Below the pieces are notes generated by a model, which saw only the letters and a program-made list of their open reading frames with translations, was not told the DNA's origin and ran no database searches. Position numbers and translations under genes: made by a program. From the NCBI GenBank assembly GCA_002839795.1, contig PGYS01000010.1, positions 1 to 41,690 on the forward strand: a stretch of 41,690 nt of DNA, in the 5' to 3' direction. Shown in pieces: positions 1 to 41,690 of this stretch (positions are counted from its first letter, which is position 1; every line of letters begins with the position of its first letter). This DNA comes from Ignavibacteriae bacterium HGW-Ignavibacteriae-3 (lineage in GTDB: Bacteria > Bacteroidota > Ignavibacteria > Ignavibacteriales > Melioribacteraceae).

Positions 1-2
1 AT

Positions 3-344
3 ATGAATATTGTTGAGGAAGTGATTGATGATATTATCGTTGAGATCGTAAATCTTGACCGTGCGACTCTTAGCGAGGCGGACGAACTCAGAAATAATGT
101 GACTGAGAAAATTAATGCCGGATACAATAAAATGATTATTGATTTAACTTCCGTTGAATATCTTGACTCGACATTTCTTGGCGTGATTGTAAATACCCTT
201 AAGAAAGTTGCAAAGATGGGAGGAGATCTAAAGCTGGTCGGCTTCAAGCCGGCAGTGCGGTCCATGTTCGAACTGACAAGACTTTTCCGCGTATTCGAAT
301 CTTACAGCGAACTGCAGGATGCTCTAAAAAGTTTTCATAAATAA
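3..344 (+). CDS. STAS-domain anti-sigma factor antagonist
   Basis: This is a 113-residue single-domain protein of the SpoIIAA/RsbV type. In this family the unphosphorylated antagonist binds an anti-sigma kinase and frees a sigma factor or other partner. The core motif DLTSVEYLDSTFLG (residues 47-60) carries the serine that is normally phosphorylated, here S56, and the length is normal for a lone STAS domain. The ATG is only two bases from the window edge, so an upstream start cannot be fully excluded, but the N-terminus already aligns with the family. The next gene encodes a PP2C-type phosphatase, which is the classic partner that would dephosphorylate this serine. No anti-sigma kinase is visible in the window. 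Confidence 0.88.
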   Translation: MNIVEEVIDDIIVEIVNLDRATLSEADELRNNVTEKINAGYNKMIIDLTSVEYLDSTFLGVIVNTLKKVAKMGGDLKLVGFKPAVRSMFELTRLFRVFESYSELQDALKSFHK

Positions 345-409
345 AATATTTTCTGCCCCAGGCCAATCTGTGCTGATGGCGGACTACAATAAATAAATCC
401 GGGAAACGT

Positions 410-1552
410 GTGACACAAGAAAATTCAAAATCCACGGGGACGATTCTTCTGGTTGAAGATGAATTTAATATTGCTAAATTATTCAACTATAATCTTACCA
501 AAGCCGGATTTCATTGCGAGGTTGCAGGAAACGGCGCGGAGGGATATCAGCTTGCGGAAAAAATAAAGCCCGACCTGATCATTAGCGATGTAATGATGCC
601 GGAAGTTGACGGGTACGAATTTAGAAGAATGCTGCTTAAAAATCCGGAATTGAAGCACATTCCATTTGTTTTTCTTACCGCCAAAGCCGAAGAAGAGGAT
701 ATTCTTACAGGTTACGATCTTGAAATTGAAGATTACATCATCAAGACTTCAAGTCCAAAGGTCGTTATTGCAAAAGTTTCAGCTATTCTAAAAAGTCTTG
801 AGAGAGAACGGGTAAAAGTTGTTGATGAAGTGCAAAAGGCGGCAGATTCAATGGGCACAAAAACTGTCCCTGACGAATTTCCACGTCTTGATGGATTTCT
901 TATCAAACATTGGCATTTGCCATTTAAAAATATTCCCGGAGGGGATTTTATAGACTACTTTAAATTAGATGAGGATAATCTTGCGATCATATTGGGCGAT
1001 GTCATGGGCAAAAGGTGGGGCGCATGGTATTTTGCTGTTGCATACGCAGGCTACGTCCGGAGCGCTGCCCGGTTTGTGCTCGAATCATCAACTGATTATC
1101 AACCAAGTCATATATTACAGAAGGTAAACGAATCTGTATTTAAAGATGAAAGAATTTCAGAAGTGTTTATTACGCTTTCTATTATAATTCTTGATAAAAA
1201 AAATAAAACTGCACGCTATTCCGGCGCCGGAGATCTTCCCCTTATCTTCAAATCCAAGAGCGTGGAAAGAGTTCTTTCTAAGGGAGTGCTGCTTGGCTTC
1301 AGTAAAGCAGGGGAGTACGAAGACACTGAGATTAATCTCGCTAACGGAGATGAACTGTTTCTGTTTACTGACGGAATCACGGAAGCGCGTAATAAAGCGG
1401 GTGAACTCTATGGGGAAGAGAAACTTATGGAATTCCTCGCCTCGTTAAATCCAGATGAAGATACAATCGAACAGATACAAAAGGAAATAGATAATTATAC
1501 CGGCGGTGAAATGGACGACGATCTGAGTCTGATAGCGGTTAAAGTACTGTAA
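410..1552 (+). CDS. Response regulator fused to a PP2C/SpoIIE-type phosphatase (RsbU-like)
   Basis: The 380-residue protein has an N-terminal receiver domain (about residues 10-128), with acidic pair E16/D17, phospho-acceptor D60 in SDVMMP, T90 and K112. A short linker of about 40 residues leads to a SpoIIE/RsbU phosphatase domain (about 160-380). Metal-binding acidic motifs are visible: GGDF, GDVMGK, FTDGITEA and the final MDDDLS. The expected role is phosphorylation-controlled dephosphorylation of a STAS antagonist, probably the product of the gene 65 bp upstream. The start is a GTG at 410; no better ATG exists and the receiver domain begins just after it. The C-terminus reaches the usual end of the domain, so the gene is intact. 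Confidence 0.9.
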   Translation: MTQENSKSTGTILLVEDEFNIAKLFNYNLTKAGFHCEVAGNGAEGYQLAEKIKPDLIISDVMMPEVDGYEFRRMLLKNPELKHIPFVFLTAKAEEEDILTGYDLEIEDYIIKTSSPKVVIAKVSAILKSLERERVKVVDEVQKAADSMGTKTVPDEFPRLDGFLIKHWHLPFKNIPGGDFIDYFKLDEDNLAIILGDVMGKRWGAWYFAVAYAGYVRSAARFVLESSTDYQPSHILQKVNESVFKDERISEVFITLSIIILDKKNKTARYSGAGDLPLIFKSKSVERVLSKGVLLGFSKAGEYEDTEINLANGDELFLFTDGITEARNKAGELYGEEKLMEFLASLNPDEDTIEQIQKEIDNYTGGEMDDDLSLIAVKVL

Positions 1553-1559
1553 AAAATTA

Positions 1560-1577
1560 CGGGGCGGCTAAGCCCCG
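1560..1577 (-). terminator. Rho-independent terminator between convergent genes
   Basis: A GC-rich hairpin with arms CGGGGC (1560-1565) and GCCCCG (1572-1577) and a 6-nt loop lies between two convergent stop codons. On the minus strand it is followed, after three bases, by six Ts, so it best serves the DUF4922 gene. It may also stop plus-strand transcription from the phosphatase gene. Confidence 0.7.
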
Positions 1578-1579
1578 GC

Positions 1580-2575
1580 TCAAATAAAAATCTCTCCGAT
1601 TTTCTTTCTCAGATATTCGAAATATTCTTTGGTAACTGTGACCTGTTTGTAAATATTCACTATATCGTCTTTTGTGATTTTTTCAAAATCTTCTTTCCGG
1701 GGAGTAATAAATAATCCGCCCATATCAACTGCCGCGGGACTTATTAAAAGCTGCTTGCTCCCTTCAAGTGAATATTGATCGGGTCTATGTTTGCCCCGCG
1801 GAAAAATAATCACTCTCCAAATATCTTCCTGATAACTTGAAATTATATTCAAAAGCGGCTCATCGTGCGGTACGGATATTTTCTTAAATGAATTTATAAA
1901 TGTCTTGAAAGCGAATAAAAGTTCCCCTTTGTTTCTTGATTCCAGGGTAATAAAATATCGAAGATGGTCTTCAAAAAATCGGGCCTCTATCTTTCCATTG
2001 CTTACAACAGCTCTTGATAGCCGTTGCACCATTTTGTCAAATTCAAACTCAACAGGAATTAAATTTTTTGTTCCGGCTTGAAAATGCATATGATCCGGAG
2101 CGGAGGATCCGCATTTTGGTCCGTTATAAAAAACAGTATAATGTTTTCCCAGAATGCGGGAGATTTCCAGAAACTCTGCAAAATTTCCGATGATCGTCTG
2201 AGGTATGTGCTTGCTCTTCGAAATCGTAAGATGTTCCGGAAAAATAGGGTACGGATTGGCAAGTATGAAAACTTGTTTGTTATATGACAATCCGTTCTGC
2301 TCAAGGGGAAAGTTTTCCCTGCACAAAAAACATTTTCTGGATCGGATTGCTTCTGCCCTGACGTCAGCGGAGGAAGAGATTATTCTGGCCTGATTGGACT
2401 GAACCCTTACGGTAAAACCATCAAATTCAAATTCACGCTCGATTACGTTTTCAAGATTTTGATAATTTTCTTTCAGGAGCGGCCATGAATTTTTTTGATC
2501 GGCAAGCAGTTTTTTTGAACGATCCGACCACCAGGACGCGCCTTGGTTCTTTTCCGGTCTTTCTTCAATTATCAT
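1580..2575 (-). CDS. DUF4922 / HIT-like nucleotidyltransferase-family protein
   Basis: The 331-residue protein carries the motif APDHMHFQAG (residues 159-168), the HxHxQ signature of the HIT/GalT superfamily, where the central histidine is the nucleophile for nucleotidyl transfer or hydrolysis. A CFLC pair near residue 82 may bind zinc. The overall pattern matches the DUF4922 family common in Bacteroidetes and relatives, which resembles GDP-galactose phosphorylase and ATP adenylyltransferase enzymes. The exact substrate cannot be told from sequence. The gene stands alone on the minus strand, convergent with the phosphatase gene. ATG start; no signal peptide, so cytoplasmic. Confidence 0.78.
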   Translation of the reverse strand: MIIEERPEKNQGASWWSDRSKKLLADQKNSWPLLKENYQNLENVIEREFEFDGFTVRVQSNQARIISSSADVRAEAIRSRKCFLCRENFPLEQNGLSYNKQVFILANPYPIFPEHLTISKSKHIPQTIIGNFAEFLEISRILGKHYTVFYNGPKCGSSAPDHMHFQAGTKNLIPVEFEFDKMVQRLSRAVVSNGKIEARFFEDHLRYFITLESRNKGELLFAFKTFINSFKKISVPHDEPLLNIISSYQEDIWRVIIFPRGKHRPDQYSLEGSKQLLISPAAVDMGGLFITPRKEDFEKITKDDIVNIYKQVTVTKEYFEYLRKKIGEIFI

Positions 2576-3140
2576 TTTATAACGATTTTATCTTGTGAGT
2601 ATTGTTTTTCTTCTGACGGACCATGTTTTATCACTGAATTCCAACTCCCAACCCATTCAGCTGATCTAATCAAGTTAGTAAATTCGTTCATAAAGACTTA
2701 ATCGGATTTTAGAATTCCATCGACCGACTCCCCGGTAATTAAATACAAATAGAAGGGCGAAGACAGTGATTTCGGAAAATGTCTATTTCACATTATTATT
2801 ACGCAACTTATGAAAAAAGGATTAAACTTTAAATTAAAAGCCGGGGTCCTCCGCCTTTAAATGAAAATGACAGTTGGAGTGGATCGGAAAATTGCTGAAA
2901 TCAATGTTCAGACCTACCGTCCGATAATAGGGGGGAAGTGTATTTCTCCTCCGGCTTCAGCTCTAATTTTATTAACCGGATAGTTAGTAAAGTCATAATT
3001 TTACAAAATTGTTCGAAAATGGGCTGAAAACAAGATATTTATTTTTCGGATTGTGACGGCAGTCTCAGCCAAAGGTTGTCTGGTATTTTCTGAAGTGGTA
3101 AATTTGGGGTGTTAATTTTCAATCTTATATTTAGAGCAGG
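2576..3140. other. 565-bp intergenic region without a recognisable gene
   Basis: No convincing coding region is present on either strand. The longest short frame noted, a 40-codon ATG frame beginning near 2861, resembles nothing I know. The stretch must hold the promoters of the leftward DUF4922 gene and the rightward lipoprotein/rlpA pair. I looked for a c-di-AMP (ydaO-type) riboswitch, because such switches often sit before rlpA, and did not find its hallmark segments. Confidence 0.5.
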
Positions 3141-3476
3141 TTGTTGAACAAAAAAAGTCTTACATATTTATTAATAATTAGCTTTGTTCTGAGCTGCGGG
3201 ACAATTTTCTCCTCTCCGGCCGTCCCTTCAACTGAGACAAATAAAGCGGAAAGTCAAATCCTTAGCGACACGCCAAATTCATTGCTTAATTTTTTGGTTT
3301 GTCGGTCCGGGGAATCGACCGATTATTCAAGAGAAATTGATTGGAATAATTGCCTCTGCAATGAGAAATTCAGAGGATATTCAATAAAAAATTACCCTCT
3401 TCATGAATCAGTTCTCCACACAAACAAGAATTATAGACGAACCGGCACCTGGTTCACTTCCCAACTTAAGAATTAA
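3141..3476 (+). CDS. Doubtful small lipoprotein-like ORF upstream of rlpA
   Basis: This 111-codon frame starts at TTG 3141 (or the adjacent TTG 3144), preceded by a weak GAGCAGG. The first 20 residues look like a lipoprotein signal: two lysines, a hydrophobic run and a VLSC lipobox. Residues 20-50 are Ser/Thr/Pro-rich, as in an exported protein. The second half, rich in Cys, Trp, Arg and Asn, resembles no family I know and may not be true coding sequence. The gene could be a short lineage-specific lipoprotein, a degraded gene, or a chance frame over regulatory RNA. It lies 77 bp before rlpA in the same direction. Confidence 0.35.
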   Translation: MLNKKSLTYLLIISFVLSCGTIFSSPAVPSTETNKAESQILSDTPNSLLNFLVCRSGESTDYSREIDWNNCLCNEKFRGYSIKNYPLHESVLHTNKNYRRTGTWFTSQLKN

Positions 3477-3553
3477 CACCACCTGTATTACGGCCTGAAG
3501 TTTTCCCTTTATTCAAACTTTAAATGATATGTTCAAAAAAAAAGAGGTAATAT

Positions 3554-4036
3554 TTGCGTAAGTTAAAAATAGGTTTCGTCATTGTTCTTACTTCCATAAG
3601 CGCCGGGTTTATAGGTTTCGGCGACACGTCGGCAAGTGAAGCAGATGGTACGCCTAAAATAACTATAAGCAGAGATGCTGAACCGAACTTAACATCTGTT
3701 AGCTTCAATCAGCTTGGCGTTATGACCGCTTCGTGGTATGGTCCGCGCTTTCATGGTAAACTGACTGCTAATGGAGAACAATATAACCAGATGGCATTTA
3801 CTGCCGCGCATAAGTCTTTCCCATTTGGTACAATCCTTCAAGTAACCAATATTCGAAATGGTAAATCTGTAATTGTCAGAATAAATGACCGGGGACCATA
3901 TATTGATGGACGTGAACTGGATTTATCCAAGGGCACAGCCATGGCTCTTGGTATGATGGGGAGAGGAGTTATAAAGGTAAAGGTTGAGGAAATCGCCTTA
4001 GCTCCGGAGACATCCCCCGTAAACACTCTAAATTAA
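3554..4036 (+). CDS. rlpA: RlpA-like septal-ring lytic transglycosylase family protein
   Basis: The 160-residue exported protein has a hydrophobic N-terminus (about residues 5-22) followed by a double-psi beta-barrel of the RlpA type (about 57-147). Family landmarks are ASWYG (59-63), NDRGPY (111-116) and the R-ELDLS segment (120-125). RlpA cleaves peptidoglycan strands lacking peptide stems, and the barrel is the catalytic unit; no SPOR domain is present. The TTG start at 3554 is supported by AAAGAGGTAAT a few bases upstream; no in-frame ATG precedes the signal peptide. The gene ends just before a strong terminator. Confidence 0.85.
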
Positions 4037-4043
4037 CTTCTTT

Positions 4044-4071
4044 AGTCCCCGAAACTTCGGGGACTTTTTTT
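4044..4071 (+). terminator. Rho-independent terminator after rlpA
   Basis: A perfect hairpin AGTCCCCGAA/TTCGGGGACT (4044-4053 with 4056-4065) is followed directly by a T-run to 4071. It lies 8 bp after the rlpA stop and is a textbook intrinsic terminator. Confidence 0.9.
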
Positions 4072-4235
4072 ATCCTGCCCTGCCCCGTCCTTCTTTTTAT
4101 TTTCTCGCCTCTGATATTGTGGAATTAGCTGAGACGATCAGGAAATGACTGCACTGTACTTGCTTTGGCGTAAAGATGTTAGGCTTGGTTTATTCAATTA
4201 AATTTTGTTATTTGTAAAAAATATGTAAGAAATAA

Positions 4236-5303
4236 ATGCTAGAGGTAAAAGTGAAGGAAATATTAAACAAGACGATTTTCAAGAATACTTTAGAAGAATA
4301 TTTGATTTCTATCGGGATATTTGTTCTAATTATTCTGCTTGGGCATATAATAAAAAAAATTATTCTTACCGTTCTTAGAAAAAAGCTTTTAAAACATGAT
4401 AAGGATCGAATCGTTTTTATCGATAAAAGCTTGAAAAATTTTTTAATACCTGCGATTTATATCGGAGCGTTATTCCTCTCGTTTGAATTCCTCAGCTTTG
4501 GACCCAAAGCTGACAAAGTAATTGGAATAATCTACGCTGTTTTGGTTACATGGTTTGGATTGCGCTTCCTGATCACTGCATTGAATTATTTTTTAAAAAA
4601 CTTTTTGGAGAAATATAAAGGGGAAGAAGATTCCAAAAAGATTAAACCAATTTTGGGCTTTGTCAATCTTATAATATGGATTGTCGGTATATTGTTTCTA
4701 TTGGACAACCTTGGGTTCCAGATTTCAACAATTATTGCGGGACTTGGAATTACAGGCATCGCGGTAGCTCTCGCGGCTCAGGCTTTGCTGGGGGATCTGT
4801 TCAGCTACTTTGTTATTTTCTTTGATCAGCCATTCGAATTGGGGGATATGGTCGTATTTGAAGGTAACTCCGGCACGATTGAAAAGATTGGTATTAAAAC
4901 CACGAGGATCCGGGCTCTATCGGGAGAACAGCTGATAGTTTCCAATTCTAAATTAACAAACTCCTTGGTTCAAAATAATAAAAGAATGGAAAAAAGGCGC
5001 GTTCTGTTTACACTGGGATTTACTTATCAGACAAAATTTGAACATCTGAAGAGGATTCCTGAAATAATCAAAAAGTATATTGAAGCTCAGCCGCTTGCCC
5101 AGTTTGACCGTGCGCATTTCAAGGAGTATGGAAGCTCCAGTCTTAACTTTGAGATCGTTTATTACATTTTATCGAACGACTATCTAACTTTTATGAATGT
5201 ACAGCAGAAAATAAATCTTGACATATTTGAGGAGATTGAAAAATTAGGGATTGAGTTCGCATATCCCACACAAACACTTTTTATCAATAAAGAGCACAAA
5301 TGA
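4236..5303 (+). CDS. MscS-family mechanosensitive ion channel
   Basis: The 355-residue membrane protein has about five hydrophobic segments (roughly 22-44, 68-86, 95-118, 137-157 and 161-197). The last contains the Gly/Ala-rich pore helix GLGITGIAVALAAQALLGD (169-187), followed by the MscS beta domain, including FFDQPFELGD (195-204). A soluble C-terminal alpha/beta domain follows. The family opens under membrane tension and releases small solutes in hypo-osmotic shock. ATG start at 4236. About 170 bp after the terminator separate it from rlpA, so it probably has its own promoter. Confidence 0.9.
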   Translation: MLEVKVKEILNKTIFKNTLEEYLISIGIFVLIILLGHIIKKIILTVLRKKLLKHDKDRIVFIDKSLKNFLIPAIYIGALFLSFEFLSFGPKADKVIGIIYAVLVTWFGLRFLITALNYFLKNFLEKYKGEEDSKKIKPILGFVNLIIWIVGILFLLDNLGFQISTIIAGLGITGIAVALAAQALLGDLFSYFVIFFDQPFELGDMVVFEGNSGTIEKIGIKTTRIRALSGEQLIVSNSKLTNSLVQNNKRMEKRRVLFTLGFTYQTKFEHLKRIPEIIKKYIEAQPLAQFDRAHFKEYGSSSLNFEIVYYILSNDYLTFMNVQQKINLDIFEEIEKLGIEFAYPTQTLFINKEHK

Positions 5304-5368
5304 TTATTGCACGATGAAAACATTAGAGTTATTTTTCAACAGCATATTTCACTAAAACGATAAAAATA

Positions 5369-5797
5369 ATGACCGTAATATTTTCAAAATCCTGCGAACT
5401 CGGGCTCCAGGCGGTGTTGTTCCTGTCTGCCAAGGAAAAAAAAATTTACAGAGCCGAAGAGGTATCCCAAGAATTAAAAGTGCCCAAGGAATTTGTTTCT
5501 AAGGTTCTTCAGATTCTAACCGGCAGCGGAATAGTCGGATCCAAAAAGGGGAAGAACGGCGGTTTCTTTCTTGCCAAACGACCGGATCAGATAAAGTTAA
5601 TTGATATTGTCGAAGCTATAGACGGATTGGGCGTTTTCACTTCTTGCGTTCTGGGTTTTCCGGGATGCTCGCATGATACTCCTTGCCCGGTTCATCATGA
5701 ATGGGGCAGACTCCGGGATGAGGCCTTCAGAATGCTCAGTGAAGAGACACTGGAAAATCTTAAAGATAAAACTGTTAGCAAAATCGCTTCATTGTAA
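5369..5797 (+). CDS. Rrf2-family transcriptional regulator with a likely Fe-S cluster (NsrR/IscR-like)
   Basis: The 142-residue protein has the Rrf2 winged helix-turn-helix (about residues 8-70, with recognition helix around PKEFVSKVLQIL and the wing KGKNGGF). A cysteine motif follows: C93-x6-C100-x5-C106. In IscR, NsrR and RsrR three cysteines in this loop bind an iron-sulfur cluster, so a redox- or NO-sensing role is likely. The gene lies 1.5 kb from the end of the NO reductase operon, which makes an NsrR-like job attractive, but specificity cannot be read from sequence. The next gene starts 17 bp downstream in the same direction, suggesting an operon. ATG start at 5369. Confidence 0.87.
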   Translation: MTVIFSKSCELGLQAVLFLSAKEKKIYRAEEVSQELKVPKEFVSKVLQILTGSGIVGSKKGKNGGFFLAKRPDQIKLIDIVEAIDGLGVFTSCVLGFPGCSHDTPCPVHHEWGRLRDEAFRMLSEETLENLKDKTVSKIASL

Positions 5798-5814
5798 TTC
5801 CAAACGAGGATTAT

Positions 5815-6414
5815 ATGAGAACCCCCTTAAGGCAGGATGAAGAACTGATTTATCAAACCCGCAAACACTGGTTTGTGTTAATTATACCTTCAATAATATT
5901 TATTCTGCTTATTGTACTCTCATATTATGTCTATACCAAATTGACTGTCATCGAGTGGTACCATCTTCTTGTTCCGATCTTTTCTTTCTTCTATATTTTT
6001 TACAAATATTCCTACTGGCGGTTCGATCTGTGGGTGGTAACAAATTACCGGGTAATAGATGAGGAGGGAGTCCTGTCAATTAATTCCAAGGAGAGCCCTA
6101 TAGATAAAATTAATAATGTCTCTTATGAACAATCGTTACTCGGCAGAATACTTGGATATGGCAATGTGCGGATTCAGACAGCCGCGGAAATGGGGGAAAC
6201 CAGCTATATAAATTTATCACGGCCCCGGCAGTTAAAAGAAGCTCTTTCACGGGCCGGAGAGATGTATAAAGAATATCATGCGAACAGACAGGCATTTAAG
6301 CTTGCAGATGCCGTTGACGGTGAAATCGGCGAGGAGACGAAAGAATGCCCTTACTGTGCCGAAAAAATAAAGGCGAAAGCTAAGGTTTGCCGTTATTGCA
6401 AAAGGGATCTGTAA
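5815..6414 (+). CDS. PH-domain (bPH2/YdbT-like) membrane protein with C-terminal zinc ribbon
   Basis: The 199-residue protein has two closely spaced membrane helices (about residues 22-43 and 50-65) and a bacterial PH domain (about 70-145), with the typical TNYRVIDEEGV and LGRILGYGNVRI segments. It ends in a zinc-ribbon, CPYC...CRYC (C-x2-C pairs near residues 178-195). The function of such proteins is unknown. The gene sits 17 bp after the Rrf2 regulator and is probably cotranscribed. Its stop codon abuts the stop of the convergent methyltransferase with no intervening base. Confidence 0.82.
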   Translation: MRTPLRQDEELIYQTRKHWFVLIIPSIIFILLIVLSYYVYTKLTVIEWYHLLVPIFSFFYIFYKYSYWRFDLWVVTNYRVIDEEGVLSINSKESPIDKINNVSYEQSLLGRILGYGNVRIQTAAEMGETSYINLSRPRQLKEALSRAGEMYKEYHANRQAFKLADAVDGEIGEETKECPYCAEKIKAKAKVCRYCKRDL

Positions 6415-7176
6415 TTATTTCACAGCCTCTATAAACATATCTTTAGAATTATTCGCCATGAATTTATCCCCTCCGAAATTTTTCATGAATTTTATCTTCT
6501 TAAAACCGGCTTCTATTAGACATGTGCTGATTTCTCTTTTTGTATGAGGGAAGTGTTTGGTTGTTGCCAATTGAAATTCTTTCGGTGAATTCTGATTAAA
6601 CGAAAGAATATTAAAGTCCAGATAGTCTTTCCGGAAATCGTAAAAGCGTATTATGATCTTTCCGTCACGGCTGGCTATATTGTTAATTCGCCGGTTCTCC
6701 TTTTTGATAAGCGAATAATTCAAAATGTGTAGAAATATCTTTCCCCCCGGAATCAGTAGCCTGTGTAAAACATTGATGGCGGATCGCAGCCCGGAGGAAT
6801 TGATATGAGCTATTGTATTCCCGACCGAAACTGCGTAATTAAATTTCCCAAAAAAATTCTTGGGCATTGTAAGAAAGGAATGAACATGCGCGTTCAGTTT
6901 TACATTATATTTTGCAGCATTTCGTTTTGTCTCTTCTATCATTCTGGGAGAGATATCCAAAGAGGTTACATCGTGCCCGTTTAGCGCCAGAGCGAGTGAA
7001 TCTAGACCTACTCCGCAACCGATATCTGCGGCTTTCCCTTTTTCCGAAAATATTTTTTGATACGCGCCGGTTCTCAGTTCAAGATTTTTATCGAAGTCGA
7101 TCATCTTCTCGTAGAAATCTGAAATTTCATCATAGAATGAACTTGGCGACAGTGGCGGTGCGGATCTTTTTTTCAT
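6415..7176 (-). CDS. Class I SAM-dependent methyltransferase
   Basis: The 253-residue protein has the Rossmann-type SAM-binding motif ADIGCGVGLD (residues 50-59), the acidic loop SLDISP (72-77) and the motif-IV-like segment SVGNTIAHI. These place it in the Methyltransf_11/25 group, but the methyl acceptor is unknown. ATG start at 7176, the first Met in frame. It is a stand-alone gene that abuts the stop of the PH-domain gene and lies 115 bp beyond the end of the NO reductase operon, so read-through from that operon is possible if the hairpin at 7256-7277 is leaky. Confidence 0.83.
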   Translation of the reverse strand: MKKRSAPPLSPSSFYDEISDFYEKMIDFDKNLELRTGAYQKIFSEKGKAADIGCGVGLDSLALALNGHDVTSLDISPRMIEETKRNAAKYNVKLNAHVHSFLTMPKNFFGKFNYAVSVGNTIAHINSSGLRSAINVLHRLLIPGGKIFLHILNYSLIKKENRRINNIASRDGKIIIRFYDFRKDYLDFNILSFNQNSPKEFQLATTKHFPHTKREISTCLIEAGFKKIKFMKNFGGDKFMANNSKDMFIEAVK

Positions 7177-7255
7177 TGTATTCCCATTGTATTCTTATCG
7201 TAATTTAACTGATTTGCCTAAAATATTTTTTACTTCAAGCCGGTATAAATAAAGA

Positions 7256-7277
7256 AGCCCGATTGATAAACCGGGCT
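7256..7277 (-). terminator. Terminator hairpin after the NO reductase operon
   Basis: The arms AGCCCG (7256-7261) and CGGGCT (7272-7277) form a GC stem with a 10-nt loop, extendable by A/T pairs on each side. It lies 15 bp past the norZ stop. On the minus strand it is followed by TTCTTTATTT, a weak T-tract. Confidence 0.65.
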
Positions 7278-7291
7278 CTTTGTTAAAAACA

Positions 7292-9517
7292 TTATTTATT
7301 TTTTTTGAAAAACCTTACTGACAGAGTTGCAATAAAGTAAACCAGGACAAGCACACCCACTGCAAATATAGTATCACCAAAGGCGCGCATCCACCGCAGC
7401 GTGTCCATTAATGGGGTCTGTAAAAATTCCGCACTTCTTGCGTACCAGTAGCCGTATTGAACCGAAGCCCAGGTCTGCATCAATCCAACAGGAAGCAGGC
7501 TGAATGTTACCATTGCGAATAGCCCGAAATTAATTGACCAGAAAGAAAATTTGAGCGGCTTCTCGTTCCATTCAATATCCGGTCTGATGGCCCGTAATGT
7601 AAAAAGCATCAATCCGATTCCCAGCATACCGTAGACTCCAAACAATGCCGCGTGCCCGTGTACCGGAGTTGTATTTAATCCCTGCATGTAATAGAGCGCA
7701 ATGGGTGGATTAATCATAAATCCGAACAAACCGGCGCCGAGCATATTCCAGAATGCAACGGCAACAAAGTAGTATATAGGCCATTTGTATTTTAGCACCC
7801 ACTCTTTAGATTTTGAAATGCGGATATTATCCCATGCTTCATAACCTACAAATATCAAAGGAACAACTTCTAAAGCGCTGAATACCGAACCGAGCGCTAA
7901 AGCGATCATGGGTGTTCCGCTGAAATAAAGATGGTGCAAAGTCCCTATTATTCCGCCGGATAGAAATATTGTTGAAGCAAGAACAGTGGCCCGGGCCGTA
8001 GTCTTTAGGCTTATTAATTTCAACCGCGCGAATAAGAATGCTATTACTACGGTTGCGAAAACCTCAAAAAATCCTTCAACCCAAAGATGAACCACCCACC
8101 AGCGCCAGTATTCCGCTATGGCAAGATTTGTATGCTTGCCGTACATTAGAGCCGCGCCGTAAAAACCTGCGATAGCAACGGAAGAGATTAAAAATAAGGT
8201 AAGAATCTGTCTCTGATCATCTTTTCTCTTTAATGCAGGTTTTATTGCACGTACCATCAAAACTAGCCAGAGAAGCAGACCGATAAATAGAGCTGCCTGG
8301 AAAAATCTTCCAAGATCAATATATTCATATCCGCTGTGTCCGAATAAAAACCAGTCGCTGTCGGACATCTTATTCATAACACTTAGCCACTCACCGGCCA
8401 TTGATCCAAGTACAACAAAAAGAAGGGCCCCGAATAATACATTTACCCCCAGTCTCTGGAATTTAGGCTCCACGCCGCTGACTGCTGGCCCAATGTAAAG
8501 TCCGGATGCAAGCCAGGCCGTTGCAATCCAGAAAATACCCAGCTGATTATGCCATGTTCTTGTAATTGTATATGGCAGATATTCGCTTAAAGGAATGCCG
8601 TAAAATCCGTTTCCTTCAACTCCGTAGTGGGCAGTGATAACTCCCATAATAATTTGCAGCAGCAGCAGTCCCGATACAACCCAGAAATATTTTATCACAG
8701 CTTTTTGCGAGGGAGTTAATGTTGAACCTAAAAGAGGATCATCGGCCGGAACATCACCATACGGTTTTTCTTTTTCCTGTGAGCCGTAGTACCAGATCAT
8801 TCCCCCTATTCCTGCGAGGAGCATTATAATGCTTACCCCGGTCCAAACTATGGCGTCTCCAGTAGGGTGATTACCTATTAGTTCTTCGTGTGGCCAGTTG
8901 CCTGTGTAAGTCACTTCATCATTCGGCCGGTTTGTGCTCGCCGCCCAGCTGGTCCAGAAGAAAAATGCGCTCATCTTTCTCAACTTATCAGGATCGGTCA
9001 ATGAATTTTTTCTTATTGCGTATTCGTTTCTTCCATTTAAGAAGACATCGCTAAAATATTTTGTGTTGGATTCGATTGCCTGTGCCCGAACAGGATCAAG
9101 AGTAATTATCCCGGTTGATTTGTTGTAGCTGTTCTTCCTGAATAAAGTCTTAAGACGTGATTTTAAAGCTGCCTGTTCCTCTGTCGGCAGTTTTGAAAAC
9201 TCGGCTCCCGATTGTTTGGTTGACCAGGCATTTAATACGAACATCGACTCTCTATGAAGCCAATCCGCAGTCCAGTCCGGCGCCACATAGCTGCCGTGTC
9301 CCCAAACGGAACCCACTTCCATTCCTCCGAGGGCCTGCCAGATATTTTGCCCCTCTTCAATATCTGATTTTGTAAAAACTGTTGCTCCATCCGATGTGAC
9401 AATTCTATCAGGGATAGGAGGTGCTTCCTGATAAATTCTTATTCCTACCCATCCCAGAACTGCAAACGAAATTACAATTACAGCTGTAAACGCAATCCAG
9501 TATTTTTTCATAAACAT
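7292..9517 (-). CDS. norZ: Quinol-dependent nitric oxide reductase (qNor)
   Basis: This 741-residue heme-copper-oxidase superfamily protein reduces 2 NO to N2O using quinol. The length and N-terminal fused region (residues about 30-220, lacking a heme c CxxCH) identify the single-subunit qNor form rather than cytochrome-dependent NorBC. Expected metal ligands are visible: H323 (TWHNQLG), H477 with E481 and E485 (HLWVEGFFE), the H528-H529 pair (TLHHLYFSG), and H620/H622 (HGHAALFG) for the hemes. About 14 membrane segments are present. The start is ATG 9517, with an equally plausible ATG two codons later. It is the last gene of the ric operon, 56 bp after the cupin. Confidence 0.95.
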   Translation of the reverse strand: MFMKKYWIAFTAVIVISFAVLGWVGIRIYQEAPPIPDRIVTSDGATVFTKSDIEEGQNIWQALGGMEVGSVWGHGSYVAPDWTADWLHRESMFVLNAWSTKQSGAEFSKLPTEEQAALKSRLKTLFRKNSYNKSTGIITLDPVRAQAIESNTKYFSDVFLNGRNEYAIRKNSLTDPDKLRKMSAFFFWTSWAASTNRPNDEVTYTGNWPHEELIGNHPTGDAIVWTGVSIIMLLAGIGGMIWYYGSQEKEKPYGDVPADDPLLGSTLTPSQKAVIKYFWVVSGLLLLQIIMGVITAHYGVEGNGFYGIPLSEYLPYTITRTWHNQLGIFWIATAWLASGLYIGPAVSGVEPKFQRLGVNVLFGALLFVVLGSMAGEWLSVMNKMSDSDWFLFGHSGYEYIDLGRFFQAALFIGLLLWLVLMVRAIKPALKRKDDQRQILTLFLISSVAIAGFYGAALMYGKHTNLAIAEYWRWWVVHLWVEGFFEVFATVVIAFLFARLKLISLKTTARATVLASTIFLSGGIIGTLHHLYFSGTPMIALALGSVFSALEVVPLIFVGYEAWDNIRISKSKEWVLKYKWPIYYFVAVAFWNMLGAGLFGFMINPPIALYYMQGLNTTPVHGHAALFGVYGMLGIGLMLFTLRAIRPDIEWNEKPLKFSFWSINFGLFAMVTFSLLPVGLMQTWASVQYGYWYARSAEFLQTPLMDTLRWMRAFGDTIFAVGVLVLVYFIATLSVRFFKKNK

Positions 9518-9573
9518 ACCTTTACAAAGTTATTCGATTAATTCTTTATGTTATTTCTAAATTAAACAGATTG

Positions 9574-9909
9574 TTATTTTATCATAGTCAACAACATCTT
9601 CGATTTCCTAGTTGCTTTCAAACCATGGGGAATGTTAGGAGGCATTATAATTAATTCTCCGGCTTTAACATTGTAAGGATTCCCGCCAATTTTAATTTCC
9701 ATTTCTCCATCAACCATATAGACAACCGCCTCGTAAGGCGAGCTGTGTTCTGTCAAAGACTCATCCTTGTCAAACGCGAAGAGGGTAATATTCCCATTCG
9801 GCTTTTTGATTATCTGTTTGCTTACAACGGATCCGTCTTGATAATTAATTCCATTGATTAGTTCTTTGGGTGAATTTACATCCGCAGGTTCGTTAGTTAT
9901 GTGAGTCAT
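9574..9909 (-). CDS. Small cupin-domain protein
   Basis: The 111-residue single cupin barrel contains motif 1 (HSSPYEAVVYMVDGEME, about residues 55-71) and motif 2 (GELIIMPPNIPHG, about 83-95). Motif 1 has only H55 and E61 as obvious metal ligands; motif 2 has H94, so a metal site is possible but not certain. Small cupins of this type often bind small molecules, quench reactive species or act as sensors; no function is claimed. It lies between a DUF6448 gene and norZ with 38- and 56-bp gaps, so it is almost surely cotranscribed with NO-handling genes. Confidence 0.8.
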   Translation of the reverse strand: MTHITNEPADVNSPKELINGINYQDGSVVSKQIIKKPNGNITLFAFDKDESLTEHSSPYEAVVYMVDGEMEIKIGGNPYNVKAGELIIMPPNIPHGLKATRKSKMLLTMIK

Positions 9910-9947
9910 CTTAATATTCCTGTTTAAAAGTAAATTTTAACGATGTT

Positions 9948-10541
9948 TTAATGATTATGATGTTTTTTGTCCTGATTAATATTTCCGCTATAAAGTTCTT
10001 CAATAAAATGTATGAAGTGAACATAGGCTTCTACGTATTCTCTCCCGGCCTTTACATCATCCACGTTATAGTATGATTTCGATTGCAGTACACCAAATAA
10101 TTCATTTACCTTAGCGTGATATTTTTGGTCCAGATGCGTTAAGATATTTTTAACCGATTTTTGTTCTATGGCATTGTCGGCTTCTTCGATTCCCGCCTCA
10201 GGATGATATCCGGCAGGTTTAAGTCCGGTATATGGCTCGCCTTCACCCATTCTGTGAATCCTTACCACAGTTTCAAAGAAATACACATCCGCCAACTCTT
10301 TTGCCTCATTATTTAACTTTCGAACACTCATGACCTTTTCAAAGAGAGTTCTAATTTCCTGTTCATCTTTGGCCTGAACCCATATCAGAACATAATTAAT
10401 ATTCGCGGTTTCAAGCGCCTTTTGCGAGGCTTTTACAACGGGCCCAACCATAGAATCGCAATGTGCAGAAACCTTATAAGTAAAAACGAACATAAATAAT
10501 GCTAAGAACTGCATTATTCCAAATTTTGATTTGAAAAACAT
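9948..10541 (-). CDS. DUF6448 family exported protein
   Basis: The 197-residue protein has a signal peptide ending near SAHCDS, then a helical domain with LADVYFFETVVRIHR and GEGEPYTGLKPAG, matching DUF6448. The conserved block AHCDSMVGPVV directly follows the presumed cleavage site, so this His/Cys pair may become the mature N-terminus. The C-terminus is His-rich (KKHHNH). Function is unknown. I chose ATG 10541, which has AAGAGG just upstream; the longer frame back to 10652 would overlap the preceding gene by 71 bp and add a non-signal extension. Its place in an NO reductase operon suggests a periplasmic metal, heme or NO-related role, which is inference. Confidence 0.8.
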   Translation of the reverse strand: MFFKSKFGIMQFLALFMFVFTYKVSAHCDSMVGPVVKASQKALETANINYVLIWVQAKDEQEIRTLFEKVMSVRKLNNEAKELADVYFFETVVRIHRMGEGEPYTGLKPAGYHPEAGIEEADNAIEQKSVKNILTHLDQKYHAKVNELFGVLQSKSYYNVDDVKAGREYVEAYVHFIHFIEELYSGNINQDKKHHNH

Positions 10542-10581
10542 AATGCGCCTCTTAATTAATGATTTTGAACCAAACATTGTT

Positions 10582-11040
10582 CTAAAACTTTTCCCCCTTT
10601 GCTTCCCGAATATGACTGCCAACGGATCTAATCCGCCCCCAAATCGAAACAAAAAAAATAATTAAACCGATTACCTGACCTAAAGAAGAAAGGAGAGATA
10701 CCAGTTTAACTATCTCGTTAGGATTTGCAAATGAGGACCATACTTGAGATATGAACCGCACTCCGGTTGAAATTGTAAGAATGTAATAACAGACTAATAT
10801 AAGTTCCGGTTTATAGAGAGGATCATTTTTCTCGGGACGGGGAAAGAACCACAGAGCGACTCCCATAATCATCATCATTACGGAACCTAAAAGAATTATG
10901 TGCGTATGAGCTGAAACCAGATCGGGATGCGGCCACACATTAAAATAATTTCTGGCAACAAGCATGTAGAATCCTGATAAAACACCCGCTACGAGAAATA
11001 ATATGCTTGTTTTAATAAAGTATCTTACAGTAGAAAACAT
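10582..11040 (-). CDS. Small heme-copper-oxidase-subunit-I-like membrane protein
   Basis: The 152-residue protein has four hydrophobic helices (about 10-30, 43-65, 79-100 and 112-134). Helix 2 begins with HPDLVSAHTHIILLG, resembling the helix of cbb3/NorB-type subunit I that carries a heme ligand, but the protein is only about a third of a full subunit I and lacks the binuclear-centre helices. It could be a b-type heme protein, an assembly factor or an auxiliary subunit of the NO reductase encoded three genes downstream. It follows ric by 20 bp. The family is often annotated as short 'cbb3-type oxidase subunit I'; its function is not established. Confidence 0.7.
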   Translation of the reverse strand: MFSTVRYFIKTSILFLVAGVLSGFYMLVARNYFNVWPHPDLVSAHTHIILLGSVMMMIMGVALWFFPRPEKNDPLYKPELILVCYYILTISTGVRFISQVWSSFANPNEIVKLVSLLSSLGQVIGLIIFFVSIWGRIRSVGSHIREAKGEKF

Positions 11041-11060
11041 AAAAATCCTTTATCCCGGTA

Positions 11061-11819
11061 TTATCTTGTTTCGTTTACCAAAATATTTTCCAGTTCAATT
11101 GCTCGCGGAAATAAAATATTGTTTTCCAGATGAATATGTTTGTGAAGATCTTTTTCAAATTCATCAAGTTCTTTGTAAGTAGTCTGAAAAGTTGTGCAGG
11201 CATCCTGCGGAAGAGAGTAATTGTCGGTTAACGCTCTGATTTTTTCCATAGCGCTGCCGGCCGAAACATGTTCTGCCTCCATTTGTCTGATTGGATTTTT
11301 TATGGTTCCGTATCCGCCGCTTTTTGGTTTTTCGCTGAAGTTCTTTGTGTCAACCAGATATCGGATAAGAGGGAAAAGTATTTTTTCTTCTTTTGCCATG
11401 TGACTTATCATTTCATTGGCGACAAGTCTAAATTCTTTTTGAACTTCAGAAATGTATGAATATTTCTCCCCATGTGCATTAAAAACTTTTTCCAGATGAG
11501 TGGCGATATTAGGAATTGCATTCTTCACATAGGTGTGATGATTATTGACAATATACTGAGCCAGAAAATTCAGATCCCATTCTGAATAGCGCTGGTTATC
11601 GGATGAAATGGATTGATTTACTTTGTTGAGTTCTTCAAGAAATTTTTCATTTGAAATCTGTTTTTCTTCCAAAGCCTCCCGAAGAGGCCGGTTTCCGTTG
11701 CAGCAGAAATCTATTCCGAGTTTTTCAAATAGTTCTGAAGCGTGAAAATTCTGAGTTACAAGGTCTTTCACTTTTACTTTTGAGAAATCATCAACTGAAT
11801 TAAATGATTTAGGCTTCAT
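11061..11819 (-). CDS. ric: Iron-sulfur cluster repair di-iron protein (RIC/ScdA/YtfE)
   Basis: The 252-residue protein has an N-terminal ScdA_N (DUF542) domain with the paired cysteines in LGIDFCCNG (residues about 32-40). A hemerythrin-like four-helix domain follows, with His/Glu ligands in NNHHTYV, ISHMAKEEKILFP, EAEHVSAG and KHIHLENNILFP. Members repair Fe-S clusters damaged by NO or oxidative stress and are hallmark NO-response genes. The ATG at 11819 is supported by AAGGAGAG 6-8 bases upstream. A longer in-frame extension to 11948 would run through the promoter and is rejected. It is the first gene of the five-gene operon ending in norZ. Confidence 0.92.
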   Translation of the reverse strand: MKPKSFNSVDDFSKVKVKDLVTQNFHASELFEKLGIDFCCNGNRPLREALEEKQISNEKFLEELNKVNQSISSDNQRYSEWDLNFLAQYIVNNHHTYVKNAIPNIATHLEKVFNAHGEKYSYISEVQKEFRLVANEMISHMAKEEKILFPLIRYLVDTKNFSEKPKSGGYGTIKNPIRQMEAEHVSAGSAMEKIRALTDNYSLPQDACTTFQTTYKELDEFEKDLHKHIHLENNILFPRAIELENILVNETR

Positions 11820-11901
11820 TTCTTCTCTCCTTAATTGAAAATGATAATGTTTATTTGTCATAGAAAAATTTATTTGCGAAACAATCAAAAATACAATAAA
11901 A

Positions 11902-11956
11902 GAATTTTTTGTCTGATTAAAAGTAGGGATATTCGGACGTTGTGTCAAGTTAAATT
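11902..11956 (-). promoter_or_regulatory. Promoter and shared element of the ric-norZ operon
   Basis: Read on the minus strand, a TTGACA -35 (11943-11948) is followed after exactly 17 bp by TACTTT (11920-11925). The 16-bp element ATCAGA-C-AAAAAATTC (11902-11917) comes next, overlapping the expected transcription start. The block AATTTAACTTGACACA (11941-11956) is identical to one in the nar promoter. The remaining sequence up to 12155 shows nothing further that I recognise. Confidence 0.7.
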
Positions 11957-12155
11957 TTTTATATGTCTCATTATCTGATTTAATGCCATTCTGGACAAAA
12001 AACAGGTTTATTTGCAGTTTAAGCTGTGGTATGTCAGAGAGTTTCCGGATTTTAATAAGAAAGACTCTATGAGGCGGGGAATTTCGAGTCTAGAATTCCA
12101 AATAGTTTGAATCTGGAGTAAGTCGGTACAAATACAAGTAATTTGTTATCTCCGG

Positions 12156-12806
12156 CTAAATCAATTTATCGAAATCGGCCTCGGAAAATAAGTGCATCGC
12201 TTGAAGAAACAAAATATTGTCTTCCCTGTGGATATGCAACCGCAGCGTTTCAACTACTGCGATGCCTTGATCGAAAGCGCTTTCAAATGTGATCTCCTTT
12301 GATTTAGGATCCGAGAGCCGCGATCCTAATCCCAGAAAATTAAAAACCAATGCAACGGCTTGTGCAATTTTAATATGCTCATCTTCCATTAAATCTATTG
12401 CTGTTGAAAGTTTTTCCCCTTTACTGTGTTCGCCGCTCTCCATCAGTCTTTCATTTAAAATCGGAAATAGAATTTTTTCTTCTTTGTTGTGATGCTCCAC
12501 AATGTGTTCGTCATAAAACTCAAAAAAATTTCTTAAACGCTCATCAATTTCTTTATTGAAAATCCAGTTGTTTGTGCGCCAGGCAATTAATGCGTTTTCA
12601 AATTCATTAAGCACCATTGATAATTGGCTGTGTTCATTAATTAATTTTTTCAGGAAGGGATGCATGTTCTCGAATGGAATTTTTTCAAGGGTCTGAGGGG
12701 AATAGGGGTCCGGAGGACTCATTGGGGAGAGTTCTTCTTCTTTACTTTTCTCGGCAGATCTTTTTAGTGGACCATCCGGAAATCGGTTCTGGTTTGAACT
12801 ATTCAT
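12156..12806 (-). CDS. Hemerythrin-like di-iron protein
   Basis: The 216-residue protein has a hydrophilic, Pro/Ser-rich N-terminus (about 45 residues) followed by a hemerythrin-type four-helix bundle. Likely iron ligands lie in NEHSQL, VEHHNKEEKILFP, MEDEHIK and LRLHIHREDNILF. Hemerythrins bind O2 or NO at a di-iron centre; this one lacks the ScdA_N domain of the neighbouring RIC protein. It is the last gene of the nar operon. ATG 12806, 10 bp after the narK2 stop, is preferred over ATG 12839, which would overlap narK2 by 23 bp. The operon position suggests protection of the nitrate-reduction machinery from NO, which is inference. Confidence 0.82.
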   Translation of the reverse strand: MNSSNQNRFPDGPLKRSAEKSKEEELSPMSPPDPYSPQTLEKIPFENMHPFLKKLINEHSQLSMVLNEFENALIAWRTNNWIFNKEIDERLRNFFEFYDEHIVEHHNKEEKILFPILNERLMESGEHSKGEKLSTAIDLMEDEHIKIAQAVALVFNFLGLGSRLSDPKSKEITFESAFDQGIAVVETLRLHIHREDNILFLQAMHLFSEADFDKLI

Positions 12807-12816
12807 TTTTTCTTCT

Positions 12817-14421
12817 TTAAGGTTTAGAAATTTCCGCATTCTTGCGTGTGTAGCAATACCAATTTAAGAAAAGACAGATGGCGTAGTAAAAGGCAAACCC
12901 ATAAAGAGCATATTCCGGCGTACCGTTTTCAATCTGCTGACCGAATACTTTTGGTATGATGAATGCCCCGTAAGCGGCTATTGCCGAAGTCCATCCAAGA
13001 ACCGGTCCGGCCTGCTCCTTATTAAAAATATAAGGGATGCTTCTGAATGTCGAGCCATTGCCGATACCGGTAGCCAGAAATAATACCATAAAACATAAAA
13101 AGAATGGAAGCCAATAATCCTCGGGCGTGGCGCTGTTTTTTGCCAGGATAATAAAATAAGCGACCATCAGTGCAGCAATTATCTGAGATATCGTACTATA
13201 GGCAGTTATTTTTGATCCGCTATTGACCTTATCGGACAACCAACCGCCAACGGGGCGAATCAAAGCACCTATCATTGGGCCGATAAAAACCCACATTAAA
13301 AAATCCGGTGCATTAGGATTAACATAAGCTGGATTACTTTTGTTGCTGTATACAAAAATGTCCTGGCAAAGTTTTGGGAATGCCGCTGAAAATCCAATGA
13401 AAGAACCGAAAGTCATAGTGTAAATCACCGTCATTACCCAATTATGTTTATTATTAAAAATTGCGAACTGTTTTACTAAATTATCTTTTATCTCTCCCGG
13501 AGTGGCATATTTCATCAGGGCAAGCGTTATTAAAACCACAATCGGAAGGACAAACCACATGTTTAATTTTATGCCGACTAACAAAACTGAGCCGGCGGCA
13601 GTTGCGATCAAACCAAGCGATATCAGATAGAATGTTTTTGCAATACCCTGGTATGTATTGGGAAGAGCCGGAGTGCCTGTAATTAAATTATTCATACCCC
13701 GGAAAGCGGCTGCAGATGAAATAATTAAAAACGGAACCCAGATCCAACCCGCGTTTTGAACACCGGCTAAACTAATCCCAGTAACTTGTAGCCCGGAATT
13801 ATCTACAGCAGAGAAAAGAAAAAATCCCATAATCCATGGAATTGCTTTTTGCATTATTCCGACACCAAGATTTCCGATTCCCGCATTAAGTCCAAGTGAG
13901 GATCCTTGTACTTTCTTAGGGAAAAAATAACTGATATTGCTCATTGAAGAAGCAAAATTTCCGCCCCCGATACCGGAGAATGCCGCGAAGACCGCAAAAG
14001 TAATATAGGAGGTGTTAATATTTTGCAGGGCTAAAGCAACTCCTATAACTGGTACAAGTAATAATACCGTGGTAACAAAGATTACATTTCTTCCGCCGCC
14101 AAGTGAGATTAAGAATGAATTGGGTATGCGCAAAGTAGCGCCCGCCAATCCGGCTATTGCCGGGAGCGTATAATATAAACTGTTTATTTCCTTTAATTTA
14201 TTTGTTACTTCGGCGGGGCTCATTGAATCTGTGATCATTCCGAAATTGTAGCCAAATTCTTTAAGCTTGGTTGCAATAATGCTCCACATCATCCAAACTG
14301 CGAAGGCGAGCAATAATGCCGGAATTGAAATCAGTAAGTTTTTAACGGCAATTTTTTTACCGCCAGTATTCCAGAATTTCTCGTCTTCAACTCTCCAGTC
14401 ATCAATATTAATTTTAGTCAT
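12817..14421 (-). CDS. narK2: NarK2-type nitrate/nitrite transporter (MFS, NNP family)
   Basis: The 534-residue protein has about 12 membrane helices. The NNP signatures are visible: LNAGIGNLGVG in helix 5, and conserved arginines in ATLRIPNSF (helix 2) and ALIRPVGGWLSDK (helix 8), which in NarK grip the nitrate or nitrite anion. The N-terminal DDWRVEDEKFW segment is typical of the NarK2/NarU-like branch. It follows narK1 by 26 bp. Two differently typed NarK proteins in one operon usually split the work between nitrate/proton symport and nitrate/nitrite exchange; which does which here cannot be decided. Confidence 0.9.
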   Translation of the reverse strand: MTKINIDDWRVEDEKFWNTGGKKIAVKNLLISIPALLLAFAVWMMWSIIATKLKEFGYNFGMITDSMSPAEVTNKLKEINSLYYTLPAIAGLAGATLRIPNSFLISLGGGRNVIFVTTVLLLVPVIGVALALQNINTSYITFAVFAAFSGIGGGNFASSMSNISYFFPKKVQGSSLGLNAGIGNLGVGIMQKAIPWIMGFFLFSAVDNSGLQVTGISLAGVQNAGWIWVPFLIISSAAAFRGMNNLITGTPALPNTYQGIAKTFYLISLGLIATAAGSVLLVGIKLNMWFVLPIVVLITLALMKYATPGEIKDNLVKQFAIFNNKHNWVMTVIYTMTFGSFIGFSAAFPKLCQDIFVYSNKSNPAYVNPNAPDFLMWVFIGPMIGALIRPVGGWLSDKVNSGSKITAYSTISQIIAALMVAYFIILAKNSATPEDYWLPFFLCFMVLFLATGIGNGSTFRSIPYIFNKEQAGPVLGWTSAIAAYGAFIIPKVFGQQIENGTPEYALYGFAFYYAICLFLNWYCYTRKNAEISKP

Positions 14422-14447
14422 TAAACTTCCCTGTGGGCCTTAATTAT

Positions 14448-15953
14448 TTATTTATGGTGCTTAGGTTTCATATCAATATGTTCCAATGCTTCAGGAACCT
14501 CGGCTTCCATGAGTTTTTTGGTTGAAAGATGAAGCCAAACTAAACACACGGCTGATAGAATGAGCATAAACATCCAGCAGCTGGTCCAAAGCCCGGTACT
14601 TTCGAGTAAATACCCAAAAATTATCGGACCGAAGAATCCGCCGAGTCCTCCAAGCACACCGACCATCCCTCCGACTACGCCAACCTCATCAGGAAAGTGA
14701 TCGGGAATTAATTTATAAACTCCTGCTTTCCCAATTCCCCAAATAGATCCAATGAGAATTACAAGCACAGCAAATATCCAGACATTAGCCTGAAAATGAA
14801 TTTTTGTAATTCCTTTTGCTAACAATTCTTTCTTCTCGACTCTATCGCCAATTTTAACGACCGGTTCCTGCCAGACAGCCTTAGTAGGAAGAACCAGCAA
14901 TTGATCATCCAATATTTCGCTTTTTGTCGTTTTTTTAATTACCGGGTAATGAATATTATTTACTACAATTAATGTATCCGTAACCGAAGTAACAGTGCCT
15001 GCTTTTTTATTCATTATTCCGCTTCCGGGCGAATAAATATCCATCCGGGGAATTGTCAGCATTAAACTTATTACAACCGAAGAGGCAAGAACGATAAACA
15101 TAACTTTTCTTGCGCCAAATTTGTCTGACATCCAGCCGCCGAGCGCCCGGATAACACCGGAAGGAAAACTAAAAAGTGAAGCGAAAATTCCTGCGGTTAT
15201 GAGCGGCAAATAATACACATTTACAAAATACGGGACAAGCCATTGTGAGAAAGCAACAAAGCATCCAAAGACCAGGAAATAAAATAATCCGAAACGCCAA
15301 ACTCTAACATCCTTTAATGGCTGCAGCAATTGTTTGATAGTTTTATTTGAGCTGGCAGGTTTTTTGTTTTCTGTGAAGATTAAAAATATTATCGCCATTA
15401 AAACAAGTGCCGCTGAATAGATGACAGGAAGAGTTCTCCAATTTTCAAGATTTGCGCCGTTGTTAGTTAAATATTTTAAAATCGACGGCGCCAGTAAAGT
15501 TGTAAGCGCAGCGCCGGCATTGCCTGCTCCAAAAATTCCCAGCGCTCTCCCTTGCCAGTTTCTTGGGTACCAAACCGAAGTGTAAGCAATTCCTATGGCA
15601 AAACTTATTCCTGTTAGACCAAAACCAAAGCTGGCAATGGCAAACCAAAAAAAACTATTTGCGTATGAAAGTAAATACATCGGAATTGCAGAAAATAAAA
15701 GTAAACCTCCGAAAATTATTCTACCGCCATATTTGTCAGTTAATATTCCCGCAGGCAATCTGAATATTGAACCGGCCAGGACAGGAATTCCCAGCAACCA
15801 CCCGATTTCTATCGGGCCCCATTTAAAAACCTGATTATCAACTAAAAAAGTAACAAGAACACCATTCAGCATCCATGCGGCAAAACAAATCGTGAATGCA
15901 AGTGTATTGAAGAACAGCATTTTGTGAGCTTTGTTGTTAACTGTTTTTTCCAT
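14448..15953 (-). CDS. narK1: NarK1-type nitrate/nitrite transporter with an inserted soluble segment
   Basis: The 501-residue NNP-family transporter has the nitrate signature FGAGNAGAAL (141-150), a second Gly-rich signature GVVGGMVGVLGGLGG (425-439) and substrate arginines R65 and R269. Between helix 8 and helix 9 there is an insertion of about 85 residues (304-388), predicted beta-rich. Its segment VVKIGDRVEKKELLAKG (365-381) resembles a biotinyl/lipoyl-like (barrel-sandwich) fold without a lysine in the usual exposed MKM context. Most NarK proteins have only a short loop here. It is the first transporter after narI, 58 bp away. The membrane core appears intact. Confidence 0.9.
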   Translation of the reverse strand: MEKTVNNKAHKMLFFNTLAFTICFAAWMLNGVLVTFLVDNQVFKWGPIEIGWLLGIPVLAGSIFRLPAGILTDKYGGRIIFGGLLLFSAIPMYLLSYANSFFWFAIASFGFGLTGISFAIGIAYTSVWYPRNWQGRALGIFGAGNAGAALTTLLAPSILKYLTNNGANLENWRTLPVIYSAALVLMAIIFLIFTENKKPASSNKTIKQLLQPLKDVRVWRFGLFYFLVFGCFVAFSQWLVPYFVNVYYLPLITAGIFASLFSFPSGVIRALGGWMSDKFGARKVMFIVLASSVVISLMLTIPRMDIYSPGSGIMNKKAGTVTSVTDTLIVVNNIHYPVIKKTTKSEILDDQLLVLPTKAVWQEPVVKIGDRVEKKELLAKGITKIHFQANVWIFAVLVILIGSIWGIGKAGVYKLIPDHFPDEVGVVGGMVGVLGGLGGFFGPIIFGYLLESTGLWTSCWMFMLILSAVCLVWLHLSTKKLMEAEVPEALEHIDMKPKHHK

Positions 15954-16011
15954 TCAATCACTGATGTGTATTATTAAATCTGTTTTATTAATTAACAGCC
16001 AAATCTGAAAA

Positions 16012-16743
16012 TCAATTATTCTCCGGCCGATGAACAGTCCAGGCTTCTTTTGCATTTCGAATTTTTTTCCTGTCCCGGTTCCAAATCACTTTTTGATACG
16101 GGCGCCATAAATAACTTAAAGGAAATACAAGGAAGTGTACTAGTCTTGTAAACGGTACAATTAAAATAATCAGGAAGCCTGTTATAATATGCAGCTGAAC
16201 AACGAGGGGGAGCATAAAGACAGCATCCACTTTCGGAGTAAAGGTAAATAATGATTTAAGATATGGAGAAATGACAATTGCAAACCACGAAGAACCCCAT
16301 CGGTATCCGTAAGCAACCCATAATCCCAAAAATATTTGGATCAGCAGAAGAATTTCCAGAATGATATCCATGTAATTAGTGACTACTCTTATGCGCGCGC
16401 TGCTGAGTCTCCGGTAAAGGAGATTTATCAAACCAATAAAAGCCATTATTCCGAAAGTAAACGCTGAAATTTCAAGAATGAACAATCTCAAAGGCTGTTG
16501 ATTCCACAGAAGAATTGACTGCGGAATTAAGAATGCGATGAGATGGCCGAAGAAAATAATTACAATGCCCCAATGAAAAAGAAGCGAGCCCCAAAAAAGT
16601 TTTCTTGTTTCCAAAAATTGCGACGATAACGATGAGTATCCGAATTTAAGAGAGCGATATCGATATACAGTGCCGATAACAAATACGATTATAGCGATAT
16701 AGGGCAAAGCTATAAAAAAGAAATTATTTAACAAGTCCATCAT
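16012..16743 (-). CDS. narI: Respiratory nitrate reductase gamma subunit (cytochrome b)
   Basis: The 243-residue membrane subunit has five hydrophobic helices and oxidises quinol, passing electrons to NarH. The four heme b ligands are in place: H57 and H67 (FHWGIVIIFFGH) and H185 and H203 (LHIITGF, LVHFL), almost at the same positions as in E. coli NarI. Length is typical. It begins 6 bp after narJ, and the tandem ATGs at the start make the first or second Met equally possible. It anchors the NarGH dimer at the cytoplasmic membrane. Confidence 0.95.
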   Translation of the reverse strand: MMDLLNNFFFIALPYIAIIVFVIGTVYRYRSLKFGYSSLSSQFLETRKLFWGSLLFHWGIVIIFFGHLIAFLIPQSILLWNQQPLRLFILEISAFTFGIMAFIGLINLLYRRLSSARIRVVTNYMDIILEILLLIQIFLGLWVAYGYRWGSSWFAIVISPYLKSLFTFTPKVDAVFMLPLVVQLHIITGFLIILIVPFTRLVHFLVFPLSYLWRPYQKVIWNRDRKKIRNAKEAWTVHRPENN

Positions 16744-16749
16744 ACCTTC

Positions 16750-17412
16750 CTAACTTTGAATTTTTAATTCGTTAGAAATTTCATGTGAAAAAGTTGTTCC
16801 GTCTATCATCCCGGAATGATTTTCCTGAAAATCTGACGTAAGAACTTCAAGCAGCGCCAGTAAAGGCCATTTGTAAGCTTTGCCGTTATTTTCTTCCTGA
16901 GTGATCAATGTCTTATGATGTTTCTCATAGATATCATTTTTTTTGTGAATCTTTTCGTTCTCAAATTCACCGATTATTTTTTTTAGAGCCGGAATAATTA
17001 TCAAGAAGATCAGATCGTTTTTAAAGTCGTCGTCATTTACTCTTACCAGGAGCCTCAAAAGGTTTGGAAGGTGATCGGCCAGTTCTGTGCCGCAATCATT
17101 GTTTGTTTTTTTATGCTCGTTATTAAGATTAACCAGAAGTTCGCCTCTTTTATAATCGTCGCCGAATAATACGTAGCCAGCATCAAGGGTTGTTAACGCC
17201 TGAACATCAAATGAACGTGTGTAAATCTCTTCCCATTGCCGGAGCGGTATGCTGTTAATTATTGATGTGAATTCAGCCAAATATTTTGCTGCGGTTGGAT
17301 AATGGCCATCTAAAAATTTTTGAGCATTTTCAGTCTTAAAACGCAGTTCTTCAATTGGATACACAAATAAATCTGCAAGCAGTAAATAATGGTTAATTGG
17401 TCTGTAATTCAT
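16750..17412 (-). CDS. narJ: Nitrate reductase assembly chaperone NarJ
   Basis: The 220-residue soluble protein belongs to the TorD/DmsD/NarJ chaperone fold. The N-terminal YRPINHYLLLADLFVYP and the central region TLDAGYVLFGDDYKRGELLVNL (residues about 74-95) match NarJ, which holds apo-NarG for molybdenum cofactor insertion and membrane docking. It follows narH by 2 bp and precedes narI by 6 bp, the standard narGHJI order. Sequence drift is high in this family, so the call rests on position as well as motif. Confidence 0.9.
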   Translation of the reverse strand: MNYRPINHYLLLADLFVYPIEELRFKTENAQKFLDGHYPTAAKYLAEFTSIINSIPLRQWEEIYTRSFDVQALTTLDAGYVLFGDDYKRGELLVNLNNEHKKTNNDCGTELADHLPNLLRLLVRVNDDDFKNDLIFLIIIPALKKIIGEFENEKIHKKNDIYEKHHKTLITQEENNGKAYKWPLLALLEVLTSDFQENHSGMIDGTTFSHEISNELKIQS

Positions 17413-17414
17413 GG

Positions 17415-18968
17415 TTATAAGCCCCTTGTGGGAGATTCTTTAAAACCGAAACCGCTAGAACCCTTAGCGTCACCGGTGTTCTCAAGCATTTCGATGGCCT
17501 GCTCTCTGTGAGCCGGGGGAATATTAAAGCGATCGTCAAACTTCGCCAGAGAAGTCAAATAAAAAATATCATCAGCCATTTTAGAAGTTAATCCAACATC
17601 GCTCAGAGCTTTTTGAGAAAATTCGCTGTTGATATCGCCTACGGTAACGTTTCTTCTGTGGACACGAACCGCCAACTGTTTTTTGAGAACTTCTTTAATT
17701 TTACTTTCATTGCCCGCGCCGAACATGTTAGCAAGATATTTTAATGGAAATCTCGACTGTTCAATGGTTCCCCACAAGGAATTTGTGGAAGTATCATAGA
17801 GAGTGTTTTTATTCCAGAATTTTGCGATCGGATCGAGTTTGCCTGATTGCGCACTGTTATCGGCATCGCTCAGGGTCGCCATTACGGGCAATAAGGAAGG
17901 GATATAAAACAGCATAGGCAATGTTCTGTATTCGGCATGCAATGGCAGGCCTAATCCCCACTCTTTTACAAATTTATATACAGGTGATGTTTGAGCCGCT
18001 TGTATGGTAGAATCCGCTATACCATTGTCTTTGGCTTTCTGAATTACATTCTCATCGAAAGGATCCAGAATTAATTCCAATTGCCTGTCTATCAATTCAT
18101 CTTCCGGCGCGGAAGCCGCTTCCTGAATTCTGTCAGCATCGTATAGCAATACACCAAGATACCGGATTCTACCGACACAGGAATGCATGCACGCAGGAGC
18201 CAGGCCGGCCTCCAAACGGGGATAACATAAAATGCATTTTTCGGACTTGCCTGTACTCCAGTTATAATATGATTTTTTATAAGGGCACGCCGTAACGCAC
18301 ATTCGCCAGGCGCGGCAAACCTGCTGATTGATAAGAACAACTCCATCCTCGCCGCGTTTGTAAATTGCACCGGAAGGACATGAAGCAACACAAGCCGGAT
18401 TAAGACAGTGATTGCAAATTCTGGGAAGATAGAACATTGCCATTTTCTCCAGCTGGAACATGGCTTCTTTTTCGGAGGGCGATAGATGTTCAAGATTTGG
18501 ATCCCGACGGGCAAATTCCGGTGTCCCGCTCAAATCGTCATCCCAATTAGGTCCGCTTTTTATGTCAATTGGTTTTCCGGTGATTAATGATACCGGGCGT
18601 GCGGTCGGTTGATCATTGCCTTTGGGAGATTCGATAAGATCCAGATATTTGTATGTCCAGGGTTCGTAATAATCCTCAAGCGAAGGCATATATGGATTGT
18701 GGAAAATATTTAACAATCCTTTGTATTTACCGGAGCCTCTCAGTGAAAGTTTCTGATCATCACTTTTTTTCCAGCCGCCCTTATAAATATTTTGATCTTC
18801 CCACTTTGTCGGAAAACCAGTGCCGGGTTTGGTCTCAACATTATTCCACCACATATACTCTGCGCCTTTTCTATCAGTCCAGATATTTTTACATGCGATA
18901 GAACAGGTGTGACATCCTATACACTTGTCCAAATGAAAAAGCATGGCGACCTGTGATCTTACATCCAT
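17415..18968 (-). CDS. narH: Respiratory nitrate reductase beta subunit (Fe-S)
   Basis: The 517-residue electron-transfer subunit carries four cysteine clusters: C16/C19/C22/C26; C185/C188/C193/C197; C218/W221/C224/C228; and C245/C248/C260/C264. The tryptophan W221 in CRAWRMC replaces a cysteine, the mark of the [3Fe-4S] centre of NarH. It relays electrons from NarI heme to NarG at the cytoplasmic face. Length is typical. It lies 47 bp after narG and is coupled to narJ with 2 bp between. Confidence 0.96.
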   Translation of the reverse strand: MDVRSQVAMLFHLDKCIGCHTCSIACKNIWTDRKGAEYMWWNNVETKPGTGFPTKWEDQNIYKGGWKKSDDQKLSLRGSGKYKGLLNIFHNPYMPSLEDYYEPWTYKYLDLIESPKGNDQPTARPVSLITGKPIDIKSGPNWDDDLSGTPEFARRDPNLEHLSPSEKEAMFQLEKMAMFYLPRICNHCLNPACVASCPSGAIYKRGEDGVVLINQQVCRAWRMCVTACPYKKSYYNWSTGKSEKCILCYPRLEAGLAPACMHSCVGRIRYLGVLLYDADRIQEAASAPEDELIDRQLELILDPFDENVIQKAKDNGIADSTIQAAQTSPVYKFVKEWGLGLPLHAEYRTLPMLFYIPSLLPVMATLSDADNSAQSGKLDPIAKFWNKNTLYDTSTNSLWGTIEQSRFPLKYLANMFGAGNESKIKEVLKKQLAVRVHRRNVTVGDINSEFSQKALSDVGLTSKMADDIFYLTSLAKFDDRFNIPPAHREQAIEMLENTGDAKGSSGFGFKESPTRGL

Positions 18969-19015
18969 TTTGTCAACCGTATTTGTTTAATAAAATATTT
19001 TCTTAAACGTTATAA

Positions 19016-22000
19016 TTAAAATTCCACAACAGTCATTTTTTTAATAATCACGTGTGTATCCCGGTTCGGCGCCGTCGGACCCCAATAGTTAAAGTGATAG
19101 GAAAATTGGCCGTATCCGCCTGCAAGTAAATTTGGTTTCAAATGAGTTCTTGTTACGCTGTTGTTTCCGCCCGCCCGTTTGTTTCCGCGCATCTGAGATT
19201 TAGGAATTGTGATTGTCCTTTCCACCGTGTGATAAACAATGCATACACCTTTTGGAATTCGCGAGCTTACAACAGCTCTGGTGCAGTAAACGCCGTTATC
19301 ATTCAGCACTTCAACCCAATCATTATCTTTGATACCCAATTCCTCAGCATCCTCTTCACTAAGCCAGCATGGTTCACACCCTCTTGAAAGAGTTAGCATT
19401 CGCAAATTGTCCATGTAAGTTGAATGGATGTGCCATTTGCCGTGGGGAGTTAAACAATTCAAAACTTTTGCGTTACCATCCTTTAGTGTTTCTTTCAACT
19501 CACCGAAGACTTCCGGCTTGGGAGATGGTTTATACGTCGGAAGATGTTCTCCGAATGCTATGTACATTTCATGGTCTAAATAGAAATGCTGTCTACCGGT
19601 TAAAGTTCTCCATGGAACCAATCTTTCAACATTATATGTAAACGCCGAATAAGCTCTTCCATTGTTCATCAATCCCGACCAGACCGGAGATGTATTATAT
19701 CGTTTGGGTTGTGCCTGTAAATCTTTAAAAGTCATTCTAACATCTCTGCTTCCGTCTGCGATATCAGTGAGAGTCAAACCGGTTTTCGACTCCATGTATT
19801 TGTATGCGCGGTGTGTCAGATCTCCGTTCGTAAGAGAGGAGAGATGAAGCACTGCATTTGCCGCAGAAACATCATTCTTCAAAGATGGATAAACTATGCC
19901 GTCAATATTTTCAACCGGGAAATAATTTGAATCAAGCATTTCATCATAATAATCAGCGCATTGATAATGATTCCCGTGCGCGCTCATACCTTTCTTTTTG
20001 ATGTTTGGACCAAGAGAAATAAATTTATCATAGATCTTAGTGTAGTCTCTGTCAACGATTGCAATCTTATGCATCGTCTTTCCCGGAACGGCTTCGCATT
20101 CACCAAGGTACCAGTCCTTTATTGTCGGTTGACTGATTTCGTCGGCGGAATCATGCGAGAGAGGAAGAGTAACAATATCACGCTTTGTTTCCCGGAAATG
20201 TTTCCGGGCTGTTTTACTTGTCTCAAGGGCAATGTTTCTAAAAATCTCCCAATCAGACTTCGATTCCCATACGGGAGCGATCGCAGCCGATAAGGGATGA
20301 ATAAAAGAATGCATATCAGTGCTATTCAAATCGTTTTTCTCATACCATGAAGCCGCGGGTAAAACTATGTCAGAATAGAGCGCTGATGAATCCATCCGGA
20401 AATTTAAATCCACGACAAGGTCCATCTTTCCGACGGGGGCAATATCATGCCATTTCAATTCTTCGGTTTTTTCTTCGTTATCTTTCGCAATTAAATTTGA
20501 ATGGGTTCCCAAATAATGTTTTAGCGCATATTCGTGTCCTTTCATACTTCCGGATATTGCGTTTCCTCTCCAGATAATCCAGACGCGGGGGAAATTTGTT
20601 TCTGCTTCCGGATCTCCGATCGCATATTCAATCTCTTTTGTTTTCAGTTTTTCAAGAATAATTTTTTTTAATTGTTCCGGATCGTCGGTTTTTGCTTCAC
20701 GGCTTAAATCAAGAGTGTTCTTATTGAACTGCGGATAAAAGGGCATCCACCCCATTCGAACGGATTTTAAAATTAAATCCGCCATGTGCTTTCTTGTAAG
20801 ATCATTATCGGGGGCTGTGTTGTACTTGGATGTAAGACCGTCATAACGGTATTGACATGTATTGATATAATGCCAGATAGGGGTTTGCTGCAGCCGGGAC
20901 GCATCGACCCAGTCTTTTGCAAACGCAATCGTTGCCCAGGAATCAGTCGGAGCCAGTTTCTCCTGACCAACGTAGTGATTTAATCCGCCGCCATTTTTTC
21001 CGACGCATCCGCAGAGCATTAAAGCCATTATGCCCGCGCGGTACATTAAATTATTATGGTACCAGTGATTCACGCCGGCCCCGATGATAATCATGCACTT
21101 ACCCTGGGTGTTGCTGGCGGTTTCAGCCCATTCTCTCGCAAAGCTTATAACATTTTTAGAATCAACTCCTGTGAATATTTCCTGCCATGCCGGAGTATAT
21201 GAGGAATCTTTATCATTGTAGTCTTTAGGGTAATCACCGCCGAGATTCCGTTCAATTCCATATTGTGCCATTGTTAAATCATAAACAGTTGTTACCGGAA
21301 TCTTTTTTCCTTCAACAGTTTTGATAAAATTAACCGGCACGCCCCGTAATTTTTTCATGTTCAGGCCATATTCAACAAATTCAACCTGCAGAACTTCATC
21401 ATGTTTATCAATCAAGCTAAGGCACGGGTCGTATGCCAGGTTATCGGTTGAATTTTCATATTTGAGATTCCAGTTGCCTTGTTCAGAATCCCATCTGTGT
21501 CCCATTCCGCCCTTCGGTACAACAAATTTTCCGGTTAGGGAATCGATATTTAAAAATTTCCATTCGCCGTTGGGTATATCCGCGTATTGAGATATTTGAT
21601 TTGCCCTAAGAAGTTTGCCCGGTTTGTAAACATTCTGCTCTTCAACAAGTTCGACCAGATAAGGAGAATCTGTATATTTTTTTACATAATCTATGAAGTA
21701 TGGATTTTTATTTTCGTGATGAAACTCTTTAAGAATTACATGAGTTACAGCCATCCAGAAAGCGCCATCGCTTCCGGCATGAAGCGGAACCCATTGATCA
21801 GCATATTTTGCAACCTGGCTGAAATCGGGAGAGAATACAATTGCCTTTGTTCCGTTATGCCGCGACTCGGCAAAAAAATGGCAGTCAGGTGTCCTGGTCA
21901 TATTAAGATTTGCGCCCATCACTGCGATCATTTTAGAATTGTACCAGTCCGCGCTTTCGCATACATCCGTCTGTTCGCCCCAGATTTCAGGAGAGGCATT

Positions 22001-22633
22001 CGGAAGATCACAATACCAATCGTAAAAACTAAGATTAACGCCGCCGAAGAGCTGCAAGAATCTGCTTCCGCCGGCATAGCTTAACATAGACATTGCCGGA
22101 ATCGGAGAAAAGCCGATAACACGGTCGGGCCCGTATTTTTTCGCAGTGTAAATATTTGCGGCTGCAATAATTTCCAATGCTTCTTCCCAGCTCGTCCTTC
22201 TGAATCCGCCCTTGCCCCGGGCCTGCTGGTACTCTTTTCTTTTTTCGGGATCGTTCTGAATTCTTTCCCAGGCCAAAAAAGAATCACCCGTTTTTAGTTT
22301 TGCTTCACGGTAAGCATCTATTAATACACCGCGGATGAGGGGATATTTTATTCTTAACGGACTGTAGAGATACCATGAGAAAGAAATCCCTCTCTGACAT
22401 CCTCTCGGTTCATATGGAGGCAAACCTTCTTCGAGTAAAGGATAATCCAGTTGCTGGGTTTCCCAGACAACGATTCCGTCCTTAACGTGAATCTGCCAGG
22501 AACATCCGCCTGTACAGTTTACACCATGAGTGCTGCGCACAACTTTATCATGTTGAAATCTGTTTCTATAAAACTCTTCCCACTTTCTGGTATCCGGCGA
22601 AATGATGTCTCTAATCCAGCTCATTTTATTCAC
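19016..22633 (-). CDS. narG: Respiratory nitrate reductase alpha subunit (molybdenum)
   Basis: The 1205-residue Mo-bisPGD catalytic subunit reduces nitrate to nitrite. The FS0 cluster ligands are H36, C40, C44 and C79 ([19 protein letters not shown]). The Mo-coordinating aspartate is D229 in SADWYNS, aligning with E. coli D222. No twin-arginine signal is present, so the active site faces the cytoplasm as in classical NarG. The frame starts at GTG 22633, but the ATG three codons later (22624) is as likely. It begins 11 bp after the upstream cytochrome gene. No molybdenum cofactor synthesis genes are seen in the window, so the cofactor must come from elsewhere in the genome. Confidence 0.97.
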
Positions 22634-22644
22634 TCATTTTAAGA

Positions 22645-23469
22645 TTAATGAAAGTTGACACTCTTCTTTTTTACTCTGATCCATAGCAGCAATAAAATGA
22701 CTAACATCAAATTTGATGCAAGGGCTACTCCGATGAGCAGTGACGATTCCTTCTCTGTCTTCGGAATTATTACGGGGCCTTTCTTATCAACATAGTAAAG
22801 CAGCGCCAGCAGATTTTTGATTTCCTGATCTGTTAATTGATGGAATTGAAACGCATCCGCCATGGCAGGGAATGGCGGGTTTCTTAAAATTCCATCAATG
22901 CCTTGTGCGCCCATTCTTGAAAATGTATTCGTTAAATCTTTGGAAAGTAAGCCGCCGTTTGTAACAATCGGGTTTTCTATGTTATGACACGTCAGGCATG
23001 CGGCCCCATTGTTTGTCAATTTTGTTGTTCCGTCAAAAATGTTCAGTCCGTTTTCAATATCTACCTTCGTGATATAAGTCGCGCTGAATATCTGACTCGG
23101 TGTTCTGGTGTTTGGGCTTTGGGAATCAACGCTGTTTATTTTGATGTGTTCGAGAACAGATAGAATCTCGGCATTGCTTAAATTCTGATCCGGCATTAAA
23201 ATATTGTTATACTGGCCGAAGACCGCAACTGCAGTAGAATCGCCGGAGTTAATAAGTGTTTGAGATGAATGAATAAACTTTATTAACCAGGCCTCGTTTC
23301 TTTTTTTTGTGATATTGGATAAATCCGGTCCGATCAATTTACCCTTGCCGATGGTATGGCATGAAATACATTTCTGAGAAAAAAGTAATTCTCCCTTGTC
23401 TTGCGCAGAAAGCTCAATGTGGAAGATCACAAAAAATTGTACTAAAACAACAATTGCAATTTTACGCAT
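22645..23469 (-). CDS. Membrane-anchored diheme cytochrome c heading the nar operon (NarC-like)
   Basis: The 274-residue protein has a signal peptide (about 1-22), a first c-heme motif CISCH (34-38), a second CLTCH (158-162) and a C-terminal membrane helix (about 246-266), so two heme domains sit outside the membrane. Candidate distal methionines lie in NILMPDQN and PAMADAF. It is the first gene of the nar operon, 11 bp before narG. The arrangement cytochrome-GHJI-K1-K2 recalls the Thermus narCGHJIK cluster, where NarC is a diheme cytochrome. A role as an additional electron outlet or partner of NarI is inferred from that. AAGAAGAG precedes the ATG. Confidence 0.88.
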   Translation of the reverse strand: MRKIAIVVLVQFFVIFHIELSAQDKGELLFSQKCISCHTIGKGKLIGPDLSNITKKRNEAWLIKFIHSSQTLINSGDSTAVAVFGQYNNILMPDQNLSNAEILSVLEHIKINSVDSQSPNTRTPSQIFSATYITKVDIENGLNIFDGTTKLTNNGAACLTCHNIENPIVTNGGLLSKDLTNTFSRMGAQGIDGILRNPPFPAMADAFQFHQLTDQEIKNLLALLYYVDKKGPVIIPKTEKESSLLIGVALASNLMLVILLLLWIRVKKKSVNFH

Positions 23470-23513
23470 AACTTTTTCTCTTCTTAGGGATGAAAAAACA
23501 CCCGTATAATTCG

Positions 23514-23569
23514 GAATTTTTTATCTGATTGTAACTTAGATAATCACAGACAATGTGTCAAGTTAAATT
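23514..23569 (-). promoter_or_regulatory. Promoter and shared element of the nar operon
   Basis: On the minus strand, TTGACA (23556-23561) is followed after 17 bp by TAAGTT (23533-23538). The element ATCAGA-T-AAAAAATTC (23514-23529) comes next, spanning the likely start of transcription. The segment AATTTAACTTGACACA (23554-23569) is identical to the one before ric. An inverted repeat TTATCT...AGATAA (23521-23543, plus-strand reading) overlaps the -10. Confidence 0.7.
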
Positions 23570-23616
23570 ATTTTGATGTCCTGTTTATCCTATTTGGGGT
23601 GTTGCGGAAGGAGAGG

Positions 23617-23635
23617 GGGAAGCAAGTCGCTTCCC
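23617..23635 (-). terminator. Stem-loop between the Fe-S protein gene and the nar promoter
   Basis: Perfect arms GGGAAGC (23617-23623) and GCTTCCC (23629-23635) with a 5-nt loop lie 14 bp past the stop of the iron-sulfur protein gene. There is no T-run after it on either strand, so it may act as a weak terminator or 3' stabiliser. Confidence 0.45.
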
Positions 23636-23648
23636 GCTTAAGAAAAAG

Positions 23649-24491
23649 CTAATTAATTTGAACCGATTGAACCAATTCTCCTGTCGGACTTATAACACTT
23701 ACATTCACGGGAATTGCACTTTTAGAGATTTCGACGGCCTGTTGAGCTAATTGAGCAAGCCCGTTGCAGCACGGAACAGTCATTATAAGAACTGTAATCG
23801 ATTTGAGATTAGACTCGTTTATCATCAATAACAGTTTATCAAGATAAACCTGTTTATTGGAATCAAGTTTTGGACATGCTATAGCGAGCGATTTTCCTTT
23901 CAGAAAATCTTTATGGAAATCGGGGTAGGCAAAGGCGCAACAATCCGCAGCGAGAAGAAGATCTGAATTTTTAAAAAACTGGGCTTGCGGAGAAACCAGA
24001 TGAAGCTGCACCGGCCATTGCCTTAAATGAGAAACGCGTGCGCCATTTTCATCCGCGGATTTATCTGTCTGTTTAAATGTTAATTCTTGTGAACCGGGAC
24101 AGCCACTGTGGGCTTGTTTTTCTACAGACTCTCTACCTGAAAGGGGATTTTCAATTCCCTTTTCGCGCAGAAATTCCAGCGCCTCCGTTAGGTATTCAAA
24201 CTCCTCATGATCGCGCAGGTGCTTCAGGTGTGCAATAATTACGTTTGTTCCGCCTTTCATGATATAATCCATTACCTTCCTTTCATCGTACGGTTCGGCT
24301 TCGCGTTCTTCGATTGTTAATGCACCCGGAGGGCAGTTTCCAAGGCACGCCCCCAGACCGTCGCAGAAAAGGTCGCTTATTAATCTTGCCTTCCCGTCAA
24401 TTATCTGAAGGGCTCCTTCGTGGCACTCCGGAACGCAATTTCCGCATCCGTCGCACTTTTCTTCATCTATTTTAATGATTTTACGTATCAT
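23649..24491 (-). CDS. Ferredoxin-like 4Fe-4S protein with extra cysteine-rich domain
   Basis: The 280-residue soluble protein starts with a two-cluster ferredoxin domain. The first set is complete (C13/C16/C19/C23). In the second, C43, C49 and C53 are present but the position of the second cysteine is L46 (CDGLGAC), so this site would hold a [3Fe-4S] or altered cluster. Further cysteine motifs follow: SGCPGS (about 128), ADCCAF (about 192) and VPCCNG (about 245). The pattern resembles iron-sulfur proteins often found beside hybrid-cluster-protein or NO-stress genes; the reaction is unknown. The gene stands alone between nar and the divergent nrf operon, and its promoter shares the element seen before ric and nar. 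Confidence 0.75.
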   Translation of the reverse strand: MIRKIIKIDEEKCDGCGNCVPECHEGALQIIDGKARLISDLFCDGLGACLGNCPPGALTIEEREAEPYDERKVMDYIMKGGTNVIIAHLKHLRDHEEFEYLTEALEFLREKGIENPLSGRESVEKQAHSGCPGSQELTFKQTDKSADENGARVSHLRQWPVQLHLVSPQAQFFKNSDLLLAADCCAFAYPDFHKDFLKGKSLAIACPKLDSNKQVYLDKLLLMINESNLKSITVLIMTVPCCNGLAQLAQQAVEISKSAIPVNVSVISPTGELVQSVQIN

Positions 24492-24513
24492 ATATTTTCC
24501 GATTTGATAAACA

Positions 24514-24560
24514 GAATTTTTTTTCTGATATTAATATATCAATATTTTGTCTTTTGTCAA
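24514..24560 (-). promoter_or_regulatory. Promoter and shared element of the Fe-S protein gene
   Basis: On the minus strand, TTGACA (24555-24560) is followed 25 bp downstream by ATCAGA-A-AAAAAATTC (24514-24529), the third copy of the element. A TATTAA lies 18 bp after the -35. Around it, TGATAT...ATATCA forms a short inverted repeat. Confidence 0.62.
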
Positions 24561-24580
24561 AGCAGGCTTCAGTATATAAT
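24554..24580 (+). promoter_or_regulatory. Possible promoter of the polyferredoxin-nrfHA operon
   Basis: On the plus strand a perfect TATAAT (24575-24580) lies 26 bp before the ATG of the polyferredoxin gene. The best -35 is TTGTCA (24554-24559) at a short 15-bp spacing, or the TTTTGT just upstream at 17 bp. It overlaps the divergent -35, so the two promoters may compete or share an activator. Confidence 0.35.
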
Positions 24581-24606
24581 TAAAAAGTAAAATTGAAAGC
24601 ATTCTA

Positions 24607-25701
24607 ATGAGTACGAAATATATTAAGAATAAAGACAAATCTGTCCAGATAGTAAGATTTGTAGTACAAATCGCGTTTTCTTTATTGTGTATATGGATTG
24701 GCATTGAGTTCTCGCAGTTCATTGCATATCTGGAATCGAATGGCGTGCGGCCATTTCATCATAGACCTCCCGGTGTTGAGGGCTTCCTGCCGATCAGCGC
24801 CCTGATGAGCGTCGTATATTTTTTCCAGACAGGAATTGTACATCCCGTTCACCCGGCTGGATTTTTTATTTTTCTTGCGATAGTCGGCGTGTCGCTGGTT
24901 TTTGGAAAAGCGTTCTGCAGCTGGTTATGCCCGGTGGGATTTCTTTCGGAATTGGTTGGAGACTTCGGTGACAAAGTATGGAAAAAAATATTTAAGAGGA
25001 GATTCAAACTTCCTCGTCTGCTGGACTATCCCCTGCGTTCGTTAAAATACCTGCTTCTCGCGTTTTTTGCATTCGCAATTTTTTCAATGACAGAAACCGC
25101 GTTGGCGTATTTTTTAAGTGATACTTACAATATCGTCTCAGACGTTAAAATGTATTATTTCTTTGCAAATATTTCCAGGTTTTCATTAATTGTTATCGGA
25201 ATTTTGTTCTTCCTATCGATTGTTGTCAGGAATTTCTGGTGCAGATATTTATGTCCCTATGGTGCTCTGCTTGGGATAGCCGGTCTCCTGAGTCCAAATA
25301 AAATAAGAAGAGATGCGGTAAATTGTATCGACTGCGGATTATGTACCAAAGCATGTCCTTCGTTCATAAAAGTTGACAAGGTTATAACAGTAAGGTCGGA
25401 TGAATGTACGTCATGTCTAAACTGCGTTGATGTCTGCCCCGTAGAAGACACTCTTTATGTAAGAAGTTTTATTGGCAAGAAAAAAATATCAAAAAAATTA
25501 ATTGCCGCCGGGGTGATAATGATTTTTGTTGCGATAACGGGATTCGGCATGATCAGCGGGAACTGGCATAATAAAGTACCACCACAAGAATATCTAAGGA
25601 TTCACAAAGATCTGGATGCCATCGGGCATCCGACAAGTACTTCCGACATCAAAGAACTAAACCGATCTGTAGAGAAAGGAAGAATAGATGGAGAAAAATA
25701 A
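24607..25701 (+). CDS. NapH-like membrane polyferredoxin
   Basis: The 364-residue protein has five to six membrane helices. Two cytoplasm-facing CxxxCP motifs (C104-C108 in CSWLCP and C212-C216 in CRYLCPYG) are hallmarks of the NapH/NosR/RnfE group. Two [4Fe-4S] sites follow (C240/C243/C246/C250 and C267/C270/C273/C277), then a final helix (about 300-320). Such proteins pass electrons from quinol across or out of the membrane to periplasmic reductases. It overlaps nrfH by 14 bp, so a role in feeding the NrfHA pair is likely but unproven. ATG start at 24607. Confidence 0.85.
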   Translation: MSTKYIKNKDKSVQIVRFVVQIAFSLLCIWIGIEFSQFIAYLESNGVRPFHHRPPGVEGFLPISALMSVVYFFQTGIVHPVHPAGFFIFLAIVGVSLVFGKAFCSWLCPVGFLSELVGDFGDKVWKKIFKRRFKLPRLLDYPLRSLKYLLLAFFAFAIFSMTETALAYFLSDTYNIVSDVKMYYFFANISRFSLIVIGILFFLSIVVRNFWCRYLCPYGALLGIAGLLSPNKIRRDAVNCIDCGLCTKACPSFIKVDKVITVRSDECTSCLNCVDVCPVEDTLYVRSFIGKKKISKKLIAAGVIMIFVAITGFGMISGNWHNKVPPQEYLRIHKDLDAIGHPTSTSDIKELNRSVEKGRIDGEK

Positions 25702-26329
25702 TTCTGTTGAAAAGAATCCGATTGTTAAATTGTTTTCTCATATTATTCCGCCGCCGCAGTGGAGATATCCGGTAATAGTCATATTGGGAATTTTTGTCGG
25801 GCTTGGATTTTATGTTCTTTATATATCCAATGCAATTTCATATCTATCGGATGATCCAAAAACTTGCATAAACTGTCACGTTATGATTCCTCAATATGCT
25901 ACATGGGAGAGGGGAAGTCATGGACGTGGAATTACCTGTAACGATTGTCACGTCCCCCAGAATAATATTATATCGAAATATCTCTTCAAGGCAAATGACG
26001 GATTGCGCCACGCAACTTATTTTACAATGAGATGGGAGCCGCAGGTAATCAGGATTAAAGATGCCGGAAAACGGGCCGTTCAGGATAACTGCATTCGCTG
26101 CCATACAAATTTAATTCACCCTCTCGCGCTGAGATCAATCAATAATAAAAGCGTTGAGGATCAGACCGAAAGATATTGCTGGGATTGCCACCGCGAGACT
26201 CCGCATGGAAGAATTCACAGTTTATCATCAACCCCTTACGCGCGTGCGCCGCAACTCGAACCGTCTGTGCCTGAGTGGCTTAAAAATTATATTAAATCAG
26301 ATAAAAAATTATCAGAGGAAAAAAAATGA
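25688..26329 (+). CDS. nrfH: Tetraheme cytochrome c quinol dehydrogenase NrfH
   Basis: The 213-residue NapC/NirT-family protein has one N-terminal membrane anchor (about 27-48) and four c-heme motifs: CINCH (60-64), CNDCH (84-88), CIRCH (135-139) and CWDCH (164-168). It oxidises menaquinol and delivers electrons to NrfA on the outside of the membrane. It overlaps the upstream polyferredoxin by 14 bp and nrfA by 4 bp (ATGA), indicating translational coupling. Length is slightly longer than the classical NrfH because of the tail after heme 4. Confidence 0.93.
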   Translation: MEKNNSVEKNPIVKLFSHIIPPPQWRYPVIVILGIFVGLGFYVLYISNAISYLSDDPKTCINCHVMIPQYATWERGSHGRGITCNDCHVPQNNIISKYLFKANDGLRHATYFTMRWEPQVIRIKDAGKRAVQDNCIRCHTNLIHPLALRSINNKSVEDQTERYCWDCHRETPHGRIHSLSSTPYARAPQLEPSVPEWLKNYIKSDKKLSEEKK

Positions 26330-27810
26330 AACCGATTCAGGAATTGACTAAGAACAAACCATGGCTTGGGTGGGTACTTTTTATTGCCACTATCGTTGTT
26401 GTTTTTTTAATAGGATTGTTCGCTTCATCTATCATTGAAAGAAGAAATGAATCCATGACGCTTCAGCAGGTAAAGCCGATTGCGGATTGGGAGCCCAGAA
26501 ATGAAGTGTGGGGAGAAAATTATCCTCGCGAGTATGAAACTTATATGCAAATGCATGATACTACATTCGCAAGCAAATACGCGGGATCAGTTACGCGAGA
26601 TTATCTTGAAGAATCTCCCGATCTTGTAATAATGTGGGCCGGCTACGCGTTTTCAAAAGAATATAACGCACCCCGGGGACATTCATTTGCAATTAAAGAT
26701 CTTAGAAATATTCTAAGAACAGGCGGAGTTAAAGAAAGTCCCATGCCGGCTACATGCTGGACCTGTAAAAGTCCGGACGTTCCGCGTGTAATGCAAAAGG
26801 TTGGAGCGGAGGAATTTTATAAATCGAAATGGAAAGATTTAGGTGCCGAGATAGTTAATCCGATCGGCTGCCAGGATTGTCACGATCCCAAAACACTTGA
26901 TTTACGCATTACAAGACCGGCTCTTATCGAAGCATTGCAAAGACAGGGCAGAGATATAAAAAGTTTTTCTCACAACGAAATGAGATCACTTGTATGCGCC
27001 CAGTGCCATGTTGAGTATTATTTTAAAGGCGAGGGTAAATATTTAACATTTCCATGGGATAAGGGATTTAGCGCAGACGCGATGGAAGAATATTACGACA
27101 ATATTGAATTTTCGGATTGGACACATAAACTCAGCAGAGTACCGATGCTAAAAGCACAGCATCCTGACTACGAATTATTTAAAACAGGAGTTCATGCGGA
27201 CCGCGGAGTAAGTTGTTCCGATTGTCATATGCCCTATAAATCCGAAGGCGGTGTTAAGTTTACAGATCATCACGTTCAAAGCCCCTTAAACAATGTTGAA
27301 AATTCCTGCCAGGTTTGTCACCGCGAAAAGACACAAAAGCTTATTGAAAATGTTTACGAAAGACAGGATAAAATTCTTGAGTTAAGAAAAATTGCAGAGA
27401 AAACTTTGGCAGCCACACATCTGGAAGCAAAGATGGCGTGGGACAACGGCGCAACTGAAAGTGAAATGAAAGCAGCGCTTAAATATATCCGCCACGCTCA
27501 ATGGAGATGGGATTGGGTTGCAGCGGCAAACGGATTGGGCTTTCATTCACCGGTTGAGTCAATGCGTGTGTTGGGAACATCTATTCAAAAATCAGAACTC
27601 GCGAGAAAAGAAATTGCTCTGGTGCTTGTTAAACACGGCGTAAAATATCCTGTAAATTTGCCGGACTATTCAACCAAGGAGAAAGCTCAGAAATTAATAG
27701 GTCTTGATATGCCGGCACTCCACGCAGATAAAGCCCAATTGTTAAAAACTGTAATTCCCGAATGGGACAAAAAGGCAAAAGAGCGGCAGGGAACTTTACA
27801 GCAGTATTAA
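26326..27810 (+). CDS. nrfA: Pentaheme cytochrome c nitrite reductase NrfA
   Basis: The 494-residue enzyme carries out the six-electron reduction of nitrite to ammonium and can also reduce NO. It has a signal anchor (about 13-35), the active-site heme motif CWTCK (144-148) with lysine as axial ligand, and four ordinary motifs CQDCH (182-186), CAQCH (224-228), CSDCH (297-301) and CQVCH (328-332). The CxxCK heme normally needs a dedicated lyase (NrfEFG or NrfI/CcsA type); none is in the window. It is the final gene of the three-gene operon, followed by a terminator. Confidence 0.96.
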   Translation: MKPIQELTKNKPWLGWVLFIATIVVVFLIGLFASSIIERRNESMTLQQVKPIADWEPRNEVWGENYPREYETYMQMHDTTFASKYAGSVTRDYLEESPDLVIMWAGYAFSKEYNAPRGHSFAIKDLRNILRTGGVKESPMPATCWTCKSPDVPRVMQKVGAEEFYKSKWKDLGAEIVNPIGCQDCHDPKTLDLRITRPALIEALQRQGRDIKSFSHNEMRSLVCAQCHVEYYFKGEGKYLTFPWDKGFSADAMEEYYDNIEFSDWTHKLSRVPMLKAQHPDYELFKTGVHADRGVSCSDCHMPYKSEGGVKFTDHHVQSPLNNVENSCQVCHREKTQKLIENVYERQDKILELRKIAEKTLAATHLEAKMAWDNGATESEMKAALKYIRHAQWRWDWVAAANGLGFHSPVESMRVLGTSIQKSELARKEIALVLVKHGVKYPVNLPDYSTKEKAQKLIGLDMPALHADKAQLLKTVIPEWDKKAKERQGTLQQY

Positions 27811-27863
27811 TTTTTTTATAAAATCTTGGTTGATCAAAAAAGAAAGCCAAATCATTAAGAGAA

Positions 27864-27886
27864 GGTCGGGATTATCCCGGCCTTTT
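27864..27886 (+). terminator. Rho-independent terminator after nrfA
   Basis: The arms GGTCGGGA (27864-27871) and TCCCGGCC (27875-27882) form an 8-bp stem with one G-U pair and a 3-nt loop, followed by TTTTCATTTTT. It lies 54 bp past the nrfA stop. Confidence 0.82.
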
Positions 27887-27936
27887 CATTTTTAAACATT
27901 ATTTTGCAGTACTTAAAAACAAACACAACAGAGTGA

Positions 27937-28269
27937 TTGATGAAAATTCAGGATGTATCATTTACCGCAACCGATTGGAATAAAATAATACCAAAAGAAT
28001 ATCCCGGCGAGACGGGAAAAGCGTTCTGGAAAGTATTTGAAGAGGGGAACGTCAGAGTCCGCATTGTGGAATACTCACCCGGATATTTGGCCGATCACTG
28101 GTGCAGCCGCGGTCATGTGATTTATGTTTTAGAAGGGGAACTGATAACGGAACTGAAAGACGGAAGAATCTTCAGGCTCAATCCGGGAATGAGCTACCAG
28201 GTGGCAGACAACAAAGAACCTCATCGCTCCAGAACGGAAACAGGCGCTAAATTATTTGTCGTTGACTGA
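27937..28269 (+). CDS. Cupin-fold protein of the DHCW-motif type
   Basis: The 110-residue single-barrel cupin has ADHWCSRGH (about residues 51-59) followed by VIYVLEGEL (60-68) and the second motif LNPGMSYQVADNKEPHRS (about 82-99). Possible metal ligands are H53, H59 and H97. The ADHWC segment resembles the small family called DHCW-motif cupins. Function is unknown. The frame begins with tandem ATGs (27937 and 27940); the second may be used. It lies 127 bp after nrfA beyond the terminator, so probably is a separate unit. Confidence 0.78.
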   Translation: MMKIQDVSFTATDWNKIIPKEYPGETGKAFWKVFEEGNVRVRIVEYSPGYLADHWCSRGHVIYVLEGELITELKDGRIFRLNPGMSYQVADNKEPHRSRTETGAKLFVVD

Positions 28270-28300
28270 TCTGCAAACCGAATCTGAAAATCAAACCAGA

Positions 28301-29131
28301 TCAGTTTAAAAATTTATTTAACTGTTCTTCCGGAAAATTTGATTCAATAAAAATGATCTGATCGGGAGATAGAACTTTTATTTTCTTCATGATTTTATTC
28401 TGCGATAAGTATTTATTTCTTTCCTCGAATGCGTTTGCATCGCTTTCAGAATTGAATTTAATCTGCGCTATGTTCGCATAACCCGTCGGGGACACCATCG
28501 GAAGAATATATGCTTCATAATTACTGAACTGATCGAACATCTCCATCCATTCAGGAAAACCGTTCTGTATGCCTAATCCGCCTTTAATAAATTTTAATTG
28601 ATTCTTGTACGGTTTAAAAGCGACATTCCCGAATAGCCGGGGAAGTTCAATTGGCGATGAATTTATTCTTGCAGCATATCTGGAAAAGAGTTCCAGCGTT
28701 AATTTCCCCGCGGCGCCGTCTCCCTTGTCGTTGGAGATGGAAAGATAATATTCTCCTACGGCCGCCTGGACCTGGAAAGGCGTAATGCAGATAAATTTTG
28801 TTAAGGTATCGGATAATTCGCACTTATACCGGGATACCGAAAAAATTCCGAATGCGGCTTTGCCGTCGTTCATTTTATAAATTTCACAGCGGAAATTGAT
28901 ATCGTTCATTTCAATTTCCTGAAGCAGTAATTTATCAAAGCCATATTCAAGATAAATATCCGCGCCGCCGTTAATCAGTCCCCACAAAGTAGTTCCGTCA
29001 TAATAGTTGGTCTTGATAATCTTTCCATTCGCAATATCGGATTGCGATAATTCCGGAAAATCTTTGTCGGGTTGAGCATGAATTAAAATGGAAAATGTAA
29101 ATAGGACTGCCGGAACAAAATATTTTTTCAT
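28301..29131 (-). CDS. DUF6599 family exported protein
   Basis: The 276-residue protein has a signal peptide (about 1-19, ending HAQ). The domain following contains LINGGADIYLEYGF (about 52-65) and KAAFGIFSVSRY (about 90-101), matching DUF6599. No enzyme motifs or heme sites are visible. Its ATG overlaps the stop of the upstream DUF362 gene by 4 bp, so the two are translationally coupled and probably work together outside the cytoplasmic membrane. Function unknown. Confidence 0.78.
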   Translation of the reverse strand: MKKYFVPAVLFTFSILIHAQPDKDFPELSQSDIANGKIIKTNYYDGTTLWGLINGGADIYLEYGFDKLLLQEIEMNDINFRCEIYKMNDGKAAFGIFSVSRYKCELSDTLTKFICITPFQVQAAVGEYYLSISNDKGDGAAGKLTLELFSRYAARINSSPIELPRLFGNVAFKPYKNQLKFIKGGLGIQNGFPEWMEMFDQFSNYEAYILPMVSPTGYANIAQIKFNSESDANAFEERNKYLSQNKIMKKIKVLSPDQIIFIESNFPEEQLNKFLN

Positions 29132-30288
29132 TGCATATCTACTTTTTGTAATTGGATTTTTTCAATATCCGCGATTCCAAGTTTAAGATTTTGCGCGAGC
29201 TCAAGAAATATTCTGCTTCGCGGCGAATCTTCCTTCTGAATTTTTTCTTCGATTCTTTTTTTGAGAACTATTTCGTGACCGATTCTGTCCACTGCAACTG
29301 GATCTGTCCCGATTAAAATTACATTAAAATTTGTGAAAAATTGGGGATTGGCTCCCGGCCCGCCGTTGAAACAGCCTTTCAAACCATCGACAATATTCAG
29401 AACCACTTTATCCCGCAGTGGCGGAAAAGCACAGACCTCAGCCGTGGTTTCAGACCATAATTGTTTATGCAGTCTTGCGGTATTTGTTATAGCGCCGTAA
29501 GAGAGATTTTTAAGACAAAGGGTTACCGTCGGTCCGGCATTTTTTAAAATTGGAACATTGATTATTCTATCCACCATCTGTGTTACAATTTTGGTGAAGT
29601 AGGAATACTTTCCTTCATTAATCATATAAGGAATAGTGGCCGAATCATACTTCTCTTCACAATTGGCCATATAGAACCAGTCTTTATCGATCATTCTTTC
29701 GCCGTATAGTTTTCCATCAGAGTCATACATAGAACCGTTCTGGGGGCCTTCCGTTCCGACTATTTTTATTCCCGGAAAATTTTCATTTGTAAATCCCGCT
29801 TCTGTCAATTGTTCTGCCCGCCTGTCCCATATTAAAATATTTTTTCTGGGAATTCCCGAATCTTCAAGTTGTTTTACAATCGCCTGAGTTACCTCCACGC
29901 TTGTTGACAATGTCGGTCCTGCAACGGGATTCACTTTTAATCCAATTCTGTCTTTTTCATTTACAAACATTTTCCATGCGTCTTTTAATTTAGAAGCGCC
30001 GGTCAGTTCAAGCATTCCTTTCGCAACCATATCGTACGCCGCCTGATAAACAATTTTATTATCCGCGATGGATTTGCCGTTATTTATCTGAACAACTTTA
30101 CCCGGAAATTTTCCGGGCATTGAGTTTTCATTACGCGGATATTTCAAAGCGTCATTGATATTGGTTTCTGGTTTGGGATTTGCAACTGATTGAGCAGATA
30201 GACTCACTGCAAAAATCAGAAATAAAATAATGCTGCTTAAAGCTGATATGTGCAAGCGACTAATTTGGTTTGACTCGTCTTTTCTCAT
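29128..30288 (-). CDS. DUF362 domain protein (exported)
   Basis: The 386-residue protein has an N-terminal hydrophobic signal (about residues 15-32). The DUF362 domain is recognisable by IGLKVNPVAGPTLSTSVEV (about 116-134), by NILIWDRRAEQLTEAGF and, near the end, by ILIGTDPVAVDRIGHEIV. Many DUF362 proteins carry ferredoxin clusters at one end; this one does not. The family's activity is not established. It is cotranscribed with the DUF6599 gene and lies downstream of the nrf region on the opposite strand. Confidence 0.8.
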   Translation of the reverse strand: MRKDESNQISRLHISALSSIILFLIFAVSLSAQSVANPKPETNINDALKYPRNENSMPGKFPGKVVQINNGKSIADNKIVYQAAYDMVAKGMLELTGASKLKDAWKMFVNEKDRIGLKVNPVAGPTLSTSVEVTQAIVKQLEDSGIPRKNILIWDRRAEQLTEAGFTNENFPGIKIVGTEGPQNGSMYDSDGKLYGERMIDKDWFYMANCEEKYDSATIPYMINEGKYSYFTKIVTQMVDRIINVPILKNAGPTVTLCLKNLSYGAITNTARLHKQLWSETTAEVCAFPPLRDKVVLNIVDGLKGCFNGGPGANPQFFTNFNVILIGTDPVAVDRIGHEIVLKKRIEEKIQKEDSPRSRIFLELAQNLKLGIADIEKIQLQKVDMQ

Positions 30289-30467
30289 AATAGAATCCTA
30301 ATCGTTAAAATAACATTGCATTAAATTAACGAGATACTTTGCAAATTGCAGTCGGATAAAATCTATTTAGAAATCAATAGAAGACGAATTGTCCTTGTTC
30401 AATCTTTCAAAAACGATTGCTATGTTTAAAAGAGAATATCTTAGAACTTGGATTTAAGGAGGCTGAA

Positions 30468-30977
30468 TTGATAGATGAGGAGGAGCCGGTTTGTTCGTTT
30501 TGTGAAAGCGGAGTAAAAAATGATGATGACTTTTGCCCAAACTGTGGTTCAATTTTCGCCGATAATGTAAAGTGCTCAAAACATCAGGATGCAGATGCGG
30601 CCGGTATCTGCGTTATCTGCTGCGAGGGGTATTGTAATGAATGCGGTTTTGCGTTATACGGTAGGGTATTTCTTTGCTCCGCCCACTCGGAGCTCGATAT
30701 TTTTGAGGGAATGGCAAGGGTTTACGGGAATAACGATTTCACACAAATCGCGCTTGTTAAATCAAGTCTGGAGGGGGAAGGACTGCATCCTTTTATATTT
30801 TCCCGGAAGGCAAATCCTTTGCATTTTCCTACTTCCGATTATAGTGTTTTCAGACCGTCGGGCAAATTCGATGGCAATATGATAGACGAAATAAAAGTAA
30901 TGGTTCCGTTTCAGGAAGTAATAGAAGCAGAAAAAATAGTTTCTGATTTGAAATCGGCAGATGAAAATATTCTTTAG
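30468..30977 (+). CDS. Zinc-ribbon / B-box-like protein with DUF2007 domain
   Basis: The 169-residue cytoplasmic protein begins with a zinc ribbon (C9/C12 and C23/C26). A B-box-like zinc finger follows (CSKH...CVIC...CNEC...CSAH, about 36-74), then a DUF2007 'putative signal transducing' domain (about 90-160: FTQIALVKSSLEGEGL...VMVPFQEVIEAEKIV). I chose TTG 30468 because AAGGAGG lies five bases upstream; the frame can be extended to TTG 30417 without a ribosome site. The function is unknown. It precedes the isomerase-like gene by 56 bp in the same direction. Confidence 0.72.
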   Translation: MIDEEEPVCSFCESGVKNDDDFCPNCGSIFADNVKCSKHQDADAAGICVICCEGYCNECGFALYGRVFLCSAHSELDIFEGMARVYGNNDFTQIALVKSSLEGEGLHPFIFSRKANPLHFPTSDYSVFRPSGKFDGNMIDEIKVMVPFQEVIEAEKIVSDLKSADENIL

Positions 30978-31033
30978 CGGAATGAACAATATATTACTGA
31001 TAATTCCTTTTATTATTTGAGAGGGAGAACATA

Positions 31034-32284
31034 ATGAACGCGAACACAAAATTTGGTTTTATACCTGTTTCAAGTTCCATTTCTCAGACACCGATTGAAG
31101 AAATGGTCGGCGAATTAATACCGGTTCTCCATGCATTGGGCGGCGAACAAATTACAGAAGAAATGATTGATGTCCCCCTGCCGGTTTTTTATCTTCTTGT
31201 TACCGGCGGCACAGAAGAAAAGGTTATTACTCTTTGTAGGGAAAGAAAAAAGACGATAAAAAATGAAATCACAATTCTGCTTGCCAATCCCCGCAACAAT
31301 TCACTCCCTTCATCTCTCGAAATACTTGCCCGGCTGCAGCAGGACGGAGAAAAAGGAAAGATCGTTTATCTTGATGACGAAACAAATAAAAACTGGCATG
31401 GTGAATTAGAACAGATAATAAAACATCAAACAGTTTTTTATCAACTGAAAAAAACAAATATTGGATTGATCGGCGAACCGTCCGACTGGCTTGTAGCAAG
31501 CATGCCGGAAGAATCAACGATAAAAAATGTCTGGGGACCCGAGGTAATAAAAATAGCACTGGCGGAACTGAAATCAGAAATATCCGGAATAAAAGATGAT
31601 GAAATAGAGGAGGATAATCGTTATGTAACAAGCCGGGCCTCTGAAATCAAAGAACCCACAAAAAAAGAAATAAAAAGTGTCTTTAAAGTTTACGCCGCTT
31701 TAAAGAATTTGATAAAAAATAATGAACTTAATTCTGTTTCCGTCCGCTGTTTCGATCTGGTCACGGATATGAAAACAACCGGATGTATAGCGTTATCCAG
31801 ATTGAACGATGAGGGGGTCGTCGCCGGTTGTGAGGGCGATCTTGTCTCTACGCTTGGAATGCTGTGGGCAAATTATATGACTGATCAGATAATCTGGATG
31901 GCAAATCCGGCTCAGATTGATGAATCAAATAATTCTATATGGCTCGCACACTGTACAGTTCCGATTAAAATGGTTGAAAATTATAAGCTCAGATCACATT
32001 TTGAATCTGGACTGGGAGTCGGGATTCAGGGTGAGCTGAGCAAGGGAAAAATTACCGTGCTCAGACTCGGCGGAAAAGACCTTAAAAAAATCTGGGTTTC
32101 GAACGGAGAGATTATCGAATCGGGTTCATCGGAAAATCTGTGCAGAACACAGGTGAAAGTTAAACTTCATGGAGCCGCAAAGGCGGTTGATTTACTTACG
32201 GCTCCTCTCGGAAATCATATTTTACTGATGCGCGGGAGCCATACAAAAGAGTTAACCGAATGGTGGGAAACATTTATAGCTTGA
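31034..32284 (+). CDS. L-fucose/L-arabinose isomerase-like protein
   Basis: The 416-residue protein resembles the fucose isomerase family: an N-terminal Rossmann-like half (about 1-170), then a C-terminal half with SVRCFDLVTDMKTTGCIALS and GCEGDLVSTLGMLWANYM (about 268-286). The conserved Glu/Asp in CEGD and the histidine in WLAHCTVP are candidates for the metal site. It is shorter than true FucI. Related proteins of this size are often found with sugar genes, but no sugar pathway is adjacent, so the substrate is unknown. GAGGGAG precedes the ATG at a good distance. Confidence 0.72.
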   Translation: MNANTKFGFIPVSSSISQTPIEEMVGELIPVLHALGGEQITEEMIDVPLPVFYLLVTGGTEEKVITLCRERKKTIKNEITILLANPRNNSLPSSLEILARLQQDGEKGKIVYLDDETNKNWHGELEQIIKHQTVFYQLKKTNIGLIGEPSDWLVASMPEESTIKNVWGPEVIKIALAELKSEISGIKDDEIEEDNRYVTSRASEIKEPTKKEIKSVFKVYAALKNLIKNNELNSVSVRCFDLVTDMKTTGCIALSRLNDEGVVAGCEGDLVSTLGMLWANYMTDQIIWMANPAQIDESNNSIWLAHCTVPIKMVENYKLRSHFESGLGVGIQGELSKGKITVLRLGGKDLKKIWVSNGEIIESGSSENLCRTQVKVKLHGAAKAVDLLTAPLGNHILLMRGSHTKELTEWWETFIA

Positions 32285-32354
32285 TAAAACCTTTTGATGT
32301 ATTGTCGTTAAAGTAAAAGGTTACTGCGAATAATATTTTTACATTGCGAAAATA

Positions 32355-32380
32355 ATTCATTAGTAGTTGTACTAATGAAT
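32355..32380. repeat. Perfect 11-bp inverted repeat upstream of the VIT-domain gene
   Basis: ATTCATTAGTA (32355-32365) and TACTAATGAAT (32370-32380) form a perfect hairpin with a GTTG loop. A second, imperfect one (TGCACA-tg-CCG with CGG-TGTGCA, 32425-32454) follows 45 bp later. There is no T-run, so an operator or RNA hairpin is more likely than an intrinsic terminator. The rest of this 266-bp gap shows nothing else I recognise. Confidence 0.6.
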
Positions 32381-32550
32381 TTGATTCTGCTTCATAAACA
32401 AATTAAAAATAGGGGCACATTAATTGCACATGCCGATTGTCATTACGGTGTGCAGAATGATCACAATCCATTCCAAATTATTACACATCATTACATTCCA
32501 GAAAGGGAAATACCAATTCCATAAAAATATACTATCTTATAGGGGGTATT

Positions 32551-34674
32551 ATGATTGAAAGAATTACGAAAATCGTTGCTTTGTTTTTTATTTTATCAAC
32601 CAATTTGCCCGCCCAGTATAGTCTTAACGTTCAGGATCCCCAGTCAACATGGTATCAGTCCAAGGGAACAATTGAGGAAGCAGTTTTTTCTGTCGGTCAG
32701 AAAGGATTGTACAGCCAGGTCAGCATGTACTTAACAATATCGGGGCGCGGGGGATATTTTTTAGACGGAAGCCAGCTTGAAGCTGTGATGAATTTTGAAC
32801 TGCCTGAAGGCAGCGTTGTAACTGATCTCTGGCTGTGGATAGGAGATAAGATCAGCAAAGGAATTGTTCTTGATGTCTGGAGCGCTTCTTCAATTTATGA
32901 GGGAATTGTTCAGAGAAGAAGGGACCCCGCCATAATCACTAAGAAGGGTAATAAGAGTTATGAATTACGGGTTTATCCGATGGATAAAAACGGATCAAGA
33001 AAAATCAGGATTACATACCTTGTGCCCAATACATGGAATGAAACAACTGTTTCCACACCGCTTCCCATAGAACTGTTAAAAGTATCTTTAAATAAGGTTA
33101 ATACGGCGAGTATAGTAACCTGGACCAATCTTGAATGGACTCGGCCGACTGTTACCGGGACTGAAAGCGCTTTTCAATCCAAGTACGATTCTTTTTTTGA
33201 TAACCATGTTAAACTCGATATAACAAATCCCGTTACCACAAACAGCTACGCACTGAATTTTAATAATCCGATGATCAACGGAGTTTATTTCAAATATCAT
33301 AAAAGCGATACTGACGGATATTATCAGCTTGCCCTTCTGCCTGCACAATCTCAATCTATTATAAGTAAGAAAGTACTTTTTCTGATAGACTATGATTCCA
33401 GGAAAAGCAATACTTCAAGGACGCAAATCCTTGATGGCCTTAAGCAATTGCTTCTCTCTAACTCGAAACCGGGCGACAAATTTAACATATTCTACTCGGG
33501 ACTTAACATCGGTAAATTGAGTACCGGCTGGTTAAAAGCAGAAACTGCAGACATTAACGGCGCGTTTCAATCCATAAATGAAAATTCGATATCGACTTAC
33601 AGCAATCTTCCGACTTTACTTAGAGAGGGTTATGATTTCCTGACAAAGAACGGGGGCGCCGTCGTATACCTGATTTCCAATTCTGACCAGCTTGGAAGCA
33701 ACCTGAATGCCAATCAGGTGATTAATGATATTAGAAATATTTTAACAATAAATATTCCGACATATATTCTGGATTATAACGACAAGGAATACTATTACTA
33801 CTATTTCAATAACAGATCCTATCTTGGTAATGAATACCTGTATGACAATCTTGCGAAATTAACGGGGGGATTATTTCAACGGATTTCCGGCGGACTCAAT
33901 TATTCTTTAACCGATCTCTATTTAAAATTGAGCGGTACCATTTCCTCATTTGATCTTTACACCACTCTGAATAACGGATTCTGCTTTTCCAGGCAGACTC
34001 TTGCCAACAGCGGATCTACAATTACAATGGATAAACCGATTTTACAATTGGGTAAATTTATCGGAGAATTTCCTTTTATAATAAAAACCTCAGGAATATA
34101 TAACGCCCAGCCATTTACACAATCAATGATAATTGAAGACGCCGGCCAAAAATTAGGTGAAAATACAATTGAGAAGATGTGGGTTAATACTTATATAAGT
34201 TCACTTGAAACAGGAACAATGACCAATTCCAAGGTTACAGAAATTTTAAATCTTGGATTGAAACACAAAATATTGACAAGGTACACGGCTTTCCTTGCGC
34301 TTGAAGACAGCACATCAATATGTAATAACTGCTACTATGATGACGGAAAACCGATTGGTGCGACTTCTGTAGAAGACGAGAAAACAATTCCAACCGACTT
34401 TTCGTTAACTGCCTATCCTAATCCGTTTAATTCACAGGTCTCCATTACAATTAAAATTCCAATAAAAATGCTGGGAGAGAATTTTACATTCAAAATATAT
34501 AATGTGCTCGGGCAGGTTGTAAAAACTTTTACAGTCAACAATGTTACCAATGTTATTAATTTATTCTGGGATGGGAAGAACGATGAGGGACAACTGCTGT
34601 CCAGCGGCATTTACATTTTTACGGTCTCATCGCCAAATTTCACGAAATCGCTTAAGCTGATGTATCTGAAATAA
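32551..34674 (+). CDS. Secreted VIT/VWA-domain protein with type IX secretion sorting domain
   Basis: The 707-residue protein has a signal peptide (about 1-21, ending PAQ), a VIT domain (about 30-165) and a VWA-like domain (about 272-470). It ends with a type A type IX sorting domain (about 620-707) with TAYPNPFNSQ, FKIYNVLGQVVKTF and LSSGIYIFTVS. The metal-ion (MIDAS) motif expected as DxSxS is instead D280-x-D282-x-R284, so metal-dependent adhesion is probably lost. VIT+VWA proteins of this kind are surface or secreted adhesins of unknown ligand. GGGGG lies shortly before the ATG. Confidence 0.85.
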   Translation: MIERITKIVALFFILSTNLPAQYSLNVQDPQSTWYQSKGTIEEAVFSVGQKGLYSQVSMYLTISGRGGYFLDGSQLEAVMNFELPEGSVVTDLWLWIGDKISKGIVLDVWSASSIYEGIVQRRRDPAIITKKGNKSYELRVYPMDKNGSRKIRITYLVPNTWNETTVSTPLPIELLKVSLNKVNTASIVTWTNLEWTRPTVTGTESAFQSKYDSFFDNHVKLDITNPVTTNSYALNFNNPMINGVYFKYHKSDTDGYYQLALLPAQSQSIISKKVLFLIDYDSRKSNTSRTQILDGLKQLLLSNSKPGDKFNIFYSGLNIGKLSTGWLKAETADINGAFQSINENSISTYSNLPTLLREGYDFLTKNGGAVVYLISNSDQLGSNLNANQVINDIRNILTINIPTYILDYNDKEYYYYYFNNRSYLGNEYLYDNLAKLTGGLFQRISGGLNYSLTDLYLKLSGTISSFDLYTTLNNGFCFSRQTLANSGSTITMDKPILQLGKFIGEFPFIIKTSGIYNAQPFTQSMIIEDAGQKLGENTIEKMWVNTYISSLETGTMTNSKVTEILNLGLKHKILTRYTAFLALEDSTSICNNCYYDDGKPIGATSVEDEKTIPTDFSLTAYPNPFNSQVSITIKIPIKMLGENFTFKIYNVLGQVVKTFTVNNVTNVINLFWDGKNDEGQLLSSGIYIFTVSSPNFTKSLKLMYLK

Positions 34675-34700
34675 AATTAAACATTATTCAGATTAAAAAT

Positions 34701-34732
34701 TGCGCTCCAAATTTGTGAGCGCATTTTTTTTT
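34701..34732 (+). terminator. Rho-independent terminator after the VIT-domain gene
   Basis: TGCGCTC (34701-34707) pairs with GAGCGCA (34717-34723) across a 9-nt loop and is followed by nine Ts. The A-rich 5' flank makes it work in reverse as well. Confidence 0.88.
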
Positions 34733-34891
34733 GAAATGATTTCGATGCCGGACTTCATTTTCATAAACGCCTATAACAGGTGTTCTCTTTTATAGGGGAA
34801 AACATCGTTTGATTACGATATAATTTTTCTTTTCATACCTAAACAATTGAGCTGATTTATACGATAATTAGGGTAACGATGGGAAAGTTAG

Positions 34892-35293
34892 ATGAGAAGA
34901 TTATTAATTATTATGATTACGATCGGTTTCGGCGTTTTTTTGAGCGCCTGCTCGACAGTTTTAAATACTACAACACAGGATGTGGAATTAAAAACAACTC
35001 CTCCGAACGCCAAAATTACTGTAGACGGAAAAAAATTCGGTACATCTCCTCAAACGGTTAATATTGACCGGGGCTCAAATCATGTTATTAAATTTGAACT
35101 CGAAGGATACGAGAGTTATGAGACCCAGTTAACACGTAAAATATCTTTCTGGTTCTGGGGTAACGCTTTAAACGGATTCATTCCCGGGATGATTATAGAT
35201 ATGTTCAGCGGTTCGATGTATAATCTTCTGCCGGAAGCAGTAAATGTTGAATTGGTGCCCGCTAAAGTTGTTGCGCCCGTAAAGAAAAAATAA
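34892..35293 (+). CDS. PEGA-domain lipoprotein
   Basis: The 133-residue protein has a lipoprotein signal with lipobox LSAC (cysteine 20), then a PEGA domain (about 32-80: VELKTTPPNAKITVDGKKFG, GSNHVIKFELEGYE). The tail contains a hydrophobic Gly/Trp-rich stretch (about 86-112), typical of small outer-membrane PEGA lipoproteins. Its job is unknown; PEGA domains are thought to bind surface or cell-wall structures. It starts at ATG 34892 and ends 5 bp before the convergent kinase gene. Confidence 0.82.
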   Translation: MRRLLIIMITIGFGVFLSACSTVLNTTTQDVELKTTPPNAKITVDGKKFGTSPQTVNIDRGSNHVIKFELEGYESYETQLTRKISFWFWGNALNGFIPGMIIDMFSGSMYNLLPEAVNVELVPAKVVAPVKKK

Positions 35294-35298
35294 GATTG

Positions 35299-36198
35299 TT
35301 ATTCAATTCCGAACCCTTTTATGTATTTCCGGTAGAACGAATCGTTTTCCGGAACAGCCCCGTCAATCGCGCAGATCTCGGAAGCAAATTCAACCGCTGT
35401 TTTATTTATTCTCCCGACTTCCCAGTTATACAGATAGCCGAGGCACATTATAGCAGAATAGGCGTCCCCGGCGCCAAGAGTATCCACAGTTTTTTTCAAT
35501 TCGATTTTAAATTTATCCGATCCGTTTTTCGTAAATAGTTCGGCGCCGTTTGCGCCTTTGGTTAATCCCACCATATCAATGTTGTAAATATCAATTAGCT
35601 GCTGAACTGCCGCGGTGTCGGATTGATCCAGCTGAAAAAACTGTTTCAATTTGTTAAGCTCTTCTTTGTTGATCTTTATAAGATTACATGACTGCAAAAT
35701 CATTTCTATTAATTCTGTTGAATAAAAATCATGTCGGAGATTAAGATCACAGAAATATTTCAGATTGGGATTTCCTAAAAGCGATAAAATTGTGTCTCGG
35801 GAAGTTTCGTTTCTTGCGGAAAGAGTTCCGAAGTATAATAGCCCGGTTTGTTCTTCGATCAGCGTTTTTGACTGATCATTTAATTTCAGGTAATCATAAC
35901 TGCATTCGGGGGAAATTAGGAATTCCGGAATTTTATCTTCACGCAACTTTACGCTTACCGTTCCGGTCGGATGCTCTCTATCTATATATATATGAGCGGT
36001 GGGGAATCCGCGGGAGTCAAGTGATTCCAGCATTTCCTTTCCGTTATCATCATTTCCAACACTGGATATGAAGCCGGCATTCCCGGAAATTTTCCATACA
36101 TGATAAATAAAATTAAACGGGGCCCCGCCCAGGTGTTTAGTATCGGGATAAACATCATAAAGAATTTCACCGATTGCTGTAACGTTTAGATTTCTCAT
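35299..36198 (-). CDS. PfkB-family carbohydrate kinase (fructokinase-like)
   Basis: The 299-residue ribokinase-fold enzyme has the N-terminal substrate motif GGAPFNF (24-30), the SSVGNDDNG segment (45-53) and the C-terminal signature DTLGAGDAY (239-247), with D245 as the catalytic base. It would phosphorylate a sugar with ATP; the GGAPFN motif is commonest in fructokinases, but specificity cannot be fixed. Length is normal. The upstream gene (YVTN/phosphoesterase) ends 33 bp away in the same direction, so they could be cotranscribed. Confidence 0.86.
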   Translation of the reverse strand: MRNLNVTAIGEILYDVYPDTKHLGGAPFNFIYHVWKISGNAGFISSVGNDDNGKEMLESLDSRGFPTAHIYIDREHPTGTVSVKLREDKIPEFLISPECSYDYLKLNDQSKTLIEEQTGLLYFGTLSARNETSRDTILSLLGNPNLKYFCDLNLRHDFYSTELIEMILQSCNLIKINKEELNKLKQFFQLDQSDTAAVQQLIDIYNIDMVGLTKGANGAELFTKNGSDKFKIELKKTVDTLGAGDAYSAIMCLGYLYNWEVGRINKTAVEFASEICAIDGAVPENDSFYRKYIKGFGIE

Positions 36199-36231
36199 AC
36201 CCTTGATTAAGGAAATAGTTTTTAAGCGCGA

Positions 36232-39018
36232 TTATTTTTTCCGTTCCCGGTTTTCCAGACGATCCTTTTCGTGTTCCTTGGATTCCCTAATCATATCTTC
36301 CACTTTATCTATTTCAGGAGATTCTTCCAATGATTTCCAGTCGAATTTCTCATCGAGCGGAGTCAAAGCTTTTTCCGGATCAAAAATTCTCCTGTCGATA
36401 TCCAGAGCGGTATAAGGTTTGAAATCCGGTTTATCTGTGAAGAAGTCCGATAGATCATTCGCCCCGGCGTCGTACTGATTTAAATATGGTATACCAAGGA
36501 CATTCCAGAATGTTTTAAAAATACTTCCAAAGCTGTAGTGAATATGACTTACATAATTTCTTTTTACATAAGGGGAAATCAGCATGAGTATGCTGCGATG
36601 CGCGTCAATGTGATCAACTCCGTTCTGAGCATCATCTTCAGTTATAACTATCATCATATTTTTCCAATAGGGAGTTCGAGTAAGGAATTCAACGATGCGA
36701 CCGACGGCAAGATCATTATCGACCATATAACTTTCCCGGAAGGGATAGCCGGCCTCCGGCCGCTCTCCCGCGCCGTGATCATTCGGAACAATGGCGGTTA
36801 TTAAAGGGGGCATTTCAGATCCGGTATCAATCCATTTCTCCTTAAACTCTTTTATAAACATATCCGCGCGAAACTGATCAGGTATATTCATGTTGTAAGT
36901 TGGATATGTTCTTGACGAGTTCTTAAATAAAGGTTCGGAAACAGGAAAATTAATTATTGATTTTACACCGGTGTATTTATAACTGTCATGATATACTCCC
37001 GGCTCGAACATCAGTCCGCATCCGAAATTATAAAAATCTATCTTGTTTCTGAAAAGATGGTCCCACAATGTTCCCGCTTCATTCATATCTTCCGGATAAA
37101 CCGCGCCCGCCGTTCCGGTCATGGCGTATACACCCGGAGCTTTAGAACCCTCTACGTATTCCCTGTTGTCCCCGTAGTTGGCGGATGTAGTTGATTCAAC
37201 CCACTCATTCGGATAAGTATTCGCAAGCCACCTGTGTCCGTCTGCCGAAACATCCGAATCGACATAAAAATTATCGGCGATCGCAAAATTTCCGGCAAGT
37301 TCAAGATGATTTTTAAAAACCGTAGCGTTCTTAACCTCAAGCGTTTTTTTTCTATTTGTAAAAGACACATTCCGTCCGTACCGGGACAGCGATGAATCCC
37401 CGACCGCTTTTTCAAGCTGTCCGAAAACTTCATCGAAAGTTCTATTCTCTTTGGTAATGAAGACAATATGCTTGATTGGGCTCTCTTTTTCCCCGGGATA
37501 AAGAGGGATGGGATTATTTTTACGAGCTGAAAATATTGACGAACTTGATTTATCGATTGAAAAATTATTCTCAATAACTTTTTGTGTCAACTCCTTAAGT
37601 TCGGAGTCTTTTGGTACATCCACTATGCTTACAACTCCCTTCATCAGACTTCCAATGTAGCTTCCCTCAGGACCCCGCATGAAATTAACCCCGGCATTGG
37701 GACCGCTGCCGAATCCTTTAGCATTTGCTATAAATAATTTTTTCCCGTCTCTGCTGGTTTTTAATTTTGCAGGAAACCATGCAGCCGGTAAATGTCCCAG
37801 GACGCTCATTTTATTTAAATCAATTACGGCAACAGCGTTAATTCCGGATTCCGCCACATAGAGTCTTTTCTGATCGGGGGAGAGAGTTAATCCGAAAGGA
37901 ATCAGTCCCCGGAAATTTTTCAGCCGCTCATCGGGATTGAGCTTAATAGTATTAACTACTTTTTTCTTTTTTATATCTATTACAGAAATGTTATCGTTGC
38001 TTCCGTTGCTTACGAACACAAATTTATCTGTGGCGGCGAGTGAATTCGGACTGGCGCCGCCGACTGCGGGAATTCCATCGATCATTTCGCCGATCTGATT
38101 TCCCGTTTTAATCTTTGCGGTTACTTCATATCTGTTTTTTTTCTTTTCGATTATAAAAACCGAAAAAGCCTCATTGGACAGAGGGTCACCAAGTCCCGGC
38201 ACATCCAGATCGCCAACTTTTTTCCCTGTTTCAGATTCCCCGGATAAATAAGAGAAAGGCGGAAAATCGAGTGCTTTTTCGTTCATATTCTGCGGTGTGA
38301 TTCCTCTGATCAAGTTGTACTGATACATTCCAACATTTGCGACGAAAATATATTTTTCATTCGGCGACAGAGCAATGCCGAAGGGATATCGACCGACAGG
38401 AATACTCTGAACGACTTTTTTTGTACCCGTCTCTGCCACAATCATCCGGAAATTGATCTGGTCAACGGCGAAAATCTTTTCACCGTTCTTTGTTAAAACC
38501 AGATCACCTATATATCCGTGGGTGTAATCATTTGTGCCGTCATCAGAGGAACAGCTTATCGAATCGATCTTTGCTCCCGTTGAAATATCGAACAGGTAAA
38601 TGCAGTTTGCCTGACCTCCCGCGACGTACACAATTTTATTGTCTGGTGAAATTGCGAGCCCCATAAAAACTGAAGCGAGAACACCCTTGTCTGTTTTGGC
38701 TCCGGGAGGAATCTGAAGAACAAGAGGATTTTCATCTAAAACATTTTTAATAATTGTAATGGACAAAGGCGCGGTTCCTGAATTCGCGGTAACAATAATA
38801 TTTCCATCCGGACTAACGGCAAGTCCGTAAGGGTGTGGAGCTGTAATAATATTTTTCCCTAAAGGTGTAACGAATCTTCCATTTGGTATTACAGTCGTTC
38901 CTTCATAATTAATTTTTGTAAACTCATTTTTCGCCGGAGCAGATAAAATCCATGGATCATTTTTTGTCTGTGCCGTAATAAACGACGCCACGAGCACAAT
39001 TAAAATAAGTTTTCTCAT
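36232..39018 (-). CDS. Bifunctional YVTN beta-propeller / phosphoesterase protein
   Basis: The 928-residue exported protein has a signal peptide (about 1-16). A YncE-type beta-propeller follows (about 40-450), with repeats such as GLAVSPDGNIIVTANSG and GIALSPNEKYIFVANVG. The C-terminal phosphoesterase domain of the PF04185 / alkaline-phosphatase-like type (about 515-880) contains ENRTFDEVFGQLE, DVSADGHRW and TEDDAQNGVDHIDAHRS, the last carrying likely metal ligands. This fusion is a known architecture in Bacteroidetes and Acidobacteria, probably cleaving phosphate esters outside the cytoplasm. The highly charged C-terminus (EHEKDRLENRERKK) is unexplained. Confidence 0.85.
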   Translation of the reverse strand: MRKLILIVLVASFITAQTKNDPWILSAPAKNEFTKINYEGTTVIPNGRFVTPLGKNIITAPHPYGLAVSPDGNIIVTANSGTAPLSITIIKNVLDENPLVLQIPPGAKTDKGVLASVFMGLAISPDNKIVYVAGGQANCIYLFDISTGAKIDSISCSSDDGTNDYTHGYIGDLVLTKNGEKIFAVDQINFRMIVAETGTKKVVQSIPVGRYPFGIALSPNEKYIFVANVGMYQYNLIRGITPQNMNEKALDFPPFSYLSGESETGKKVGDLDVPGLGDPLSNEAFSVFIIEKKKNRYEVTAKIKTGNQIGEMIDGIPAVGGASPNSLAATDKFVFVSNGSNDNISVIDIKKKKVVNTIKLNPDERLKNFRGLIPFGLTLSPDQKRLYVAESGINAVAVIDLNKMSVLGHLPAAWFPAKLKTSRDGKKLFIANAKGFGSGPNAGVNFMRGPEGSYIGSLMKGVVSIVDVPKDSELKELTQKVIENNFSIDKSSSSIFSARKNNPIPLYPGEKESPIKHIVFITKENRTFDEVFGQLEKAVGDSSLSRYGRNVSFTNRKKTLEVKNATVFKNHLELAGNFAIADNFYVDSDVSADGHRWLANTYPNEWVESTTSANYGDNREYVEGSKAPGVYAMTGTAGAVYPEDMNEAGTLWDHLFRNKIDFYNFGCGLMFEPGVYHDSYKYTGVKSIINFPVSEPLFKNSSRTYPTYNMNIPDQFRADMFIKEFKEKWIDTGSEMPPLITAIVPNDHGAGERPEAGYPFRESYMVDNDLAVGRIVEFLTRTPYWKNMMIVITEDDAQNGVDHIDAHRSILMLISPYVKRNYVSHIHYSFGSIFKTFWNVLGIPYLNQYDAGANDLSDFFTDKPDFKPYTALDIDRRIFDPEKALTPLDEKFDWKSLEESPEIDKVEDMIRESKEHEKDRLENRERKK

Positions 39019-39066
39019 ATCAGCACTTTATCCTCTTTGTATTATTCTCTATTTACACTGTTGAAA

Positions 39067-39921
39067 TCAGTTTTTTCTCCGGATCTGGACAATCACCGCT
39101 CCGGATAACGCGATAATCATTCCTATTCCTTCATTCAATGTTATAGACTCGCCGATAAAAATCCATGCAAGAATCGCGATCTGAATAAGCATTGTTCCGT
39201 TGATTATGCTTGATTCCATTGCAGTAAGATGGCGCAGAGTCAGGTTCCAGATAGTGAATGCAAACGCGGTATTAATAACCGCAAGCCAGATCAGCAAAAG
39301 AATGTTGGTAAAACTTATATAAGGCAGGCCCTGGAAGGTAATTCCTGCCGCCAATATTACAATCGAACCTATCCCCATGCTTATTAATGTTACGGTAATG
39401 GGATCAAATTTGCCGGTACGGTTGATTCCCCGTCCCAAAACAGCGGAACCCGCGTTTGCAATCAGCCCTATTGTCATTACGGCTATTCCCAGCACTCTTC
39501 CGGGAGGCAAATCCACCGGATAGAAGTAGATGAGCACACCTGCGATAAATAAAACCGCGCCGATCCATTGCAGCCGCGTCGGTTTTTCGGACAGAAGAAA
39601 AATTGCCATTACGGCAACTATAATCGGTGTAAAATTCAGAAGCAGGCTTACGGTAACTGCAGGAAGCAGTGAAAGTCCTACGAACTGCGCTCCCTGAGTG
39701 AAAGTATAAAAGAGAAAACCGAGAGCGGCCAGCTTTATCCAGTTGCTTTGGTCTATGCTTTTTATTTCGGCTATTCTTTTTTTATTCAATGCGAAAGGAA
39801 GAAGGACAAGAAAAGCAAGAACATATCGCAATCCCGCATAGGTCAGGGGAGGAATTTCATTCAATCCCCATTTAATAATAATAAAAGAAGTCGACCAGAG
39901 AAATGTAACCAGCAGGGCCAA
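39067..39921 (-). CDS. EamA/DMT-family transporter
   Basis: The 284-residue membrane protein has ten helices in two EamA repeats; ALLVTFLWSTSFIIIKWG opens the first repeat and NAGSAVLGRGINR opens the second. Substrates of the family are metabolites or amino acids, and this one's cargo is unknown. The TTG at 39921 lacks a ribosome site. The frame stays open upstream to a position where GAGGTGG precedes an ATT codon (39960), giving 13 extra residues that look like the normal cytoplasmic N-terminus of the family. The real start may therefore be the non-standard ATT. Confidence 0.83.
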   Translation of the reverse strand: MALLVTFLWSTSFIIIKWGLNEIPPLTYAGLRYVLAFLVLLPFALNKKRIAEIKSIDQSNWIKLAALGFLFYTFTQGAQFVGLSLLPAVTVSLLLNFTPIIVAVMAIFLLSEKPTRLQWIGAVLFIAGVLIYFYPVDLPPGRVLGIAVMTIGLIANAGSAVLGRGINRTGKFDPITVTLISMGIGSIVILAAGITFQGLPYISFTNILLLIWLAVINTAFAFTIWNLTLRHLTAMESSIINGTMLIQIAILAWIFIGESITLNEGIGMIIALSGAVIVQIRRKN

Positions 39922-39993
39922 AAAAACTGCCGCAGTTCTGGAGATTGGCTTGGAAAAAATAAACCACCTCGATTATTTATCTATATACGGTTA

Positions 39994-40356
39994 TTACTTT
40001 GCCATAAAAAGTTTAATAGCATAAAACAAAAGAAAGACCGCGAAGATTTTTTTAACAACGTCCTCCGGCAAATTTACAGCGAGCTTCGAAGATAGATAGC
40101 TCCCTATAATAAATGTGACGATCATAAGACCGGCGGCTTTTAAATTAACCAAACCGGCTTTATGATAATTGAGGACAGCCAGAATTCCTATCGGAGGGAG
40201 CAATAAACCCAGCGATGTACCCTGTGCTTCCTTCTGTGAATAACCTAATAGTCCGACAAGCATAGGGATAATTATAATGCCTCCGCCGATTCCCAAAACT
40301 CCGCTGACCAGACCGGCGGCAAGACCGATTATTAATAGAACAAATGTTTCATACAT
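39994..40356 (-). CDS. Half-size TauE/SafE-family membrane protein
   Basis: The 120-residue protein has three to four helices and the family signature GLAAGLVSGVLGIGGGIIIIP (residues about 12-32, Gly-rich). Full TauE/SafE anion exporters have two such halves; this one has a single half and ends naturally, with its own stop. Stand-alone halves occur in Bacteroidetes and relatives and presumably dimerise. Substrate (sulfite, organosulfur, other) unknown. ATG start at 40356; the EamA gene follows in the same direction. Confidence 0.8.
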   Translation of the reverse strand: MYETFVLLIIGLAAGLVSGVLGIGGGIIIIPMLVGLLGYSQKEAQGTSLGLLLPPIGILAVLNYHKAGLVNLKAAGLMIVTFIIGSYLSSKLAVNLPEDVVKKIFAVFLLFYAIKLFMAK

Positions 40357-40424
40357 ATAGCAAGTTCTCGGTTTAATTAGATTTTTTTTGATATTAAAAC
40401 CAGCTCCGGAATTCCGGCCTCAAA

Positions 40425-41690
40425 TTATTTTGAGGTGTTCATTAAAATCCAACCGTTCGGATCAATTACATATTCGGTACCGGAAGGTAAAGCGAATTCT
40501 CCTTTTCCGTCTTTCATTTCAATGCGAACAAAATCGTCACCAAGTTTTACTTCAACCGGCAGGGTAAAGGGAAGATTATCTTCCGTCTCCCACCTTAGCT
40601 CAACTTTATCCAGAGTTTGAATTACACTGAGTTTAGGCAGGGGAGCGTTCCTTAAATAAACTTCAAAGAACCAGTCCAGTTTCTTCCCTGAGATTTTTTC
40701 GGCCATAACGAGAAGCTCATCGGTTGTTGCGAACCGGCATTGTCCGCCATCCTTAATTTTTTCCATCTCCTCGGTAGGATAGGCCCATTTTCTCAAAACT
40801 TTGAAAAATATTTCATCGCCCAGATAATATCTCAGCGTATGAACAATCCAGCCCCCTTTATAATAAATATCATTTCCGTAACTCTCGCCAGATGTTTTTT
40901 CTCCCCGCGGGGCAACCGGCACTTTATTGCCGAACCTTTTAATGCTTTTCATATATCTGAAGTATTCATCTTTTCCAAAAACTTTTTCCAGATATAGCGG
41001 CTGCATATAAGTTCCTATCCCTTCATGAATCCAGAAATCGCTCCAGTCCGCACAGGTTACAAGATTTCCCCACCATTCATGTGAGAATTCATGATGATGG
41101 AGCCAGTCGAATGCAAACTGAGGATGGTTTTTCCAGCCGTAACCGTAAGCTATGGCTGACTGCTGTTCCATACCGAGATGGGGAGATTCAACAACGGCAT
41201 ATTTATCTTTCCGGAACGGATACGGTCCAATAAGTTCTTCCATTACTTTCATATGAGTAAGGAACTGCGGGGCGTGTTTTTTTGCCTTTTCTAAATTTTC
41301 TGGAAGGACCCAGACTGTGAAAGGAAATTTTTCCCCGGTAATACCGGTATAGTCATAATCAATACGTTCGTAAGGGCCTATATAAAATATTACACCATAA
41401 TTATTAATTGGAGTTGACACAAACCAGTTTGAAGTTTTTGTTCCATCATTGTTGTCGATTGACGAGATGAATTTTCCGTTGCTGATCAGGGCAAGATCGC
41501 TCCGTGTTGTAAAATGCAGTGAGACAGAATCGGGTTCATCGGACGGATGGTCTTTGCATGGCCACCAGATATCCGCGCCCCCGCCCTGACATGTAACCGT
41601 TACCCAATCTCTCCCATCCTTTGATTTAGAAAATACAAATCCGTCATCCCATGGCGGCCGTTTTGCTATACGAGGCATTCCCGCATAAGT
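40425..41690 (-). CDS. M1-family metallo-aminopeptidase (5' end cut by the window edge)
   Basis: At least 421 residues of a gluzincin aminopeptidase are present. The exopeptidase motif appears as LGMEQQSA (GxMEN variant), the zinc site as HHEFSHEWWG (HExxH) with the downstream glutamate in WIHEGIGTYMQ. The frame is open through 41690 with no start that makes sense: the ATG at 41678 lies inside the conserved N-terminal beta-domain, so the true start lies outside the window. After the catalytic domain the protein ends with a small beta domain, without the long HEAT-repeat tail of many M1 enzymes. Confidence 0.87.
   Translation of the reverse strand, partial: TYAGMPRIAKRPPWDDGFVFSKSKDGRDWVTVTCQGGGADIWWPCKDHPSDEPDSVSLHFTTRSDLALISNGKFISSIDNNDGTKTSNWFVSTPINNYGVIFYIGPYERIDYDYTGITGEKFPFTVWVLPENLEKAKKHAPQFLTHMKVMEELIGPYPFRKDKYAVVESPHLGMEQQSAIAYGYGWKNHPQFAFDWLHHHEFSHEWWGNLVTCADWSDFWIHEGIGTYMQPLYLEKVFGKDEYFRYMKSIKRFGNKVPVAPRGEKTSGESYGNDIYYKGGWIVHTLRYYLGDEIFFKVLRKWAYPTEEMEKIKDGGQCRFATTDELLVMAEKISGKKLDWFFEVYLRNAPLPKLSVIQTLDKVELRWETEDNLPFTLPVEVKLGDDFVRIEMKDGKGEFALPSGTEYVIDPNGWILMNTSK

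Follow-up and report, generated by a model that had tools for sequence, protein, structure and literature searches.

In the stretch of DNA analysed here (41,690 nucleotides, hereafter the window), three promoters of genes for nitrogen-oxide metabolism share a 16-bp element, which a preliminary description had interpreted as the signal of one regulon, acting either as an operator or in an RNA leader. Which of the two is it, and which protein might read it? The copies, all on the minus strand, precede the nar run, the ric-norZ run and the gene of a ferredoxin-like Fe-S protein. Their sequence, ATCAGA-N-AAAAAATTC, and coordinates are as described, only position 7 of the 16 varies among them, and the spacing to the TTGACA upstream amounts to 26 bp for nar and 25 bp for both ric and the Fe-S gene. 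Comparison with relatives reveals that the 16-mer comprises the left half and the centre of a 22-bp dyad that had gone unnoticed. The regulon and the place of the element stand, while its extent has to be corrected, the 16-mer being only half of the full palindromic site.

The dyad and its promoters in the source genome

The predicted operators listed below were scored with a symmetrised matrix built from 23 sites in front of Rrf2 genes, all from other genomes. The -35 hexamers are read from the sequence, and the candidate -10 hexamers are proposed at 17-bp spacing from them.

23514-23529, minus strand: 16-mer copy, nar promoter, ATCAGATAAAAAATTC
23509-23530, minus strand: predicted operator of the nar operon, AATCAGATAAAAAATTCCGAAT, 16.5 bits
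23556-23561, minus strand: -35 hexamer TTGACA, nar
23533-23538, minus strand: candidate -10 TAAGTT, nar
11902-11917, minus strand: 16-mer copy, ric-norZ promoter, ATCAGACAAAAAATTC
11897-11918, minus strand: predicted operator of the ric-norZ operon, AATCAGACAAAAAATTCTTTTA, 13.8 bits, weak right half
11943-11948, minus strand: -35 hexamer TTGACA, ric
11920-11925, minus strand: candidate -10 TACTTT, ric
24514-24529, minus strand: 16-mer copy, Fe-S protein gene promoter, ATCAGAAAAAAAATTC
24509-24530, minus strand: predicted operator of the Fe-S protein gene, TATCAGAAAAAAAATTCTGTTT, 17.4 bits, between divergent genes
24555-24560, minus strand: -35 hexamer TTGACA, Fe-S gene
24532-24537, minus strand: candidate -10 ATATTA, Fe-S gene

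The genes behind these sites, together with the proposed regulator, are the following.

22645-23469, minus strand: cytochrome c gene that opens the nar run (Pfam)
19016-22633, minus strand: narG (TIGR01580, above cut-off)
17415-18968, minus strand: narH (TIGR01660, above cut-off)
16750-17412, minus strand: gene in the narJ position, without a Pfam match
16012-16743, minus strand: narI (Pfam)
12156-15953, minus strand: two MFS transporters plus a hemerythrin-domain protein, closing the nar run (presumably co-transcribed)
11061-11819, minus strand: ric, iron-sulfur cluster repair di-iron protein, start at 11819 (TIGR03652, above cut-off)
7292-11040, minus strand: remaining ric run, with a small membrane protein, a DUF6448 protein, a cupin and a NorB-type NO reductase (Pfam; presumably co-transcribed)
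23649-24491, minus strand: ferredoxin-like Fe-S protein, 280 aa, behind a predicted operator
5369-5797, plus strand: Rrf2-family regulator P0001, 142 aa, proposed DNA-binding protein (profiles, alignment, structure model)

The NorB-type reductase carries a fused cytochrome c-like domain according to Pfam and returns no NCBIfam match at E <= 1e-20. Divergent from the Fe-S gene lie NapH-like, NrfH-like and NrfA genes (24607-27810). Control of these nrf genes by the site at 24509 was considered; no TTGACA is oriented toward them at this operator, though the NapH-like gene has predicted operators upstream in relatives.

The source genome (HGW-Ignavibacteriae-3; 3,363,671 bases in 243 contigs, 96% complete) holds the exact 16-mer pattern at three places, all of them the window promoters. 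With one mismatch, 10 further places are found, none with TTGACA at a matching distance as judged by eye; one such copy, at 26296, lies inside the end of the nrfH-like gene, scores 4.2 bits and was taken as chance. With up to two mismatches, the pattern occurs at 102 places in all and the reversed pattern at 22, an excess that is not evidence in itself, since most of the 27 contexts inspected outside the three promoters read as coding by eye. The preliminary description had proposed searching the genome for the element at its distance from TTGACA: TTGACA-N23-28-ATCAGANAAAAAA returns 3 matches, all in the window, and the reversed control returns 0 across the 96 genomes searched. The looser TTGAC-N23-29-ATCAGANA returns 8 matches in the source genome, and the combination of TTGACA with the full 16-mer is confined to the three window promoters.

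Searches with the dyad itself agree with this scarcity. At up to three mismatches the whole source genome returns 5 matches, 3 of which are the window promoters (reversed control 0), and at a cut-off of 13.5 bits the Rrf2-site matrix finds the window sites only among 403 kb, namely the window and 20 other stretches. A sequence-only model, built from 32 hand-chosen sites with those of the window excluded, ranks the window sites 1, 2 and 4 in the source genome; its other candidates are mostly coding, or non-coding and devoid of a TTGACA-like box at 28-33 bp. A fourth candidate, TATCAGATTTAAAATTCTTTTT at C15:13801-13822 (L362:1500-1521; model rank 7), scores 14.3 bits, above the 13.8 bits of the ric site. 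The gene ~50 bp downstream of it looks by eye like one for a short-chain dehydrogenase, and no -35 lies at a fitting distance from the site.

In relatives, the palindrome is found at a constant position behind TTGACA-N17-TAnnTTT. Since the direction of reading had been picked partly by the -35 score when genes behind sites were assigned, which biases toward the 30-bp offset, offsets were recounted over both directions of 109 intergenic sites without picking. A TTGACA-like hexamer (at least 5 of 6 positions) starts 30 bp before the site in 26 of the 218 directions and 31 bp before it in 13, while any other offset in the range 6-69 accounts for 0-8. TA-n-n-TTT directly before the site is common to the 26 promoters with the 30-bp offset; it abuts the site, so a bound protein would occupy the expected transcription start. 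Repressors typically have their operators over the transcription start.

A second dyad, GACA-N3-(T/C)GTC, covers the -35 of nar (23549-23561, minus strand) and of ric (11936-11948, minus strand), and is also present in eight relatives (L176, L194, L202, L205, L225, L227, L237 and L239). At 9 bases from the start of TTGAC, TGTC is seen in 8 of 71 promoters, as against once at the other offsets between 6 and 19. This second dyad could be the site of another regulator; as it is present on some promoters of the window's family, two regulators may compete for one promoter.

Conservation of the dyad among relatives

The first relatives found display the element as AATCAGAN-AAAAAA-WTCYGAWT, mostly AATCAGAY-AAAAAA-ATCTGATT. 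Overall, the palindrome of relatives is AATCAGA-N8-TCTGATT, 22 bp long with an A/T-rich centre. The centre varies in sequence, many copies having a run of T instead of A, and the signal therefore consists of the half-sites AATCAGA and TCTGATT, 8 bp apart. In the window the left half is well preserved, the centre is A/T and the right half is degenerate, whereas the right half is nearly perfect in relatives.

The pattern TTGACA-N23-28-ATCAGANAAAAAA is present in 7 of 96 genomes, the source genome included. Among the hits in relatives, that of L066 precedes a cytochrome c gene and nosZ, that of L064 a different Rrf2 gene with a cytochrome c and a NosZ-like gene after it, and that of L065 extends into the beginning of a coding gene; the others precede an Rrf2 gene whose next neighbour encodes a NapH-like Fe-S membrane protein. 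The L066 product is NosZ (TIGR04246, 393 bits over 231 profile residues), and cannot reach the cut-off of 625 because the locus ends within the gene. The palindrome with up to two mismatches occurs in 125 of 391 genomes of the class, with 202 matches against 15 for the reversed pattern (hand tallies of the search rows). Perfect half-sites with any centre are found in 40 of 392 genomes of the phylum, against 0 for the reversed pattern: by hand tally, 21 of 42 genomes of the same order, 6 of 62 in the rest of the class and 13 of 288 outside the class. Centres outside the order often contain G and C, and the perfect half-site matches found there are probably due to chance.

Which genes follow the sites of relatives was read from 120 distinct sites in 30 loci and 80 fetched stretches, mostly of the same family and order, out of the 202 matches. 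Eleven sites fall in long ORFs, 6 have no gene in reach and 103 have a gene behind them (family names being those of representatives checked against family libraries; two genes, in L087 and L180, have two sites each and were entered twice). Rrf2 regulators account for 23 of these genes, or 25 after correction of L070 and L089, in each of which the site, initially assigned to the wrong side, is directly followed by an Rrf2 gene. Cytochromes c account for 20 (including the wrong-side pick of L089), NapH-like proteins for 12, homologues of the window Fe-S protein for 12, DUF438-hemerythrin-PAS proteins for 5, NrfH, ric and DUF6448 for 2 each, and copper nitrite reductase for 1, the remaining 24 being single or of other kinds. 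About 79 of the 103 belong to the Rrf2, nitrogen-oxide, cytochrome or Fe-S groups. Relatives' sites precede orthologues of the window Rrf2 gene and homologues of nos, nir, nrf, ric, nar-cytochrome and Fe-S protein genes. The preliminary description had named a lack of conservation in relatives as a finding that would speak against a regulon; the dyad is conserved before homologues of the same genes.

A gene-first test, which compared the sequence upstream of each homologue in the window's family with 200 dinucleotide shuffles, reports a site at p <= 0.05 for 8 of 8 nar cytochromes, 22 of 26 Fe-S genes, 9 of 22 ric genes and 8 of 28 Rrf2 genes; it is missing before 13 of the 22 ric homologues and 20 of the 28 family Rrf2 genes. 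The ric set consists of 22 regions from 23 matches outside the source genome (G053:C1:514365 was left out), the Rrf2 set comprises the best 29 loci outside the source genome, 28 with enough upstream sequence, and in the Fe-S set the truncated gene L260 was scored as a miss and the second segments L265 and L266 were unused. Among 80 named loci, which overlap the genomes behind the matrix and of which 79 offer enough sequence, a site of at least 15 bits lies within 200 bp upstream of the Rrf2 gene in 47 of 79 and is missing there in the other 32, as compared with 85 sites of at least 15 bits in 814 kb overall.

These data narrow the original alternative of operator or RNA leader to the operator, which agrees with the dyad symmetry, the fixed promoter position, the conservation, the genome-wide rarity and the sites before Rrf2 orthologues. 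A post-transcriptional signal, such as a leader element or 5' hairpin, would suit an element that spans the expected start, is mostly transcribable and has perfect arms that could pair; it is nonetheless very improbable, as the central run may be A or T whichever way the site is read, and is often T in relatives, the window sites have a degenerate right arm, and 15 of 32 sites do not keep pair 3-20. The same 32 sites contain 0 double compensatory changes, against a shuffled mean of 1.0, and for this lack of covariation the hairpin was rejected. Still less credible is a general feature of the core promoter or initiation region in these bacteria, which the preliminary description had named among the findings that would refute its reading. 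The element does adjoin the -10 and overlap the expected start in all three promoters, but three exact copies in 3.36 Mb, only three matches at 13.5 bits or above in the 403 kb, and the predominance of Rrf2, nitrogen-oxide, cytochrome and Fe-S genes behind the sites of relatives (~79/103) contradict it, and it was rejected. Judged from these comparisons, the conserved operator of a nitrogen-oxide regulon, in this little-studied bacterial group, is real.

An Rrf2-family protein as the proposed regulator

Profile analysis of P0001 reports the Rrf2 family with scores above the cut-offs (PF02082, 98.4 bits against 30; TIGR00738, 100.2 bits against 73.3). Its AlphaFold2 model exhibits the winged-helix Rrf2 fold (mean pLDDT 91.9) and resembles CymR (2y75; Z 17.0, 128 residues, rmsd 2.4), followed by IscR (4hf0; Z 14.9), RsrR (Z 14.6) and DNA-bound NsrR (Z 14.4), Z scores within 1 being counted as tied. 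Many genomes of the class encode orthologues (E <= 1e-42, ~48-87% identity). Close relatives in named organisms are mostly from Melioribacteraceae and other Ignavibacteria, with 80% identity in Stygiobacter electus. An alignment of 53 proteins (P0001, 23 encoded behind operators and 29 from the family) shows E10, P39, E41, S44, K45, Q48, C93, C106, H109 and W112 to be invariant (53/53), and C100 conserved in 51 of 53. P39, E41, S44, K45 and Q48 are residues of the recognition helix, which spans residues 40-53 in the model. The source genome contains three Rrf2 genes, and both paralogues of P0001 differ at E41 and S44.

The site and the regulator tend to occur together: of the 118 genomes that encode an Rrf2 orthologue 83 also have the site, as do 42 of the 273 that lack one, figures that ignore relatedness and depend on an orthologue threshold (E <= 1e-42) chosen post hoc, with G071 (E 4.1e-39) added by hand as a holder. 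Without G071 the counts are 82 of 117 and 43 of 274. In G087, which has no clear orthologue, both sites lie in coding sequence. The site before the regulator's own gene in many relatives suggests autoregulation. An operator for the window Rrf2 gene itself was looked for and rejected, none being found upstream of 5369, and in six genus-mates (L103-L107 and L110) the Rrf2 gene is likewise without an operator in front. Within the window's genus, the link between site and regulator is thus one of orthology and neighbourhood only. Divergent Rrf2-like proteins are also encoded behind the operator in L174 and L192 (30 and 33% identity); these and the one in L064 keep the PKEF-SKILQ recognition helix, and two paralogues may therefore share one operator.

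We estimate at roughly 80% the probability that the 22-bp dyad is the operator of the Rrf2 repressor encoded at 5369-5797 and that this protein controls nar, ric-norZ and the Fe-S gene. A dimer would read the two 7-bp half-sites across 8 A/T-rich, sequence-free base pairs and, the site lying directly behind the -10, would cover the expected start and block RNA polymerase at the three promoters. The regulator probably carries an Fe-S cluster through C93, C100, C106 and H109, and damage to this cluster by NO probably frees it from the operator. It would probably be NsrR-like in role and NO-responsive, NO being proposed as the signal because of the gene content behind the sites.

Another DNA-binding protein (of the Crp/Fnr type, an Rrf2 paralogue or some other repressor) that also controls the Rrf2 gene could read the dyad instead. 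Such a reading would accommodate the genus of the window, where the site does not adjoin the Rrf2 gene, the three Rrf2 genes of the source genome, the divergent Rrf2-like genes (L174, L192 and L064) that follow the site, and the 42 of 273 genomes with a site and no clear orthologue. We consider it improbable in view of the sites directly before Rrf2 genes (23 of the 103 picked genes, 47 of the 79 named loci), the co-occurrence of site and orthologue, and the recognition helix, in which the paralogues differ. Of the two kinds of binder that the preliminary description had named, Rrf2 and Crp/Fnr-family proteins, the former is favoured. The HcpR-type consensus sequences TTGACnnnnGTCAA, GTAACnnnnGTTAC and wTGTGAnnnnnnTCACAw (PMC1274295) are, by eye, unlike the site. 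Less improbable, though still rather unlikely, is that the Rrf2 protein at the site activates transcription, or senses the Fe-S or redox state instead of NO. The arrangement C-X6-C-X5-C-X2-H (C93, C100, C106, H109) is closer to the ligand set of IscR than to that of NsrR, and the targets include Fe-S proteins and Fe-S repair (ric), but the position over the start fits repression and many targets are nitrogen-oxide enzymes.

The proposed Rrf2 repressor can be compared with several characterized regulators. NsrR shares its fold and controls ric/ytfE and denitrification genes in several bacteria (PMC1274295); here, sites lie before ric in the window and before 9 of 22 family homologues, and the window ric run includes a NorB-type reductase. 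Three conserved cysteines are also common to NsrR and the P0001 family (C93 53/53, C100 51/53, C106 53/53), although the spacing C-X6-C-X5-C, with a conserved His, differs from Cys-93/99/105 of ScNsrR (PMC4432287). P0001 scores 35.1 bits against the NCBIfam NsrR model NF008240, far from its cut-off of 182, and the NsrR motif gATGyAT-N5-ATrCATc (PMC1274295) does not match AATCAGA-N8-TCTGATT. By curated cut-off and motif, the predicted regulator lies outside NsrR, the motif being a weak criterion of membership because ScNsrR is said to have a site unlike that of E. coli or B. subtilis (PMC4432287). The geometry of the operator resembles that of ScNsrR, a 23-bp dyad with a 7-bp centre devoid of base-specific contacts (PMC9338935); two 11-bp repeats with one base between them are described for an Rrf2 operator (PMC4432287).

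Against the IscR model TIGR02010, P0001 scores 47.9 bits (cut-off 207.55). We take the three cysteines and the histidine of IscR to be ordered like C93, C100, C106 and H109 of P0001. The fourth cluster ligand of IscR is His-107 (PMC4432287). The two differ in their targets, as the genes behind the site here belong to nitrogen-oxide metabolism. RsrR of Streptomyces venezuelae is the best PDB sequence match of P0001 (6y45, E 3e-07, residues 10-89 only), and E10 aligns with E8 of RsrR. The cluster ligands of RsrR differ from those of P0001. In Melioribacter roseus, a relative of the window's organism, the BadM/Rrf2 protein Mros1101 adjoins nos and was proposed from its gene position as a possible nos regulator, with no binding site given in the available part of that account (PMC3534657); it is compared by description, and orthology to P0001 is not assumed. 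No description of the present motif was found in the open-access literature searched, mostly titles and the starts of abstracts.

Reach of the regulon and further candidate members

Bacteria that possess a clade II nitrous-oxide reductase are considered to act as a biological N2O sink. Clade II nos clusters are enriched in Rrf2 genes according to a survey whose authors were aware of no data on the control of such clusters outside Proteobacteria and Firmicutes (PMC6264515). With an operator, a regulator and a list of candidate promoters, control of the clade II nos type becomes directly testable, and the site matrix can predict in which genomes nar, nir, nor and nos may be switched as one. More tentatively, and with the balance tilted somewhat against it, the protein could represent a distinct Ignavibacteriales class of Rrf2 regulators (not NsrR, and with an IscR-like Cys3His set) that acts as a master switch of nar, nir, nor, clade II nos, nrf and ric through one new operator.

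DUF438-type proteins are encoded behind the operator in L153, L157, L158, L186 and L211, and the two representatives checked combine DUF438, hemerythrin and PAS domains; this protein is a candidate gas sensor of the regulon. The DUF6448 gene of the ric run (9948-10652) has homologues directly behind an operator in L203 (2579-3229) and L205 (2629-3237), and one DUF6448 homologue behind an operator adjoins a copper nitrite reductase gene that has its own site. The DUF6448 protein may be a new player in the metabolism of NO or nitrite.
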